This document shows positions 1 to 64,000 of a stretch of 64,000 bases of DNA, piece by piece. The position numbers and the translations under genes were made by a program. Under the pieces are notes generated by a model that saw nothing but the letters and a program-made list of their open reading frames with translations, did no database searches and was not told the DNA's origin. Origin of the DNA: Cryobacterium sp. N22 (GTDB lineage: Bacteria > Actinomycetota > Actinomycetes > Actinomycetales > Microbacteriaceae); the NCBI RefSeq assembly GCF_002929555.1, contig NZ_PJJP01000033.1, forward strand, positions 1-64,000, in the 5' to 3' direction. The stretch's first letter is position 1, and each line of letters opens with the position of its first letter.

Positions 1-45
1 GAGACCCCAGCCAACCGGCTGAACCAGCTGCTCCTCGCAGCATAA
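1..45 (+). pseudogene. 3' end of a plus-strand gene, possibly an IS30-family transposase (cut by window edge)
   Basis: From the first base the frame reads 14 codons ending ETPANRLNQLLLAA, then TAA. A TPAxxLNxLL ending resembles the C-terminus of IS30-family transposases as I remember them. The bases just after the stop (a GTTGCTCCCACAGCTTGAC-like stretch near 55-73) are of the kind found close to the right end of such elements. Only 14 residues are visible, so this is a tentative call. It could equally be the tail of an unrelated protein. No further gene is visible before the convergent gene whose stop lies at 134. Confidence 0.35.
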
Positions 46-133
46 AACCACGCGTTGCTCCCACAGCTTGACTTTGCCCGGCAACGAAGGCGGGAAGTCC
101 GCAAATGAGTGGATGCCGGGGTGCCCGGGCGGG

Positions 134-1411
134 TCAGGCGGCGGGGGTGCGCTCGTCCAGGCCCCAGGGCTGGCCGTAGCCCGCGGGTTCGGGAGCGGCC
201 ATGAGGTCGAGGTAGGGCTTCGCGTCGAAAGCCTCCGGGCCGAGCACTCCGGTGCCGGTCCACACGCCGGTCGCGAGCAGTTCCAGGGCGATCGCGGGGT
301 TCAGGGCGGTCTGCCAGACCACGCACTGGGCGTCGTACTCCGCCATCGTCCACTCGTTGTCGCTGACGTGATAGAGGTAGACCTCCCGCGGCGCGCCATC
401 CAGACCGGTGCCGGTCACCCAGACGCCGGCGCAGGTCTTGCCCGTCATGCGGGGGCCGATCGTGGCCGGGTCGGGCAGGCTCGCCGCGACCACGTCGCGT
501 GGGGCGACCATGGCCGGGCCGTCGGCGGTGCGCACCCGCACCGGGTTCACGCTGTCGAGGCCGAGCAGGTGCAGGGTGCGCAGTACCCCGATGAACTCCT
601 CACCGAGCCCGTACTTGAAGGTGACCCGCTTGGCGTCCAGCCAGCGCGGCATCAACAGCACCTCCTCGTGCTCCACGTTCACGCACTCCACCGGGCCGAT
701 GCCCTCGGGAAAGTCGAACACCTCGGGCTCGCTGAACGGCGGTGTCGTGTACCAGCCGCGGTCCTTCTCGAAGATCACCGGCGGGTTCAGGCACTCCTCG
801 ATGGTGGTCCAGATGCTGAACGACGGCGCGAAGATCTCGTTACCGGCCTCGTCACGCACGACCAGGTTGGCGCCATCCCGGGTCCCGAGCTCGTCGATCT
901 CGCTGAACAGGTGGTCAGAGGCATATCGGGCGAAGACGTCGCTCAGTCCGGGCTCCACGCCCATGCCCACCAGAGCGAGCCGGCCGCTGGTCTCCCAGTC
1001 GCCGGCCTGTTCGAACTGGTCGTCGCCGAGCTTGATGCCGGTCTGCGCGTGCGGGTCGGTCGGATGCGGCTCGGACAGGCTCATCGCCATGTCGAGGTAA
1101 TCGGCGCCGGCGGCGAGCGCGCCCGCGAAGATGCTCTGCACGAACTTCGGTTCCACGGCGTTCATCACGTGGGTGACTCCGTGCTCGCGCGCCACCCGGG
1201 TCACCACCGCCGGGTCGGATGCGTCGATCTGCGCCGCCGTGAACCGGGCAGCGGTCTCCGCGCCGTGGCGGGCCTTGAGTGCCGCGATCGTGCGCTCCGC
1301 CCGGCCCAGGTCGTAGTCGCTCACCACGACATGTTCGTAGAAGGAGCGGCGGGCAATGATCTTCGCGAATGCGTCACCGACGCCACCCGCCCCAACGAGA
1401 AGGATCTTCAT
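134..1411 (-). CDS. saccharopine dehydrogenase family NAD(P)-binding protein
   Basis: This 425-residue protein opens with a Rossmann dinucleotide-binding motif (MKILLVGAGGVGDAFA, residues 1-16). An acidic SDYDLGRAE segment at about residues 31-39 should bind the cofactor ribose. The rest matches the saccharopine dehydrogenase / carboxynorspermidine synthase fold. Relatives reduce Schiff bases between an aldehyde and an amine, in lysine or polyamine metabolism. The substrate here cannot be told from sequence. The gene stands alone on the minus strand, about 85 bp downstream of the PAP2 gene. The ATG start is supported because the nucleotide-binding strand begins directly at it. Confidence 0.8.
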   Translation of the reverse strand: MKILLVGAGGVGDAFAKIIARRSFYEHVVVSDYDLGRAERTIAALKARHGAETAARFTAAQIDASDPAVVTRVAREHGVTHVMNAVEPKFVQSIFAGALAAGADYLDMAMSLSEPHPTDPHAQTGIKLGDDQFEQAGDWETSGRLALVGMGVEPGLSDVFARYASDHLFSEIDELGTRDGANLVVRDEAGNEIFAPSFSIWTTIEECLNPPVIFEKDRGWYTTPPFSEPEVFDFPEGIGPVECVNVEHEEVLLMPRWLDAKRVTFKYGLGEEFIGVLRTLHLLGLDSVNPVRVRTADGPAMVAPRDVVAASLPDPATIGPRMTGKTCAGVWVTGTGLDGAPREVYLYHVSDNEWTMAEYDAQCVVWQTALNPAIALELLATGVWTGTGVLGPEAFDAKPYLDLMAAPEPAGYGQPWGLDERTPAA

Positions 1412-1496
1412 TCCCCGAAACTAGCGCGCGGCGACCGCAAATGTCAGCCCTCGTGCACACATGCCGTGAGCCCGGCCGGCACCAGCGCCCGGAGTA

Positions 1497-2228
1497 CTAC
1501 GCGTGGGGGTGCGGCGCGGGCGAGCGATCCCGCCGCCTGGCTATGGTGTTCTCGCCGTCGAGCTTGGCCGCCAGTGGCGCCCACAGGACCACGGCCACGC
1601 CCACTCCGAGCAGCAGCCCGCCGATGGTGTCGGTGAGCCAGTGCGCGCCGAGGTAGGTGCGGCTCACCATCATGGCGACGGTGTAGACGGCGCCGGCAAT
1701 CCACACCCACAGCCACGGGAATATGATCCCCAGCGCCACGGCCATGGTGGCGGCATTCGCGACGTGCCCGGAGGGAAACGAACCGAAGTCCGACGAGATC
1801 AGCATGTCTTCGGGACGAGCCCGGCCGAAGAGGGTCTTCAGCAGCTGAACGAGGCCGGCGCTGACGATGGTGGCGATCACAAAGTAGAGGGCCGCCCAGG
1901 GGCGCCTGAGCACGAGCAGGGTCACCACGATCAGCAGCGGAATCACGATCACTCCGGCGATGCCGGCGCCCAGGAAGTTCATCACCAGCGCCGGAACCTC
2001 CCAGACCGGGGAGCGGTGCTCGAGGATCTCTTCCATCCACTCAGCGTCGGCCTCGATCGGGCGACCGTTGCCCCGGGTGAGGATCAGGGCGCCGAGCAGG
2101 AACGCGAGGACGACGGCGACCGCACCGCTGATCAGCGGCCAGCGCCGGGCGATCCGGCGGGCGGGCGCATCCGCCGCGGCCTCGGGCTGCGTGGGCTCAG
2201 TCTCGGGGTTTCGGGAGGGGTCCATCAA
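1497..2228 (-). CDS. PAP2-family membrane phosphatase
   Basis: This 243-residue integral membrane protein has the three phosphatase motifs of the PAP2 superfamily: KTLFGRARPED (KxxxxxxRP), PSGHVANA (PSGH) and SRTYLGAHWLTD (SRxxxxxHxxxD). Several hydrophobic segments surround them. Family members hydrolyse lipid phosphates such as phosphatidic acid, undecaprenyl diphosphate or phosphatidylglycerophosphate at the membrane. A short charged cytoplasmic N-terminus rich in Pro, Glu and Ala precedes the first membrane segment. The exact lipid substrate is unknown. The gene is transcribed in the same direction as its neighbours, with short gaps. Confidence 0.85.
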   Translation of the reverse strand: MMDPSRNPETEPTQPEAAADAPARRIARRWPLISGAVAVVLAFLLGALILTRGNGRPIEADAEWMEEILEHRSPVWEVPALVMNFLGAGIAGVIVIPLLIVVTLLVLRRPWAALYFVIATIVSAGLVQLLKTLFGRARPEDMLISSDFGSFPSGHVANAATMAVALGIIFPWLWVWIAGAVYTVAMMVSRTYLGAHWLTDTIGGLLLGVGVAVVLWAPLAAKLDGENTIARRRDRSPAPHPHA

Positions 2229-2256
2229 CCCATGTTAGATCGGACGCGGCGGGCGG

Positions 2257-3534
2257 TCAGTGCGTCAGCGCCGCCACCGTGCGCGGGCGCACGATGAACC
2301 AGAGGCTGAGGATCGAGATGATCGCGCAGACACCCATCACCGAGGCCATCGGCACGGCGGTGCCGACCCCGAGCAGGCCGACGACCGGCGAGATCAGACC
2401 GGCGATACCGAAGTTGGCGGCGCCGAGCACGGACGCGGCTGTGCCGGCCTCACTGCCGTGCGAGTTGAGGGCGATGACCTGCACCGTGGGGAAGGTGAAA
2501 CCGCAGCCGGCGATGAAGAACCACAGCGGGATGAGGGTGCCCCACAGGCCCGCGCCCAGCAGGTCGAGGGTGAAGATGGCTGCCGACATGACCACGAGAA
2601 CCGCGGTGGCGCCGATCAGGATGTTCTGCGGCCCCACGTTGTAGCGGTGCATCAGACGTGAGCTGGCCTGCACGCCCACAACGATGCCGAGGGAGTTCAC
2701 CGCGAAGAGCACGCCGTACTGCTGGGCGCTGAAGTCATAGACCTGCTGGAACAGGAACGGCGACGACGAGAGGTAGGAGAACAGGCCGGTGAAGGTCATG
2801 GCGCCGATGATCGCGACACCCACGAAGGTGCGGTCGCTGAGCACGGCCCGGTAGCGCTGGCCCAGGCTCGAGTGACCCGGCACGGTGCGGCGTTCCTGCG
2901 GCAGGGTTTCCACGATCCAGATCGCGACGGCCACCATGACCACGATGCCGTAACCGGCGAGCACCCAGAAGATGCCGCGCCACGGCATCACGAGCAGCAG
3001 CTGCGAGCCGATGACGGGGGCCAGCACCGGCGCCAGGCCGCTGACCAGGGCCAGGCGGGAGAGCATCTTCACCAGCGGCTTGCCGCCGAAGAGGTCGCGC
3101 ACCATGGCCATGGCCACGACGGCGCCCGCTGCGGCGCCGAAGCCCTGCAGCACCCGGAAGATGCCGAGGGTCACGATGTCGGTCGACAGTGCGGCGCCGA
3201 CGCAGGCGAGCACGTGGAAACCCGTGGCCAGCAGCAGCGGCAACCGGCGACCGACCTTGTCGCTCCACGGGCCCACGATCAGCTGGCCGAAGCCGAATCC
3301 GATCATGGTGCCGGTGAGGGTGAGCTGGATGGCGGCGGCCGAGACCCCGAGTTCGCTTTCGAGGGTGGGGAACGCCGGCAGGTACAGGTCGATGGTGAAC
3401 GGACCGAGGGCCGTGAGTGCGCCGAGGATGATGATGTAGACGATGCGCTGCCCACGGGAGAGCGCGTCACCCGGGTGACGGGCGGTGGAGGCGAGCTGCG
3501 CCTCGGAGATCACGGGGATGACGGCAGTAGTCAC
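2257..3534 (-). CDS. MFS multidrug efflux transporter, Bcr/CflA (DHA1) type
   Basis: This is a major-facilitator protein of about 425 residues with 12 predicted membrane segments. The family loop motif between helices 2 and 3 reads GPWSDKVGRRLPLL, and the GPFTIDLYLPAFP segment in helix 1 is typical of the Bcr/CflA drug-resistance group. It probably exports small hydrophobic compounds by proton antiport. An upstream in-frame ATG exists at 3606. I prefer the GTG at 3534 because a GAGGA ribosome-binding site lies about 10 bases before it and the extra 24 residues do not resemble a transporter N-terminus. Confidence 0.85.
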   Translation of the reverse strand: MTTAVIPVISEAQLASTARHPGDALSRGQRIVYIIILGALTALGPFTIDLYLPAFPTLESELGVSAAAIQLTLTGTMIGFGFGQLIVGPWSDKVGRRLPLLLATGFHVLACVGAALSTDIVTLGIFRVLQGFGAAAGAVVAMAMVRDLFGGKPLVKMLSRLALVSGLAPVLAPVIGSQLLLVMPWRGIFWVLAGYGIVVMVAVAIWIVETLPQERRTVPGHSSLGQRYRAVLSDRTFVGVAIIGAMTFTGLFSYLSSSPFLFQQVYDFSAQQYGVLFAVNSLGIVVGVQASSRLMHRYNVGPQNILIGATAVLVVMSAAIFTLDLLGAGLWGTLIPLWFFIAGCGFTFPTVQVIALNSHGSEAGTAASVLGAANFGIAGLISPVVGLLGVGTAVPMASVMGVCAIISILSLWFIVRPRTVAALTH

Positions 3535-3679
3535 GGAGAAGGGTCCTCGGTCGGGGTCGTGCAGAAAGGGGGTGTGGGCGATTGCCCAGTAGCAAAAAGC
3601 GTGCACTGGTCGGTTCTATTCCCCGCACCAGGCATCCCGGCAAAGATTGCGCGGATCCGGCCTTTTCTGCACGTTCCGG

Positions 3680-4174
3680 CTAGAGCTGCAGCTCCATGAA
3701 GACATCCGCCCGCTCGTAGGGCATCGGACCGATCCGCTCGGCGGGCACATGGGCGAAGCCCACCGACTCGTAGAGGTGCACGGCGGCCGGCAGTTTGGTG
3801 CTGCTGCCCAGGAACAGCGAGGCGGCGCCGAGCCGCCGGGCCGTGTCGATGGCCGCCATGATCAGGCTCCGGCCCAGGCCGCGATTGCGGACGGCCGGAC
3901 TGACCGCCATCTTGGACAGCTCAAAAACGCCGTTGCCCGTCGGCAGCACGGCGACGCAGCCCACCCGTTCTTCCCCCAGGCGGGCGATCAGCACAACGCC
4001 GCCGACGCCCTGGATGCGGCCGGCCGGGTCGTTCAGCAGCGCGCGGTCGGCGTCCTCCATGCTGAAGAGCAGGGTGATCCACTCCTCGTTGAGCTCCCGG
4101 AACGCCTGGGCGTCCTCGGCGGAGGTCATTTCATCAATGACGACGGGACGTCGCTGGGCGGCGGCGAGTGGCAT
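3680..4174 (-). CDS. GNAT-family N-acetyltransferase
   Basis: This protein of about 164 residues has the GNAT core. The acetyl-CoA pyrophosphate loop reads RNRGLGRSLI (R/Q-x-x-G-x-G/A), preceded by the strand FELSKMAVSPAVR. The C-terminal part, LYESVGFAHVP, is a common GNAT ending. It transfers an acetyl group from acetyl-CoA to an unidentified amine. The ATG at 4174 is chosen over 4207 because it carries an AAGGAG Shine-Dalgarno 6-7 bases upstream. The gene is divergent from the lysR gene, and the palindrome at 4252-4274 lies between them, so that regulator may control it. Confidence 0.85.
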   Translation of the reverse strand: MPLAAAQRRPVVIDEMTSAEDAQAFRELNEEWITLLFSMEDADRALLNDPAGRIQGVGGVVLIARLGEERVGCVAVLPTGNGVFELSKMAVSPAVRNRGLGRSLIMAAIDTARRLGAASLFLGSSTKLPAAVHLYESVGFAHVPAERIGPMPYERADVFMELQL

Positions 4175-4251
4175 GGTGGGCTCCTTCGTGCGGTACGTGA
4201 TTACCATTCTGCGAGCAGTTGATTCAGACGTCCAATATCGGTTCCACCTAG

Positions 4252-4274
4252 ATCAAGACGTGCCACATCTTGAT
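4252..4274. promoter_or_regulatory. LysR-type operator (perfect 7-bp inverted repeat)
   Basis: ATCAAGA and TCTTGAT are separated by 9 bases in the gap between the divergent GNAT and lysR genes, ending 11 bases before the lysR start. An AT-richer dyad with T-Nx-A ends in a divergent promoter next to a LysR gene is the classic recognition-site arrangement of this family. Binding by the neighbouring regulator is inferred. Confidence 0.6.
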
Positions 4275-4285
4275 AGGCTCGGGGC

Positions 4286-5212
4286 ATGGTCGCTCATCTG
4301 GAACTCCGGCACCTGCGCTATTTTGTCGCGGTCGCCCAGGAACTGCATTTCGGCAGGGCGGCGGAACGCCTGCACATGGCCCAGCCGCCGCTGTCGCAGC
4401 AGATCCGCAAGCTCGAGGAGCTGATCGGCACCCCGCTCTTCGACCGCACCTCACGCCGGGTGGTCTTGACCGAGGCCGGGGTGGCGTTCCTCGACCGCAG
4501 CCGACGGCTCCTCGACCAGGCCGCGTCCGACGTCGACGAGGCCGCCCGGATCGGGCGCGGGGAGCAGGGCCGGTTCGACATCGGCTTCATCACGTCGGCC
4601 ATCCCGCTGGGCATCACCGAGCGCATCCGCGCGTTCCGGTCGTTGTACCCGTCCGTGCACGTGCAGCTGCACGAGGGCTATACCTCGTTGATCCTCGGCC
4701 GCCTGCTCGATGGAGAGATCGACATGGGCGTGGTGCGCGACTCAGAGCCGCACCCCGCGATCACGATGACGACCCTGGCCACCGAGCCCTTCGTCGCAGT
4801 CGTGCCGAGCGATCACCCGGCGGCCGGCCTGACGGTTCTGGACGCCGGGATGCTGCGCGATGACCCGTTCGTCTTCTATCCGCGCGCCGCGGGCGAGCGG
4901 GCCTATCTGCGCAACCTCGAGCCCTGCCACCAGGCCGGCTACGAACCCCGAGTGGTTCAGGAGGCGTCCTCCTGGGTCACCATCCTGTACCTGGTCGGTG
5001 CCGGCCTCGGGGTGAGCATCGCCCCGGCCAGCGCCACCCTGAACCTGCCGGCCGGCGTCTGCACCCTCCCCCTGGCCGGTGCGCACCCGCGCAGCGAGGT
5101 GCAGCTCGTGCAGCGCGCCAACGACCGGCGGGCGATCATCGGGAACTTCCTGCGGGTGCCCGGGTCTCTCACCCCCACGTTGACACCGGGCGCGGAGCCG
5201 GGTTCAGGCTGA
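4286..5212 (+). CDS. LysR-family transcriptional regulator
   Basis: This 308-residue regulator has an N-terminal winged helix-turn-helix (residues about 5-62, with the FGRAAERLHMAQPPLSQQIR recognition region). A coiled linker (FLDRSRRLLDQA) and a periplasmic-binding-protein-like effector domain follow. The HTH most resembles the BenM/CatM/HcaR group that responds to aromatic acids or other small organic acids. The likely operator is the 23-bp dyad immediately upstream, which would give autoregulation and control of the divergent acetyltransferase. The effector is unknown. The gene ends 7 bases before the convergent ROK gene. Confidence 0.9.
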   Translation: MVAHLELRHLRYFVAVAQELHFGRAAERLHMAQPPLSQQIRKLEELIGTPLFDRTSRRVVLTEAGVAFLDRSRRLLDQAASDVDEAARIGRGEQGRFDIGFITSAIPLGITERIRAFRSLYPSVHVQLHEGYTSLILGRLLDGEIDMGVVRDSEPHPAITMTTLATEPFVAVVPSDHPAAGLTVLDAGMLRDDPFVFYPRAAGERAYLRNLEPCHQAGYEPRVVQEASSWVTILYLVGAGLGVSIAPASATLNLPAGVCTLPLAGAHPRSEVQLVQRANDRRAIIGNFLRVPGSLTPTLTPGAEPGSG

Positions 5213-5219
5213 GACCGCG

Positions 5220-6410
5220 TCAGGCAGAGACCGCGCCCGCGCCGGCTGCCGGGGGCCCGGCCGGATCGTCGAGCAGCCCCTCGAAGGCCAGCTCCGCGGC
5301 GCCGATCATCAGCAGATTGGAGCCGAGCTCCGCGGCGCTGAGCCGCACGGTGCCGAACGCGGCGTCGAGAGAATGCTTCGCCACGGCCGAGCGCAGCCTG
5401 TCGGCATCCACCGCGAGCAGCGCGGCGAGAAACCCGCCGAGCACCACGAGCTGCGGGTTGAGGATATTGATCGCCCCGGCAAGCGCCACCGCGAGGTGGT
5501 CGATCTGACGGTTGACCTCGGCGCGCACGACCGGTGACGTGGACGCCAGCAGCGCCTGTTCGAGCTCGTCGGTGTCCGCTCCGTCCAGACCGAGCACCTC
5601 GAGCAGCTCGCGCCGGGTGACCTCGGCCTCGAGGGTGCCGCGGATGCCGGCGGAGTCGACCCGTTCGCTGTCGCTGACCCTGGTGTGCCCGAATTCGCCC
5701 GCGTAGCCGGCGATGCCGCCGGCCGGCGCGCCGCCGACGATCATGCCGCCGCCGATGCCGCTCGCACCGCCGTTGAGATAGATGAGGTCGGTGATGCCCT
5801 TGCCGGCGCCGAAGAACCGCTCGGCCAGGGCGCCCAGGCTGGCGTCGTTGGCGGCGAGCACCGGGTAGCCGGTGGCGGCCTCGAGCATCTCGGCGAGGGG
5901 CTCGTCGATCCAGCCCAGGTGCGGCGCGTGCCGCACGAGTCCGTCATGGGCGCGCACCAGTCCGGGCACTGCCACGCCGATTCCCACGACCTTGAACCTG
6001 GCCTCGAGCTCGCCGCGCATGCCGTCGATCACGGCGGCGGCGATGTTGACGGCCTCGAGCACGCTCGGCGACTGGTCGGTGGGATAGCGCACCCGGCGGT
6101 GCACCTGACCGTCGAGGCCGACGATGCCGATGGTGACGGCGTCGATCTCCGGGTTCACGGCGAGAGCCACAACCTGCTCGCTGACGCTGACGATGGGGCT
6201 GGGCCGGCCGACCTGGTTGGTGGAGCTCGGTTCGCTCTCGACGACCAGCCCGCGCTCGACCAGCTCGGCCACGAGCGCGGCGATGGTGGACCGGTTCAGT
6301 CCGGTGACCCTGGTCAGCTGGGAACGCGATGCCGCGCCGCTGCGGTGCACGAGTCGCAACACCACAGACAGGTTGTGTCTGCGCACGTCGTCATGGCTAC
6401 TGCCCTGCAC
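5220..6410 (-). CDS. ROK-family transcriptional regulator lacking the zinc-binding cysteines
   Basis: This protein of about 396 residues has an N-terminal winged helix (SRSQLTRVTGLNRSTIAALV) fused to a ROK sugar-kinase-like domain with GIGVAVPGLV and an ASGIGGGMIVGG loop. ROK repressors normally carry the metal motif CxCGxxGCxE. Here the region reads ERVDSAGIRGTLEAEV, with every cysteine replaced, so zinc-dependent shaping of the sugar site is probably lost. The GTG start at 6410 has GGAGGA 6 bases upstream. A longer open frame upstream overlaps the divergent SDR gene and is rejected. The protein probably represses the divergent SDR gene and/or itself. The ligand is likely a sugar but is not identifiable. 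Confidence 0.85.
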   Translation of the reverse strand: MQGSSHDDVRRHNLSVVLRLVHRSGAASRSQLTRVTGLNRSTIAALVAELVERGLVVESEPSSTNQVGRPSPIVSVSEQVVALAVNPEIDAVTIGIVGLDGQVHRRVRYPTDQSPSVLEAVNIAAAVIDGMRGELEARFKVVGIGVAVPGLVRAHDGLVRHAPHLGWIDEPLAEMLEAATGYPVLAANDASLGALAERFFGAGKGITDLIYLNGGASGIGGGMIVGGAPAGGIAGYAGEFGHTRVSDSERVDSAGIRGTLEAEVTRRELLEVLGLDGADTDELEQALLASTSPVVRAEVNRQIDHLAVALAGAINILNPQLVVLGGFLAALLAVDADRLRSAVAKHSLDAAFGTVRLSAAELGSNLLMIGAAELAFEGLLDDPAGPPAAGAGAVSA

Positions 6411-6551
6411 GGTTCCTCCGTCTGGCTGACGCCCGATTCTGCGAGCGCAAGTCACTCTGGCCCCCAGAATACCCGGCAACCGTGTCGACCTGCCGTGATA
6501 CGTTGCAGATCGCCACAAATCGACCCGACGGCGCCGCAGACAAGGATGTCC

Positions 6552-7412
6552 ATGGAATTCCCCAGCATGAGAATCGCCCTCACCGGCGGCAGCGGCAAGC
6601 TCGGCAGGACCGTGCTCGCGCGGCTCCGCGCCGAGGGCCACCAGGTGCTCAACCTCGACATCGCGGGCACCCGCGGGGCCGGTTTCCTGCGCACCGACCT
6701 CACCGACTACGGCCAGGTGCTGGATGCCTTCTCCGGCGTCGACGACCAGGCCGCCGGATTCGACGCCGTGGTGCACCTGGGCGCGATCCCGGCGCCGGGC
6801 ATCGTGCCCGATGTGGCCACCTTCCACAACAACATGCTCTCCAGCTACAACGTGTTCCAGGCGGCCCGGCGCGCGGGCATCCGCCGGATCGTCTACGCAT
6901 CCAGCGAGACCGTTCTCGGCCTGCCGTTCGACACCGATCCGCCGTACATCCCGGTCGACGAGGAGTACCCGGCCCGGCCGGAGAGCACCTACTCGCTCGT
7001 GAAGCACCTCGAGGAGCAGATGGCCATCGAGCTGGTGCGCTGGGACCCGGAGCTGTCGATCACCGCACTGCGGTTCTCCAATGTGATGGACCCCGAGGAC
7101 TACGACGCCTTCGAGGCGTTCCAGTCGGATGCGACGCTGCGCAAGTGGAACCTCTGGGGTTACATCGACGGCCGTGACGGCGCCCAGGCGGTGCTCAAGG
7201 CTCTGCAGACCGCGCCGCCGGGCTTCGAGCGCTTCATCATCGCCGCCGCCGACACCGTGATGCGCCGGCCCAGCGCCGAGCTGGCCGCCGAGGTCTTCCC
7301 GAACGTGCAGCTCACCCGCGAGGTCGACGGAACCGGCACGCTGCTCGGCATCGACAAGGCCCGCCGCCTGCTCGGGTACTCCCCCGAGCACTCCTGGCAG
7401 GACCCCCGCTGA
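6552..7412 (+). CDS. NAD(P)-dependent epimerase/dehydratase (extended SDR)
   Basis: This 286-residue SDR has a TGGSGKLG nucleotide-binding motif near its start, VVHLGA after strand 4, YASSETV as the catalytic Ser region, and YSLVK as the Tyr-x-x-x-Lys catalytic pair. It resembles UDP-sugar epimerases and uronate dehydrogenases, so a sugar or nucleotide-sugar substrate is likely but not proven. The ATG at 6552 is preferred because AAGG lies about 8 bases upstream. ATGs at 6546 and 6567 are alternatives. It is divergent from the cysteine-less ROK gene, which suggests the two form a regulator/enzyme pair. The stop is followed at once by a palindromic repeat element. Confidence 0.8.
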   Translation: MEFPSMRIALTGGSGKLGRTVLARLRAEGHQVLNLDIAGTRGAGFLRTDLTDYGQVLDAFSGVDDQAAGFDAVVHLGAIPAPGIVPDVATFHNNMLSSYNVFQAARRAGIRRIVYASSETVLGLPFDTDPPYIPVDEEYPARPESTYSLVKHLEEQMAIELVRWDPELSITALRFSNVMDPEDYDAFEAFQSDATLRKWNLWGYIDGRDGAQAVLKALQTAPPGFERFIIAAADTVMRRPSAELAAEVFPNVQLTREVDGTGTLLGIDKARRLLGYSPEHSWQDPR

Positions 7413-7417
7413 CACCT

Positions 7418-7478
7418 CGCGAACTGTGAGATAAGCCCCGAAAACTCGAGTTTTATGGGGCTTATCTCACGGTTCGCG
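7418..7478. repeat. REP-like palindrome, family A, copy 1
   Basis: This is a 61-bp nearly perfect inverted repeat: CGCGAACTGTGAG at the left end, CTCACGGTTCGCG at the right end, and CTCGAG near the centre. It lies between the convergent SDR and LacI genes. The lacI stop codon (7467-7469) is inside the right arm, so the repeat encodes the last residues of LacI. Close relatives occur at 15497, 23194 and 38867. RNA from it would form a long hairpin and could stop transcription from both sides. Confidence 0.85.
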
Positions 7479-8486
7479 GATGGGGGCAGGGCCGGTGGAG
7501 CCCCGCTCGACGTAGCGCGGAGGCAACAGGTCGACGTGCGGGGTGCGGTCACCGGTGATCTGGCGGATGGTCAGCTCCACCGCGCGCACCCCGGAGTCCT
7601 CCGCGGACAACGGGATCTCGTCGAGGGGCGGGCTGAACTCCGAGGTGTCGAAGACCGCGCAGGCCGAGATCACCGACAGCCGGCCGGGAATCGAGATCCC
7701 CCGGGCGGCGAGCATCTCCAGCACCGTGACCTGCACGGATTCGCCGGCGTGCATGATCAGGGCCGTCATGGCCGGCACGGTGCTGAAGAGCTCGTCGATG
7801 CCGCGGCGGATGCTGTCCATGTCGGAGTCCGGCATCACGAAGGCCGTCTCGATGCCACGGTTTGCCGCCGCGCCGAAGAATCCGTCCCGGAACCGGAGCG
7901 GGTAGTTCGCACCCCAGTCATAGGTGAGGCGTGACATGCCGAGCAGCCCGATCGAGCGGTGCCCGAGGTCGGCGAGCCGGCCGACGGCCAGGTGCGCGGC
8001 ACCCTCGAAGTCCAGGTCGACGCAGACCAGCCCGTCGGTGTCGGCCGGCACGCCGATGACGGTGGCCGGGATGTTCAGCGCCCGCAGCAGCGGCATCCGC
8101 TCGTCGTCGAGGGACACGTCCAGCGCGATGATGCCGTCGGCGAGTCGGCTCGAGGTCACCCGTTCCAGCCCGGTGGACGCCTCGTCGGCGGTGAGCAGCA
8201 GCACGTCGTAGTCGATCTTTCGGGCCGCCGTGGCGACGGCGAGCACGAAGGACATCAGCACCCCGGGCTGGGTGTCCGGGCGCACCGGGGCGGTCAGGGC
8301 GAAGATGCGGGTACGGGTGCCGGCGAGCATCCTGGCCCCGGCATTGGGCCGGTAGCCGAGCTCCTGGATGGCGCTGACGACCCGGTTCCTGGTCGACTCG
8401 GCAATGGAGCGGTTACCGCTGAGAGTGTACGACACCGTACTGATCGACACCCCGGCGAGACGGGCCACGTCGTTGATAGTTGCCAT
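7467..8486 (-). CDS. LacI-family repressor (oligosaccharide importer/GH3 locus)
   Basis: This 339-residue regulator opens with a canonical LacI HTH (MATINDVARLAGVSISTVSYTLSG; the VSYTLSG hinge contacts DNA) and continues into a type I periplasmic-binding-protein sugar domain. It follows the LplABC-type importer on the same strand, separated by a strong hairpin, and probably controls it together with the divergent GH3 gene. The two GAAGCGCTTC/GAAACGCTTC palindromes in the 12.2-12.4 kb promoter are the likely operators. Its final residues, IREP, are encoded by the family A repeat. The effector is presumably an imported or partly hydrolysed oligosaccharide. Paralogous with the LacI at 30463. Confidence 0.9.
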   Translation of the reverse strand: MATINDVARLAGVSISTVSYTLSGNRSIAESTRNRVVSAIQELGYRPNAGARMLAGTRTRIFALTAPVRPDTQPGVLMSFVLAVATAARKIDYDVLLLTADEASTGLERVTSSRLADGIIALDVSLDDERMPLLRALNIPATVIGVPADTDGLVCVDLDFEGAAHLAVGRLADLGHRSIGLLGMSRLTYDWGANYPLRFRDGFFGAAANRGIETAFVMPDSDMDSIRRGIDELFSTVPAMTALIMHAGESVQVTVLEMLAARGISIPGRLSVISACAVFDTSEFSPPLDEIPLSAEDSGVRAVELTIRQITGDRTPHVDLLPPRYVERGSTGPAPIREP

Positions 8487-8538
8487 GCGTCCTCTGATAC
8501 CTGGGTGGGGCCCTCAGTACGGGTCACCGCTAAGAATA

Positions 8539-8574
8539 CCCAGCGCCCGGCCGGATGCCGGCGCGGGCGCTGGG
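8539..8574 (-). terminator. hairpin between the importer permease and lacI
   Basis: CCCAGCGCCCG (8539-8549) pairs with CGGGCGCTGGG (8564-8574), an 11-bp GC-rich stem with a 14-base loop. It lies directly after the permease stop and before the lacI start. There is no clear U-tract, as is common in actinobacteria, so it may attenuate read-through rather than fully terminate. Confidence 0.6.
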
Positions 8575-8583
8575 TGGTGCCGG

Positions 8584-9516
8584 TCAGCCCTTGACGGCGC
8601 CGATCATGACCCCGGAACTGATGTGCTTCTGCAGGAACGGGTAGACGATCAGCACCGGAACCAGCGCGATGATCACCACGGCCATCTGCACAGCCAGGGT
8701 GGCCACCTCGCCGCTGCCCACACTCACCTGGCCGGGCACCGAGACACCCTGCAGCACGTAGGAGCGCAGGATCACCTGCAGCGGCAGCTTTTCGCTGTCG
8801 TTGATGTACAGGGTGGCGTTGAAGAACGCGTTCCAGTAGCCGACACCGTAGAACAGGCCGATCACGGTGATCACCGAGCGTGACATCGGCAGCACCATCT
8901 TGGTGAGGATGCGCCAGTCGCCGGCGCCGTCGATCCGCGCGCTGTCGATGATCGACTGGTCGATCCCCATGAAGAAGCCGCGCATCAGGAAGATGTTGAA
9001 CACGCTGATGCAGCTGGGCAGGATGAGTGACCAGTAGGAGTTGATCAGGCCGAGGTTGCTCACCAGCAGGTAGCTGGGGATCATGCCCGCACCGAAGAAC
9101 ATGGTGATCAGCAGGAAGAACAGGATCGGCCGGTGGGCGTATGAGCCGGGGCGGGAAAGGCCGTAGGCGGCCATCACCGACACCACCAGGCTGATCAGGG
9201 TCCCCACCGCCGTGATGCCCACGCTGACCATGACGGCCCGGGTGACCACCCCGCCGGAGAGGATCTGCTCGTAGGCGGAGAGGGTGAGCTCGCCGGGCAC
9301 CATCACCATGCCGCCGGCCGCCGTGATGGTGGCCTGCGAGGAGAAGCTGGTGAGCACGACGATATAGAGAGGTACGACGATCAGGGCGGCCATGCCGAAG
9401 AGCACGATGCCGCGGGCGCCGGCTTCGAGCGGAGCGCGGGGCTCCTCCCAGGCCGGCCTGGTGACCCGGGGCGGACGGGGGCGCGCTGAGGCGCGTGGTC
9501 TGGTGGTGATACTCAT
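8584..9516 (-). CDS. ABC sugar transporter inner-membrane permease (LplC type, CUT1)
   Basis: This is a 310-residue permease with six predicted membrane helices. The EAA loop (about residues 205-225, SARIDGAGDWRILTKMVLP) couples to the ATPase. It belongs to the LplC/YtcP group that partners with large lipoprotein binding proteins for oligosaccharides. The ATG start at 9516 overlaps the upstream permease stop (ATGA), so the pair is translationally coupled. The short basic, proline-rich N-terminus before helix 1 is normal. No ATPase gene is nearby. Confidence 0.9.
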   Translation of the reverse strand: MSITTRPRASARPRPPRVTRPAWEEPRAPLEAGARGIVLFGMAALIVVPLYIVVLTSFSSQATITAAGGMVMVPGELTLSAYEQILSGGVVTRAVMVSVGITAVGTLISLVVSVMAAYGLSRPGSYAHRPILFFLLITMFFGAGMIPSYLLVSNLGLINSYWSLILPSCISVFNIFLMRGFFMGIDQSIIDSARIDGAGDWRILTKMVLPMSRSVITVIGLFYGVGYWNAFFNATLYINDSEKLPLQVILRSYVLQGVSVPGQVSVGSGEVATLAVQMAVVIIALVPVLIVYPFLQKHISSGVMIGAVKG

Positions 9517-10508
9517 GATTTCTGGTAGACCCCGGCTTCTCCGAATAGGTGCGCGAGTTTGTTGGCGCCCAGCACCAGGATCACGCTGATCACGCCCTTG
9601 ATCAGGCCGGCGGCGGCGGCGTAACTCCAGTCGCCGTTTTGGATGCCGGAGTAGTAGACGAAGGTGTCCAGCACCTCGGCCGCACCCGCTCCGACCGCAT
9701 CGCGTTGCAGGAGCAGCTGCTCGAAGCCCACCGTGAGGGAGTCGCCGAGACGCAGGATGAGCAGCAGGATGATGATGGGCCGCAGGGCGGGCAGCGTGAT
9801 GTGCCACATCCGTTTGAGCCGACCGGCACCATCCATTGCGGCGGCCTCGTACTGGCTCGGGTCAATGGCGCTGAGTGCGGCGAGGAACACGATGATCCCC
9901 CAGCCGGCGTCCTTCCAGAGGGCCTGGGAGGTGACCAGGACTAGGAAGGTGTCGGGCTGGGTCATCAGGTTGACCGCTTCGATGCCGTTGTCGCGCAGGA
10001 ACTGGTTGAGCAGCCCCGCTCCGCCGAGGATCTGCTGGAAGATCGAGATCACGATCACCCAGGACAGGAAGTGCGGCAGGTAGACGATCGACTGGAACAG
10101 GGACCGCACGCGCGGGCTGAGCAGCCCCTGCAACAGGATCGCCAGCATGATCGGCACCGGGAAGAAGAAGACCAGCTGGAACGCCGTGATGGTGAGGGTG
10201 TTGCGCACCGCCGACCAGAAGGCTTCGTCGGCCAGCACCCGTTCGAAGTTGGCGAAGCCGACCCACGGGTTCTCGAACGCCCCCACGTAGGGCGAGTAGT
10301 CCTGGAACGCGATCGCGTTGCCGACGATCGGCACGTAGGCGAAGAGCGCGGTGAGCAGCAGCGCCGGTAGCACCATGATCAACAGGGTGCGGTCGCGCTT
10401 GAACAGGGCGCGGCGCTTCTTCCGTTTCTTCGCCGTCGCGGCCTTGAGGGTGGCTGGGTCTGCGGGCGGCGCCGCCGTAGTGGGGCGCCGCTCGTCTAAT
10501 ACGGTCAT
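9513..10508 (-). CDS. ABC sugar transporter inner-membrane permease (LplB type, CUT1)
   Basis: This 331-residue protein has six predicted helices and an EAA loop (YEAAAMDGAGRLKRMWHITLP). FQDYSPYVGAFENPWVGF after helix 1 is typical of LplB/YteP-type oligosaccharide permeases. A very basic N-terminus (KKRKKRR) sits on the cytoplasmic side. It forms a heterodimeric pore with the downstream permease, with which it shares an ATGA overlap. It lies 9 bases after the binding-protein gene, with which it must be co-transcribed. Confidence 0.9.
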   Translation of the reverse strand: MTVLDERRPTTAAPPADPATLKAATAKKRKKRRALFKRDRTLLIMVLPALLLTALFAYVPIVGNAIAFQDYSPYVGAFENPWVGFANFERVLADEAFWSAVRNTLTITAFQLVFFFPVPIMLAILLQGLLSPRVRSLFQSIVYLPHFLSWVIVISIFQQILGGAGLLNQFLRDNGIEAVNLMTQPDTFLVLVTSQALWKDAGWGIIVFLAALSAIDPSQYEAAAMDGAGRLKRMWHITLPALRPIIILLLILRLGDSLTVGFEQLLLQRDAVGAGAAEVLDTFVYYSGIQNGDWSYAAAAGLIKGVISVILVLGANKLAHLFGEAGVYQKS

Positions 10509-10517
10509 CGTCCCGGC

Positions 10518-12170
10518 CTACGCGTCCAGGTACTTCTGGTAGAACTTGCGCAGCTCGTTGCCACCGTTGGACTTCCAGGTCTCGATCGCGCCGTCCAGAG
10601 CCGAGAGCTCCTTGCGCCCGTTGGCCACGTCGGCCTTGAGGTCGTCGAAGGGCTTGGACAGCGAACCGAACTTGGCCGGTTCCTGGATCTGCACACCGTA
10701 GAGCACCGGGTCGGTCGCGAAGGCGCTCATCCGGGCGCTCCAGTTGCAGTAGTCGGTTACGAACTGCGGGTATCCAACGTGCGCCTGCACGACCGGCGGG
10801 TGCACCAGGAACGAGTAGGTGGAGGTGACCTCGGCCTGACCCTTGGCGTTGAGCACCGGGGCGCCGTTCGCGTCGAGGTCGTAGTGGGTGCCCTGCACGC
10901 CGGAGTTGAGGAGCTGGTACTCCGCGGTGCCGAACGGTGCCGCGATGAAGTCGGCCACAGCGAGCATCTCCTTGATGGCCTTTTCGTCGGCCTTCTTGTT
11001 GATGAAGCTGAAGATGTTGGTCGGGCTGCCCTTGTACAGGGTGGGATCGCCGCCGTCGGCCCCGAAGAAGTCCATGGCCTGGGTGTTGTAGCTCGGGTTG
11101 GACGGCAGCACCCTGGCGAGGGACTCGGCCCAGCCGCCGACGCCGTCGCTCTTGACCAGGGTGTTCCCGGCCTCGTAACGGCTGTTGGCCTGCTGGTCGT
11201 TGCCGGCCATGGCATCCGGGTGCACCGCACCGGACTTGAACAGGCGGGTCAGCCAGTCCAACGCCTGGCGGTACTGGTCGGTCTCGACTTTGTGCACCAG
11301 CTTGCCGTCGACAACGGTCCACTTGTCGGGCACGCCGAACATGATCTGACCGGCGTTCCACAGGTCGTCGGCGCCCCAGCGGTTCTTGGACGCGTCCGTC
11401 GCCTCGGTGAGGATGGTGATGAAGCTCTCGGCGTCGGTGGGCAGCGGCAGGCCGAGCTCGTCGAAGATGTCCTTGCGGTAGAAGAACGCGTTCTGGATGA
11501 CCTCGCCCGGGTACGGGAGCCCGAAGAGCTTGCCCTGGAAGACCGAGTACTTCCACGAGTCGGTCGGGATGTTGGCCAGGTTGGGGTAAGCCTTGACCTT
11601 GTCGCCGGCGAGGTACGGGCTGAGGTCGGCGAACAGGGAGGTGACGGCCTGGTCGAACTTGGGCGGCAGGTTCCAGGATGGGATGACAACCATGTCCGGC
11701 ACGTTGTTCGGGGAAGCGAGCACCGCCTGGATCTTTTCGCCGTAGGTGTTTCCGTCGGAGACCTGGAACTTGATCGTCGCGCCCAGTTCCTTGTTGACGG
11801 CCTTGAAGTAGTCGTTGTTCGAGCTGGGGATGGTCCACCAGGCCGGGGAGAGCGCGGTGTACGAGCCGCCGGCGCCCGGCATCTTCGCCACGGACGTGCG
11901 CAGGGTCGTCGGCAGCTTCAGGTAACCGGCGGTGGAGCCGTTGACGCTGACGAGGTCCGGAACCGCGAAGTCCACCGGATAGTAGTTCGGGATTACGCCG
12001 GCGATGTCCTCGGCGCTGAACAAGCCGCCCGACGTGCTGGCTGTTCCGGTGCTGCAGCCGGCGAGGGTGGCGGCGGCGGCTCCGGCTCCGACGAAGCCCA
12101 GGAAGGACCTCCGGTTCAGCGGCTTCTTGGCGAATGCTCTCAGATCAGAACTGGCCGTGTGGATGCTCAT
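10518..12170 (-). CDS. LplA-type oligosaccharide-binding lipoprotein with a Tat-like signal
   Basis: This 550-residue extracellular solute-binding protein is about 100 residues longer than ordinary CUT1 binding proteins, as expected for the LplA/LipO group that binds larger glycans. The N-terminus has a twin-arginine pattern, NRRSFLGFVGAGAAAATLAGC: RR-x-F-L, then a mild hydrophobic stretch and a lipobox (LAGC). It is therefore probably exported folded by Tat and then lipidated at the cysteine. It is the first gene of the importer operon. Its promoter region is shared with the divergent GH3 gene and contains two LacI-type palindromes. A TatA-like gene lies 3 kb away. Confidence 0.9.
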   Translation of the reverse strand: MSIHTASSDLRAFAKKPLNRRSFLGFVGAGAAAATLAGCSTGTASTSGGLFSAEDIAGVIPNYYPVDFAVPDLVSVNGSTAGYLKLPTTLRTSVAKMPGAGGSYTALSPAWWTIPSSNNDYFKAVNKELGATIKFQVSDGNTYGEKIQAVLASPNNVPDMVVIPSWNLPPKFDQAVTSLFADLSPYLAGDKVKAYPNLANIPTDSWKYSVFQGKLFGLPYPGEVIQNAFFYRKDIFDELGLPLPTDAESFITILTEATDASKNRWGADDLWNAGQIMFGVPDKWTVVDGKLVHKVETDQYRQALDWLTRLFKSGAVHPDAMAGNDQQANSRYEAGNTLVKSDGVGGWAESLARVLPSNPSYNTQAMDFFGADGGDPTLYKGSPTNIFSFINKKADEKAIKEMLAVADFIAAPFGTAEYQLLNSGVQGTHYDLDANGAPVLNAKGQAEVTSTYSFLVHPPVVQAHVGYPQFVTDYCNWSARMSAFATDPVLYGVQIQEPAKFGSLSKPFDDLKADVANGRKELSALDGAIETWKSNGGNELRKFYQKYLDA

Positions 12171-12248
12171 GCTGCCTCACTTCTTCGTAAGTTGCTGTTC
12201 TTGCCGAGGCCTGGGAAAACAAGAATTGCCCCCAAGTCCAGCTCCCTG

Positions 12249-12262
12249 CGGAAGCGCTTCGA
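12249..12262. promoter_or_regulatory. LacI-type operator in the importer promoter
   Basis: CGGAAGCGCTTCGA contains the 10-bp perfect palindrome GAAGCGCTTC with the central CG typical of LacI-family operators. It is 79 bases upstream of the binding-protein start. Control by the LacI at 7467 is inferred from co-location. The second LacI (30463) has near-identical sites. Confidence 0.65.
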
Positions 12263-12359
12263 CAATCGGGAGTGTACAGGGATGAATTACGCGGAGGCAA
12301 CCACAAATCGCGAATTGTGACCTAGACTCGGCAGGTCGACGTAGTTTTCGCGACAACTG

Positions 12360-12373
12360 TCGAAACGCTTCGA
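12360..12373. promoter_or_regulatory. LacI-type operator upstream of the GH3 gene
   Basis: TCGAAACGCTTCGA is a 14-bp palindrome with one central mismatch pair, lying 25 bases before the GH3 ATG. It sits where repressor binding would block GH3 transcription. Together with the 12249 site it brackets the divergent promoter region, allowing joint control of importer and enzyme. Confidence 0.7.
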
Positions 12374-12398
12374 CGGTCACCGAACCAGGAAGATCTTG

Positions 12399-15275
12399 AT
12401 GACGCACGGCACCGACGCCGCAACGGCACACCGCCTCCTCGACCAGCTCACCGTCGAGGAGAAGCTCAGCCTGCTGCATCAGGCCAACCCGGCCATCGAG
12501 CGCCTGGGACTGGCCGCTTTCTCCACCGGTACCGAGGCCCTGCACGGCTTGTCCTGGCTCGGCGAGGCCACGTTGTTCCCGCAGCCCGTCGGGCTCGCCG
12601 CCTCCTGGGACCTGGACCTCGTGCGCCGGGTGGGTGAGGCCGTGGGCATCGAGGTGCGCGGCAAGCACGCCGACTCCCCCGCGGTGAGCCTGAACGTGTG
12701 GGCGCCGGTGGTGAACCCGCTGCGGCATCCGCTCTGGGGCCGCAACGAGGAGGGCTACTCGGAGGACTCCTGGCTGACCGGCCTGCTCGGCTGCGCCTAC
12801 TCGTGGGGCCTGCGCGGCACCGACGCCGTGCGCTGGCGCACGGTGCCCACCCTCAAACACTTCCTCGGCTACAACAACGAGGTCGACCGCTCCACAACCA
12901 ACTCGCAGCTGCGCCAGCGGGTGCTGCACGAGTACGAACTGCCGGCCTACCGGCCGGCCATCGAAGAGGGCGCCGCCGGGGCCGCGATGCTTTCCTACAA
13001 CCTGGTGAACGGCCGCCCCGCGCACGTCTCCGACCTCGTCGCAGCCCACCTGCGCACCTGGGTGGGTGACAGCGCCGACCTGTTCATCGTCAGCGACGCC
13101 GCCGCCCCCACCAACCTTTTCGTCTCCGAGGAGTTCTTCGACGGCCCCGTGGCCGCGCACGCCGCCGCGCTGATCGCCGGCGTCGACAGCTTCACCGACA
13201 ACGACACCAACACCGAACCCACGGTCTCGGCCATGCGCCAGGCCCTCGCCGAGGGACTCATCGGCATGGAGCACGTGGATGCCGCGGTGCTGCGCCTGCT
13301 CACCGCACGCGCCCGCACCGGCGAATTCGACACCGAGCCGCATCCGTACGCCGGCATCACCGCCGACGTGATCGGTTCGCCGGCGCACCTCGCCCTGGCG
13401 AGGGAGGCGGCCGCCGCCGGTACCGTGCTGCTGAAGAACGACCCTGTCGCCGGTGCCCCCGTTCTGCCGCTGGCGCCGGCGTCCCGCGTCGCCCTCCTCG
13501 GCCCGCTCGCCGACCGGGTCCTGGCCGACTGGTACAGCGGCAGCCTGATCGCCCCGGTGAGCCTCACGGACGGGCTGGCCGCGGCTTTGGCCGGCACCGG
13601 GGGCGGCGTCACCGTCGCCAGCGGCAGCGACCTGATCGCGCTCCGCGACCCGCGCACCGGCCGGTACGTCACCTCCGGCGGACCCGACGGCGGGCGTCTG
13701 CACGCCGCGAGCGACACCGTCGGCGACCCGCAGACCTTCGAACTCACCGAGTGGGGTCACGGCCACGTCACCCTGCGGAACACCGCCACCGACCGCCTGG
13801 TCACCCGCGGCCCGCACGGCTATCTCGAGGACACCGCCACCCGGGTGGGCGGCTGGGTCGCCCAGGAAGACCTGCGCCTGCTGCGCCACGACGACGGCAG
13901 CGTGTCGCTGCAGCACCGCGGTTCCGGCCTGTGGCTGCACGCCGACCTCGGCAACGGCGCCATCCTGGCTCAGCCGGCCACCGAGGCCACGGCCGACAGG
14001 TTCGGCCTCCGGGTGCTGCGCTCAGGGCTCGCCCACGCCGCCGAGGTGGCCGCAGCGGCCGACACCGTGATCGTCACCGTGGGCAACGACCCGCACCTGG
14101 GCGGCCGCGAGACCGAGGACCGCCCGGCCCTCGCGCTGCCCGAACACCAGGCCGAGCTTGTTGGCGCGGCCGCCGATGCCAACGCCCACCTGGCTGTGCT
14201 GGTCATCTCCTCCTACCCGTTCGCCCTCGGCGGGGCGCTTGAGAAGGCCCCGGCCATCCTGTGGTCGTCGCACGCCGGCGAAGCGCTCGGCCACGGCCTC
14301 GCCGACGTGCTCACGGGTGCGGTGGAGCCCACCGGGCGTCTCGCACAGACCTGGTGGTCCGGCGAGTCCGACCTCGCCGACGTGCTCGACTACGACATCA
14401 TCACCAGCGCAAGCACCTACCTCTATTCCTCGGCAACACCCGACTTCGCCTTCGGACACGGGCTCGGTTACGCCCGTGCCAGCGTGGCGACTGCAACCCT
14501 GCCCGACACCCGGGTGCGATGGACCGAGGAGGCCGGGCTGGAGCATCCGGTGACCGTGACCACCGAAGTGGTGGGCGACACCGGCGACGGGCGGCCGGGC
14601 GTTGCCTCGGTGCAGCTCTACGTGTCGGCTCCCGGGCATCGTCTGCCGTTCCCCCGCCGCCGCCTGGCCGGCTTCGGTCGCGTGAGCGTCCCGGCCGGCG
14701 GTGCCGCCGAGCTGACCATCACCCTCAACCCGGCCGCGTTGACGGTCTGGGACGTGACCACCCAGCGCCCGATCGTGGAAACCGGCGACTACGAGCTGCT
14801 CGTCGGGCGCTCGGCCGAGAGCATCGACCACCGGCTGCTGTTGCACGTCGACGGCGTCTCCGTGGCGCCCCGCAACCCCGTCGCCGGTTTCGGCGCCGAC
14901 TCCTTCGACCACACCGGGCACAACGACACCGTGCGGAGCGAGCTGGTGGCGTACACGCCGCAGGCCGGCACCGCCGTGGCCGTGGCCGCCGATGCGCGCC
15001 GCGCCCGCCTGGTCTACCTGTCGGTCGACCTGGCCGCCCTGGCCGGGGTGCTCGCGGTCGAGGCCCGCGGCGCCGGCCGGATCGACCTGGAGAGCCGGCG
15101 GGATGGACTGTGGTCACCGCTCGGCAGCGCCCCGGTCGGCGCGCCCGACTGGCAGACCGTGTTGATTCCTCTCGATGATGCGGGCACCGACGCCGCACCG
15201 GCCGACCTCCGGGTCACACTGTCGCGCGGGGTCCAGCTCGCGTTCCTCGGCGGGCCGCCCGCCGCGCTTTCCTAG
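12399..15275 (+). CDS. GH3-family beta-glycosidase with an inserted beta-trefoil-like domain
   Basis: This 958-residue enzyme has a GH3 TIM-barrel with KHFLGYNNE and the nucleophile region LFIVSDAAAP (Asp about residue 233). A GH3 C-terminal alpha/beta domain is split by an insert. Residues about 405-535 look like a fascin/ricin-type trefoil (repeated segments DPRTGRYV, NTATDRLVTRG, LLRHDDGSVSL, HRGSGLWLH). A fibronectin-III-like domain follows, then a C-terminal segment resembling a carbohydrate-binding beta-sandwich. It probably removes beta-linked glucose or xylose from oligosaccharides. There is no signal peptide, so it is cytoplasmic and acts on imported substrate. The ATG at 12399 is preferred to the adjacent TTG because AGGA lies 8 bases upstream. 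It is divergent from the LplABC importer and shares its operators. Confidence 0.88.
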   Translation: MTHGTDAATAHRLLDQLTVEEKLSLLHQANPAIERLGLAAFSTGTEALHGLSWLGEATLFPQPVGLAASWDLDLVRRVGEAVGIEVRGKHADSPAVSLNVWAPVVNPLRHPLWGRNEEGYSEDSWLTGLLGCAYSWGLRGTDAVRWRTVPTLKHFLGYNNEVDRSTTNSQLRQRVLHEYELPAYRPAIEEGAAGAAMLSYNLVNGRPAHVSDLVAAHLRTWVGDSADLFIVSDAAAPTNLFVSEEFFDGPVAAHAAALIAGVDSFTDNDTNTEPTVSAMRQALAEGLIGMEHVDAAVLRLLTARARTGEFDTEPHPYAGITADVIGSPAHLALAREAAAAGTVLLKNDPVAGAPVLPLAPASRVALLGPLADRVLADWYSGSLIAPVSLTDGLAAALAGTGGGVTVASGSDLIALRDPRTGRYVTSGGPDGGRLHAASDTVGDPQTFELTEWGHGHVTLRNTATDRLVTRGPHGYLEDTATRVGGWVAQEDLRLLRHDDGSVSLQHRGSGLWLHADLGNGAILAQPATEATADRFGLRVLRSGLAHAAEVAAAADTVIVTVGNDPHLGGRETEDRPALALPEHQAELVGAAADANAHLAVLVISSYPFALGGALEKAPAILWSSHAGEALGHGLADVLTGAVEPTGRLAQTWWSGESDLADVLDYDIITSASTYLYSSATPDFAFGHGLGYARASVATATLPDTRVRWTEEAGLEHPVTVTTEVVGDTGDGRPGVASVQLYVSAPGHRLPFPRRRLAGFGRVSVPAGGAAELTITLNPAALTVWDVTTQRPIVETGDYELLVGRSAESIDHRLLLHVDGVSVAPRNPVAGFGADSFDHTGHNDTVRSELVAYTPQAGTAVAVAADARRARLVYLSVDLAALAGVLAVEARGAGRIDLESRRDGLWSPLGSAPVGAPDWQTVLIPLDDAGTDAAPADLRVTLSRGVQLAFLGGPPAALS

Positions 15276-15322
15276 ATCGCCGCATCCACTCACCATCAGC
15301 ACCACCGACAAGACGGGACATC

Positions 15323-15508
15323 ATGCTCAGCAACCTCACCGGATGGCACTTCATCATCATCCTCTTCGTCGTTCTCCTGCTCTTCGGCGCACCCAAGCTG
15401 CCCGCGTTGGCGCGCAGCATGGGTCAGTCGATGAAGATCCTCAAGACCGAGCTGGCGCCCACCGACGCCCCCACCCCCGACGACAAGCCCCCAGTCCGCG
15501 AACTGTGA
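15323..15508 (+). CDS. tatA: small TatA/E-like twin-arginine translocase subunit
   Basis: This is a 61-residue protein with one N-terminal membrane helix (WHFIIILFVVLLLFGAPKLP), the FGxxKLP hinge and an amphipathic helix (ALARSMGQSMKILKTEL). That is the full TatA plan with a short tail. It is not next to tatC, where the housekeeping tatA usually lies. It sits beside a sugar locus whose binding protein has a Tat-like signal, so it may be an accessory subunit. The last four residues, VREL, and the stop are encoded by the left arm of the family A palindrome. Confidence 0.85.
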   Translation: MLSNLTGWHFIIILFVVLLLFGAPKLPALARSMGQSMKILKTELAPTDAPTPDDKPPVREL

Positions 15509-15556
15509 CCTAAGCCCGAAAACTCGAGGTTTTTGGGGCTTAACTCACGGTTCGCG
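15497..15556. repeat. REP-like palindrome, family A, copy 2
   Basis: This 60-bp inverted repeat runs from CGCGAACTGTGAC to CTCACGGTTCGCG and is closely similar to the copy at 7418. It lies between convergent genes. The plus-strand tatA stop is in its left arm and the minus-strand GH95 stop is in its right arm, so one repeat supplies the C-terminal codons of two proteins (VREL and SREP). Confidence 0.85.
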
Positions 15557-17902
15557 GGAGTGAAGGGTGCCGTCGGGGGCCAAGAACAGCCGGATGCCCG
15601 CGGTGGGCACAACGACTTCGTGCCGGCGGCCGCGGTAGCCGATGAGCCTGGGCCCCGCGAAGCGCTCCTCGCGGGCGCGCAGGGCCACGCTCACCAGGGC
15701 GCCCTCGGACCAGACCAGGTCGACGAGCACGCCGCCGCGGGAGGCCAGCCCGATGACCCGACCCTCGGGCAGCGACGCCGGCAGTGCGGGCAGCAGCTCG
15801 AAAGTGTCGGTGTGCGACTGCAGCAACATCTCGCAAACCGCGGCGACGAAGCCCAGGTTGCCGTCGATCTGGAACGGCGGGTGGGCGGCGAAGAAGTTGG
15901 GGTACAGCCCGCCGGCGTGTGGGCCGGCGTCGTCGCGGGCCGGCCGGAGCACCAGCTCGAGCAGGTCGTCGACCTTGGCGGGTTGGTGGAGTCTGGCGCG
16001 CAGGCACAGCTTCCAGGCCAGCGACCAGCCGGTGGAGTCGTCACCGCGCCGGTCGAGGGTGGCCGACGCCGCCCTGGCGTGCTCGGCGTCGAGTCCGTCG
16101 CCGGGGTACAGCCCCACCAGGTGGGAGACGTGCCGGTGCTGCGGGTTGGTCTCGAGGCGTTCCCGGTCCCACTCGAGCAGGGTGCCGTCGCTGCCGATCC
16201 GGGGACCGGGGATGCGGGCCAGCGCCGCCGTCGCCTCCGCGAGGATCGGGTCATCGGCCTGCCCGCTTTCGGCGGCGAGGGCGGGGAGCAGCGTGAACAG
16301 TTCGCGCAGCAGGGTGCGGTCCATGGTCGATCCGCTGCCGGCCGCGACCGGTCGTGCGTCCAGGAAGTACTGGTTCTCCGGGGAGGTGGAGGGCCGGGTG
16401 GTCAGGCTGCCGCCCGGCAGTTCCACCAGGAAGTCGAGGCAGAACCGGGCGGCACCGTGGGCGAGGGCCCACAGCCGGGCAAGCTGGTCGGGAGTGGCGG
16501 TGCCGAACCGGCGCACCTCGTCGAGCTGCCGCACCAGCCAGACCCCGGCCATCGGCCACTGTGCCCAGGAGGCGTCGCCGGTGACGGGCGAGCTGAACGC
16601 CCATCCGTCGGAGTTGTGGTGCGCCACCCAGCCCCGGCAGCCGTAGAGCCGTTCGGCGGTGTGCCGGCCGCGGTCGGCGAGGGCCTCCACAAAGGTGAAC
16701 AGGGGCTCGGCGGTTTCGCCCAGCTGGGCCACGTGGGCGCCCCAGTAATTCATTTCGGTGTTGATGTTGAGGGTGTAGTTGCTGCTCCACGGCGGTTGCA
16801 TGGCCTCGTTCCAGAGGCCCTGCAGGGTAGCGGGCAGCCCGCCGGGGCGGGAGCCCGCTATCACGAGGTAGCGGCCGTAGTCGAACAGGAGCGACACCAG
16901 GCCGGGATCGGTCATGGCGGCCGGGCGAGGGTCGGTGGCCGCGCGTTCGAGCCGATCGGGAGCACTCGACGCGTGGGCGTCGGCCGGCCCGGGCAGGTCC
17001 AGGTTGACCCTGTCGAACAGGGCGGTGTAGTCCAGCCGGTGCCGGGCGGCGAGGTCGTCGACACCTGCCCCGGCGACGGCGCCCAGCCGGACCGAGGCGG
17101 TGGCCGCGGCGTCGGCGGCGGTGCCGGCGGCCGGCCGGCCGGCGCCGGTGAACGTGGTCTCGGTGGCCACGCAGACCAGGATCTCCCTGGCGCCCGTGAT
17201 GCGGAGGGCCCCGGACCCGTCGGGTGCGGCGTTGCCGTCATGCCGCACCGACACCACAATGGCGCCCTGCAGCGGGTCGATGCCGTCGAGTTCCCAGACG
17301 ACGGCAGGCCGGTCCGGCCGGTGCCCCGGCGCCACGTCGGCCGGCAGCCGCAGCTGCACGCTCAGGCCGTCGGTCGTGACCGTGCGCCCGAGTTCGGCGA
17401 GCGGGGTGCTGACCGAGACCGTGAAGACCGGGTCGCTCAGGGCGGCATCGGCCACGATGTGGTGAACGAGCACCCCGTCGGGGTGGCTGGCGAAGCTGGT
17501 CTGCTCGAGGCCGGAACCCTGGATGTGGTGGGTGGCGTCGGCCAGGTCGAGCCACCGCCGGGTCAGGGCGTGCCCGCCGGGCAGGTCGATCTGCACGGTG
17601 CCGAACGGCAGGAAGGTCTGGCCGTACTCGGCGCTCAGCACGGCCAGTTCCGCCTCGGCCTCGGCCGCCCGGTCCTCGGCGAGGTGCGCACGCGCCGCGG
17701 CCAGCGCGGCCGCGGCGGCGGCCGCATCCACCTGACCGCGGCGGTGTTCGCTGTCCGGCGAGCCCGACCAGGCGGTCTCGTCGTTCAGGTGCAGCCGCGT
17801 TGACTGGTCGGTGGCATCGACCATGGCGCCCAGAGTGCCGTTGCCGAGCGGGAGGGCGTCCAGCCAGCTCCCGCTCTGGCCGGTGTAAGACAGCGCACTC
17901 AT
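15545..17902 (-). CDS. GH95-family alpha-L-fucosidase
   Basis: This enzyme of about 785 residues matches GH95 along its length. The N-terminus carries LPLGNGTLGAMV and NDETAWSGSP. The barrel has NYTLNINTEMNYW, whose asparagines help activate water in this inverting family, then SPENQYF and FQIDGNLGF. Known GH95 members release alpha-1,2-linked L-fucose (some act on L-galactose) from xyloglucan or glycans. No signal peptide is seen, so it works in the cytoplasm on imported oligosaccharides. The start at 17902 is 2 bases after the permease stop; a longer frame reading through the permease is rejected. It is the last gene of the operon and ends inside the family A repeat. Confidence 0.9.
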   Translation of the reverse strand: MSALSYTGQSGSWLDALPLGNGTLGAMVDATDQSTRLHLNDETAWSGSPDSEHRRGQVDAAAAAAALAAARAHLAEDRAAEAEAELAVLSAEYGQTFLPFGTVQIDLPGGHALTRRWLDLADATHHIQGSGLEQTSFASHPDGVLVHHIVADAALSDPVFTVSVSTPLAELGRTVTTDGLSVQLRLPADVAPGHRPDRPAVVWELDGIDPLQGAIVVSVRHDGNAAPDGSGALRITGAREILVCVATETTFTGAGRPAAGTAADAAATASVRLGAVAGAGVDDLAARHRLDYTALFDRVNLDLPGPADAHASSAPDRLERAATDPRPAAMTDPGLVSLLFDYGRYLVIAGSRPGGLPATLQGLWNEAMQPPWSSNYTLNINTEMNYWGAHVAQLGETAEPLFTFVEALADRGRHTAERLYGCRGWVAHHNSDGWAFSSPVTGDASWAQWPMAGVWLVRQLDEVRRFGTATPDQLARLWALAHGAARFCLDFLVELPGGSLTTRPSTSPENQYFLDARPVAAGSGSTMDRTLLRELFTLLPALAAESGQADDPILAEATAALARIPGPRIGSDGTLLEWDRERLETNPQHRHVSHLVGLYPGDGLDAEHARAASATLDRRGDDSTGWSLAWKLCLRARLHQPAKVDDLLELVLRPARDDAGPHAGGLYPNFFAAHPPFQIDGNLGFVAAVCEMLLQSHTDTFELLPALPASLPEGRVIGLASRGGVLVDLVWSEGALVSVALRAREERFAGPRLIGYRGRRHEVVVPTAGIRLFLAPDGTLHSREP

Positions 17903-17904
17903 CC

Positions 17905-18858
17905 CTAGAACCGCACCCCTCCGGCGGCCAGGCCGGTCTTCCAGTACCGCTGCAGCGACACGAAGACCACGATGATCGGGATGATCGACACCAGGGAGCC
18001 GATCACCACGAGGGTCTGCAGGCCGGGGATGGTGATGGAGGCCTGGCTCCAGCCGGACAGCCCGACGGTGACCGGTTGCAGTCTGGCGTCGCTGAGCACC
18101 AACAGGGGCAGCATGAAGTTGTTCCAGCTGCCGATGAACGCGAACAAGAGGATGGTGACCCCGCCTGGGCTGAGCAGCTTGAGGGCGATCGAGAAGAACG
18201 CCCGCCACTCGCTGGCCCCGTCGAGCCTGGCGGCCTCGAGCAACTCCATCGGCATGGCCGACTGCGCGAAGACGAAGGCGAGCAGCACACCGAACGGGTA
18301 CGCCAGGCTGGGCAGCAGGATGCCCCAGATGGTGTTGTTCAACCCGAGTTCCACGAGCAGCAGGTAGGTGGGCTGGGCGAGCACGGTCTGCGGGATGAGC
18401 ATGCTGCCCAGCACCGCGCCGAGCACGATGGTGCGTCCCGTGAAGCGGTACATGGCCAGCGCGTAGCCGGAGATCAGGCACACGAACGTCATCGCGATCG
18501 AGCCGAGCCCCGAGTAGATCATCGAGTTGCCCATCCACCGCCAGAAGATGCCGTCGTTGTAGGTGCTCAGGTCAACGAGGTTCTCCATCAGGTTGAAGTT
18601 CGAGAAGACGAACCCCGGGGTGCTGAACAGTTCGGCCGTGCTCTTGGTGGACGCCACGATCAGCCAGTACACCGGCACCAGGAAGTAGAACGTGATGGCG
18701 CCCATGAAGATCCAGGCGGCGATGCGGGCGCCCCGGCTGGGGCGTTCGCCCTCGGCCAGGACCGAGGGTCGGGCGGAGCCGGCCTTCTGGGCGGTCCGGC
18801 GGGAGCGTGCCTCACGCACGGGCGGCGGCGGGGACGTGACGAGGGTCTGGGTCATCAT
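17905..18858 (-). CDS. CUT1 ABC sugar permease (MalG/AraQ type)
   Basis: This 317-residue permease has six predicted helices and the EAA loop LEAARLDGASEWRAFFSIAL in the second half. The cytoplasmic N-terminus of about 45 residues is basic. It pairs with the permease encoded just upstream, with which it overlaps by ATGA, and with the lipoprotein at 19811. Its setting between GH95 and GH42 suggests uptake of galactosylated or fucosylated xyloglucan fragments. No ATPase is encoded nearby. Confidence 0.9.
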   Translation of the reverse strand: MMTQTLVTSPPPPVREARSRRTAQKAGSARPSVLAEGERPSRGARIAAWIFMGAITFYFLVPVYWLIVASTKSTAELFSTPGFVFSNFNLMENLVDLSTYNDGIFWRWMGNSMIYSGLGSIAMTFVCLISGYALAMYRFTGRTIVLGAVLGSMLIPQTVLAQPTYLLLVELGLNNTIWGILLPSLAYPFGVLLAFVFAQSAMPMELLEAARLDGASEWRAFFSIALKLLSPGGVTILLFAFIGSWNNFMLPLLVLSDARLQPVTVGLSGWSQASITIPGLQTLVVIGSLVSIIPIIVVFVSLQRYWKTGLAAGGVRF

Positions 18859-19814
18859 GCCTTCCCTTTCTTTCGGTTGGTCATGATGGACACCACGATC
18901 GAGAGCACGAAGGTCGCCAGCCCGAGGATGATGGCCATCGCCGAACCGAGGTTGATGTTTCCGCCGAGGGTGGTGGCCGAGAAGATCGCCATGTTCGGCG
19001 TGTAGCTGCCCGAGATGTTCGAGGTGACCGAGCGCATGGTCATCGGCTCGTTGAACAGCTGCAGGGTGCCGATGATCGAGAACAGGGTGGTGAGCATCAG
19101 GGCCGGGTAGATCATCGGCAGCTTGATCTGCATGGCCATCCGGAATTCGCTGGCCCCGTCGAGGCGGGCGGCCTCGTACATTTCGCGGGGAACCGTTTGC
19201 AGGGCAGAGAACAGGATGATCATGTTGACGCCGGTGACCGACCAGACCGCCACGTTGGCGATCGACCAGAGCACGGTGCCCGGGCCGAGGAAGTCCACCG
19301 AGACGCCGAGGTCCGCCAGGCCCTCGACGATCGGGCTGACCCGCGGCTGGTACAGGAATCCCCAGATCAGGGCGGCCACGACGGACGGCACCGCGTACGG
19401 CAGGAACACCGCGAGCTGGAAGAATCGCTTGGCCTTGACCACGGCGGAGTCGAACAGGAGCGCCAGCAGGAGGGAGAGCGCCAGCATGATCGGAACCTGC
19501 ACGACGCCGAAGAGCAGCACCCGGCCGAAGCTGTCCATGAAGGCCGAGTTGGCGAACGCCTGCACGTAGTTGTCGAAGCCGACGAACACCGAGTCGTTGT
19601 CGCCGCCGAAGCCGAGGCCGCTGCGTTTGACCTGGAAGAAGCTCGTGTACAGCGCCACCACGATCGGCAGGATCATGAAGACCACGAACGAGAGCATGAA
19701 GGGTGCGAGGAAGACATACGGGGCCACCCGCATCCCCCCGCCGGCGCGGATGCCGCGCCGGCGGGGGGATGCTGCGGGGGCGCCGGGGGGCGCCGTCAGT
19801 GTCGGGGAGGTCAT
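18855..19814 (-). CDS. CUT1 ABC sugar permease (MalF/UgpA type)
   Basis: This 319-residue permease has six helices and the EAA loop YEAARLDGASEFRMAMQIKLP. The start at 19814 overlaps the stop of the binding-protein gene (ATGA), and its own stop overlaps the next permease in the same way. All three transporter genes are therefore translationally coupled. A 30-residue Pro/Ala/Arg-rich leader precedes helix 1. Confidence 0.9.
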   Translation of the reverse strand: MTSPTLTAPPGAPAASPRRRGIRAGGGMRVAPYVFLAPFMLSFVVFMILPIVVALYTSFFQVKRSGLGFGGDNDSVFVGFDNYVQAFANSAFMDSFGRVLLFGVVQVPIMLALSLLLALLFDSAVVKAKRFFQLAVFLPYAVPSVVAALIWGFLYQPRVSPIVEGLADLGVSVDFLGPGTVLWSIANVAVWSVTGVNMIILFSALQTVPREMYEAARLDGASEFRMAMQIKLPMIYPALMLTTLFSIIGTLQLFNEPMTMRSVTSNISGSYTPNMAIFSATTLGGNINLGSAMAIILGLATFVLSIVVSIMTNRKKGKA

Positions 19815-21100
19815 TTGACGCTCAGACCGCTGTCTTTGAGGTTGGTCACGGTCAGCGCCTGCACCGCGTCCAGGGCCTCCGCGAAGGTCTGCGCACCGGT
19901 GCCGACCTTGGCGAACTCGTCCTTCAGGGCATCCTGGGTGATGTCGTAGTTCGGACCGTCGACCCAGCTGCTCGGCACATTCTTGGCCGCGTCGATGAAG
20001 ACCTCGTTGATGACCTGACCGCCGAAGAACTCCTGCTCGGTGAGCATGGCGGGGTTGTCGAGGCCGGCCAGCGCGGTCGGGAACAGCCCGCCCTCCTTGA
20101 TCAGGATGTCGAGGGATTCGTCCGAGCTGTTGAGCCAGGTGAGGAACTCCACGGCCTGCTCCACGTTCTCGGTTCCGGTGGGAACCACGTCGACGCTGCC
20201 GCCGGTTTCCCCGGCGGCATCGCTGCCCGCGAAGGTGGGCGACGGTGCGACCGACCACTTGCCGGAGAGGTCGGCGGCGTTCTCGGCCAGCAGGGCCGGG
20301 AACCAGGCGGCGTAGTTGATGCTCGCGATGGTGCCGGCGTTGACCTCCGCCCAGTACTCCGGGGTCCACATGTCGACGACCTTGACGAGCTGCTCGTCGA
20401 CGAGGGTCTGCCAGATCGCGGCGACCTCCTGGCTCTGGTCGTTGTTGACCTCGACGGTCCAGGCGTCACCGTCGATGGTGTTGAAGGTGCCCTCGTTCTG
20501 CCAGACCTGCTCGGTCCACAGGCCGATCTCGTTCGGCGAGAACTGGCCGATGAAGACCTCGGGGTTGGCGGCCTTGAGGGCGCGGGCGGTTTCCAGGTAC
20601 TCGTCCCAGGTGGTGGGCACGGCGAGGTTGTACTGGGTGAAGATGTCGGAGCGGTACATCAGACCGGTGGGGCCGGAGTCCTGCGGGATGGCGTAGACGC
20701 CGTCGCCGAACTCGACTCCCTTCCAGGAACTACCGGTGAACGACTCGTCGAGTCCGTCGGTGTACTCACCGATGTCGATCAGCCGGTTGTTGATGATGTG
20801 GCCGGGCAGCGAGTGCACGGACATCTGCACGGCATCCGGCGCGGTGCCCGCGTCGATGGCCGGCGGGATCTTCGCACCGTCGTCGCCGGTCATCCGGAAG
20901 AATTCGACCTGGATGTCGGGGTTGGCGTCGTTCCAGGTCTCGACCGCGGTCTCCAGGCCGGGGGCCCAGCCCCAGAATTCGAGGGTGACGGCGTCGGAGT
21001 CGGAGCCGGCGGAGGAGGAGCAGCCGGCCAGCAGCAGCGCGGACGCTGCCGTGAGGGCGACGGCGGAGCCGAGGGATCGGCGGGTACGGGAGAGTGCCAT
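19811..21100 (-). CDS. CUT1 sugar-binding lipoprotein
   Basis: This 429-residue family 1 solute-binding protein has a Sec lipoprotein signal ending LLLAGC, so it is anchored to the outer face of the membrane. VTLEFWGWAPG marks the start of the mature binding fold. The ATG at 21100 is chosen because AAAGG lies 8 bases upstream; an ATG at 21109 is too close to it. The gene follows GH42 by 50 bases and starts the transporter trio. The ligand is inferred to be a beta-galactosylated oligosaccharide from the neighbouring enzymes. Confidence 0.9.
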   Translation of the reverse strand: MALSRTRRSLGSAVALTAASALLLAGCSSSAGSDSDAVTLEFWGWAPGLETAVETWNDANPDIQVEFFRMTGDDGAKIPPAIDAGTAPDAVQMSVHSLPGHIINNRLIDIGEYTDGLDESFTGSSWKGVEFGDGVYAIPQDSGPTGLMYRSDIFTQYNLAVPTTWDEYLETARALKAANPEVFIGQFSPNEIGLWTEQVWQNEGTFNTIDGDAWTVEVNNDQSQEVAAIWQTLVDEQLVKVVDMWTPEYWAEVNAGTIASINYAAWFPALLAENAADLSGKWSVAPSPTFAGSDAAGETGGSVDVVPTGTENVEQAVEFLTWLNSSDESLDILIKEGGLFPTALAGLDNPAMLTEQEFFGGQVINEVFIDAAKNVPSSWVDGPNYDITQDALKDEFAKVGTGAQTFAEALDAVQALTVTNLKDSGLSVK

Positions 21101-21150
21101 CGTTGGCATCCTTTCTAGGTGAACCAGGGTTGTGGTGGTGGTTGGTGGGG

Positions 21151-23172
21151 TCAGGACGAGGTCGGCGGCAGAGCCGTCTCCCTGAGCACGATCGGGGCGG
21201 CTGGGGCCACCAAGACGTCGCCGTCGAGGTGCGTCCCGGTGAGCAGGTCGTAGCCGGTGAGGGTGAGGGTGCGCGGCTGCTCGCCGTGGTTGAAGACGAA
21301 GAGGTAGCTGCCCTCCCCCGAATACCGCCGCACGATCTCGACGCCGCCGCCGGCCTGCTGATGCTCCGGCGTCACGCCGGCCTCCGCGACGATGCGGCCG
21401 AGGTGCTCGCCGAGCGCCGCGGCATCGAGCCGGGTGGCCAGGTAGTGCACCGTGCCGGCGCCGAGCCGGTTGCGGGTGATCGCCGGCCGGCCGGCCAGCG
21501 GGGCGTGGGTGAAGGTGGCCAGCACCTCGGCGCCCTGGGCCTGCAGGTCTTCGGCCCAGGCATCCGCCCGTGACCCGTCGGAGAGCTGCACGCTCTCGTC
21601 GGCGGCGAGCGGGTGGTGCTCTTCGACACGGATGCCGGCCAGCGGGGCGAAGGCTCCGCTGAAGCCGCCGGGGCGCACGCTGAGGTTTTCGTCGGTGCTG
21701 CCGGAGAAGAACCAGACCGCCGCGTGGCCGCCGGCCGCAACGAAGGCGCGGAGGGCTTCGGCCTCGGCGTCGGAGGCGGCGATCTTGTTGGGCACCAGCA
21801 CCAGGTCGTAGCCGGAGAGGTCCTGATCGAGGCGCACCACGTCGCAGGAGATGCCCTGCCACCAGAGCGCCCGGTGCACGGCGCGCACGGCGGGCAGGAA
21901 GGCGAGGTCGTCGGAGGGCATCGCTCGGGTTTCGGCGGCCCACCAGGCGGTGGAATCCCAGACGATGGCGACCCGGGAGTCGTTGACCCGGCGGCCATTC
22001 GTGGGCGGTTCGGCGATCTCGGCCAGCGAGGTGAGGGTGTGCCCGAGGGCGACGATCTCGCGGAAGACCCTGGAGTCCTCCCCCGCGTGCGGAACCATCG
22101 GCGAGTGGAAGAACTCCGCGCCGACCCGCGGCGAACGCCACTGGAAGAACAGGCTGCCGGTGGCGCCCCTGGCCAGGTACTGCAGGGTGTTGCGCTCGAG
22201 CCGGCCGGGGTCCTTGGCGAACAGGCGCGCGGCGGCGTAGTCGTAGATCAGGCTGGTGGCCTGCTCCATCAGCACCCACGGGCGGCCCTGGTTGAACGAG
22301 CGGGCCACGTCGGCGCCGAACGCCACGTGGGTCTCTCCCTCGATGTCGCGGGCGCTGGGGTAGTGGTCGATCGACACCTCGTCGATCTCCGCGGCGAAGT
22401 CCCACTGGTCGTAGTGGTTCCAGCTGGGCAGCATGAAGTTGGTCGTCACCGGCACCCCGGGGCTGAGCTCGCGGATGACCGCGACCTGCTCGCGCAGCGC
22501 GTCACGGAGGGTGTCGGCGCTGAACCGCTTGAAGTCCAGCAGATGTGCCGGGTTCGGCAGGTACTGGGTGGCCTGCGGCGCCAGGATGTGTTCGAAGGTG
22601 GAGTAGCTCTGCGACCAGAAGGCGCTGTTCCAGGTTTCGTTCAGCGCGGCCACCGTGCCGTAGCGCTCGGCCAGCCACAGCCTGAAGGCCCGGTCCGTCT
22701 GGGGGCCGTACGACACCGTGCCGTACTCGTTGTGCACGTGCCACATGCGAAGCGCCGGATGCCGGCCGTACCGTTCGGCGAGCGCGCCGGCGATCCGCCG
22801 CGCGGCATCCCGGTAGGCCGGGGCGGCCGGGTTGTAGGTGTCCCGGCTGCCGTGCACGAGACGCACGCCGTCCGCGGTGACCGGCAGGGCTTCCGGGTGG
22901 GCGAAGGTGAACCACGGCGGCGGTGACGCGGTGGGGGTGGCGAGCACCACCCCGATCCCGTTGGTGTGCATCAGGTCCATCACCCTGTCGAGCCAGCCGA
23001 AGTCGTACCGGCCTTCCTCGGGCTCGAGCGACGACCAGGAGAACACCCCGACGGTGACCCGGTTGACGTGCGCCTCACGCATCAGGCGCACATCCTCCGC
23101 CCACACCGATTCGGGCCACTGCTCGGGGTTGTAGTCGCCGCCGTAAACGAACTCGTGCTGATGGTCTTTCAA
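21151..23172 (-). CDS. GH42 beta-galactosidase
   Basis: This enzyme of about 673 residues starts with the GH42 signature FVYGGDYNPEQWP. Glu149 in MWHVHNEYG is the predicted acid/base and Glu303 in RPWVLMEQATS the nucleophile. A trimerisation-like domain and a small C-terminal beta domain follow. It hydrolyses terminal beta-D-galactose, probably from xyloglucan side chains given the GH31, GH95 and GH1 neighbours. Some GH42 enzymes instead cleave alpha-L-arabinopyranosides. I choose the TTG at 23172, with ACGGA upstream. A longer frame to 23217 would run into the family A repeat and adds nothing conserved. Confidence 0.88.
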   Translation of the reverse strand: MKDHQHEFVYGGDYNPEQWPESVWAEDVRLMREAHVNRVTVGVFSWSSLEPEEGRYDFGWLDRVMDLMHTNGIGVVLATPTASPPPWFTFAHPEALPVTADGVRLVHGSRDTYNPAAPAYRDAARRIAGALAERYGRHPALRMWHVHNEYGTVSYGPQTDRAFRLWLAERYGTVAALNETWNSAFWSQSYSTFEHILAPQATQYLPNPAHLLDFKRFSADTLRDALREQVAVIRELSPGVPVTTNFMLPSWNHYDQWDFAAEIDEVSIDHYPSARDIEGETHVAFGADVARSFNQGRPWVLMEQATSLIYDYAAARLFAKDPGRLERNTLQYLARGATGSLFFQWRSPRVGAEFFHSPMVPHAGEDSRVFREIVALGHTLTSLAEIAEPPTNGRRVNDSRVAIVWDSTAWWAAETRAMPSDDLAFLPAVRAVHRALWWQGISCDVVRLDQDLSGYDLVLVPNKIAASDAEAEALRAFVAAGGHAAVWFFSGSTDENLSVRPGGFSGAFAPLAGIRVEEHHPLAADESVQLSDGSRADAWAEDLQAQGAEVLATFTHAPLAGRPAITRNRLGAGTVHYLATRLDAAALGEHLGRIVAEAGVTPEHQQAGGGVEIVRRYSGEGSYLFVFNHGEQPRTLTLTGYDLLTGTHLDGDVLVAPAAPIVLRETALPPTSS

Positions 23173-23193
23173 GGTAATTCCGTCCAAACGTGC

Positions 23194-23254
23194 CGCGAAC
23201 TGTGAGAAAAGCCCCAAAAACTCGAGTTCTTAGGTGCTTAGCTCACAGTTCGCG
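23194..23254. repeat. REP-like palindrome, family A, copy 3
   Basis: This 61-bp inverted repeat has CGCGAACTGTGAG at the left and CTCACAGTTCGCG at the right, with CTCGAG near the centre. It is the only family A copy located between co-directional genes of an operon (GH1 upstream, GH42 downstream). It could therefore reduce expression of the distal genes or stabilise the upstream mRNA. Confidence 0.85.
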
Positions 23255-23269
23255 GGCCGGGGGGTGGGG

Positions 23270-24721
23270 TTAGGGGAGGGTGCGGGTGGCGACCAGGGCC
23301 GCGTACCAGTGGGCGCTGTCCTTGGGGGTGCGCACCAGGGTGTCGTAGTCCACGTGCACGATGCCGAACCGCTTGGAGTAGCCGTAGCCCCACTCGAAGT
23401 TGTCCATCAGCGACCACACCTGGTAGCCGCGCAGGTCGACGCCGCGGGCCATCGCCCGGTGCGCGGCGGTGAAGTGCCGGCGGAGGTAGTCGGTGCGGTC
23501 ACCGTCGTGCACCCGGGGGCCGTCCTCCGTCTGCACGACGGTGTCGGCGAACGCGGCGCCGTTCTCGGTGACCATCAGCGGCTGGGCCGGGAACTCCTCG
23601 TGCAGGGCCACGAGCAGCTCCTCCAGGCCGGCCGGTTCGATGTTCCAGCCCATCTCGGTGTACGGGCCGGGCTGGGCGAGGAACTCGACCCTGTCGGCGC
23701 CGGGCCAGGGTGAGGCTCCGACATCCTTGTGGCCGTCGGCGTTCTGCCGCGGCGCCGACCCGTCCCACAGCCGCACCAGGGTCGTGGAGTAGTAGTTGAC
23801 GCCCAGCACGTCGAGCGGCTGGTGGATGATCTCGGTGTCGCCGGGCAGGATGAACGCCCAGTCGGTGACGTCCTTGGTGTCTTCGAAGACGTCTTCGGGG
23901 TAGGCGCCGGTGAGCAGCGGGCCCAGGAACACCCGGTTGGCCAGGGCGTCGATCTGGCGCACGGCCTCCGGCCCGGTCTCGCCCTCGCCGCGCAGCACGT
24001 GCAGGTTGAGGGTGATCGAGAAGTCGGGGTCGTTGGTCACCAGCGGCTTCAGCGCCAGGATCGCCAGGCCGTGGGCCAGGTTGAGGTGGTGCACGGCGGT
24101 GAGCGCCTCGGCGCCGTCGGTGCGACCGGGCGCGTGGGAGCCGGAGCCGTAGCCCAGGTACGCCGAGCACCACGGTTCGTTCAGCGTGGTCCAGGTGACC
24201 ACCCGGTCGCCGAACGCGGCGCCCAGGATCGCCGCGTAGTCCGCGAACGCGTACGCGGTGGCCCGGTTGGTCCAGCCGCCCTCGTCCTCGAGGGCCTGCG
24301 GCAGGTCCCAGTGGTAGAGGGTGACGATGGGGCTGATGCCCCGGTCGATCAGCCCGTCGATCAGGCGGCCGTAGAAGTCCAGGCCCGCCTGGTTGGCCGG
24401 TCCCCGGCCGGTGGGCTGGATGCGTGACCAGGAGATGGAGAACCGATAGGCCTGCAGGCCCAGCGACACCATCATGTCCAGGTCCTCATCGAGCCGGTGG
24501 TAGTGGCCGGAGGCCACGTCGCCGGTGTCGCCGTTCCAGATTTTGCCGGGCGTGTGGCTGAAGGTGTCCCAGATCGAGGGGCCGCGGCCGTCTTCGTCGA
24601 AGGCGCCCTCGATCTGGTAGCTGGCCGTGGCGGAGCCGAAGATGAACGACTCCGGGAAGGTGAGACCGGCGTCGCGGTAGTCGGGTGAGCCCTGCGTGGT
24701 GCTCTGCTCGATGATGCTCAT
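23270..24721 (-). CDS. GH1 beta-glucosidase
   Basis: This 483-residue enzyme shows the full GH1 pattern: [15 protein letters not shown] near the N-terminus, Glu182 in TLNEPW as the acid/base and Glu386 in VTENGAAF as the nucleophile, then the C-terminal [18 protein letters not shown]. It is cytoplasmic and probably releases glucose from the non-reducing end of cello- or xyloglucan-derived oligosaccharides once the xylose has been removed. The start overlaps the GH31 stop (ATGA), so the two enzymes are made together. That order fits alternating removal of alpha-xylose and beta-glucose. Confidence 0.93.
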
Positions 24722-27057
24722 CGGAGGGTGGCCTTTCGGTCGGTTGCGTCGGTGATGTCGCCACCGGCGAGGCGGGCCCGGAAGGGCGCATCCGAATCGC
24801 TGGTCACGACGGTGTCGTCGCCGGAAACGGTGATGGTGAAGGTGACCTGGCTGCCGTCCTCGGGGTTGGCGACCTCCACGGTGCGGAGGCCGGCGGACTC
24901 CCCCGGGTAGACCGTGAGCAGGGTCTGGTCGGTGTAGTCGTAGTCGGGCCTGTCGTCGCGGGCACCGGTGGCCAGCACCGCTCCCCCGCGCACCCACAGC
25001 GGGATGCTGTCGAACGCGTGGGTCTCCCGGCGCCAGACGGGCCCGGTGACGACCTCGTCGGTCAGGTAGTTCGTCCAGGTGCCGGCCGGCAGGTAGTACT
25101 GCACGTCGCCGGCTTCGCTGAAGACCGGGGCCACGAGCAGGTCGGCGCCGAGCAGGTACTGCCTGTCGAGGTAGTCCACGGCGGGGTCGCCGGGGAACTC
25201 GAGCTGCATGGGCCGCATGAACGGGGCGCCGACACTGTGCGCCTCCAGGCCCACCTGGTAGAGGTAGGGCATCAGCTTCAGCTTGAGCTTGGTGAACACC
25301 CGGGTAACGTCCACGGCGCTCTGGCCGGGCTCCTCCCGGCCGTCGTCGAAGAGCCACGGCACCCGGTAGCTGGTGGACCCGTGCAGCCTGGAGTGGCTGG
25401 ACAGCAGGCCGAACGCCAGCCAGCGCTTGAACACTGCGGGGTCTGGCATGCCCTCGAAGCCGCCGATGTCGTGGCTCCAGTAACCGAAGCCGCTGAACGC
25501 CAGCGAGAGTCCGCCGCGCAGGGTCTCGGCCATCGACTCGTAGCTGGAGGAGTTGTCTCCGCCCCAGTGCACGGGCTGCATCTGACCGCCGACGGTGGCC
25601 GAGCGGGCGAACAGCACCGCGTCACCCTCGCCGCGGTGCTCCTGCAGCACCTCGAAGACGGCCTTGTTGTAGAGCTGGGTGTACAGGTTGTGCATCACCT
25701 CGGGCGAGGAGCCGTCGTGCCAGACCACATCCGTGGGGATGCGCTCGCCGAAGTCGGTCTTGATGGCGTCGACGCCCTGCGTGAAGAGGCCGCGCAGTTT
25801 CTCCTGGAACCAGGTGACGGCGGCCGGGTTGGTGAAGTCCACCAGCGCCATGCCGGCCTGCCAGAAGTCCCACTGCCAGATGTCGCCGTTGGCCTTCTTG
25901 ACCAGGTAGCCGGCGGCGGCGGCCTCGGCGAAGATGCCGGCCCGCTGGGCGATGTATGGGTTGATCCAGGCGCTCACGTGCAGGTTCTTCTCGTGCAGCC
26001 TGGCGAGCATGCCCTCGGGGTCAGGGAACACCCTCGGGTCCCACTCGAAGTCGGTCCAGTTGAATTCGCGCATCCAGAAGCAGTCGAAGTGGAACACGGA
26101 GAGCGGCAGGTCGCGCTCGGCCATGCCGTCGATGAAGCTGTTCACCGTGGTCTCGTCGTACTGCGTGGTGAACGAGGTCGACAGCCACAGGCCGTACGAC
26201 CAGGCCGGCACCCGTGCCGGCCGGCCGGTGAGGCGGGTGTAACGCTCGAGGATCTCCTTGGGGGTGGGTCCGTAGATCACCAGGTATTCGATGGCCGGGC
26301 CGGCCACGGAGAACTGCACCCGTTCGACGGCTTCGGTGCCGACCTCGAAGGAGACGTGTTCGGGGTGGTTGACCAGCACGCCGTAGCCGCGGTTGGTGAG
26401 GTAGAACGGCACGTTCTTGTAGGACTGTTCGCTGGAGGTGCCGCCGTCGGCGTTCCAGATGTCGATGGTCTGGCCGTTCTTGATCAGCGGGCCGAAGCGT
26501 TCGCCCAGGCCGTAGACCAGTTCACCCACGCCGAGCGAGAGCTGCGCGTGCGTGTAGGAGGAGGCCGGTGCGAGCCCGGTGGTGGTGACGCCGGAGACCC
26601 CGGCCGGTTCGGCGGGGATCGGGGCGCCGGGGGCGAGCTGCATGTGCCCGATCGACTTGTGGCCGCTCTCGGTGAGGGTGCGCCCGTCTGCCTCGAAGCT
26701 GAGGTTGAACGGGGCGCCCGGGCTCACCCGTGCGGTGAGCGCGCCGGCCGTGAGGGTGCCGCCGGTGGCGTCGATCACGATGTCGCCGGCATCCGGCTCG
26801 GCGCCGACGAGCTCGAAGCCCGGGCCGGTGGCGGTGCCGGCGTGCTGCTCGACGCGCACCTTGACGATGCCCTCCAGCGGTGAGGTGAGCGTCACGGTGA
26901 GCATGGCGCGGTTGAGCACGTCGCCGCGGCGTTCGATCACCTTCGTCGGGGCGGAGACCCGCAGGGCCGCGCCCACCTGTTCGATGTCGTAGGCCTCCTG
27001 CGCGTAGAACGCGGTGACGCCGGGACGGGTGTGCCAGAAACCATCGGTGAATTTCAT
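24718..27057 (-). CDS. yicI: GH31 alpha-xylosidase (YicI type)
   Basis: This 779-residue enzyme follows E. coli YicI closely. The barrel has [13 protein letters not shown], the nucleophile Asp435 in [12 protein letters not shown], the acid/base Asp501 in PVHWGGD, and [15 protein letters not shown] and the FGERIPTD loop are specific to alpha-xylosidases rather than alpha-glucosidases. It removes alpha-1,6-xylose (isoprimeverose units) from the non-reducing end of xyloglucan oligosaccharides in the cytoplasm. The start at 27057 is 2 bases after the permease stop; a longer frame through the permease is rejected. Released xylose would feed the xylA/xylB genes in this window. Confidence 0.93.
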
Positions 27058-27059
27058 GT

Positions 27060-27971
27060 CTACTTGACTGCTCCTGCGGTGATGCCCCGAGTGAGGGTGC
27101 GTTGGAAAATGAGGAAGAAAATCAGTGTGGGCAACAGGCCCAGCAGCGCCGAGGCGCTCGTCGTGGTGACGTCCATCAGCCGGTCGCCCTGCAGCACGGC
27201 GATGGAGACCGGGACGGTCTGGCTGGCGTTGCTGACCAGGAAGGTGAGCGGGATCAGGAACTCGTTCCAGGTCCAGATGAAGAAGAAGATCACCAGAACG
27301 CTCAGGGTGGGCTTGGTGATGGGGTACACCACACGCCAGAGCATCGTCCACTTGTTGGCCCCGTCCAGCGACGCCGCCTCGAGGATCTCCTTGGGGAAGG
27401 TGCCGAGCACGCTGGCGAGCAGGTAGGTGCCGAAGGCGCTCTGGATGACCACGAAGATGATGATCACGGCCCACTGGTTGTCGTACAGGCCCACGCTCTT
27501 GAACATGAAGTAGAGCGGGTAGAGCAGCACTTCCTGCGGCAGCATGTTGGCCAGCAGGATCAGCAGCACGATCCAGGTGCGGCCGCGCACCCGGCCGATG
27601 CCGAGCGCGAACGCGTTCAGCAGCGACACCAGCACGGCGAGGATGGCGACGACGCTGGAGATGAAGAAGCTGTTCCAGAGCTTCTCCGGGAAGTCCACCC
27701 GCTGCCAGAAGTTGACCATGCCGTCGAAGTACAGATCGGTGGGCAGCGTCAACGGGCCGGCGGCGTTGTAGTCGGCCGGCGACTTGAACGAGTTGATCAG
27801 GATGAGGAAGAACGGCACCGCGATGAGCAGGCCGATCAGGATGGCGACGAGCAGGATCATCCAGTCGCCGAGGGTCTTGCGGGTGGTGCTGCTGCGGCGC
27901 TTGCGCGGCTCACGGGCCGGCGGGCCGGCGACGGTGGCCGCGGCCGCGGGGTCGAGGATGGTGGAGGACAT
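27060..27971 (-). CDS. CUT1 ABC sugar permease (MalG type)
   Basis: This 303-residue permease has six membrane helices and the EAA loop LEAASLDGANKWTMLWRVVYP. It belongs to the transporter encoded at 27060-30337 and directly precedes the alpha-xylosidase and beta-glucosidase genes, so it most likely imports xyloglucan oligosaccharides. The start shares the sequence TAATG with the previous gene's stop. Confidence 0.9.
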   Translation of the reverse strand: MSSTILDPAAAATVAGPPAREPRKRRSSTTRKTLGDWMILLVAILIGLLIAVPFFLILINSFKSPADYNAAGPLTLPTDLYFDGMVNFWQRVDFPEKLWNSFFISSVVAILAVLVSLLNAFALGIGRVRGRTWIVLLILLANMLPQEVLLYPLYFMFKSVGLYDNQWAVIIIFVVIQSAFGTYLLASVLGTFPKEILEAASLDGANKWTMLWRVVYPITKPTLSVLVIFFFIWTWNEFLIPLTFLVSNASQTVPVSIAVLQGDRLMDVTTTSASALLGLLPTLIFFLIFQRTLTRGITAGAVK

Positions 27972-28951
27972 TAGCGTTCCTCTTCCTGGCGTTCGAGCCG
28001 GGTCTGGGCGAGCAGGAAAACGACCGAGACGATGGCGATGACGATGGTCAGGGCGGTGGCGATGGTGGCGCCGTAGCCCACCTGCTGCGACTGGAAGAAC
28101 TCGCTGTAGGCGTAGTACGCCGGCACGATGGTGGAGGTGCCCGGTCCGCCGCCGGTGAGCGTGTAGATCGGACCGAAGACCTTGAGGGCGGCGATGGTGC
28201 AGGTGAGGGTGACCACGAAGATCTCGGGCCGGATGATGCTCACGGTGATGGCGCGGAAGCGTTGGATCCAGTTGGCGCCGTCGAGCTCGGCGGCCTCATA
28301 GAGTTCGGGGTCCACCCGCTGCAGAGCGGCCATGAAGATCACGATCGGGTAGCCGAGCTGCACCCAGATCATGATCACCATGATGCTGGGCAGGGCGGTG
28401 TCGGGGTTGCCGAGCCAATTCTGGGCAAGGCCGCCCAGGCCCACACCCTCGAGCACCTGGTTGAGCGCGCCGTTCTGCGGGCGCAGGATCCAGCCGATCA
28501 CGATCGCGGCGACCACGCCGGGCAGGATCTGCGGCAGGTAGTAGGTGGCGCGCAGGAAGCTGGCGATCTTGCCGCCGAACTTCTTGCCGATCAGGTCGAA
28601 GAGCATCGCGGCCAGCACCAGGCCGAGCAGCGTTGGCACCACCACCATGGCCACGATCATCGCGATCGAGTTGCTGAACGAGGTCCAGAAGGTGGTGTCG
28701 CCGGCCAGCTTGACCCAGTTCTCCAGGCCCACCCATTCCGGCGGCTTGATGCCCCGGTAGTCGGTGAAGGTGAGGTAGATGTTCCAGATCAGCGGAACGA
28801 CGATGATGAGCGTGAGCAGCGCGAGGCCGGGCACGAGGTAGATCCAGAAGGTTCTGGGGTTGCTTCCCGGGATGAGGCTCTGCCGGGCGAGCGGTCGAAC
28901 GCCGGCTTTCCGAGCGACAACGGGCGCATCGGCTACGGATGCTTTCGTCAT
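27971..28951 (-). CDS. CUT1 ABC sugar permease (MalF type)
   Basis: This 326-residue permease has six helices and the EAA loop YEAAELDGANWIQRFRAITV. The pre-helix region contains RQSLIPGSNPRTFWIYL. The gene lies 90 bases downstream of the binding-protein gene. The gap holds an 11-bp hairpin that may keep permease output below that of the binding protein. Confidence 0.9.
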   Translation of the reverse strand: MTKASVADAPVVARKAGVRPLARQSLIPGSNPRTFWIYLVPGLALLTLIIVVPLIWNIYLTFTDYRGIKPPEWVGLENWVKLAGDTTFWTSFSNSIAMIVAMVVVPTLLGLVLAAMLFDLIGKKFGGKIASFLRATYYLPQILPGVVAAIVIGWILRPQNGALNQVLEGVGLGGLAQNWLGNPDTALPSIMVIMIWVQLGYPIVIFMAALQRVDPELYEAAELDGANWIQRFRAITVSIIRPEIFVVTLTCTIAALKVFGPIYTLTGGGPGTSTIVPAYYAYSEFFQSQQVGYGATIATALTIVIAIVSVVFLLAQTRLERQEEER

Positions 28952-28975
28952 GCGATTTCCAACTCTCCGAGTGGG

Positions 28976-29003
28976 GGCCAGGGGCCTGGTGGGGCCCCTG
29001 GCC
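28976..29003 (-). terminator. intercistronic hairpin between binding protein and permease
   Basis: GGCCAGGGGCC (28976-28986) and GGCCCCTGGCC (28993-29003) form an 11-bp perfect stem with a 6-base loop. It sits right after the binding-protein stop inside an operon. There is no U-tract, so partial termination or 3' mRNA protection is more likely than full termination. Confidence 0.65.
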
Positions 29004-29041
29004 GGTTACTGCGAGGTCGTGCTGGGTGAATCCGGCTGGTG

Positions 29042-30337
29042 TTAGCCGACGATGTCGTCGACGCCGGACTGGTACTGGCCGCCGATCTGCTTGTTGACCT
29101 CGGCCGGCGACTTGGTGCCGTTGATGAGCTCCTGCAGGCCCGCGTTCAGTTCGTCGTAGAACGTGGCGGTGGGCCAGTCCGGGTAGAACGCGATGCCGTC
29201 CCGCTCGGTGAGGATGTTGAAGTTGCCGATCAGTTCCTGGCTCTTCGCGTCGGTGATGTCGGCGGTGTCGGCGGCGACGGGGATGCCGCCGTTGTTGCCG
29301 ATCAGGGCCTGGATCTCCGGGCGCATCGTGATGTCGATGAACTCGTAGGCGAGCTCCTTGTTCGCGGCCTTCTCCGGAACGACCCACATGTTGCCGGCGG
29401 AACCGGGCGACATCTGTGCCTCGGGGAAGAGGAAGGTGCCCCACTCGAAGCCGGTGGCCTCGGTGGTGAAGCGGTTGTGCCACCAGGAACCCGAGAAGAA
29501 GATCGGGTAGGTGCCGTTGATGAACGCGGTGCCGGCATCCTCTGCCTTGAAGCCGGTGGCGTCGGTGGAGATGTAGCCGGCGTCGGTCCAGTCCTTGATG
29601 GTCTCGGTCGCGTAGGTCAGTTCGGGGCCGCTCCAGTCGACGTCGCCGGTGTAGAGCTGGTAGTCGTCGACGAATTCGCGGTCGGCTTTGGTGAGCGCGA
29701 GCTGGTACCAGAGCTGGCCGAGCGGGTATTCGGCGGCCGATTCGGCCAGCGGGGTGATGCCCTGGTCGGTGAACGCCTTCATCACGGTCTCAAGTTCGGC
29801 CACCGTGGTGGGCACCTCGAGGCCTGCGGCCGCGAACATGTCCTTGTTGTAATACATCTCCACGAACTCGCCGTAGTTGGGCACGCCGTAGAACGGGCCG
29901 GAGCCCATGATGCCGTCTTCGTCGTACCGGGCGGTGGTCTGCAGCGACGGGGCGAGGGCGTCGTCCCAGCCGTATTCGGCCACGGACTCGTCGAGGTCGG
30001 TGAGCAGGCCCTGGCTGGCGAGCAGGCCGGCGGTGGCGTTGCCCTTGTTGTATTCGAGGATGTCGGGGGCTTCGTCGGAGTTGAGCACCTGGCTTGCTGT
30101 GGAGCGGATCTGCTCGAAGCTCTTCTCCTCGAACTCGACGGTGGCGCCGGTCTCCTCTTCGAAGACCTTGATGGCCTCCTCCCAGGCGATGCCCATCGCG
30201 CTGGTTTCGCTCTCGAAGTGCCAGAGCTTGAGGGTGTTGCTGTCGCTCTCGGCCGCTCCGCCGGAGCAGCCGGAGAGCAGGAGCGCGCTGACGCCGAGGA
30301 TGGCGGCACCGGAGAGGGTTCTCTTGGTTTTCTTCAC
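29042..30337 (-). CDS. CUT1 sugar-binding lipoprotein (xyloglucan-oligosaccharide importer)
   Basis: This 431-residue family 1 solute-binding protein has a lipoprotein signal (MKKTKRTLSGAAILG, then LLLSGC). The mature part starts NTLKLWHFES. It has a GTG start with AAGGA upstream. It is the first gene of the operon that runs to the alpha-xylosidase, beta-glucosidase and beyond. A perfect LacI-type palindrome lies about 75 bases upstream, and a lacI gene precedes it on the same strand. Ligand specificity is inferred only from context. Confidence 0.9.
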   Translation of the reverse strand: MKKTKRTLSGAAILGVSALLLSGCSGGAAESDSNTLKLWHFESETSAMGIAWEEAIKVFEEETGATVEFEEKSFEQIRSTASQVLNSDEAPDILEYNKGNATAGLLASQGLLTDLDESVAEYGWDDALAPSLQTTARYDEDGIMGSGPFYGVPNYGEFVEMYYNKDMFAAAGLEVPTTVAELETVMKAFTDQGITPLAESAAEYPLGQLWYQLALTKADREFVDDYQLYTGDVDWSGPELTYATETIKDWTDAGYISTDATGFKAEDAGTAFINGTYPIFFSGSWWHNRFTTEATGFEWGTFLFPEAQMSPGSAGNMWVVPEKAANKELAYEFIDITMRPEIQALIGNNGGIPVAADTADITDAKSQELIGNFNILTERDGIAFYPDWPTATFYDELNAGLQELINGTKSPAEVNKQIGGQYQSGVDDIVG

Positions 30338-30409
30338 TGTTCTACTTCCTTGTAGTGATGCGGGGGGAGGTGAATCGTGGTGCGGGGTGATGCGGTTCTC
30401 GGGATTAGT

Positions 30410-30423
30410 TCGAAACGTTTCGA
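30410..30423. promoter_or_regulatory. LacI-type operator of the GH31/GH1 operon
   Basis: TCGAAACGTTTCGA is a perfect 14-bp palindrome between the lacI stop and the binding-protein start. It matches the site upstream of lacI at 31557 and, apart from one base, the site at 12360. It is very likely the operator through which the neighbouring LacI controls this operon. Confidence 0.75.
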
Positions 30424-30462
30424 CAGTGCTTACAGCGGTGTCGAGGACTCTTCCCGAGGTCT

Positions 30463-31488
30463 CTAGCGGTGTGGGGCGGGGGTGGGGACGGGGGCTGTCG
30501 AGCCGAGCTCGACGTACGTCGGGTCGATGTACTCGACGTGTGGCTCGGCGTCTCCGGCGAACTGGGCCATCGTGAGCTCGATTGCGCGAGTGCAGGACTG
30601 GTCAGCGGGCAGGGGGATCACGTCGAGCGGCGGGTTGAGATGGCCGGTGGAGAAGCTGGAGCAGGCCGAGATGACCGAGAGGTCGTTCGGCACGCTGATG
30701 CCGCGCTGGCTGAGCACGTCGAGCACCATGGACTGCACGGGTTCGTTGCAGTGCAACACGAGCCCGGTCATGCCGGGCAGGGCCGCCGTCACGTGCTCGA
30801 CGGCCGCCCGCACCCCGGCCGATTCCTCGGCGGCCGGGGTGAAGGCCACGGTGACGCCCAGTCGGGCGGCCTCGGCCAGGAAGGCGTCCCGGAAGCGCGG
30901 CGGGAAGTTCGAGCCGCGCTCGTAAACGAGAGGAGCCTGGCCGATCAGGCCGATCTCGCGGTGACCGAGGTCGACCAGCCGGCGAACGGCCAGCACCGCG
31001 GCCTGTTCGAAGTCGAGGTCGACACAGGTGAGGCCGGCGGTGTCATTGGGGATGCCGATCACCGTGGCTGGCAGGCCGAGCTCGCGCACCAGGTCGGTGC
31101 GGGGATCGGAGGTGGAGACATCCAGCAGCACGATGCCGTCGACCAGGGAGCTGCGCGCCACCCGGCGGAGGCCGCTGGTGGCTTCGTCCTGGGTGAGCAG
31201 GAGAACGTCGTAGTCGTACTGGCGGGCGGCCGTGACCACCGACAGCACGAAGGCCATGTGGGCCGGGGCGTGGGTGCCGGCGTGCAGCGGGGCGCTCAAC
31301 GCGAGAATCTGGGTGCGCGCGCCCTTGAGCATCCGCGCGCCGGCATTGGCCCGGTAGTCGAGCTGGAGGACGGCCTGGTCGATGCGCTGCTTGGTGGATG
31401 CCGCGATCGAGCGCTTGCCGCTGAGGGCGTAGGAGACCGTGCTGATCGACACTCCGGCGACGCGTGCCACGTCGTGAATGTTGGCCAC
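30463..31488 (-). CDS. LacI-family repressor (xyloglucan locus)
   Basis: This 341-residue regulator has the HTH IHDVARVAGVSISTVSYALSG and a sugar-binding effector domain. It is closely paralogous to the LacI at 7467: the order of conserved segments and the C-terminal ligand domain match (for example DYDVLLLTxDEA and VCVDLDFE/TCVDLDFE). It is the first gene of the minus-strand cluster, with a GTG start and GGAG upstream. A TCTAAACGTTTCGA site at 31557-31570 suggests autoregulation, and the 30410 site suggests control of the adjoining operon. Cross-talk with the paralogue is likely because the operators differ by one base. Confidence 0.9.
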   Translation of the reverse strand: MANIHDVARVAGVSISTVSYALSGKRSIAASTKQRIDQAVLQLDYRANAGARMLKGARTQILALSAPLHAGTHAPAHMAFVLSVVTAARQYDYDVLLLTQDEATSGLRRVARSSLVDGIVLLDVSTSDPRTDLVRELGLPATVIGIPNDTAGLTCVDLDFEQAAVLAVRRLVDLGHREIGLIGQAPLVYERGSNFPPRFRDAFLAEAARLGVTVAFTPAAEESAGVRAAVEHVTAALPGMTGLVLHCNEPVQSMVLDVLSQRGISVPNDLSVISACSSFSTGHLNPPLDVIPLPADQSCTRAIELTMAQFAGDAEPHVEYIDPTYVELGSTAPVPTPAPHR

Positions 31489-31556
31489 CTGGACTCCATC
31501 GTCGGTCGGATTGTGCGGGATCGATTGCGTCGGGCAACCGAGCGGCGGGCGATTCG

Positions 31557-31570
31557 TCTAAACGTTTCGA
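31557..31570. promoter_or_regulatory. LacI-type operator upstream of lacI
   Basis: TCTAAACGTTTCGA has one mismatch from the perfect palindrome at 30410. It lies 69 bases upstream of the lacI start. The position fits autorepression. Confidence 0.65.
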
Positions 31571-31664
31571 CTGCCTCGGAAGGGAGCCTACGACAGACTT
31601 CCTCAGTTCCGCAAGTAGTTTGTGGTTATTGACGACAAATGCCAGATCAGCGACTCCTGCCCGC

Positions 31665-31824
31665 GGGGGCGACACACACGCACGTCACGAGGTCTCGACA
31701 AGCTCGACCAACGGGACGGGGGCGACACACACACGTCACGAGGTCTCGACAAGCTCGACCGACGAGACGGGGCGACCAGCGGGACAAGCGCGACCACTTC
31801 GCTGGTCGAGCCTGTCGAGACCCC
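31665..31824. repeat. tandem and inverted GGTCTCGACAAGCTCGACC intergenic repeat
   Basis: A unit containing CACGTCACGAGGTCTCGAC followed by AAGCTCGACC occurs twice with a 51-base period (from 31681 and 31732). An inverted, slightly different half (CTGGTCGAGCCTGTCGAGACC, about 31802-31822) follows. The 364-bp gap between lacI and the ROK gene contains this block plus the lacI promoter, and no convincing gene. Such ggtctcgacaagctcgacc elements are, as I recall, widespread between genes in Microbacteriaceae. The long hairpin they form could act as a bidirectional end-of-transcript signal. Confidence 0.75.
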
Positions 31825-31851
31825 GCAAGACAACCCTCGAACGCTGGTCGG

Positions 31852-33069
31852 TCAGCGGCGGGGAGCGCGGCCTCGCACGAAGCCGGCCGGATCGTCGAGC
31901 AGGCCGGCGAAGGCCAGCTCGGCGGCGCCCACCATCATCAGGTGCGAGCCCAGGCTGGCCCGCTCGATGGCCACGGTGTGGCCGATGCTGCTCATCGAGC
32001 GCACGATCATCGCCGCGGTGAGCTGCTCCCGGCCCACCGACAGCAGCGAGCCGAGGAACCCGCCGAGCACGACCATCTCGGGGTCGAACAGGTTCACGAA
32101 GTTGGAGATCGCCTCGGAGAGCAGCTCGATCTGCCGGCGCACCTCGGCCAGCACGGCCGGGTCGCGGGAGACCCCGAGAGCGATGTCGAGGTCATCCTGG
32201 TCGGCGCGCGGCAGCCCCAGCACCGCCAGCAGCCTGGCCATGCTCACCTCGGTCTCCAGGCAGCCGATCCGGCCGCAGTGGCAGCGCACCCCCGCGCTGT
32301 TCACCAGGGTGTGGCCCAGCTCCCCCGCGTAGCCGCTGGTGCCGCGGAGCGGGCTGCCGCCGATGATCAGGCCGCCGCCGATGCCGCTGGCGCTGCCGTT
32401 GAGGTAGACCAGGTCGTCGATGCCGCGGGCCGCGCCGAACATGCTCTCCGCGATCGCGCCGAGGCTGGCGTCGTTGCCGGCAAAGACCGGGTAGTCCAGC
32501 ACCCGGGCCAGGTCGCGCGCCAGGTTGGCATCGCGCCAGCCCAGGTGCGGGGCGATCAGCACCCGGCCGTCCGCCGAGTTCACCAGCGCCGGCACGGCCA
32601 CACCCACCCCGGCGATGCTGTAGCTCTGGTCGATCTCGCCGCGCATGCCGTCGACGATGGCCTTGACCGCGTTGATGGCCTCGGCCACCGTCGGTATCCG
32701 GGTGGTGTCGAAGCGGATGCGCCGGATCACCTCGCCGCCCAGGCCCACCAGACCCACCGTGATGGCGTCGATATCGGGGTTCACCGCGATCGCGGCCAGC
32801 CCCGGGTTCGGCACCACCTGGGGGCTGGGCCGGCCCACCCGGCCCACCACGCTCTCCGGTTCCACCTCGAACGCCATGCCCAGGTCGACGAGTTCGGCCA
32901 CCAGGGCCGCGATCGTCGAGCGGTTCAGCCCGGTGCGCTTGGTGAGCTCGGCCCGGGAGCAGCCCCTGGCGTGGTGCAGCATCGTCATGACCATCGACAG
33001 GTTGTACCGCCGGAGCTGGTCGTTGCTGGTGCCGCCCCGTACGCCCAGGGTGGGTGGCGCTTGGCTCAC
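31852..33069 (-). CDS. xylR: ROK-family repressor, probable xylose repressor XylR
   Basis: This 405-residue protein has an N-terminal winged helix (SRAELTKRTGLNRSTIAALV) and a ROK domain with VGVAVPALV, ASGIGGGLIIGG and the complete zinc motif CHCGRIGCLE. That contrasts with the ROK gene at 5220. It is last in the order xylose-binding protein, ATPase, permease, ROK on the minus strand, next to xylA, so XylR function is very likely. The shared motif AATATGTT-N9-AACA upstream of xylA and xylB is the proposed binding site. The GTG start is the only reasonable one, although its AGAGGA lies rather far upstream (about 13 bases). Confidence 0.85.
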   Translation of the reverse strand: MSQAPPTLGVRGGTSNDQLRRYNLSMVMTMLHHARGCSRAELTKRTGLNRSTIAALVAELVDLGMAFEVEPESVVGRVGRPSPQVVPNPGLAAIAVNPDIDAITVGLVGLGGEVIRRIRFDTTRIPTVAEAINAVKAIVDGMRGEIDQSYSIAGVGVAVPALVNSADGRVLIAPHLGWRDANLARDLARVLDYPVFAGNDASLGAIAESMFGAARGIDDLVYLNGSASGIGGGLIIGGSPLRGTSGYAGELGHTLVNSAGVRCHCGRIGCLETEVSMARLLAVLGLPRADQDDLDIALGVSRDPAVLAEVRRQIELLSEAISNFVNLFDPEMVVLGGFLGSLLSVGREQLTAAMIVRSMSSIGHTVAIERASLGSHLMMVGAAELAFAGLLDDPAGFVRGRAPRR

Positions 33070-33098
33070 GGGTGGGTCACGGTCCTCTCGGGTGCGGT

Positions 33099-33119
33099 GC
33101 CCGACGGGACACGTCGGGC
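33099..33119 (-). terminator. hairpin between the permease and ROK genes
   Basis: GCCCGAC and GTCGGGC pair as a 7-bp stem around GGGACAC in the 60-base gap upstream of the permease stop on the ROK side. Since both genes run on the minus strand and the permease precedes the ROK gene on the chromosome, the element lies between the ROK start and the permease stop. It may therefore weaken read-through from the transporter into the regulator. Confidence 0.45.
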
Positions 33120-33129
33120 TGCGTCAGTG

Positions 33130-34347
33130 TTATCGTCCCCCGGCGCGCCGCTTGTTGAAGATATCAAATGCCACGGCCAGCAGCAGCACCAGCCCCTTGA
33201 TCGTCATCTGCCAGGCGGCATCCACCGAGAGAATCGACAGGCCCATGTTGAGCACGCCCATCACCAGGCCACCGACCACGGCGCCGACCACCGTACCGAC
33301 GCCGCCCTGCACGGCCGCACCACCGATGAAGACGGCGGCGATCGCGTCGAGCTCGTAGTTCTGGCCCGCCGAGGCGACCGCGCCGCCGGCCCGAGCGGTT
33401 GAGACCACACCGGCCAGGCCGGCCAGCACGCCCATGTTCACGAAGATGTAGAAGTTGACCCACTTGGTCTTGACACCGCTCATCACGGCGGCGAAGAGGT
33501 TGCCGCCCATGGCGTAGACGTGGCGGCCGAACACCGTGCGGTTGAGCACGAAGTTGTAGATCAGGATGAGCGCGGCGAGCACGATCAGGATGATCGGGGT
33601 GCCGCTGTAGTCGCTGAGCAGCCAGGCGAACCAGACGATCGCGATGGCGGCGATGCCGTTCTTGATCCACATCGACGCGAGCGGTTCGCGCGGCAGGTCC
33701 AGCCGGGCGAGGGTGGCGCGGGTGCGCAGCTGGAACACGATCAGGGCCACGGCGGTGAGGATGCCCAGCGCAAGGGTGAGCACGTCGCGCCCGCCCAGTT
33801 CGCCCAGGTACGACGGCAGCCAGCCGGCGCCGATCGCGGTGAATTCGGCGGGCAGGCCGCTGATGGTTCCGCCGGTGAGCAGCACCAGGGTGAGGCCGCG
33901 GAAGATGAGCATGCCGGCCAGGGTGACGATGAACGCCGGGATCCCGACGAAGGCCACCCAGTAGCCCTGCCAGGCGCCGACCACGGCACCGACCAGCAGC
34001 GACACCAGAACCGCACCCCACCAGGGCAGGCCCCAGTTGTTCATGCTGATCGCGGCGACCGCGCCCACCAAAGCCACGACCGAGCCGACGGACAGGTCGA
34101 TGTGGCCGGCGATGATCACGATGACCATGCCGATCGCGAGGATCAGCACGTAGGCGTTCTGCTGGATGAGGTTGTTCACGTTGCCGGGCAGCAGGAGGCG
34201 CCCGTCGGTGAGGATCTGGAACAGGATGACGATCACGGCCAGGGCGGCGACGATGCCGTACTGGCGCAGGTTGATCGAGAGCTTGGGTATCCGGCGCTTC
34301 ACCGGGGGCTCGGTGGGCGCTTTGCTCGCTGGCGTGGTGGTGGTCAT
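33130..34347 (-). CDS. CUT2 ABC permease for xylose/multiple monosaccharides
   Basis: This 405-residue permease has about 10-12 hydrophobic segments and the CUT2 signature GMVIVIIAGHIDLSVGSVVA near residue 80. It matches XylH/MmsB/GguB-type proteins, which form a homodimeric pore for pentoses and other monosaccharides. The C-terminal half contains AVFIGGAAVQGGVGTVVGA, the usual substrate-path loop. It follows the ATPase gene by 5 bases and pairs with the binding protein at 35987. Confidence 0.92.
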   Translation of the reverse strand: MTTTTPASKAPTEPPVKRRIPKLSINLRQYGIVAALAVIVILFQILTDGRLLLPGNVNNLIQQNAYVLILAIGMVIVIIAGHIDLSVGSVVALVGAVAAISMNNWGLPWWGAVLVSLLVGAVVGAWQGYWVAFVGIPAFIVTLAGMLIFRGLTLVLLTGGTISGLPAEFTAIGAGWLPSYLGELGGRDVLTLALGILTAVALIVFQLRTRATLARLDLPREPLASMWIKNGIAAIAIVWFAWLLSDYSGTPIILIVLAALILIYNFVLNRTVFGRHVYAMGGNLFAAVMSGVKTKWVNFYIFVNMGVLAGLAGVVSTARAGGAVASAGQNYELDAIAAVFIGGAAVQGGVGTVVGAVVGGLVMGVLNMGLSILSVDAAWQMTIKGLVLLLAVAFDIFNKRRAGGR

Positions 34348-34352
34348 CGCGC

Positions 34353-35885
<1,533 letters not shown>

Positions 35886-35911
35886 TGCGCTCTCCTGTTT
35901 TGCTGGTGGAC

Positions 35912-35974
35912 CGGGCACCCGGTTTCCCGGGTGCCCGTCTAGGAGGCCGGCCTGCTCACTCGGGCAGGCCGGCC
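35912..35974 (-). terminator. two strong hairpins between xylose-binding protein and ATPase genes
   Basis: CGGGCACCCGG pairs with CCGGGTGCCCG (35912-35937, 4-base loop), and GGCCGGCCTGC pairs with GCAGGCCGGCC (35945-35974). Both stems are 11 bp and perfect. They lie in the 100-base gap after the binding-protein stop. They probably make the upstream binding protein much more abundant than the membrane components by partial termination or by blocking 3' exonucleases. Confidence 0.7.
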
Positions 35975-35986
35975 GGGGTCGGCTGG

Positions 35987-37114
35987 TTAGAGGCCGACAT
36001 CCGATGCCTTGATGAAGCCGGAGTCGATGAGCTTGGACTGCACGTCGTCCTTGACGACGACCTCGGGGTCGAGCAGGAAGGACGGCACGACCTTCACGCC
36101 GTTGTCGTAGGTCTCGGTGTCGTTGACGGTGACCTCGTCGCCGGCCACGATCTCCTCGATCATGGTGAAGACCTGCTCGCCGAGCGTGCGGGTGTCCTTC
36201 CAGACCGTCATGGACTGCTCACCGTCGAGGATCGCCTTGACGTTGGCCTTGTCGGCGTCCTGTCCGGTGATCAGCGGGTAGTCGGCGCCCGGCGCGTAGC
36301 CGGCCGACTTCAGCGATGCGATGATGCCGATCGCCAGGCTGTCGTTCGGGGAGAGCACCACGTCGACCTTCTCGTCGCCGGTGTAGAAGGACGACAGGCG
36401 GTTGTCCATCTCGGACTGCGCCTTGTCGCTGGCCCAGCCCTGGATGCCGATCGAGGCCCAGTCGTCGTTGGAGGCGGGCGACTGGCCGCTCGGAACCACG
36501 AGGACGCCGCTCTCCACGTAGGGCAGCAGAACGTCCCAGGCGCCGGAGAAGAAGAACTTGGCGTTGTTGTCGTCGGGGCTGCCGGCGAACGGTTCGATCG
36601 AGATCGGCCCGGTCGCGTTGGCCAGGTCGAGCTCGGTCTGAAGGAACTCGCCCTGCAGCTGGCCCACCTTGTAGTTGTCGAAGGTCGCGTAGTAGTCCAC
36701 GTCCTCGGTGCCGTTGATCAGGCGGTCGTAGGCGATGACGGTGGCGTCCTGTTTCTTGGCCTCGGCGAGCACCGGGGCGAGCACCTCGCCGTCGATGGCG
36801 GCGACCACGAGGATCTTGGCGCCGCCGGCGACCTGGTTCTGGATCTGGCTGATCTGCTGGTCGGTCTTGTTGTCGGCATACTGCAGGTCGACCGTGCAGT
36901 CGGCGTCTTCGAGCAGCGTCTTGAGCTGCTCGCCGTCGTTGATCCAGCGTTCCAGCGAGCGGGTCGGCATCGAGATGCCGACGTTGCACTCGGCACCGGC
37001 GGCTGCGTCGTCGCCGCCTCCTCCGGAGGTTCCGGCATCGGCGGAACAGGACGCGAGCGACAGCGCGAAGATGCCTGTGGCTGCGAGGGCGAGAATTTTC
37101 TTACGTCTGGACAT
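35987..37114 (-). CDS. xylose/multiple-monosaccharide-binding lipoprotein (ChvE/XylF type)
   Basis: This 375-residue type I periplasmic-binding protein has a lipoprotein signal ([17 protein letters not shown]) and a Gly/Ala-rich spacer. The ligand-binding core opens [18 protein letters not shown], which matches ChvE-like proteins for xylose, glucose and arabinose. [17 protein letters not shown] and IAYDRLI are typical. The start at 37114 is preferred to a frame beginning at 37276 because the signal peptide begins there. It is the first gene of the operon and divergent from xylA across a 477-bp region. Confidence 0.92.
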
Positions 37115-37591
37115 AGTTGGAGCTTTCCTCTCTGAGAGCTGCCAGTCACCACAGACCCGAGGGAACGGGCCTGCCAGAGGAGGAAATTCCTGTTCCGCAC
37201 CCTCCCGGCTTTGGGCGGGGCGTGTCAGGGTTACCTCCTTGTAACGGGACATCGCTGTGATTGACCCACCGCGCAAAACGCGGCCTTTGTTGACGGACAG
37301 AACTTATCTCGCCCCTCCTCGGTTTGCCTAGGGGCAAAAGAGGAAATGCCCCTGTTTGGGGGGTTGGTGCGATGCCACCTGCCGCATCGGGACGCATTTG
37401 CGGGGGAAATCGTCGAAACCATTCGATTGTGTCAACGTCGCAGAGAGGCGCGCGGGTGAGCCTCCGGTCAATATGTTGTGGCCGGGGGTTTTCCTTCCGG
37501 CTGCGCGGGCTGCTGTACGGATCGGCCGCGCGTGTGTAATATGTTGGTAATTGCAACAAATCGCCAATGAAGCTGAATCGGAGCACCGAAC
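37115..37591. promoter_or_regulatory. divergent control region between the xylose importer and xylA
   Basis: This 477-bp gap has no convincing gene. It is less GC-rich toward xylA. It contains the proposed XylR site (37538-37558) and an extra AATATGTTG half-site at 37470-37478. At 37311-37361 there is a set of mutually exclusive stems: GCCCCT (37311), AGGGGCA (37330), TGCCCCT (37347) and GGGGGG (about 37358). These could form alternative leader structures in an mRNA starting here. Confidence 0.55.
37538..37558. promoter_or_regulatory. proposed XylR (ROK) operator upstream of xylA
   Basis: AATATGTT, nine bases, then AACA. Within it TGTTG and CAACA form a 5-bp inverted repeat. It lies 34 bases before the xylA start, where a bound repressor would block transcription. 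The same AATATGTT-N9-AACA layout occurs upstream of xylB at 42208. Confidence 0.6.
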
Positions 37592-38782
37592 ATGTCCCTC
37601 ACCCCCACCCCCGCCGACAAGTTCTCCTTCGGCCTGTGGACCATCGGCTACAACGGGGCTGACCCGTTCGGCGGGCCCACCCGCCCGCAGCTGGACACCG
37701 TCGAGGCCGTCACCCGTCTCGCCGAACTCGGCGCATACGGCCTCACCTTCCACGACGACGACCTCTTCGCCTTCGGCTCCACGGATGCCGCCCGCCAGAA
37801 GGAGATCGACCGCCTCAAGCAGGTCCTCGCCGACACCGGCGTGATCGTGCCGATGGTCACCACCAACCTCTTCAGCGCCCCGGTCTTCAAGGACGGCGGC
37901 TTCACCTCCAACGACCGTGCCGTGCGCCGGTTCGCCCTGCGCAAGGTCATGCGCAACCTCGACCTCGCCGCCGAGCTCGGCGCCAAGACCTTCGTGATGT
38001 GGGGCGGCCGCGAGGGCGCCGAGTACGACGCTGCCAAGGACATCCGTGCGGCCCTGGACCGCTACCGCGAGGCCGTCAACCTGCTCGGCGACTACGTCAC
38101 CGACAAGGGCTACGACATCCGTTTCGCCATCGAGCCCAAGCCCAACGAACCGCGCGGCGACATCCTGCTGCCCACGGTCGGCCACGCCATGGCGTTCATC
38201 ACCACCCTCGAGCGCCCCGAACTCGTCGGCGTCAACCCCGAGGTCGGCCACGAGCAGATGGCCGGGCTGAACTTCACCGCCGGCATCGCCCAGGCGCTCT
38301 ACCAGGGCAAGCTGTTCCACATCGACCTCAACGGCCAGCGCGGCATCAAGTACGACCAGGACCTGGTCTTCGGTCACGGCGACCTGCAGAACGCGTTCTC
38401 GCTGGTGGACCTGCTCGAAAACGGCGGCCCGAACGGTGGCCCGTCCTACGACGGCCCGCGTCACTTCGACTACAAGCCGAGCCGCACCGAGGACATCACC
38501 GGCGTCTGGGACTCCGCCGCCGCGAACATGCGCACCTACCTGCTGCTCAAGGAGCGTGCCGCGGCGTTCCGCGCCGACCCCGAGGTGCAGGAGCAGCTGG
38601 CCGCGTCGCGCGTGCCGGAACTGTCGCAGACGACCCTGGCCGCCGGCGAGAGCTACGACGACTTCCTCGCCGACACCAGCGCCTACGAGGACTTCGCCCC
38701 CGAGGAGTACTTCGGCGGCAAGGGCTTCGGCTTCGTACGCCTGCAGCAGCTGGCCCTGGAGCACCTGCTCGGCGCCCGCTAA
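37592..38782 (+). CDS. xylA: xylose isomerase
   Basis: This 396-residue enzyme converts D-xylose to D-xylulose in the cytoplasm. It aligns with the Streptomyces (class I) enzymes without numbering shifts: His54 and Asp57 in FHDDDLF, Glu181 and Lys183 in [12 protein letters not shown], then [16 protein letters not shown] and [10 protein letters not shown] for the two metal sites. It is divergent from the xylose importer, and a ROK-type operator candidate precedes it. A strong terminator follows. Xylose from the GH31, GH3 and GH43 activities of the window would enter here. Confidence 0.97.
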
Positions 38783-38807
38783 CCCTCAGCGCCTTCCCGC
38801 ACCACCG

Positions 38808-38835
38808 GCCCCGGCCAGGTTCTCCTGGCCGGGGC
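38808..38835 (+). terminator. xylA terminator hairpin
   Basis: GCCCCGGCCAGG and CCTGGCCGGGGC form a 12-bp perfect stem with the 4-base loop TTCT, 25 bases after the xylA stop. The following bases (TTCGCCC) are only weakly T-rich. Confidence 0.75.
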
Positions 38836-38866
38836 TTCGCCCTGCCGTGAAGAACCGCACCCCATT

Positions 38867-38927
38867 CGCGAACCGTGAGCTAAGCACCTTCCCGAGCGAG
38901 TTTTGGGTGCTTTTCTCTCAGTTCGCG
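38867..38927. repeat. REP-like palindrome, family A, copy 4 (diverged)
   Basis: CGCGAACCGTGAG at the left and CTCTCAGTTCGCG at the right; the centre differs from the other copies (TTCCCGAGCGAGTTTT). It lies behind the xylA terminator and ahead of the lipoprotein gene. It is the most diverged of the four copies in the window. Confidence 0.75.
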
Positions 38928-39023
38928 AGGAAGTCCGGCGGGCGAACTGGGACGTTACGGCGGGGGACGGCGCTGGTAGCCTGACCCGCGACAGGGGCAT
39001 CGGCAAGCGGACGGGGCAGGCGC

Positions 39024-39896
39024 ATGCGGCACACGGCAGGGATGGCACGGCGGCGTCGGCTACCGATGGTGGTGGGGCTGCTCTGCGGGCTGGCTCTCAC
39101 TCTGACCGGATGCGCCGGCGCCCCCGGCGCGCCGCCGGTGGGCCCGGGAACAACCGCCGACTCTACCTCGATCGGGCTGGTGAACCTGTGGCGGGTCTCG
39201 GGAGTCGCCGAGGAGGAGGCCGACACCTGGTTGCGGCTGGACGTGCCGCATTTCGAGGTGTGGCGGGACTGCGGCATGATCATGGGCGACTGGCGGGCGA
39301 CCGATACCCTGTTCCTGGCCTCCGTCAACGGAGCCAGCGACGCCTGTGCCGCCAACGGGAGCATTCCTGACGTGGCCTGGCTCGAATCGGTCACCGGGTA
39401 TCAGCCGACCGACGCAGGCTGGGAACTCGTCGACGCGGACGGCACGGTGGTCGCGAGCCTGACGGTCGACGGCAAGCCGGACCCGATCCCGACCGCGGCG
39501 GACTTCTTCACCGAGCCGCCCCCGATCACGGACGCGGTGCGCGCGGACCTGCGCAGGCCGGTCGCCGTCCCCGACGGGTCAACCCCCGCCACGACCGACT
39601 CGCTGACCGGACGGTGGGTGCCGACCTCCTTCGATGGCTTCACCGAGCCGCACGTGCTCTTTGAAACGGATGGCTCCTGGACCGGATCCGACGGCTGCAA
39701 CGGGAATCAGGGCCGCTGGACGGTCGATGGCGCCGGTGCCCTCCTCGCCACGGCAGGCGGGTCCACCTTGATGGGCTGCGATCTCGTCCTGGTGCCGTCC
39801 TGGGTGGCCCAGGCCAGGCTGGCCGTCATCGACGACGACCAGTTGCGGCTGCTGGACGCAGACGGTGTCGAGTTGGGCCTACTCGAGCGGGGCTGA
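39024..39896 (+). CDS. lipoprotein with a C-terminal META/HslJ-like domain
   Basis: This 290-residue protein has a basic N-terminus and a lipobox (LALTLTGC), so it is likely anchored outside the membrane. The C-terminal ~100 residues (LTGRWVPTSFDG, GSWTGSDGCNGNQGRW, STLMGCD) match the META/HslJ domain, a small beta-barrel found in heat-inducible and envelope-stress proteins. The preceding ~150 residues are not recognised. The gene lies between xylA and the aldo/keto reductase without an evident link to sugar use. An in-frame ATG at 39042 is an alternative start. Confidence 0.75.
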   Translation: MRHTAGMARRRRLPMVVGLLCGLALTLTGCAGAPGAPPVGPGTTADSTSIGLVNLWRVSGVAEEEADTWLRLDVPHFEVWRDCGMIMGDWRATDTLFLASVNGASDACAANGSIPDVAWLESVTGYQPTDAGWELVDADGTVVASLTVDGKPDPIPTAADFFTEPPPITDAVRADLRRPVAVPDGSTPATTDSLTGRWVPTSFDGFTEPHVLFETDGSWTGSDGCNGNQGRWTVDGAGALLATAGGSTLMGCDLVLVPSWVAQARLAVIDDDQLRLLDADGVELGLLERG

Positions 39897-39936
39897 TCAC
39901 CTCAGCGGAAGCTGACTCAGGACGGCACTCAGCTGC

Positions 39937-40875
39937 TCAGGCGTCGTCGACGCCGCTGCCGGGCGGCGGGGCGATGGTGTCCAGCTCGGCCCAGACCGCA
40001 TCCGGCACGTCGATTGAGGCGTGGGCGACGGCCTCGTCGAAGCGCTCACGGTTGCGCACGCCCACCACCGTCGTGTCCACGAGCGGATGCCGCAGGCTGA
40101 ATTGCAGCGCGAGCGCTGCCAGCGGGATGCCGGCCTCGACCGCGATGCGGGTGGCGGCGTCCACGGCCGCCTGGGTCTCCGGCCGGATCGGGCCGTAGGC
40201 GTAGGAGCCGGCGAACCGGGGGTCTCCGGTGAGGATCCCGGCGCCAAACGGTGCCGCGTTCTCGACGATCACGCCCCGGTCCCTGGCCGCCTGGTACAGG
40301 CTCAACGCCGAGCGGTCCACCAGGGTGAAACGGTTGTGGTTGATCAGAACGTCAAAGATGCCGGTGTCCACGAATCGCCGCATCATCGCGACCGGTCCGC
40401 CAGAGATGCCGATGTGACGGGCCACGCCCCGGTCCCGCATGGCCACGAGCGCATCCACGGCGCCGCCGGGCTGCATGACGCTCTCGAAACCGACGTTCTC
40501 GGGGTCGTGCAGAAACAGGATGTCGACGGAATCGAGGCCCAGCCGGTCGAGCGACTGCCGCAGGGATCGTTCCATCTGCGCCGCCGAGAAGTCGTTCTGC
40601 GCCACGTCACGGTCAAGCTTGGTCTGCACGACCAGTCCCGGACCGACCGAGCCGGCCAGCGCCTTTCCGATGACCTCCTCGGAGTGCGAGTCGCCGTAGA
40701 TGTTGGACGTGTCGATGACGTTCGTGCTGAGCCGGCCGGCCGCCCAGGATGCGGCCAGGGCATCCGTGGCGCTGCTTTCGGCGGCACTCCGCGGCGACCA
40801 ACCCGAGGTGCCGAGGGTGAGGGGAGACAACAGAAGCGCCTGCGGGCCAGCGGGCCGGGGATTGAGGGAGACCAT
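39937..40875 (-). CDS. aldo/keto reductase (aldose dehydrogenase-like)
   Basis: This 312-residue NAD(P)-dependent AKR has the catalytic residues visible as Asp/Tyr in DTSNIYGDSHSEE, Lys in VVQTKLDRD and His in LFLHDPENVGF. The closest recognisable group is D-threo-aldose 1-dehydrogenase / L-fucose dehydrogenase, which oxidises sugars such as L-fucose, L-xylose and D-arabinose to lactones. With a GH95 fucosidase in the same window, a role on released fucose is possible but speculative. It is divergent from glycerate kinase across about 165 bases. Confidence 0.82.
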   Translation of the reverse strand: MVSLNPRPAGPQALLLSPLTLGTSGWSPRSAAESSATDALAASWAAGRLSTNVIDTSNIYGDSHSEEVIGKALAGSVGPGLVVQTKLDRDVAQNDFSAAQMERSLRQSLDRLGLDSVDILFLHDPENVGFESVMQPGGAVDALVAMRDRGVARHIGISGGPVAMMRRFVDTGIFDVLINHNRFTLVDRSALSLYQAARDRGVIVENAAPFGAGILTGDPRFAGSYAYGPIRPETQAAVDAATRIAVEAGIPLAALALQFSLRHPLVDTTVVGVRNRERFDEAVAHASIDVPDAVWAELDTIAPPPGSGVDDA

Positions 40876-41041
40876 GGGGCGAGGCTAGTCCCTCTTGCAG
40901 GAGGGCGGAGCGGATCGAGAACCCGACGAAGATCAGGGGCACCGCGATCGGCATGCAGTACCGTGTCGAGAACTGGGCGTTCGGGCGGGAGGGGCCGACC
41001 TCTTCCCGGCCTGTCGTCGCTTCCAACAGAGGATCGATCCA

Positions 41042-42190
41042 ATGAAATTCGTTCTGGCCCCCGACTCGTTCAAGGAATCGATGACCGCGGTCGAGGCCGT
41101 CGCCGCCATGCGACGCGGTGTGCTGTCGGTGTTTCCCGACGCCGACTGCGTGGGCGTGCCCATGGCGGATGGCGGCGAGGGCACCACCGAGGCCCTGGTG
41201 GGCGCCCTGGGCGGCAGCGTCGTCAGCGCACCGGTGCACGACGCCCTCGGACGCCCCGTTCAGGCCCGGTACGGCTATGTCGCTCACGAACGACTGGCGA
41301 TCATCGAGATCGCGGCCGCGGCCGGGATAACCCTGGTCGCCCTCGCCGACCGGGACCCGAAGATCACCAGCTCCTACGGCGTCGGCGAGCTGATCGGACA
41401 CGCGCTGGCCCTCGGTGCGACGCGCTTCATCGTGGGTCTGGGCGGCTCGGCGACGAATGACGGCGGCGCCGGGATGCTCGAGGCTCTCGGGGCCCGTCTG
41501 CTCGACGATTCCGGGGCGGACCTGCCCCGCGGCGGTGCGGCCCTGGTGCGGCTGCACCGGATCGACCTGTCCGGCTTCGACGCGCGGCTGGCCGGCAGCA
41601 CGTTCCAGATCGCCAGTGACGTCACGAATCCGCTGGTGGGGGCCGCCGGCGCCAGCGCCGTCTTCGGTCCGCAGAAGGGCGCCGACCCCGCCACGGTGCG
41701 CGAGCTCGACGCCGCACTGGGCGTGTACGCCACCGTGATCGCCGCCCTGACCGGCGCGGATGTGTCCGCCCGCCCCGGCGCCGGAGCGGCCGGTGGACTC
41801 GGGGCCGCCTTTCTGGCGTTCTTCCCGGCCGAGCTGCGCAGTGGTGTGGATCTCGTGATGGATGCTGTGCGCCTGGCCGACCTGATGGCCGGTGCCGATT
41901 TCGTCTTCACCGGCGAGGGCAGCATCGACTCCCAGACCCTGAGCGGGAAGACCCCTTTGGGCGTCGCGGAGGCGGCTGGTCTGCGCGGCGTCCCGGTCAT
42001 CGCGTTCGCCGGCCGAATCGGGTCCGGCGCCGAGGTGCTCTACCAGCACGGCTTCGCCGCCCTGGTGCCCATCCTGCCGGGCGTCTCCGACCTGCCCAGC
42101 GCACTCGCCGATGGCGCGGCCAATCTTGAGCGCGCCGTCGCCACCACCTGCCGACTGCTCGCGCTGCCGCGGCGGCCCGCGACCGTTTGA
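41042..42190 (+). CDS. glxK: glycerate kinase (GlxK/GarK type)
   Basis: This 382-residue kinase phosphorylates D-glycerate with ATP to 2- or 3-phosphoglycerate. Family motifs are clear: MKFVLAPDSFKESM at the start, MADGGEGTTEAL, GLGGSATNDGGAGMLEALG and FTGEGSIDSQTLSGKTPLGV. The ATG at 41042 has AGAGGA about 9 bases upstream; an upstream extension to 40895 is rejected. It is 224 bases upstream of xylB. Why it sits in a xylose cluster is unclear; it could salvage glycerate from sugar-acid oxidation. Confidence 0.93.
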   Translation: MKFVLAPDSFKESMTAVEAVAAMRRGVLSVFPDADCVGVPMADGGEGTTEALVGALGGSVVSAPVHDALGRPVQARYGYVAHERLAIIEIAAAAGITLVALADRDPKITSSYGVGELIGHALALGATRFIVGLGGSATNDGGAGMLEALGARLLDDSGADLPRGGAALVRLHRIDLSGFDARLAGSTFQIASDVTNPLVGAAGASAVFGPQKGADPATVRELDAALGVYATVIAALTGADVSARPGAGAAGGLGAAFLAFFPAELRSGVDLVMDAVRLADLMAGADFVFTGEGSIDSQTLSGKTPLGVAEAAGLRGVPVIAFAGRIGSGAEVLYQHGFAALVPILPGVSDLPSALADGAANLERAVATTCRLLALPRRPATV

Positions 42191-42207
42191 ACATCCCCGC
42201 CGGACCG

Positions 42208-42228
42208 AATATGTTTAGACCCAGAACA
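42208..42228. promoter_or_regulatory. proposed XylR (ROK) operator upstream of xylB
   Basis: AATATGTT, nine bases, AACA, matching the site upstream of xylA. Here ATGTT and AACAT form a perfect 5-bp inverted repeat. It is 186 bases before the xylB start and 18 bases after the glxK stop. Confidence 0.6.
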
Positions 42229-42413
42229 TTTTATGTGTGAACCACCCCGGGCCGACGGCGAGGATGCCACCGACCCGCGGGTGGTGGCATATCTCCTGCA
42301 ATTCTGATGCCCATCCGCACCCAGCCCCGGAAGTCCGGGGCCGACCTCGGACCGGGTCGAGAATTGCAGGAGTTGTGCCCACCACCGCGGATTTTTGAGG
42401 TTTGGAGTGCGTC

Positions 42414-43829
42414 ATGGCGCTGGTTGCCGGAGTCGACTCGTCGACACAGAGTTGCAAGGTTGTTGTGCGGGATGCCGAGACGGGCGCGCTGGTGCGCACC
42501 GGCAAGGCGAGCCACCCGGCGGGCACCGAGGTCGATCCGGCCGCCTGGTGGGATGCCCTGCTGGCCGCCGTCGACAATGCCGGCGGGCTCGACGACGTCG
42601 CCGCCGTGTCGGTGGCCGCCCAGCAGCACGGCATGGTGGTGCTCGATGAAGACGGCCGCGTCATCCGCCCGGCCCTGCTCTGGAACGACACCCGTAGCGC
42701 GCAGGCCGCCGCCGACCTGATCGACGAGGTCGGCGCCGCGGAATACGCCCGACGCACCGGCGTCGTACCGGTGGCCTCGTTCACGGTCACCAAGCTGCGC
42801 TGGCTGCGCGATGCCGAACCGGCCAACGCCGTCAGGGTCGCCGCCGTCGCCCTCCCGCACGACTGGCTCAGCTGGCGGCTGCGCGGCTACGGCCCGGCCG
42901 GCGAAAGCGAGCTCGGCCCGGTGCTGACCGCACTGGCCACCGACCGTTCGGATGCCAGCGGCACCGGCTACTTCTCGGCCGCCCTCGATGCATACGACCG
43001 TGAGCTGCTCGTGCGCGGGCTCGGCCACGACGCCGTGCTCCCCCGGGTGCTCGGCCCTGGCGAGACCGCCGGCACCACAGTGGCCCTGCCCGGCGTGCCC
43101 GCCGGCCTCGTCGTGGGCGTGGGCGCCGGCGACAACGCCGGCGCCGCCCTGGGCCTGGGAGCCGCGGCCGGCGACGTGATCGTGTCGATCGGCACCAGCG
43201 GCACGGTCTTCGCCGTCACCGCGGTGCCCAGCGAGGATGCCTCCGGCGCCGTCGCCGGGTTCGCCGACGCCAGCGGGCTGCACCTGCCGCTGATCGCCAC
43301 GCTCAACGCCGCACGCATCCTGGACTCGATCGCCGGCCTGCTCGGCGTGGACCACGATGAACTGGGCCGGCTCGCGCTGGAGGCCGAGCCCGGCGCTCAG
43401 GGCCTGGTGTTGCAGCCGTACTTCGAGGGCGAGCGCACCCCCAACCTGCCCGACGCCACGGCCTCCCTGTTCGGGCTGACCCTGGCCTCGACCACCCGGC
43501 CGAACCTGGCCAGGGCCGCGATCGAGGGGCTGCTGTGCGGGCTCGCCGACGGGCTGGACGCCGTGCGGGCGCAGGGAGTCAGCGTCGAACGCATCCTGCT
43601 GATCGGCGGAGCGGCGCAGAACCCGGCGGTGCAGTTCATCGCCGCGCAGGTGTTCGATGCGCCCGTGGCCGTGCCCACCCCCGGCGAGTACGTCGCCGAC
43701 GGCGGTGCCGCCCAGGCGGCCTGGTCGCTCACGGGCACCCGCCCGGCCTGGTCCGTGGCGGTCGAGGCGCACCCCACCCCGGATTTCCGCCCGGTCATCC
43801 GCGCCCAGTACGCCGCGCACCGCGCCTGA
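42414..43829 (+). CDS. xylB: xylulokinase
   Basis: This 471-residue FGGY-family kinase phosphorylates D-xylulose to xylulose 5-phosphate for the pentose phosphate pathway. The N-terminal phosphate-binding loop reads [27 protein letters not shown] and ALLWNDTRS form the sugar site, and [12 protein letters not shown] and [12 protein letters not shown] belong to the second lobe. The ATG at 42414 has GGAG 8 bases upstream and is preferred to a TTG 12 bases earlier. The gene is followed by two tandem palindromes that separate it from the convergent GH127 gene. Confidence 0.95.
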
Positions 43830-43853
43830 CGCCCGCATCCCGCTGTCCCATTT

Positions 43854-43916
43854 TCGCGAAAGCGGGGTTGTGGTCGCTTCACGTGACCCGAAGCAACCGT
43901 TACTCCGCTTTCGCGA
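43854..43916. repeat. REP-like palindrome, family B, copy 1
   Basis: This 63-bp element begins and ends with TCGCGAAAGCGG / CCGCTTTCGCGA (perfect outer 12-bp arms). The inner arms are imperfectly matched and the centre reads ACGTGACCC. An identical copy starts 105 bases further on, in the same orientation. It is unrelated to family A. Confidence 0.9.
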
Positions 43917-43958
43917 CCGACTTGGGGCCTCTTCGCCCCGGGCGCGGGGTACGGCATT

Positions 43959-44021
43959 TCGCGAAAGCGGGGTTGTGGTCGCTTCACGTGACCCGAAGCA
44001 ACCGTTACTCCGCTTTCGCGA
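43959..44021. repeat. REP-like palindrome, family B, copy 2
   Basis: This is identical over 63 bp to the copy at 43854. Its outer stem extends further (CATTTCGCGAA / TTCGCGAAATG). The pair lies between the convergent xylB and GH127 genes. Perfect identity implies recent duplication or active homogenisation. Confidence 0.9.
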
Positions 44022-44043
44022 AATGGGCCGGGAACTGACGACG

Positions 44044-45981
44044 CTAGCTGGTGGGGATCCAGACGCGCATGCCGCCGGGTGCGCGGTTGCCCCAGCGGTA
44101 GTACGGCACCGCGGTCACCGTGATCGCGCCGCCGGCAGACCCGGCAGGATCAGCGAACCCCACAGACCCGGCAGGTCCCGCCTGCCCGGCCACCGGGTAG
44201 AGCTCCTCCGAGTGCGACGCCCGGCGTGACCCGGCGATCCGCACCAGCGGCAACCCCAGGAGCGGGTCGACGGGGCCGAGTTCGGCGGGCACAGCGGCAT
44301 CCACGACGAAATCCTCGAGCACCAGCGACTCGGGCAGGTCGGCCTGTTCGAGCGCGTAGACCAGCGGCCCGCGCGTCACCACGACGCAGCCGCGCACCGC
44401 ATCCACCTGCGGATGCGCCCGTCTCAGCCGCACGGGCATCTCCAGCACCAGCTCGATCGAGCGGAGGTCCGTCCCCGCCACCCGCAGGTAGCCGCCGGTC
44501 ATCGCAGGCTTCACAGCATCCCCGTTCACCCTCAGCCGCCAGGACTCCGCCCAGCCGGGCACCCGCAGGGCCACCTCGCCGCCGCTGAACGGCGCGTCGA
44601 ACTCGATCGCCACCACCCCGTCGACCGGGTAGCCGGTGTTGATCCGGGCCACGGTCGCCACACCGCCGACCTCGCCGAGCTCGATGGTGCCGGTCTCGTA
44701 GAGGTGCAGTTGCAGGGAGCCGTCAGCGGTCGTCGCCGCGTAGTGCTGCAGCGACGAGACCAGCCGGGCCAGGTTGGGCGGGCAGCAGGCGCAGTCGTAC
44801 CAGCCCACCCGGCGGTCCGGGGCCTGCTCGTGGGCGCCGTCCCGGTGGGTGCGCACCTGCAGCGGGTTGGAGTAGAAGAACGCGGTGCCATCACTCGTGG
44901 TCGATCCGGCGACGGCGTTGTACAGCGCGCGTTCGATCTCGTCGGCGAACCGGCCCTCGCCGGTGAGCAGCAGCATCCGCCAGTTGAACTGCACGCTGGA
45001 GATCGCGGCGCAGGTTTCGGAGTACGCCCGGTCCGGCGGCAGCTCGAACGGGTCGCCGAAGGCCTCGTCGCGGTGCCGGGAGCCGAGACCGCCGGTGACG
45101 TACATCTTGCTCTGGTGCACGTCAGTCCAGATGCGTTCGAGGGCGGCGAGCAGCTCGGGGTCGCCGTCCTCCGCGTAGACGTCGGCCACACCGGCGGCCA
45201 GGTACAGCTGGCGCACCGAGTGCCCGGTGGCGCCGGGCACCATCCGTACCGGTTCGTGGTCCTGGAAGTAGCCGTAGCCGAACCGGTCCTCGCCCACGCT
45301 CCGGTGGCCACGCAGGTCGATGAAGCGCTGGGCGAGCTCGAGCCAGCGCCGCTGTCCGGTCACCCGGTACACCTCGACGAGGGCTGTCTCGATCTCCGGA
45401 TGCCCGCAGACCGCGTCAACGCCGCCCGCGCCGAAGCGCTGCTCGACCAGTCCGGCGAATCGCAGCCCCACCTCGAGCAGGTCGGTGCGCCCGCGGGTGC
45501 GCTGCCACGCCACCCCGGCCTGCAGCAGGTGCCCGAGGCAGTACAGCTCGTGGCCCCAGCGGAGGTCGGCGAACTGTTCGTCGGGCTTGGCCACCTGGAA
45601 GAACGAGTCCAGGTAGCCGTCGTCCTGCTGCGCCGCCTCCAGCAGCGCCACGGTGTCGTCGACGAAACCGGCGAAGGCCCCGGCCCCGCCACCGGCACGC
45701 CCGGCCTCCCAGCCGATGGCCTCGAGCACCTTGTAGACGTCGGAGTCGGCGAAGACGAAGCCGCGGAAGATTCCACTCTCCAGGCCGGCCGCGATCCGCA
45801 GGTTGGCCAGTGCGCCCGACTGCTCGAGCTGCTCCACACAGTGCGCCAGGGTGGCGTCCCGGTTCACCCGCTGCCAACTGGCGAGCTGCCCGGTTCCGGT
45901 GAGGTTCACCGCGTCGAGGGGTAGCGGGCGGAGCACGCTGTGCGCCCCGGCGAGCGGGCTGACGGGTCCGTTGATGGGCAT
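44044..45981 (-). CDS. GH127 beta-L-arabinofuranosidase (DUF1680 family)
   Basis: This 645-residue enzyme matches the HypBA1-type family: VNLTGTGQLASWQRVNRDATL near the start, the (alpha/alpha)6 barrel with ETCAAISSVQFNWRML, and the cysteine pair in YDCACCPPNLARL. In characterised members a zinc-bound cysteine is the nucleophile and the Glu in the ETC segment assists. It releases beta-linked L-arabinofuranose, as found in extensin glycans, some pectins and some xyloglucans. There is no signal peptide. The ATG at 45981 has GGAG 5 bases upstream; a longer frame into the GH43 gene is rejected. It is the last gene of the arabino-oligosaccharide operon. Confidence 0.9.
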   Translation of the reverse strand: MPINGPVSPLAGAHSVLRPLPLDAVNLTGTGQLASWQRVNRDATLAHCVEQLEQSGALANLRIAAGLESGIFRGFVFADSDVYKVLEAIGWEAGRAGGGAGAFAGFVDDTVALLEAAQQDDGYLDSFFQVAKPDEQFADLRWGHELYCLGHLLQAGVAWQRTRGRTDLLEVGLRFAGLVEQRFGAGGVDAVCGHPEIETALVEVYRVTGQRRWLELAQRFIDLRGHRSVGEDRFGYGYFQDHEPVRMVPGATGHSVRQLYLAAGVADVYAEDGDPELLAALERIWTDVHQSKMYVTGGLGSRHRDEAFGDPFELPPDRAYSETCAAISSVQFNWRMLLLTGEGRFADEIERALYNAVAGSTTSDGTAFFYSNPLQVRTHRDGAHEQAPDRRVGWYDCACCPPNLARLVSSLQHYAATTADGSLQLHLYETGTIELGEVGGVATVARINTGYPVDGVVAIEFDAPFSGGEVALRVPGWAESWRLRVNGDAVKPAMTGGYLRVAGTDLRSIELVLEMPVRLRRAHPQVDAVRGCVVVTRGPLVYALEQADLPESLVLEDFVVDAAVPAELGPVDPLLGLPLVRIAGSRRASHSEELYPVAGQAGPAGSVGFADPAGSAGGAITVTAVPYYRWGNRAPGGMRVWIPTS

Positions 45982-46024
45982 GAGAGCTCCTGTGACTAGT
46001 GGCGAAAAGCAAACGGCGGGGCGG

Positions 46025-47053
46025 CTATTCCCAGTCCGCGACCGGCCAGCCATCGTCCCAGCGAAGCGGGATGAGGCCGAGTTGGAAGGCGCCGTCCAGG
46101 CCGGCGTCGTAATAGTGGAAGGCGAGGGTGCCGCCGGACACCGACTGACCGCCGGGGCCGACCCTGTCCCCGTCGCTGGAGAGCAGCGGAGTGCCACCGT
46201 CGTCCAGCAGCGCGGCGCCGTTGGCGTCCAGGTACGGTCCGTCCACGGTGTCCGACCGTCCGACGGCGATGTTGTAAGTGCTGTCCACGCCGCGGCAACA
46301 GAAGTCCCGGGAGAAGAACAGGTAGAAGTAGTCGTCGTGCGCGAGCAGGAACGGCGCCTCGAGAGCGTTCACGGCCAGGTCGCGGTCCGCGAGCAACACC
46401 GGTTCGGCGTCGTCGGCGCGCAGCCCGCTCGGCCACTCGAGTTCGACGAGGTGCAGCCCGGAGGAGAATGAGCCGAAGCTCAGCCAGGGTGTTCCGGCGG
46501 CATCCTCGACCACCCCGCCGTCGATCGCGTTATAGCCGGTGCCAACGGAGGTGATCACCTCGCCCCGGTCGACCCACTCGTAGCCGGCCGCATCCGGATC
46601 GAGGGTGCTGTTGGTCGCCAAGGCGATCACCGAGGTGTTCGTGCCGAACAGCGAAGCAGAGTAGTACAGGTACCAGGTGCCGTCGTGCTGATAGAGCTCC
46701 GGCGCCCACAGGTTGTCGACTCCGGGTACCGCCTCCACCAGCCAGTCCGGCTTCTCCTGCCAGACCTCGCCGACGTACTCCCAGTCCAGCCCGTCGACGG
46801 AGCGGCGGATCTGGATGTTGCCGTCCGCGATCTGCCCGTTGCCGGTGGAGTACACGTACGACGCCTCACCATCGGCCCCAGCCACGTAGGCGGGGTCGTG
46901 GGTGGCGATGTCACCGCTGAGCTCGCGGGCCCCCTGCTCGGCCGAGCAACCGCTCAGCACGACCAGGAGCACCGCGGCCAGGGTCAGGACGAACAGGCCC
47001 GCGAGCGTGCCCGCCTGACCCGTTCGTCCTAACCGAGCGCGATCGCCGACCAT
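46025..47053 (-). CDS. GH43 arabinanase-like lipoprotein
   Basis: This 342-residue protein has a long lipoprotein signal (LAGLFVLTLAAVLLVVLSGC), so it is exposed outside the cell. The GH43 five-bladed propeller has its catalytic residues in HDPAYV (base), AIDGGV (pKa modulator) and ALEAPF (acid). NLWAPELYQHDGTWYLYYS is characteristic of endo-1,5-alpha-L-arabinanases. It probably makes the oligosaccharides that the adjacent importer takes up. Its start overlaps the end of GH51 by 25 bases and lacks a good ribosome-binding site, so translational coupling is likely. Confidence 0.88.
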   Translation of the reverse strand: MVGDRARLGRTGQAGTLAGLFVLTLAAVLLVVLSGCSAEQGARELSGDIATHDPAYVAGADGEASYVYSTGNGQIADGNIQIRRSVDGLDWEYVGEVWQEKPDWLVEAVPGVDNLWAPELYQHDGTWYLYYSASLFGTNTSVIALATNSTLDPDAAGYEWVDRGEVITSVGTGYNAIDGGVVEDAAGTPWLSFGSFSSGLHLVELEWPSGLRADDAEPVLLADRDLAVNALEAPFLLAHDDYFYLFFSRDFCCRGVDSTYNIAVGRSDTVDGPYLDANGAALLDDGGTPLLSSDGDRVGPGGQSVSGGTLAFHYYDAGLDGAFQLGLIPLRWDDGWPVADWE

Positions 47054-48534
47054 GAGACGGGAGGCAGCGTCACCGTGAGCGTGCCGTCGGCGATGACCGC
47101 GCCGGCGAGGTCCTTCAGACCCACCCGGTTCTGGTCGGCCAGCGTGTTCTTCGCGTACGGGTCGGCGTCGTGCAGGGTGACGGCTTCCGTGATGGCGGAT
47201 GCGCCGAGCCCGGACACGTCGATGGCCACCTCGATCGATTCGGTCTGACTGCGGTTCACCAGGAACACCGCGCTCGTGCCGGTCTCGGCGTCAGCGGTCA
47301 CGACCGAGTCCACCAGCGGGGCGGCGCCGTACACGGCGGTGTCGTAGGTACCGACGTCGATGCGGGGCGTGAGCACCTCGCCGCGGGCGAGCCTGGAGGT
47401 CACCGAGAACGGGAAGAACGTGGTCTGGCGCCAGGAGGCTCCACCGGGTTCGGTCATGATCGGGGCGATCACGTTCACCAGCTGGGCCAGCGAGGCCGAA
47501 CCGACCCTGTCGTGGTTCTGCAGCAGGGTGATCAGCAGGTTGCCGAGCACGACGGCATCCGCCACCGAGTAGACGTCCTCGAGCTGGCGCGGCGCGAAAC
47601 GCCACTCGTCGTTGACCTCCTCGGAGTCGCGGTGCTCGTCGAGGTACCAGATGTTCCACTCGTCGAAGGAGAGCTGGATGGTCTTCTGGCTGCGCAGCCG
47701 GTGCTTGACGTGGTCGGCGGTGGCCACGACGGTGTCGATGAAGTACTTCATCTCCAGCGACGACGCCAGGTACGAGTCCAGGTCGCCGTTGCGCTCCTGG
47801 TAGTAGGCGTGGCAGGAGATGTAGTCGACCGACTCGTAGCTGTGCTCGAGCACCACTCGCTCCCACTCACCGAAGGTGGGCATCGCCGAGCCGGAGGATC
47901 CGCAGACCACGAGCTCCAGCGACGGGTCGGCGGTCTTCATCGCCGAGGCGGTGCGAGCCGCGATCTTGCCGTAGTCGTCGGAGGACATGTGGCCGACCTG
48001 CCACGGGCCGTCCATCTCGTTGCCGAGGCACCACATGCGGATGTCGTACGGTTCGGTCTTGCCGTTCGCGACGCGCTCGTCGGCCAGGGCGGTGCCGGCC
48101 TCGCCGTTGGCGTATTCAAGCAGGTCGAGAGCCGATTCGATACCGCGGGTGCCGAGGTTCACGGCCATCATCAGTTCGGAGCCGGTCAGTTCGCACCAGC
48201 GGCCGAACTCCTCCAGGCCCACCTGGTTGCTCTCCAGCGAGTGCCAGGCCAGGTCGCGGCGCACGGGGCGCCGGTCGCGGGGGCCCACGCCGTCTTCCCA
48301 CTTGTAGCCGGAGACGAAGTTGCCGCCGGGGTAGCGGATGGTGGTGGAGCCCAGCTCCTTGACCAGGTCGACCACGTCGAGGCGGAAACCGTCCTCGTTG
48401 GCGGTGGGGTGGTCGGGCTCGTAGATCCCGTCATAGACGCAGCGGCCGAGGTGCTCCACGAAGGAGCCGAAGATGCGCCGGTTGATGGTGGCGACCACAT
48501 TGGTGCGGTCGATACTGATTCGTGCGGTGGTCAT
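47029..48534 (-). CDS. GH51 alpha-L-arabinofuranosidase
   Basis: This 501-residue enzyme is a typical intracellular GH51. It has GNFVSGYKWEDGVGP in the barrel, the acid/base Glu in WCLGNEMDGPWQ and the nucleophile Glu in QLSFDEWNIWY. It removes terminal alpha-L-arabinofuranose from arabino-oligosaccharides or arabinoxylan fragments. It sits between the secreted GH43 and the YesL-like gene in an importer operon. Free L-arabinose must be metabolised by genes outside this window, because no araA/B/D are present. Confidence 0.94.
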   Translation of the reverse strand: MTTARISIDRTNVVATINRRIFGSFVEHLGRCVYDGIYEPDHPTANEDGFRLDVVDLVKELGSTTIRYPGGNFVSGYKWEDGVGPRDRRPVRRDLAWHSLESNQVGLEEFGRWCELTGSELMMAVNLGTRGIESALDLLEYANGEAGTALADERVANGKTEPYDIRMWCLGNEMDGPWQVGHMSSDDYGKIAARTASAMKTADPSLELVVCGSSGSAMPTFGEWERVVLEHSYESVDYISCHAYYQERNGDLDSYLASSLEMKYFIDTVVATADHVKHRLRSQKTIQLSFDEWNIWYLDEHRDSEEVNDEWRFAPRQLEDVYSVADAVVLGNLLITLLQNHDRVGSASLAQLVNVIAPIMTEPGGASWRQTTFFPFSVTSRLARGEVLTPRIDVGTYDTAVYGAAPLVDSVVTADAETGTSAVFLVNRSQTESIEVAIDVSGLGASAITEAVTLHDADPYAKNTLADQNRVGLKDLAGAVIADGTLTVTLPPVSWSAIALG

Positions 48535-48623
48535 GGAGATCGTGTCCTATCTGTGCAGCGTTGACAAAGTGGGGCGAAGTCGGGTGAAGCGAGGGAAATA
48601 GTGGAAAGCGGTTGGGAGGCGGT

Positions 48624-49328
48624 TCAGGCCAGCGACGCGCGCCGGGCGGGCGCGAGCGGCAGGGCACCGTCTTCATTGCGCACGGCGCCGTGCGCGGGGT
48701 GCGCGGCGTCCAGGGCGGCGAGCCGGTGGTCGATGAGCCAACCGGCCACGAACAACGGCGCCGAGGCTCCGATGAGCGGCATCAGCACGCCGAACTGGAA
48801 CAGGGCGAGCGTGAGCGCCCCCAGGGCCAGGATCAGGGACAGGCTCAGCAGCGGGGACACGAACGGCAGCACGAACGCGTACCGCCAGATCGACCGGGCA
48901 GAGTCGCGGTAGCGGGTGCAGATCGTGATCGCCGAGAACGCCGCGAGCAGGGTGCCGACCGAGACCACGACGAGCAGAACGAGGAGCACGGCGCTGACCG
49001 GGCTGCCGGCCACCGCGGTGGTCTGGAAGGCCACCAGGTCGAGGAAGACCAGCACCGCGGCGAGCTGGAACGGGATTGCGACGACCGCGAGGTGCCAGAA
49101 CTGGGCTCGATAGGCGGTGATGAAGTCCCGCACCAGCCTGTCACTGGGTTGTCCGGCGCGTAGCCGGCCGAGCAGGATCGATGCGGCCGTGGCCGCAGGG
49201 AACACACCCAGCACGATCAGCCCGGCGAGAGTGCCCGCGATGAAGAGCAGGTTGATCACCACGAGCGCGATCGCGAACCGCAGCCAGTGCATCAGCTTCC
49301 CGGCCCAACCGATGGAGTAGTCGTCCAT
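48624..49328 (-). CDS. YesL-like (DUF624) membrane protein
   Basis: This 234-residue protein has about five hydrophobic segments. The opening part (WAGKLMHWLRFAIALVVINLLFIAG) and the LGVFPAATAA motif are typical of the YesL/DUF624 family. Family members occur next to CUT1 importers of plant oligosaccharides, but their function is unknown. The start at 49328 is 1 base after the GH43 stop, so the two are co-translated. The C-terminal ~30 residues are hydrophilic and variable. Confidence 0.82.
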   Translation of the reverse strand: MDDYSIGWAGKLMHWLRFAIALVVINLLFIAGTLAGLIVLGVFPAATAASILLGRLRAGQPSDRLVRDFITAYRAQFWHLAVVAIPFQLAAVLVFLDLVAFQTTAVAGSPVSAVLLVLLVVVSVGTLLAAFSAITICTRYRDSARSIWRYAFVLPFVSPLLSLSLILALGALTLALFQFGVLMPLIGASAPLFVAGWLIDHRLAALDAAHPAHGAVRNEDGALPLAPARRASLA

Positions 49329-49329
49329 G

Positions 49330-50748
49330 TCAGGCGCCTCTCGTGCCGAACCAGGCCACTCCGTCGGCGGCAAGGCCGCTGAAGGAGAGGGCGGGCCTGG
49401 CATTCGCCCAGTCCCAGCTGGCGAAGACCACGGCGTCGAGTTCGGTGCCGGATGCGGCGCCGCTTGTGTCGGCGCCGCCGACCACGAGCCGCACGAGTTC
49501 GGTGCTGCCGTCGAAGAGCCGCTCGGGCGCATCCGCGGTCACCGTGCGCGCCGGTGCGACGGAGACAGTGTCGGCGTTCACCAGGGCACTGGACTCCGGG
49601 GCCAGGCGCACCGCACGCCACGGACCGGCCAGGCTCACCGGTGCGGCCAGACGCTCCGCATCGGCACCGGCGAACGGTTGCGGCGAGACGACGGGCCAGC
49701 CGGCGTCGGTGAAGAAGGTGCGCCGCAGCTGCACGACGTGCTGGCTGGGGTCGTCGGCGAAGCGCACGTGGTGCACCATGAAGTACTCGTCGACGCCCGT
49801 GCCCGGCTCGATCAGGATCGAGTTGTGCCCGGGAGCGAGCCAGCCCGTGTCGTCACCGAACCGGTGGCTGCCGAGCACCTTGGTGCCGATCAGTGCCGCA
49901 TCGGTGTCGAGGTCGGTCATCGAGTGGCCGAGCAGGTCGGTGTACGGGCCGGTGATCTCCGCGGCCACGGCCACGCGCACGTTGTAGCTGTCGAAGAGCG
50001 AGTCGTAGGAGCAGAACAGCACGTAGCGGTCCTCTTCGCGGCGGTAGACGATGAAGGCGCCTTCGATCGCCCGGTCCACCGACACCGGCCGGCGGGCGAT
50101 GAGGGCGCCCAGGTCGCCCGGCGTCTGCGGCCGGCCTGTCGCGGGGTTCAGCGGCAGCGTGTAGATGCCGGAGAAGAACGACCCGTAGGTCAGCCACGGG
50201 GTGCCGGACCTGTCCACCGTGACGGCCGCGTCGATCGCGTTCTGGCTGTCGGTACCGGCCCGGGTGGCCACAACGACGCCGCGGTCTTCCCACGGTCCGG
50301 CCAGCCGGCTCGCCACGGCCAGGCCGATGGCCGATGTGCTCGAACCGAAGGTGGAGGCCGAGTAGTACATGTGCCACCGCACGTCGGCAGCGTCGTCACC
50401 GGCAGCATCGCTCGGGGCGGCGCCGGGTGCCGGCCAGCGCACGACCTCCGGCGCCCAGAGTCCGGGCGCCTGGCTCCACTCGAATGCGGGGGCGGGCACG
50501 CCGTCCAGGGCGGTGCCCACGAAGGTCCAGTGCACGAGGTCGTCCGAGCGGCGCACGTGCACTCCGGCCGGCACCGAGTCGGCGCCGGCGGCGGCATCCG
50601 TGGAGAACATGTACCAGGTGCCGTCGGTGTCGCGCACGACGGTGGGGTCGTGGGCGTTGCGGGTGCCCCAGGCTGCCGGGTCGCCGGCGGGGGCCGGCGC
50701 CAGGCTGCGCAGCGTCTCGCCGGGCAGGGTCTGGTCGATGAGGGTCAT
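49330..50748 (-). CDS. GH43-family cytoplasmic arabinofuranosidase/xylosidase
   Basis: This 472-residue enzyme has a GH43 propeller (RNAHDPTVVRD base, QNAIDAAVTVD modulator, RAIEGAFIVYR acid) and an additional C-terminal domain of about 130 residues of beta-sandwich appearance. No signal peptide is seen, so it acts inside the cell on imported oligosaccharides, unlike the lipoprotein GH43 at 46025. alpha-L-Arabinofuranosidase, exo-arabinanase or beta-xylosidase activity are all possible. It follows the permease gene by 2 bases. Confidence 0.88.
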   Translation of the reverse strand: MTLIDQTLPGETLRSLAPAPAGDPAAWGTRNAHDPTVVRDTDGTWYMFSTDAAAGADSVPAGVHVRRSDDLVHWTFVGTALDGVPAPAFEWSQAPGLWAPEVVRWPAPGAAPSDAAGDDAADVRWHMYYSASTFGSSTSAIGLAVASRLAGPWEDRGVVVATRAGTDSQNAIDAAVTVDRSGTPWLTYGSFFSGIYTLPLNPATGRPQTPGDLGALIARRPVSVDRAIEGAFIVYRREEDRYVLFCSYDSLFDSYNVRVAVAAEITGPYTDLLGHSMTDLDTDAALIGTKVLGSHRFGDDTGWLAPGHNSILIEPGTGVDEYFMVHHVRFADDPSQHVVQLRRTFFTDAGWPVVSPQPFAGADAERLAAPVSLAGPWRAVRLAPESSALVNADTVSVAPARTVTADAPERLFDGSTELVRLVVGGADTSGAASGTELDAVVFASWDWANARPALSFSGLAADGVAWFGTRGA

Positions 50749-50750
50749 GG

Positions 50751-51719
50751 TCAGCCCTTCCCGCCGGTGAGGGCGACGGATTCGATGATCTGGCGCTGGA
50801 AGATGATGAATACGATCAGCACGGGCAGCAGCGCGATGAAGGACGCCGCCATGATCAGCGGGTAGTCGGTCTGGCTGGCGTACTGGGCGTTGAAGCTCGC
50901 GATCACGAGCTGCAGGGTCTGCTTCTCCGGCGTGTTCAGGTAGATGATCGGGGCCAGGTAGTCGTTCCACACGGCCATGAACCAGAGGATGAACTGGGCG
51001 GCCATGGCGGGGCGGATGGCCGGGAAGATCAGCCTGCTGAAGATCTGCAGGTAGGAAGCGCCGTCGAGCTTGGCGGCCTCGATGATCGAGTCCGGCACGT
51101 TCTCGAGGTACTGCTTGAGGAAGAAGATCATGATGATGTTGCCGAACAGGCCCGGCACGATCAGCGGCAGCAGGGTGTCGACCCAGCCGATCTCGGCGAA
51201 GACCATGAACTGCGGGATCATGATGGTCGGGAACGGGATCATCAGGCCGGCCAGCAGCATGAGGAACACGGCGTTCTTGAATGGCATCCGCATCTTCGCG
51301 AAGGCGAACGCGGCGATCGATGAGGTGAGCGAGCCGATCACGGTGACGGTGCCGGCCACGATCAGGCTGTTCCGGATGCCGCTGAGCAGCGGCCCCGCCG
51401 ACCAGACCCGTAGGTAGTTCTCCCACACCACCGGGTCCGGGATCCACTGCGGCGGCAGCGCGAAGATGGCGTCGTGGGTCTTCAGCGAGGTGGAGAAGGT
51501 CCAGATCAGCGGGCCGAGCATCACGACCGCGCCGAGCGAGAGGATCAGCGTGACGAGCACGTTGCCGAGCTTGTACCGAGTGGTGCGGGTCAGGGCGTGA
51601 CCTTTACCGTCCGGTGTGCGGCCGGGGCGGCTGGCCGGGCTGTTGGGGATTCCGCCCTGCGGGTCGAGCAGCGGGGCGCCGGCCTGGACTGCGCCGGGAA
51701 GGGAAGTTGATGTACTCAC
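50751..51719 (-). CDS. CUT1 ABC sugar permease (AraQ type)
   Basis: This 322-residue permease has six helices and an EAA loop (IEAAKLDGASYLQIFSRLIFP). It has a ~45-residue cytoplasmic leader. It resembles AraQ-like permeases for arabino-oligosaccharides, which agrees with the enzymes of the operon. It pairs with the permease at 51731, which precedes it by 11 bases. Confidence 0.9.
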   Translation of the reverse strand: MSTSTSLPGAVQAGAPLLDPQGGIPNSPASRPGRTPDGKGHALTRTTRYKLGNVLVTLILSLGAVVMLGPLIWTFSTSLKTHDAIFALPPQWIPDPVVWENYLRVWSAGPLLSGIRNSLIVAGTVTVIGSLTSSIAAFAFAKMRMPFKNAVFLMLLAGLMIPFPTIMIPQFMVFAEIGWVDTLLPLIVPGLFGNIIMIFFLKQYLENVPDSIIEAAKLDGASYLQIFSRLIFPAIRPAMAAQFILWFMAVWNDYLAPIIYLNTPEKQTLQLVIASFNAQYASQTDYPLIMAASFIALLPVLIVFIIFQRQIIESVALTGGKG

Positions 51720-51730
51720 GGTGGCAACCT

Positions 51731-52645
51731 TCAGTCAATCGAGAACTGGTTGCGGCGGTTGAGCCGGAATTGGATGACGGTGACGATGAAGATGATCAGT
51801 CCGAGCACGATGGACATGGCCGATGCGTAGCCCATGTGCAGGTTGTTGAAGGCCTGGCGCCAGATGTACCAAACGATGGAGGCCGAGCTGAATTCGGGGC
51901 CACCGAGCGGGGTCATGATGTTGATCTCGATGAAGATCTGCGAACCGCCGATGATGCTGGTGACGACGAGGAAGAAGGTGACCGGGCGCACCATCGGGAG
52001 GGTGATGTTGCGGAACTGCTGCCAGGTGCCGGCCCCGTCGAGGGCGGCGGCCTCGTAGAGGTACCGGGGCACCGATTGCAGCGCGGCCAGGTAGAGCAGC
52101 ATGGAGTAGCCCAGGCCCTTCCAGGTGGCCATGATGATCAGCGCGGGCTTGACGGTGTCCTTATCGGCGAGCCAGTTCGGGCCCTGAATACCGACCAGGT
52201 CGAGGACCTGGTTGACCAGGCCGAAGTCGCCGTTGTAGGCCCACTGCCACATGATGGCGATCGCGGCGATCGAGGAGATCACCGGGACGTAGTAGACGGT
52301 GCGGAAGAACGTGATGCCGCGCATCTTGCGGTTGAGCCCGAGAGCCAGGGCCATCGAGAGCACGAGGCCGATCGGGATGCCGATCATCAGGAACAGCGTG
52401 TTCCACATCGATTTGAGGAAGTACGGGTCGTTCCACATCTTGATGTAGTTGTCGAGCCCGTTGAACTTCGGCGCCGCGAGTCCGTTCCAGCTCGTGAACG
52501 ACGCGTAGACCGAGTACAGCAGCGGGTAGAGCGTGAAGAGCAGGAACCCGATCAGGGGGATCGCGATGAACAAGAGCGCGATCTGCTGCTCACGCCGATG
52601 TAGACGGGAGCGGCGGGGCTTCGTGCGAAGAACTGTGGTGGACAT
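51731..52645 (-). CDS. CUT1 ABC sugar permease (AraP type)
   Basis: This 304-residue permease has six helices and an EAA loop (YEAAALDGAGTWQQFRNITLP). The ATG at 52645 has AAGGAAG about 8 bases upstream; a longer frame to 52738 is rejected because it would cover the intercistronic hairpin. It is the second gene of the operon after the binding protein. Confidence 0.9.
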   Translation of the reverse strand: MSTTVLRTKPRRSRLHRREQQIALLFIAIPLIGFLLFTLYPLLYSVYASFTSWNGLAAPKFNGLDNYIKMWNDPYFLKSMWNTLFLMIGIPIGLVLSMALALGLNRKMRGITFFRTVYYVPVISSIAAIAIMWQWAYNGDFGLVNQVLDLVGIQGPNWLADKDTVKPALIIMATWKGLGYSMLLYLAALQSVPRYLYEAAALDGAGTWQQFRNITLPMVRPVTFFLVVTSIIGGSQIFIEINIMTPLGGPEFSSASIVWYIWRQAFNNLHMGYASAMSIVLGLIIFIVTVIQFRLNRRNQFSID

Positions 52646-52699
52646 CAGCGATCTTCCTTGACTTGATTCCGAGAACGGGGGCCGGCGAGGGCCGGGGGC

Positions 52700-52740
52700 G
52701 GATGCCGCGGCCACGCGTGGAGAGCGCGGCCGCGGCATCC
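52700..52740 (-). terminator. intercistronic hairpin between binding protein and permease
   Basis: GGATGCCGCGGCC (52700-52712) and GGCCGCGGCATCC (52728-52740) form a perfect 13-bp stem with a 15-base loop in the gap after the binding-protein stop. It is placed like the hairpins at 28976 and 35912. Confidence 0.65.
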
Positions 52741-52749
52741 GGGGCGGTA

Positions 52750-54081
52750 TTAGCCGATACCGGCCTGGAGGTTGGCGTCGTCCAGGAATGCCTGCATCTT
52801 GGGCTGCGCCTCCTTGAGGTAGTCAGCGGCGGTCTGCGTGCCGTCGAGCACCGGCTGGATGTTGGTGAACAGCTCGTCATACCACTCGGCGTTGTAGGTG
52901 TTGTTCGCCGGCAGCGCGCGACCGTAGCCGTTGACGATGTCGAGGAACTCCTGCTTGTTGGCCGGCTTGGTGGTCGAGTCGGCCACCCAGGTGTCGGCCA
53001 TGTCCTTGAGGTTCGGGATCTGCACCCCGGCGTCGACGAGGGTCTGCTGCGCCGTGACATCGGCGGAGAGGTATTCGACGAGCTTGGCGGAGAGCTCGGG
53101 GTCTTCGGTCGTGCTGCCGACGGCGATGCCGAGCGAGCCGACCCAGGTGGCGGACTCACCGGTCTTGCCGGCCGGGTAGGGAATCAGGTCCCAGTCGAAG
53201 TCGAGCTCGGCGTAGGTGGAGACGTCCCACGGGCCCACCGGGAAGAACGCGATCTGGCCGCTCATCCAGCGCTGGTAGGTGTCGAGGGTCTGCGCCTGCG
53301 AGGTGGACGGGGTGATGCCCTCCACGTTGGACAGGTCCGCGAACCACTGCAGCGCCTCGGCGAATTCCGGGGTGTCAACGGTGACCTTGGTGCGGTCCTT
53401 GTTGAGGAAGTCGGCGCCGTTCGACCAGGCGAAGGACTGCAGGCTCCACTGCACGTTGAGGCCGGTGCCCCACTGGTCCAGCTCGCCGTCGCCGTTGAGG
53501 TCGACGGTGAGCTGCTTGGAGATGTCGACGAACTCCTGCAGGGTCAGGGGGGTGTCCACATCGGGAAGCGGGATACCGGCGGCCTCGAACATGGACTTGT
53601 TGTACCCGAAGGAGAACGGGCCGACATCCTTGGGCAGCGCATAAATGGCGCCCTCGCCGACCAGGCTGCCGTCGAAGCGGTAGCTGTCCACGCCGTATTC
53701 CCAGATGTTGTCGAGGTCGAGGGTGTCCGACCCTTCGACGTACTCGGTGATGTCGAGGACGACGCCGTTGTTCACGTAGGCCTGGATGTCGCCCTGGGCG
53801 ATGTAGAACACGTCCGGGATCTGCTTGCCGGCGATGGCCGCCTTGAGCTTGGTCGCGTAGTCATCGGCGGTCGTGCTGATGATCTTGACCTTGACGTCGT
53901 TGGCCTTTTCGAAGGCCTTGATGGCCGTCGTGTACGCGGCCTTCTCGTCTTCGCCGCCGCGGAACATGAATGTGAGCTGCTTCTCACCGGTGTCTGCTGC
54001 TCCTGCCGAGCATCCGCTGAGCAAGAGGCCGGTCGTAGCGATCATTGCTACGGAAGCGGCGATAAGACGTGACTTCTTCAT
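52750..54081 (-). CDS. CUT1 arabino-oligosaccharide-binding lipoprotein
   Basis: This 443-residue family 1 solute-binding protein has a lipoprotein signal (MKKSRLIAASVAMIA, then LLLSGC). The mature fold opens KQLTFMFRGGEDE. It is first in the operon with two permeases, GH43, YesL-like, GH51, GH43 and GH127. Its promoter region holds several TTACAACGTTGTAA-type operators and is shared with the divergent GH27 gene. Ligand assignment is by context. Confidence 0.9.
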   Translation of the reverse strand: MKKSRLIAASVAMIATTGLLLSGCSAGAADTGEKQLTFMFRGGEDEKAAYTTAIKAFEKANDVKVKIISTTADDYATKLKAAIAGKQIPDVFYIAQGDIQAYVNNGVVLDITEYVEGSDTLDLDNIWEYGVDSYRFDGSLVGEGAIYALPKDVGPFSFGYNKSMFEAAGIPLPDVDTPLTLQEFVDISKQLTVDLNGDGELDQWGTGLNVQWSLQSFAWSNGADFLNKDRTKVTVDTPEFAEALQWFADLSNVEGITPSTSQAQTLDTYQRWMSGQIAFFPVGPWDVSTYAELDFDWDLIPYPAGKTGESATWVGSLGIAVGSTTEDPELSAKLVEYLSADVTAQQTLVDAGVQIPNLKDMADTWVADSTTKPANKQEFLDIVNGYGRALPANNTYNAEWYDELFTNIQPVLDGTQTAADYLKEAQPKMQAFLDDANLQAGIG

Positions 54082-54155
54082 CACGTAGTCCTTCCCGATT
54101 GGCTGTGCTGTGAGTGTGATGCCACGGCCCGACGGGACGGACATCCATTGTCCAA

Positions 54156-54177
54156 AACGTTTTACAACGTTGTAACA
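54156..54177. promoter_or_regulatory. paired LacI-type operators in the arabinan operon promoter
   Basis: AAAACGTTTT (54156-54165, perfect palindrome) abuts TTACAACGTTGTAA (54164-54177, perfect 14-bp palindrome) with overlapping ends. The second matches the sites at 54223 and 57433. Both lie within about 100 bases of the binding-protein start, so the LacI at 56297 is the probable regulator. Confidence 0.72.
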
Positions 54178-54222
54178 GTATGTCAGGCTCGAAGCAATCG
54201 CAACGAATTCCAGGAAAAAATT

Positions 54223-54236
54223 CCAACGTTGCAATA
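54223..54236. promoter_or_regulatory. LacI-type operator upstream of the GH27 gene
   Basis: TTCCAACGTTGCAA, an imperfect copy of the 14-bp palindrome, lies about 60 bases before the GH27 start. A weaker AAACGTTA lies just downstream (about 54238). Confidence 0.62.
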
Positions 54237-54295
54237 AACGTTACCGTCCCGTTGCCCGCCGCAGCCGGGGCGGCCCACCGAACCGGAGCCTCTCG

Positions 54296-55645
54296 ATGTC
54301 CCTCGAATTCCCCGCTGACCTGGCCACGAACCACGCCGCCTACCCCGTCACCGACCGACCCCCGATGGGTTGGAACTCCTGGGATTGTTACGGCACAACA
54401 GTCACGGAGGCCGAGGTCCTGGCCAACGCCGAATACATGGCCGAACACCTGCTGCGCTTCGGCTGGGACACCATCGTCGTCGACATCGCCTGGTACGACC
54501 CCGCCGCCCGCGCCGGCGGCTACAACGACGATCCCGGCATCGAGATGGATGCCTGGGGCCGCCAGCTGCCCGCGACCAACCGGTTCCCGTCGGCGGCCGG
54601 CGGCGCCGGCTTCGCCCCGCTCGCCGCCCGGGTGCACGCGCTCGGCCTGCGCTTCGGGCTGCACATCATGCGCGGGATCCCGCGCACCGCGGTGGCCGGC
54701 GCCGTGCCGGTGTTCGGCCTGCCCGGGGTGAGCGCCGCCGACATCGCCGATCCGGACTCCGTCTGCACCTGGAACCCCGACAACATGGGCCTGAACCACG
54801 ACCACCCCGGCGCGCAGGCCTACTACGACGCTCAGGTCGCCCAGTTCGCCGCCTGGGGCGTTGACTTCATCAAGGCCGACGACATGCTGGCCCCGTACCA
54901 CTCCCGGGAAATCGAGGCCTATGCCCGCGCCATCGCCCGGTCGGGGCGACCGATCACGCTCAGCCTCTCCCCCGGCACCGACCTGTCGCTCGCGCACCGT
55001 GAGCACCTGGCCGGCCACGCCGAATTCTGGCGGGTCTCCGACGACCTCTGGGATCGCTGGGAGGACATCTACGACCAGTTCGGCCGCCTCGCCCGCTGGG
55101 CGCCGCACCAGCGCCCGGGCGCCTGGGCCGACGCCGACATGCTGCCGCTCGGGCGCATCGGCATCCGCGCCGAGCGTGGCGAAGACCGGATGAGCCGGCT
55201 CACCGCCGACGAGCAACGCACCATGCTTACCCTGTGGTGCCTGGCCCGGTCCCCGCTGATGTTCGGCGGCGACCTTCCGTCAACCCCGGCGGAGACCCTG
55301 GCGCTGCTCACCAATGCGGCAGTGCTGCGCATGCACCGGGACTCGCATGGGCAGCGCGAACTCTGGCGGGAGGGTGACACCGTGGTGTGGAGCTCGGTCG
55401 CCGGGTCGCCGGAGGACACCGGCGCGGCGGGAGCGCCCGCGGCCGTCTACGTAGCCGTGTTCAACACCGGGGAGACCGCACGGGACATCCGGCTGCCGCT
55501 GTCGGCGCTGGGGGTGCCGGCGACCACCGCCGGTGCCACCGACCTCTGGGACGGGCGGTCGCTCGAGGTGGCGGGCGGCGAGCTCACCGTAGCCGTGCCG
55601 GCGCATGGCACCCGGCTGGTGCTCTTCGGCAGCCCGCCCGCCTGA
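54296..55645 (+). CDS. GH27 family enzyme, probable beta-L-arabinopyranosidase or alpha-galactosidase
   Basis: This 449-residue enzyme has a GH27 barrel and a C-terminal antiparallel beta domain: PPMGWNSWDCYG near the start, the nucleophile Asp195 in DFIKADDM and an acid/base Asp in EFWRVSDDLWD. Typical alpha-galactosidases have a DDGW or DDCW pair that binds galactose O4/O6. Here it is DIAW (Asp63-Ile64). As I recall, an isoleucine at this place is found in the Streptomyces GH27 beta-L-arabinopyranosidase. Together with the arabinose operon this favours L-arabinopyranose as substrate. There is no signal peptide. ATG with GGAG 7 bases upstream. Confidence 0.85.
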   Translation: MSLEFPADLATNHAAYPVTDRPPMGWNSWDCYGTTVTEAEVLANAEYMAEHLLRFGWDTIVVDIAWYDPAARAGGYNDDPGIEMDAWGRQLPATNRFPSAAGGAGFAPLAARVHALGLRFGLHIMRGIPRTAVAGAVPVFGLPGVSAADIADPDSVCTWNPDNMGLNHDHPGAQAYYDAQVAQFAAWGVDFIKADDMLAPYHSREIEAYARAIARSGRPITLSLSPGTDLSLAHREHLAGHAEFWRVSDDLWDRWEDIYDQFGRLARWAPHQRPGAWADADMLPLGRIGIRAERGEDRMSRLTADEQRTMLTLWCLARSPLMFGGDLPSTPAETLALLTNAAVLRMHRDSHGQRELWREGDTVVWSSVAGSPEDTGAAGAPAAVYVAVFNTGETARDIRLPLSALGVPATTAGATDLWDGRSLEVAGGELTVAVPAHGTRLVLFGSPPA

Positions 55646-55654
55646 CAACCGCTT

Positions 55655-55683
55655 GGCCGTCAGCACGGTAGCGCTGGACGGCC
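55655..55683 (+). terminator. hairpin after the GH27 gene
   Basis: GGCCGTCAGC pairs with GCTGGACGGCC (one bulged G), about 10 bases after the GH27 stop. It is a plausible terminator without a U-tract. Confidence 0.45.
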
Positions 55684-55749
55684 GGTGATTCCGATAAGGT
55701 TCGGAAAAGCCGGGGGAATTCTTTTCTTTGGCGGACTTTTCTTGGGGGA

Positions 55750-56283
55750 ATGGTGCAACTAAATACTCGTGCCGCGTTGGCGGTTGTCACGGCTGGGGTC
55801 GTGTTGTTCGTGTTGTCGGGGTGCGGATCGTCGGAGGCGCCCCCGGCGGAAGCGGTGGTGTCTCAGGAAGACCAACTGCAGGTGTTCGTTGAACAGGCGG
55901 ATGCCTGGGGTGCCGACATTATTGCGCAGGCTCCCGAGGAGGAAGCAAAGGCCATCTACGAGAATTTCGGGGGCAGCCGCCAGGCAGGCGCTGACTACGC
56001 GGAATGGCCGCAGTACTACTACTGGGCCCAAGGTGTAGATCTTTATCCCGATGGCCCTCGGACACCGACCGAGTTCGCCGATGACCTGGAGCCATGGCTG
56101 GAGGATCAGGGCTGGGTGCGAAACCTGGACAGTGAGTTCTCTCCGGGTGAGGAGAGCTATGTGCGTGGCTACGTTCGCGGGCGGTATTCGCTCGAGGTAG
56201 AGGTGTATACGGTGACGCCTCCGCAGGCCCAATCACTGAACTTCACTATCGTGACGCCAGACACCGATCAGAACCCGCAGTGA
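55750..56283 (+). CDS. small lipoprotein of unknown function
   Basis: This 177-residue protein has a lipoprotein signal (LAVVTAGVVLFVLSGC). The mature part is acidic and rich in Tyr, Trp and Glu (ADYAEWPQYYYWAQGV), with no domain that I recognise. The gene is less GC-rich than its neighbours, with more A/T at third positions, which hints at separate acquisition or low expression. A G-rich stretch (GGGGGA) directly precedes the ATG. It is convergent with the lacI gene, whose stop is 13 bases away. No link with sugar use can be shown. Confidence 0.7.
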   Translation: MVQLNTRAALAVVTAGVVLFVLSGCGSSEAPPAEAVVSQEDQLQVFVEQADAWGADIIAQAPEEEAKAIYENFGGSRQAGADYAEWPQYYYWAQGVDLYPDGPRTPTEFADDLEPWLEDQGWVRNLDSEFSPGEESYVRGYVRGRYSLEVEVYTVTPPQAQSLNFTIVTPDTDQNPQ

Positions 56284-56296
56284 GCTCTCCGCCGAG

Positions 56297-57310
56297 CTAC
56301 GCCGCCGTCGACTCCCGGTCGATGACCGTGTAGTCGGCCAGGTACACCTCGGGCACCCGTGGGGTGACGCCCTCCTCGATGCGCTGCACAAGCAGGCGCA
56401 CCGCGGTGTCGGCAATCTCGTCGCGGCCGGGGTCGATGGTCGACAGGGTCGGCAGCGAGTACTTGGTCTCGTCGAGAGCGTCGAAGCCGATGAACATCAC
56501 GTCCTCCGGCACCCGCAACCCGGCAACCTGGGCCACCCGCATGGCGCCAAGCGCCAGGGTGTCGTTGAGCCCGAACACCGCGTCAAAACTCACCCCGGTG
56601 TCGATCAGCGCGCGCATCGCCTCGGCGCCGTCCACCCGGTGCCACCTGCCCACGTTGCAGATCAGGGCGGGGTCGAACGGGATGCCGGCCTCGGCGAGGG
56701 CCTCGCGGTAGCCCTGCACGCGCAGCACGGCCGAACCAACCACCTCACCCTCGTGCGCGCCGATGATGGCGATCCGGCGACGACCCCGGCTGATCAGGTG
56801 CATGGTCGCGGCCTTCGCGGCCTCCACGTTGTGCATGGTGACGTGGTCGACGGGCCCGCCGAAGACCCGCTCGCCGAGCAGCACCATCGGGTAGCCCACG
56901 TTGAGCAGAGCGGCATCTTCGGTGCTCAGGCCCAGCGGGCTGAAGATCAAGCCGTCGGTGAGCTGCAGCCGCGGGCTCGAGAGCATGGCGATCTCACGGT
57001 CGCGGTCGCCACCGCCGGTCTGCTCGAGGAGCACCACGAGGTGACGGCGTTCGGCGGCCTGGATGATCGCATCCGCCAACTCGGCGAAGTAGCTCAGGCT
57101 GAGCTCGGGCAGGGCCAGGCCGATCACACCCGTGCGGCCGGAGCGCAGGCTGCGCGCCGAGATATTGGGCTTGTAGCCGAGCTCGTCGATGGCCGCGCGC
57201 ACCCGCTCCCTGGTCGCGGGCCGGATGTGCTGGAAGTCGTGGACCACGTTGGAGACGGTTTTGATCGACACCCCGGCGAGCGCCGCCACATCGCGCAGTG
57301 TTGCTGCCAT
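56297..57310 (-). CDS. LacI-family repressor (arabino-oligosaccharide regulon)
   Basis: This 337-residue regulator has a LacI HTH (LRDVAALAGVSIKTVSNVVH) and a sugar-binding domain. Its hinge (VSNVVHDF) differs from the other two LacI proteins of the window, which agrees with its different operator (ACAACGTTGT core rather than GAAACGTTTC). A TTACAACGTTGCAG site 123 bases upstream suggests autoregulation. The same pattern occurs three times between the arabinan operon and GH27. The effector is probably an arabinose-containing oligosaccharide. Confidence 0.9.
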   Translation of the reverse strand: MAATLRDVAALAGVSIKTVSNVVHDFQHIRPATRERVRAAIDELGYKPNISARSLRSGRTGVIGLALPELSLSYFAELADAIIQAAERRHLVVLLEQTGGGDRDREIAMLSSPRLQLTDGLIFSPLGLSTEDAALLNVGYPMVLLGERVFGGPVDHVTMHNVEAAKAATMHLISRGRRRIAIIGAHEGEVVGSAVLRVQGYREALAEAGIPFDPALICNVGRWHRVDGAEAMRALIDTGVSFDAVFGLNDTLALGAMRVAQVAGLRVPEDVMFIGFDALDETKYSLPTLSTIDPGRDEIADTAVRLLVQRIEEGVTPRVPEVYLADYTVIDRESTAA

Positions 57311-57432
57311 TTCGCTCCCCTGGTTGGTCCGTGCCGCGAACAGTCCGTGCGCGCGGTCGCGGTCGCGGCTCCGTGCGGCCAGCGCACCGCGCTCGGCGCG
57401 TCGGTCTGTTCACTCCCGAACTTACCCGGTCG

Positions 57433-57446
57433 ATTACAACGTTGCA
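57433..57446. promoter_or_regulatory. LacI-type operator upstream of lacI (56297)
   Basis: TTACAACGTTGCAG matches the sites at 54164 and 54223 in the central ACAACGTTG. It lies in the 248-base gap between lacI and the divergent acetyltransferase gene, in a position for autorepression. Confidence 0.65.
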
Positions 57447-57558
57447 GCCCCTGGCGGCTCCGGCGTGGTCAATTGCCGGGGGGAAGAAAGTGATCCGCGA
57501 GACTCAGAGGGCACTCGCCCACCGGGAACACCCGGAACCGCGTGAGTAGGCTGGACGG

Positions 57559-58881
57559 GTGAATGCCAACGCCTCCGCACCCGTCGACCCCGAATCCGCC
57601 GCAAATCTCGCCGAACGCGGCCTGAGACTGGCGGTGCTGAACGCCGACGACGAGGCGGGCCTCAAGCGCTGGCTGCTGGCGGATGCCCGCGGCTTCCACG
57701 AGGTCACGCCCACCGAGGGCACCCTCGAGGTGCAGGTCGAGGACATCGCCACCGACCGGGTCACCGGCGTCTGGGACGCCTCGCAGGCCGACCCGGAGAC
57801 TGCGGTCGCCACGATCCGGTCCTGGGAGATGGGTCTGACCGTTCCCGGCGGCACCACCCTGGGCACCTGGGCGATCAGCTCGGTCACCGTCTCGCCCACC
57901 CACCGCCGCCAGGGCATCGCCCGGGCCATGCTCACCTCGGAGCTGCGCACCGCCGTGCGGCTCGGCCTGCCGATCGCCATGCTCACGGTCTCCGAGGCCA
58001 CCATCTACGGCCGGTACGGTTTCGGCCCGTCGGCGCGGCAGTCCTCGTACATCGTCGACACCCAGCGGGCCCGCTGGACCGGCCCCACCCCGGCCGGCCG
58101 GGTGCAGTTCGTCAGCCCGGAATCGCTGCTCGCCGACGGCCCCGCCGTCTTCGAACGCACCCGCGACCGCTCCCCCGGCGAGGTCGACCGCCGCGAAATC
58201 TGGTGGAAGCGCACCCTCGGCCTACTGCCGAACGAACCCGACGCGCACAAACGCGGCATCCGCGCGGTGCGCTACGACGACGCAGACGGCGCCATCGCCG
58301 GATTCGCCCTCTACGAGATCGCGCTGCAGAACGTGAGCCATCCCGGCCAGCTCAAGCTTGTCGACCTCGTCGCGGCCACCGACGACGCCTATGCGGCGCT
58401 CTGGCGGTTCGTGATCGAGATGGACATGGTCAACGAGATCAACGCCGGCCTCCGCAGCGTCTCCGAGCCGGTGGCCTGGCAGGTCTCCGACCACCGTGCC
58501 GTGCGCAAGACCAGCGAACGCGACCACCTCTGGCTGCGCATCCTCGACGTTCCGGTGGCGCTCGGCGCCCGCAGCTACGCGGCACCGGGCGACTACTTGC
58601 TCGACGTCACCGACGACCTCGGCTTCGCGCAGGGCCGGTTTCTGCTCACCGTCGCCGCCGACGGGACGGGGCAGGCGCAACCGTTCACCGGCACGGCCCC
58701 GGCCGGCGCCGTCGAGGTGGCCCTCTCGGCGGCCGACCTGGCGTCGCTGTACCTCGGCGGCACGAGCGCCGTCGACCTCGCCCGTGCCGGCCGCATCACC
58801 GAGACGTCCCCGGATGCCGCCATCCAGCTGGACACGGCGCTGCACTCCGCCTACGCCCCGCACCTGAGCACCTGGTTCTAA
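57559..58881 (+). CDS. Eis-like GNAT N-acetyltransferase
   Basis: This 440-residue protein is two to three times the size of ordinary GNATs. It has an N-terminal acetyltransferase domain with the CoA loop HRRQGIARAML, a second degenerate GNAT-like domain, and a C-terminal sterol-carrier-like domain ending HLSTWF. That is the plan of Eis, whose C-terminal carboxylate acts in catalysis. Eis enzymes acetylate aminoglycosides or other polyamines at several positions. The native substrate here is unknown. It has a GTG start. It is divergent from lacI and unlikely to belong to the sugar regulon. Confidence 0.85.
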   Translation: MNANASAPVDPESAANLAERGLRLAVLNADDEAGLKRWLLADARGFHEVTPTEGTLEVQVEDIATDRVTGVWDASQADPETAVATIRSWEMGLTVPGGTTLGTWAISSVTVSPTHRRQGIARAMLTSELRTAVRLGLPIAMLTVSEATIYGRYGFGPSARQSSYIVDTQRARWTGPTPAGRVQFVSPESLLADGPAVFERTRDRSPGEVDRREIWWKRTLGLLPNEPDAHKRGIRAVRYDDADGAIAGFALYEIALQNVSHPGQLKLVDLVAATDDAYAALWRFVIEMDMVNEINAGLRSVSEPVAWQVSDHRAVRKTSERDHLWLRILDVPVALGARSYAAPGDYLLDVTDDLGFAQGRFLLTVAADGTGQAQPFTGTAPAGAVEVALSAADLASLYLGGTSAVDLARAGRITETSPDAAIQLDTALHSAYAPHLSTWF

Positions 58882-58993
58882 CCAGCGCTCGTTCCCCTCC
58901 CAGCTAGCTCACAGCGCCCGGCGACCGGTCTCATAGACCGGGTCGATATGGTCGAGGTGAGAACCAGTCCCGACGAAACGGCACAGATAGCCC

Positions 58994-59911
58994 ATGAACG
59001 CAAAAACCCCCGGCCAGGCACTCCCCCCGAAGAAGGATCGCCGTGAGGTCGCGCGCGAAACCGCCCGCATCCAGCGGGAAGAACAGAAGAAGCGCGAGAC
59101 GCGAAACCGCTGGTTCCTGCGGGGCGGCATCGGCCTGGCCCTGGTGGCCGTCGCCGCCATCGTCGCCATCCTCATCGTGGGCAGCGTCAAGCCACCCTCG
59201 CCCGGGCCGCTCAACATGGCCAGCGACGGCATCCTGATGCAGGGCGACGGCACCACCATCAGCGCGGTGGCGACCAAGGCCACCGCGGCCGACGCCAAGC
59301 CCGTGCCCACCGACGTGAGCGAGCTCACCAGTACCGTGAACATCGCGGTCTACCTGGACTACCTGTGCCCGTACTGCGGCCAGTTCGAGACCACGAACGG
59401 CGCCCAGCTCAACAGTTGGCTCACCGCGGGCAACATCACCCTCGAGACGCACCCGATCTCGATCCTCGACCAGTCCTCCAGCGGCAGCAAGTACTCCACC
59501 CGGTCGGCCAACACCGCCGCCTGCGTGGCCAATTACCAGCCGGACAGCTTCCTCGACGTGAACAGCGCCCTGTTCGCGAACCAGCCCACCGAGGGCACGA
59601 CCGGCCTCACCAACGCCGAGCTCGTGAGTCTGGTGGAAGAGGCCGGCGTCACTGATGAGTCCGTGGCCACCTGCATCACCGACCAGGAGTTCGGCGACTG
59701 GGTGGGCGACGCCAGCGCTCGCGCGCTGGACAACCCGCTGCCCAACACCGACATCGGCCCCCTCACCGGCACCCCGACCGTGCTCGTGCAGGGCGTGAAG
59801 TATGAAGGCGACCTCGGCGACGCCGCAGCCTTCGAGACCTTCGTGCTGGAGCAGGCCACCGCGACGACCGACACCAGCGGAACCGACACGGGCACCGACA
59901 CCGGCGAGTAG
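58994..59911 (+). CDS. membrane-anchored DsbA-like thioredoxin-fold protein
   Basis: This 305-residue protein has a charged N-terminus of about 50 residues rich in Arg, Lys and Glu, one membrane helix (GGIGLALVAVAAIVAILIVG), then an extracytoplasmic thioredoxin fold with the redox motif CPYC in YLDYLCPYCGQFET and cis-Pro region GTPTVLVQG. It is of the actinobacterial DsbA/BdbD type that forms disulfides in exported proteins. The Thr/Asp/Gly-rich tail is low complexity. It stands alone, with a long hairpin behind it. Confidence 0.88.
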   Translation: MNAKTPGQALPPKKDRREVARETARIQREEQKKRETRNRWFLRGGIGLALVAVAAIVAILIVGSVKPPSPGPLNMASDGILMQGDGTTISAVATKATAADAKPVPTDVSELTSTVNIAVYLDYLCPYCGQFETTNGAQLNSWLTAGNITLETHPISILDQSSSGSKYSTRSANTAACVANYQPDSFLDVNSALFANQPTEGTTGLTNAELVSLVEEAGVTDESVATCITDQEFGDWVGDASARALDNPLPNTDIGPLTGTPTVLVQGVKYEGDLGDAAAFETFVLEQATATTDTSGTDTGTDTGE

Positions 59912-59954
59912 TCCTCCCACCCGCGCGATCCCGCGACGGCATCCCGCTCGGCTA

Positions 59955-60016
59955 CTGTGGCCGGCGCGGACAATTGCACCCGGCACACCGGGTGCAGAAG
60001 TCCGCACCGGCCACAG
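59955..60016. terminator. long inverted repeat after the DsbA-like gene
   Basis: Arms 59955-59983 and 59988-60016 match at 25 of 29 positions around the 4-base loop CACA. Their outer ends are CTGTGGCCGG and CCGGCCACAG. It lies about 40 bases after the DsbA-like stop and could terminate its transcript. It is not similar to repeat families A or B. Confidence 0.65.
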
Positions 60017-60078
60017 TTGCGTCAGGATCCGGCCGCCACAAGCGGCCACGGCCACGGCAGAACCCGAAGGAGACCGGC

Positions 60079-60441
60079 ATGCCGCACGAAGCCCCGCCCG
60101 GCCGGCAGACGGCCAGGCCGCGCGTCCACGGTGCCACCGTCGACGCGAACACCCGCTGCGTGCACTACGCCGGGCCCACCGACATCGTCGCGATCAAGTT
60201 CCGCTGCTGCGAGCGGTTCTACCCGTGCTTCCAGTGCCACGCCGACGCCGAATCGCACCCGGCCGCCCAGTGGGAGCCGTCGGAGTGGGCCGAGCGGGCC
60301 ATCCTCTGCGGCGCCTGCGGGCAGACCCTCACGATCGAGGCGTACCGGGCCGTGTCCGCCTGCCCGGCCTGCGGGTCGGCGTTCAACGACGGATGCCGCC
60401 TGCACGCCCACCTGTACTTCCAGGTGCCGCCGCCGAAGTGA
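60079..60441 (+). CDS. CHY-type zinc-finger protein
   Basis: This protein of about 120 residues is rich in Cys and His. The pattern C..H..., CCERFYPCFQCH, then CGACGQ and CPACGSAF matches the CHY zinc-finger module. That module binds three zinc ions in eukaryotic Pirh2; in bacteria it occurs as small stand-alone proteins of unknown role. The ATG at 60079 has AAGGAG 7 bases upstream and is preferred to an earlier ATG at 59974, which lies in the hairpin. Confidence 0.82.
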   Translation: MPHEAPPGRQTARPRVHGATVDANTRCVHYAGPTDIVAIKFRCCERFYPCFQCHADAESHPAAQWEPSEWAERAILCGACGQTLTIEAYRAVSACPACGSAFNDGCRLHAHLYFQVPPPK

Positions 60442-60505
60442 GCATCCTGCGCTCATGCGTTCCGGCAACCGGCGCCCAGTGGGCGCCGGCACCGAACCGG
60501 CTTCG

Positions 60506-61285
60506 CTACATCGGTCCCGCGTGCTCGGTCAGCCAGCCGAAGGGGTCGATGGCGGTGACGCCGTTGAGGTGGAGCTCCAGGTGCATGTGCGGCCCGGTGC
60601 TCTGGCCGGTGCTGCCGACGTTGCCGATCACCTGACCGGCCGTGACCGACTGGCCCACGCTCACGGCGGCCGAGCCGGCACGCATGTGCCCGTAGGTGCT
60701 GGTGACGTTCTGGCCGGCCACGACGTGGTCGATCATCACGTGCACGCCCAGGCCGCCGTCGTCGGACGCGGTGACCGAGCTCACGACGCCGTCGGCGATG
60801 GAGCCGATCGGGGTGCCCTCGCCGGGGTTCATGTCGAGGCCATCGTGGAAGGTCGAGCACCCGGCGCAGGGCGCCGAGCGGGGGCCGTAACCGTCGGAGA
60901 TGCGGACGGTGCCGGGGAACGGCCAGCGCACGCTCGCCCCGGCGGGCGCGGCGGCAATGGCGGTGGGCGCAGCCTCGGCGGCGGGAGCGACGACCACGGG
61001 GGGTGGCGGTGCGACCTCCTCGGCCGCGAAGGTGTCCACCTGCACGGCGACGGGTGCGTCCGCGGTCACGCTGATGCTCTGCTCAGGTGCGGCCGGGGCC
61101 ACCCTGGCGGTGGATGCGAGGGCCGCGCTGGCGGCGACACCGTCGGCGTCCAGGTACGCGGCCTGCGCGGGCAGCGCGCCTGCCGTTGTGAGCAGTGCCA
61201 CAAAGGTCATGGCGGTGACGGCGGTGGCCTGTCGGCGGCGGGAGGGCGGCTTGATGAATCCGCTGCGCCTACGCATGAGCATCAT
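60506..61285 (-). CDS. M23-family metallopeptidase (secreted, LysM-free)
   Basis: This protein of about 259 residues has a signal sequence (TAVTAMTFVALLTTAGALPAQA) and an Ala/Pro/Val-rich linker. The C-terminal M23 (lysostaphin-type) domain has zinc ligands in FHDGLDMN and HMHLELH, with the usual GGLGVHVMIDH strand. It is expected to cut peptidoglycan cross-bridges or to act as an envelope-remodelling factor. The start is uncertain: ATGs at 61285, 61282 and 61276 are all possible, and an extension to 61375 is unlikely. It is not linked to the sugar genes. Confidence 0.85.
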   Translation of the reverse strand: MMLMRRRSGFIKPPSRRRQATAVTAMTFVALLTTAGALPAQAAYLDADGVAASAALASTARVAPAAPEQSISVTADAPVAVQVDTFAAEEVAPPPPVVVAPAAEAAPTAIAAAPAGASVRWPFPGTVRISDGYGPRSAPCAGCSTFHDGLDMNPGEGTPIGSIADGVVSSVTASDDGGLGVHVMIDHVVAGQNVTSTYGHMRAGSAAVSVGQSVTAGQVIGNVGSTGQSTGPHMHLELHLNGVTAIDPFGWLTEHAGPM

Positions 61286-61602
61286 CCCCGGCCGAAAGGT
61301 GGGCAAGGGTGTGCGCTGTGCAAAAGGGCATAACAAAAGCTTTCTGGTCGAAGCCGGATCAGGACGCGGATCCACCAGACCTCGAAAGGGTCACTCACCG
61401 GCAGCGACCCGTGTAACGAAACAGGGCCGGCCGGATAGGGCATGGAGCGGGCGGGAACCAAATCAGTGGCCCCGCCGAATGGGAATCCAGCACACGGCGA
61501 CGACGTCGGCTCCGGGCGCAAGTAAGTGACGTTACGTCATTTATCTGGGTAAACCGTGTGTATGCATGCATATGCACACATCAATTGGCCCGGTGGGGAC
61601 AG

Positions 61603-61791
61603 TTAGCTTCGTCGGGCGCGGAGGGCCAGGCCGCCGATCGGCAGGATCACCAGGCCGGCCGCGCAGAACAGGGCGATCCACTCGCCGGTGGCCAGGCTCA
61701 CCCAGAGGCCGATCCCGAGAACCACGACGCTCCACAGCCAACCGAACAGCGTGCTGCGGCGGCGAAATGCGCGGTCGGGGGCGACTGTCAT
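61603..61791 (-). CDS. small two-helix membrane protein of unknown function
   Basis: This 62-residue protein has two predicted membrane helices (TLFGWLWSVVVLGIGLWVSL and IALFCAAGLVILPIGGLAL) between short basic ends. The start has a G-rich Shine-Dalgarno candidate just upstream. It lies between the M23 and arsR genes. It resembles small actinobacterial membrane proteins but no family can be named. Confidence 0.6.
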   Translation of the reverse strand: MTVAPDRAFRRRSTLFGWLWSVVVLGIGLWVSLATGEWIALFCAAGLVILPIGGLALRARRS

Positions 61792-61840
61792 GCCCCCACT
61801 CTACAAAGCGACCGCTCGGCCGGTCCAGTGGAACCAGGGA

Positions 61841-62191
61841 TCAGACGGTGACGACCGACTGGGCCAGAGCGTCGAGGGCGCCGGGCACCAGGCGGTAGTA
61901 CGCCCAGGTGCCGCGCTTGTCCCGAGACAAGATCCCGGCATCCACCAGCACTTTGAGGTGGTGGGACACCGTGGGCTGGCTCAGCCCGAGGGGCTCGGTG
62001 AGATCGCACACGCAGGCCTCGGCGTCGTCGTGCGCGGCGACCATCGAGATCAGCCGCAGGCGGGCCGGGTCGGCGATGGCCTTGAGGGTCTTGGCGAGCT
62101 TTTCCGCACCATCCGCGGCGAGCGCCTGGCGGGCGGGCGGCGGGCAGCAGTCGGCCGCTGCGGGGGCCTGCAGGAGTTCGACGTTCACCAT
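61841..62191 (-). CDS. arsR: ArsR-family metalloregulator
   Basis: This repressor of about 116 residues has the winged helix LSQPTVSHHLKVLVDAG and the metal-sensing cysteines in ACVCDL, the pattern used by arsenite sensors. Two extra cysteines near the N-terminus (ADCCPPP) may also bind As(III). It is divergent from the ACR3-type efflux gene and should repress it until arsenite binds. The start is placed at 62191; a longer frame from 62257 would overlap the operator. Confidence 0.9.
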   Translation of the reverse strand: MVNVELLQAPAAADCCPPPARQALAADGAEKLAKTLKAIADPARLRLISMVAAHDDAEACVCDLTEPLGLSQPTVSHHLKVLVDAGILSRDKRGTWAYYRLVPGALDALAQSVVTV

Positions 62192-62215
62192 CCCCCCATT
62201 CTGCCACGCGAATTG

Positions 62216-62232
62216 ACATCCATCGATGCTGT
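62216..62232. promoter_or_regulatory. probable ArsR operator
   Basis: ACATCCATCGATGCTGT holds the perfect palindrome CATCGATG inside an ACA...TGT frame. It overlaps a TTGACA -35-like hexamer (62213-62218) between the divergent arsR and ACR3 genes. The layout matches known arsR operators. Confidence 0.6.
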
Positions 62233-62287
62233 CGCCACACTCAATATCGACGTTCATCTATTTCTCAGCCGTGACCGATGGAGCACC

Positions 62288-63394
62288 ATGACACAGCCCG
62301 CCCATGCCGCCACGCAGCTCGGCACCACCGATCGGCTGCTGCCGGTCTGGATTCTCCTCGCCATGGGACTCGGGCTGCTCCTGGCCGTCTTCACGCCCGG
62401 CGTCGGAGATCTGCTGCACGCCTTCTCGATCGGCTCGGTGAGCGTGCCGATTGCGGTGGGCCTGCTGGTGATGATGTATCCGGTGCTCGCCAAGGTGCGG
62501 TACTCGGATGCTCGCGCCGTCGCCGGCGACCGCCGTCTGTTGGTGTCCTCGCTGGTGCTGAACTGGCTCGTGGGACCGGCGCTGATGTTCGCGCTGGCTT
62601 GGGTCTTCCTGCCCGACCTGCCCGAATACCGCACCGGCCTGATCATCGTGGGGCTGGCCAGGTGCATCGCCATGGTGCTCATCTGGAACGACCTGGCCTG
62701 CGGCGACCGGGAGGCCGCGGCGTTCCTCGTGGCGATCAACTCGGTGTTCCAGGTCATCGCGTTCGCCGCCCTCGGCTGGTTCTACCTGCAGGTGCTGCCG
62801 GCCTGGCTCGGCCTGGCCACGACGAGCGCCGAGTTCTCCGTCTGGGCGATCACCGCGAGCGTGCTGGTCTTCCTCGGCATCCCGCTGCTGGCCGGCTACC
62901 TGTCCCGCCGCATCGGTGAGGCCACCCGTGGCCGCGCCTGGTACGAGAGCCGCTTTCTGCCGCGGGTGGGCCCGTTCGCCCTCTACGGACTGTTGTTCAC
63001 GATCGTGTTGCTCTTCGCCCTGCAGGGCCGGCAGGTCATCGACCGGCCGCTGGACGTGGTGCGCATCGCCCTGCCGCTGCTGGTCTACTTCGCGGTGATG
63101 TTCGCGGCGGGCTTCATTGCCGGCCGGCTGGTCGGGTTGCCGTACGCCCGCACGGCCACGCTGGCCTTCACGGCGGCGGGCAACAACTTCGAGCTGGCCA
63201 TCGCTGTGGCCATCGGCACCTTCGGCGCCACGAGCGGGCAGGCCCTGGCCGGCATCGTGGGCCCGCTCATCGAGGTGCCGGCCCTCATCGCCCTGGTCTA
63301 CGTGTCGCTGTGGCTGCGCCCCAAGCTGTTCGGCCACGAGCCGGCGCCCCTCCAGGCGGCGCCCCGCACAACGGCGGCGCCGACCGCAGTCTGA
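62288..63394 (+). CDS. acr3: ACR3-type arsenite efflux permease
   Basis: This 368-residue transporter has about ten membrane helices. The conserved cysteine segment LARCIAMVLIWNDLACGD and the INSVFQV motif identify the ACR3 (arsB-III) family, which exports arsenite and sometimes antimonite using the proton gradient. The ATG at 62288 has GGAG 4-5 bases upstream. An upstream extension overlaps arsR and is rejected. Divergent from arsR, it forms the minimal arsenite resistance unit; no arsenate reductase gene is visible nearby. Confidence 0.93.
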   Translation: MTQPAHAATQLGTTDRLLPVWILLAMGLGLLLAVFTPGVGDLLHAFSIGSVSVPIAVGLLVMMYPVLAKVRYSDARAVAGDRRLLVSSLVLNWLVGPALMFALAWVFLPDLPEYRTGLIIVGLARCIAMVLIWNDLACGDREAAAFLVAINSVFQVIAFAALGWFYLQVLPAWLGLATTSAEFSVWAITASVLVFLGIPLLAGYLSRRIGEATRGRAWYESRFLPRVGPFALYGLLFTIVLLFALQGRQVIDRPLDVVRIALPLLVYFAVMFAAGFIAGRLVGLPYARTATLAFTAAGNNFELAIAVAIGTFGATSGQALAGIVGPLIEVPALIALVYVSLWLRPKLFGHEPAPLQAAPRTTAAPTAV

Positions 63395-63439
63395 CCCGCG
63401 AGAGGAGCCCCGCTGCAACTCGGCGGCAGGGGCGCCGGC

Positions 63440-63853
63440 TCAGCCGCGGGTCACCTGGATCTTCGACGTCGTCTCGGAGCGCTCGGCGACGGGCACCCGC
63501 ACCTCGAGCACGCCGTCCCGGTAGCTCGCCGAGACGTCGGAGTCCTTGCTGCCGATGGGCAGCGGGATGTCCCGGGCGAACGAGCCGTAGCGGAACTCGG
63601 TGCGGTAGCCGCCCTTCTCCTTGTGCTCGGTGGTCTCCTGGCGTTCGGCCTGGATGTGCAGCACCCCGTCGGACACCGAGATGTCGACGTCCTTGTCGGG
63701 GTCGATGCCGGGCATCTCGGCCTTCACCACGAGGGTGTTGCCGTCCTGATACTCCTCCACCCGCAGGGCGGCGGATTCCCAGTCGCCCTCGAAAAAGCGT
63801 CGCACGGAGTCGGGTAGTTCGAATCGATCGCGGCGCGCCACTCCACCAGCCAT
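63440..63853 (-). CDS. Hsp20/alpha-crystallin small heat-shock protein
   Basis: This 137-residue chaperone has an N-terminus with RFELPDSVRRFFEGD, followed by the alpha-crystallin domain (LVVKAEMPGIDPDKDVDISV, GVLHIQAERQE) and a short C-terminal strand. It holds unfolded proteins during heat or other stress. An in-frame ATG at 63853 is followed by the usual Ala/Gly-rich lead-in. The gene is convergent with the ACR3 gene. Confidence 0.92.
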   Translation of the reverse strand: MAGGVARRDRFELPDSVRRFFEGDWESAALRVEEYQDGNTLVVKAEMPGIDPDKDVDISVSDGVLHIQAERQETTEHKEKGGYRTEFRYGSFARDIPLPIGSKDSDVSASYRDGVLEVRVPVAERSETTSKIQVTRG

Positions 63854-63936
63854 GATGCATCTCCTTGGGGGTTCGGTCTGTTTTTCGCTGCACAGAGTAC
63901 CCCCGCGCCGTGACCCGCGCAGGGCGTGCGGCTGGC

Positions 63937-64000
63937 GCTAGATCAGCTGCGCCGCGCGCAGGTCGGCCTTCAGCTGCGGGGTCAGCGGGTCGACGATGTC
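63937..64000 (-). CDS. 3' end of a minus-strand gene cut by the window edge
   Basis: Reading inward from the edge, the minus strand is open for about 21 codons (…DIVDPLTPQLKADLRAAQLI) and ends in TAG at 63937-63939. It probably continues beyond the window. The family cannot be identified from this fragment. Confidence 0.4.

Follow-up and report, generated by a model that had tools for sequence, protein, structure and literature searches.

A predicted GH27 Group VI beta-L-arabinopyranosidase divergent from an arabinan-type gene cluster in Cryobacterium sp. N22

A gene of Cryobacterium sp. N22 encodes a GH27 protein with the motif DIAW at the position of the galactose-binding DDxW of alpha-galactosidases, and it stands divergent from a set of sugar transport and hydrolase genes. 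This raises the questions of (i) which sugar the enzyme would remove; (ii) whether its Ile is a chance substitution or the mark of a group; and (iii) which polysaccharide the neighbouring genes would serve. The gene lies at 54296–55645 on the plus strand of the stretch analyzed here, the first 64,000 nucleotides of contig NZ_PJJP01000033.1 (hereafter, the window). We put at roughly 90% the probability that it encodes an intracellular Group VI beta-L-arabinopyranosidase in an arabinan import and degradation cluster under LacI control. The enzyme type and the explanation of its specificity by Ile are already published, the window protein being a further member; what is new here, a LacI-type operator-like palindrome that is conserved at related loci, together with natural Ala variants of the enzyme, is a small addition.

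The GH27 gene and its closest known relatives

The reading frame is open through 449 codons with zero internal stops, and the Asp63-Ile64 that the sequence-only reading had placed at the site of the galactose-binding Asp pair can be read directly from it: residues 61–69 are VVDIAWYDP, with the D63 codon at 54482–54484, the I64 codon (atc) at 54485–54487, and A65 and W66 following (motif codon positions were counted by hand starting from 54296).

54296..55645, plus strand: GH27 Group VI beta-L-arabinopyranosidase (Abp-like, predicted), 449 aa; from ORF, PDB, Pfam, tree and model
54482..54493, plus strand: D63-I64-A65-W66 codons; I64 is equivalent to GsAbp Ile67 and stands where DDxW has its second Asp
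54509..54547, plus strand: Group VI-specific insertion, residues 72–84; from the alignment of Group VI against DDCW rows
Residues 100–104, 128–153 and 290–301, plus strand: further Group VI insertions; from the same alignment
54878..54880, plus strand: predicted nucleophile D195 (GsAbp D197); from alignment, conserved in all 101 Group VI rows
55043..55045, plus strand: predicted acid/base D250 (GsAbp D255); from alignment, conserved in all 101 Group VI rows

Membership of GH27 is supported by matches to PF16499 (Melibiase_2, 67.7 bits, cut-off 23) and PF17801 (Melibiase_C, 41.2 bits, cut-off 22.9), while an NCBIfam search at E 0.001 returned zero models for the protein. Both catalytic Asp are present at the nucleophile and acid/base positions: D195 is the predicted nucleophile because the D197A entry 4nxk has A in its column, and D250 aligns with D255 of GsAbp, which we take to be the acid/base residue (Ile67, D197 and D255 of GsAbp were numbered by counting from Abp residue 19 in the printed alignment). 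In CpArap27 of Chitinophaga pinensis, D242 is catalytic (PMC4598101). As no signal peptide was seen by eye, the GH27 protein is predicted to be cytoplasmic.

The gene evolves under purifying selection (dN/dS 0.21–0.23 against three congeneric orthologues). Between species of the genus it diverges more than most neighbouring genes do, in dN and dS alike; between congeners, the AbnE-like binding protein encoded next to it is 92.8–97.5% conserved versus 84.9–85.6% for the GH27 protein. Decay of the gene, as the neighbours' higher conservation might suggest, is unlikely, since dS is higher too and dN/dS remains low; a separate recombination history may lie behind the higher dN and dS.

Among PDB sequences, the best match was 4nx0 (Abp of Geobacillus stearothermophilus; E 1.9e-127, residues 16–442 aligned), followed by 4nxk, 3cc1 and then, at 2.1e-26, an alpha-galactosidase; VVDIAW of the window protein aligns over VVDIQW of Abp. 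Structure prediction, which the sequence-only reading had proposed as a check, likewise pointed to Abp when carried out on the whole protein. The AlphaFold2 model, built on a 40-sequence alignment (39 of 42 loci tried were used; L079, L081 and L118 have a stop in range and were left out), has a mean pLDDT of 91.3 and a pTM of 0.90, with residues 1–16 below 50. When the best 1000 Foldseek chains were ranked by VIA-align, the top three were the Abp entries 4nx0, 4nxk and 4nzf (Z 55.2, 55.2 and 54.9; 1.3–1.4 Å over 417–418 residues at 50% identity). The entry 3cc1 (BH1870) scored Z 46.7, the alpha-galactosidases of Nicotiana (6f4c), rice (1uas) and human (1r46) 41.2, 41.0 and 37.4, and SaArap27A 35.6.

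GsAbp of G. stearothermophilus T6 (4nx0, 4nxk, 4nzf) thus resembles the window protein in fold, Ile, both catalytic Asp and Group VI insertions, although it has DIQW where the window protein has DIAW. CpArap27 is likened to the window protein by its published description, as a Group VI enzyme with Ile56, but differs in being reported as monomeric and as inactive on sugar beet arabinan (PMC4598101). SaArap27A of Streptomyces avermitilis (3a21–3a23) is, like the window protein as predicted, a beta-L-arabinopyranosidase with the GH27 fold, yet it has Glu99 in place of Ile and two extra domains including a CBM13, and is an outlier in Group IV. The alpha-galactosidases 1uas, 6f4c and 1r46 share the fold and the catalytic Asp pair but have Asp at the galactose-binding position (PMC4598101); alpha-galactosidases also differ in being without the Group VI insertions, as judged on six bacterial DDCW rows rather than on these three structures.

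Isoleucine at the specificity position and the Group VI clade

At the key position alpha-galactosidases have Asp and beta-L-arabinopyranosidases Glu or Ile, while two fungal enzymes of flexible specificity have Cys (PMC4598101); another bulky replacement, Tyr, is found in APSE of Arabidopsis (PMC5853685). The sequence-only reading had pointed to a GH27 beta-L-arabinopyranosidase with Ile here, which is correct for both GsAbp (Ile67) and CpArap27 (Ile56). It had explained the replacement by a lost contact to O6; this stands as a part of the explanation but not as the sole one, because the published account is mainly of steric exclusion, in which Ile should collide with a galactoside at its C6 (PMC4598101). 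Mutagenesis of the Ile has been published for CpArap27 and GsAbp: the I-to-D mutants gained weak galactosidase activity, with the inserted loops thought to matter, and engineered I56A CpArap27 takes both substrates about equally (PMC4598101). Since the Ile mutants are only feeble galactosidases, other features contribute; specificity in GH27 is not fixed by the key residue alone, which counts against an assignment based on Ile.

Group VI was defined by McKee and Brumer 2015 (PMC4598101) by this Ile together with loops L6, L7 and L8, and has GsAbp, CpArap27 and Bh1870 as members. We compared the window protein with near relatives of this group (the best 80 of 583 matches and further genomes, a sample in which rarer variants at the key position may be missed) in a quick maximum-likelihood tree, drawn by midpoint, and in a residue tally, both of 107 rows. 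The rows were drawn from loci L001–L129, apart from L038, L039, L040 and L042, which gave no tblastn match. Further exclusions were L001 (the window itself, entered as the query row), L004, L009, L012 and L016 (each repeating the gene of another locus), L118 (its extraction was truncated by a stop close to where the match begins), and, as distant or fragmentary, L025, L026, L028, L031–L037, L041 and L046–L049; L139 and L140 are likewise outside the tree and tally.

In the tree, 101 rows, including the window protein, GsAbp and BH1870, split from six DDCW rows with an SH-aLRT of 100, and the window protein falls on an actinobacterial branch of the Group VI clade. The key position in these 101 rows is Ile in 97, Ala in three and Trp in one, while the first Asp of the pair (Asp63) is retained in all 101. 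All six outgroup rows have Asp at the key position, but they were picked among rows of DDCW type; a fairer control is provided by 18 distinct distant GH27-like rows with the motif aligned, several of which are without Asp (Asp 12, Ala 3, Glu 2, Gly 1, Ile 0; L034 and L049 have no aligned motif and L048 duplicates L033). The insertions at residues 72–84, 100–104, 128–153 and 290–301 are found in 100 or 101 of the 101 rows, GsAbp included, and are gapped in at least five of the six DDCW rows. By the paper's description (PMC4598101), 72–84 (with 100–104), 128–153 and 290–301 fit loops L6–L8. A further insertion, 372–381, occurs in only 6 of the 101 rows and is not a clade feature. Ile64 is thus the mark of GH27 Group VI and not a lone or chance substitution. 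One detail counts against an Abp-like reading: residue 65 is Ala in the window protein, where GsAbp has Gln, the commonest residue (52 of the 101 rows; Ala in 13). The beta-L-arabinopyranosidase specificity of the window protein is predicted from homology, and we consider "beta-L-arabinopyranosidase (predicted)" a better label for 54296–55645 than "Melibiase" or "alpha-galactosidase".

The three Group VI proteins with Ala at the key position (DADWADP; L023, L102:9983-11290 and L103) come from Microbacterium oleivorans and a same-family genome and share one branch with the Ile-type L097. By analogy with I56A (PMC4598101), they may be natural dual-specificity enzymes, and comparing them with Ile-type enzymes could show what else, apart from Ile, determines specificity in Group VI. 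In L102, the neighbouring genes encode a binding protein, two permeases, a GH127 protein, an arabinofuranosidase-type protein and a GH31 protein. The single Trp-type row, L024 (G398), is Group VI-like with DWAW and sits on a long branch; its join may be false.

The divergent cluster and its LacI-type palindrome

The minus-strand genes divergent from the GH27 gene probably form one operon.

52750..54081, minus strand: solute-binding protein, AbnE-like (arabino-oligosaccharides); 6rjy at E 2.4e-168, lipobox by eye
51731..52738, minus strand: ABC permease 1; Pfam
50751..51719, minus strand: ABC permease 2; Pfam
49330..50751, minus strand: GH43 arabinanase of YxiA/AbnB/BT0367 type, start provisional; NCBIfam models below cut-offs
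48624..49532, minus strand: DUF624 protein, start provisional; Pfam
47029..48534, minus strand: GH51 alpha-L-arabinofuranosidase (ArfA/AbfA); NCBIfam NF051901 over cut-off
46025..47053, minus strand: GH43 endo-1,5-alpha-L-arabinanase with lipoprotein-like N terminus; lipobox by eye, NCBIfam below cut-offs
44044..46122, minus strand: GH127 protein, probably a beta-L-arabinofuranosidase, start provisional; best PDB match 4qjy at E 6e-110

That the gene is divergent from an arabino-oligosaccharide operon, as the sequence-only reading had it, is confirmed by homology, in that the binding protein matches 6rjy far better than the next PDB entry (1.7e-31). An AbnE homologue, two permeases and arabinan-type hydrolases together make up an AbnEFJ-type import cluster. 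Two L-arabinose isomerase genes occur in the genome, one of them on the same contig as the GH27 gene and about 61 kb away from it. The GH127 protein counts against the arabinan-cluster reading insofar as it has no NCBIfam match over cut-off, its sole match, to aceric acid hydrolase, being far below. An Rfam scan of the window at gathering thresholds gave zero matches.

The arabinan/hemicellulose loci of Geobacillus hold abnEFJ, abp, abnB, abfB and the GH51 gene abfA, with abp of strain T-6 carrying a transposon (PMC4194401). GsAbp is thus, like the window protein, accompanied by arabinanases and by an AbnE-like transporter for arabino-oligosaccharides, and the window locus is an actinobacterial counterpart of the Geobacillus locus. 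Compared with the Geobacillus system, which is known to us by description, the window gene is divergent from the transporter operon and has a LacI-type palindrome. A Geobacillus-type arabinan system with an arabinopyranose-uncapping step would therefore also exist in Actinomycetota, here in Cryobacterium. This genus has cold-adapted members.

Among 57 genomes of the genus, the window's included, the GH27 gene was found in four (the window and three at 85–86%) and a Group VI paralogue in two, the window's genome having both; three more genomes gave distant matches only. Across the best 80 of 583 matches, which are the GH27 loci compared, an AbnE homologue of at least 45% identity occurs in 10, and in seven it is adjacent and divergent (Cryobacterium, Sanguibacter, two Demequina, Timonella and two Cellulomonas); two further loci of the genus, L131 and L132, show the same divergence. 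The other 70 have no such homologue within the fetched flanks and count against the arabinan-cluster reading, although many of these flanks are short, so that the linkage count is a lower bound. In plasmid records, homologues were seen only below 60% identity (50/50 by identity band; among the 10 matches listed). We found no literature joining "Cryobacterium" with "arabinopyranosidase".

The region between the GH27 gene and the binding protein gene holds an operator-like palindrome and a weaker copy of it; a copy with one mismatch lies upstream of lacI.

54163..54174, strand not assigned: palindrome TACAACGTTGTA resembling a LacI-type operator, in the promoter region shared by the divergent genes; genome motif search
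54222..54233, strand not assigned: second, weaker copy TCCAACGTTGCA, 2 mismatches; chance matches with 2 mismatches are common in the genome
57435..57446, strand not assigned: copy TACAACGTTGCA, 1 mismatch, upstream of lacI; genome motif search
56297..57310, minus strand: LacI-family regulator, probable repressor of the cluster (predicted); LacI models all below cut-offs, homologues

Within the 4.06 Mb genome, the site at 54163 is the only exact copy of TACAACGTTGTA and that at 57435 the only match with one mismatch. Allowing up to two mismatches gives 20 places versus 14 for a reversed control pattern, so that two-mismatch copies mean little. In the window, the core AACGTT is not enriched (7 versus 4.36 expected, reached by 18 of 100 shuffles), whereas the 12-mer with up to three mismatches is (15 versus 4.35, reached by 0 of 100 shuffles).

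Outside the window, every one of the nine divergent loci carries TACAACGTTGTA, either exactly (L050, L051, L060, L085, L131 and L132) or with a single mismatch (L058, L072 and L078). The stretches searched run between the tblastn match starts of AbnE and GH27 and may include the first ~20 codons of either gene; the L058 copy may sit at or just inside the GH27 start. Of the three AbnE loci without the divergent layout, L055 and L059 also carry TACAACGTTGTA to within one mismatch, and L118 (Gracilibacillus) does not; the 70 loci without AbnE have a single such site in 1,258,232 bases. Homologues of the window LacI protein (55–62% identity) are encoded in five of the clusters (L051, L058, L060, L072 and L085); this protein is a candidate binder of TACAACGTTGTA. 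The cluster is conserved and probably jointly controlled, and the palindrome offers a sequence handle for finding arabinan regulons. Our literature search found no printed TACAACGTTGTA, and the available text of PMC5928203, on bifidobacterial arabinose regulons, contains neither AACGTT nor GH27, its motifs being in figures. The wider proposal, that one conserved LacI repressor acting on TACAACGTTGTA controls arabinan use, GH27 included, across several Actinomycetota families and that the Microbacterium Ala branch is dual-specific, has in our estimate an even chance of being right.

Substrate, alternative readings and proposed mechanism

An alpha-D-galactosidase or alpha-N-acetylgalactosaminidase with an unusual motif would suit a family made up mainly of alpha-galactosidases, whose Pfam models are named Melibiase, and the relative 3cc1 (BH1870) is titled a putative alpha-N-acetylgalactosaminidase. 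That title is only putative, and Bh1870 has been placed in Group VI (PMC4598101); since the window protein has lost the second Asp, carries the Group VI insertions and adjoins an arabinan-like operon, we regard this reading as extremely unlikely. Dual beta-L-arabinopyranosidase/alpha-D-galactosidase activity, for example on arabinogalactan side chains, has precedents in SaArap27A and the Fusarium enzymes, and even GsAbp, with its Ile, has limited galactosidase activity (PMC4598101); moreover, only two PF16499 proteins were found in the genome, both of Ile type. Yet the mixed enzymes carry Glu or Cys rather than Ile, the wild-type CpArap27, an Ile enzyme, prefers Arap to Galp by 1:0 (PMC4598101), and a GH36 protein, of a galactosidase-type family, is encoded elsewhere in the genome, and we consider dual activity very unlikely here.

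An enzyme of the same activity might find its natural substrate in type II arabinogalactan rather than in pectic arabinan. Larch arabinogalactan is a substrate of CpArap27, whereas sugar beet arabinan is not (PMC4598101), so that an arabinan substrate is not guaranteed by the enzyme group, and the role in arabinan use is read from the gene cluster instead. Beta-L-Arap-(1->3)-Ara is found in AGP side chains, but AAfase also freed a little of it from sugar beet arabinan (PMC10688797). In Geobacillus, abp belongs to an arabinan locus (PMC4194401), and the neighbours of the window gene match arabinanases, GH51 arabinofuranosidases and GH127 proteins beside an AbnE-like binding protein. We therefore hold the arabinogalactan alternative to be possible but doubtful.

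On the preferred reading, that of an intracellular beta-L-arabinopyranosidase serving arabinan use, the GH27 enzyme very probably uncaps fragments of plant arabinan by taking off arabinopyranose, as far as gene content and homology can tell. Outside the cell, the membrane-anchored arabinanase would cut arabinan, and the AbnE-like binding protein with its two permeases would import branched arabino-oligosaccharides. Inside, the GH27 enzyme would strip their terminal beta-L-arabinopyranosyl caps, and the GH51, GH43 and GH127 enzymes would finish the uncapped chain to L-arabinose. GH27 enzymes act with retention, and cap removal would proceed by a retaining double displacement with D195 as nucleophile and D250 as acid/base. 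Ile64 would occupy the space of the C6 CH2OH of galactose and would also remove the carboxylate that binds O6, so that galactosides would be disfavoured. The LacI repressor (56297–57310) would bind TACAACGTTGTA at two places, the shared promoter and the region upstream of lacI, and would switch on both arms of the cluster together.

Some further genes were seen beside these. The second PF16499 protein of the genome (L130:8397-9686, minus strand, contig C23) is a Group VI paralogue with DIQW and 57% identity; beside it are encoded a GH36 protein of 1148 aa and a 687-aa protein that carries an arabinofuranosidase C-terminal domain, and near paralogues related to it show a recurring GH51-type match at 28–30%. 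Between the GH27 gene and lacI lies a small lipoprotein-like ORF (55750–56283, plus strand) with neither a Pfam match nor a counterpart in the three congeneric clusters compared. Another sugar ABC transporter is encoded at 30463–37276 on the minus strand (matches to Peripla_BP_4, BPD_transp_2 and an ATPase with two ABC domains); it has another LacI gene, with AACGTT at 30414 and 31561, near its two ends.
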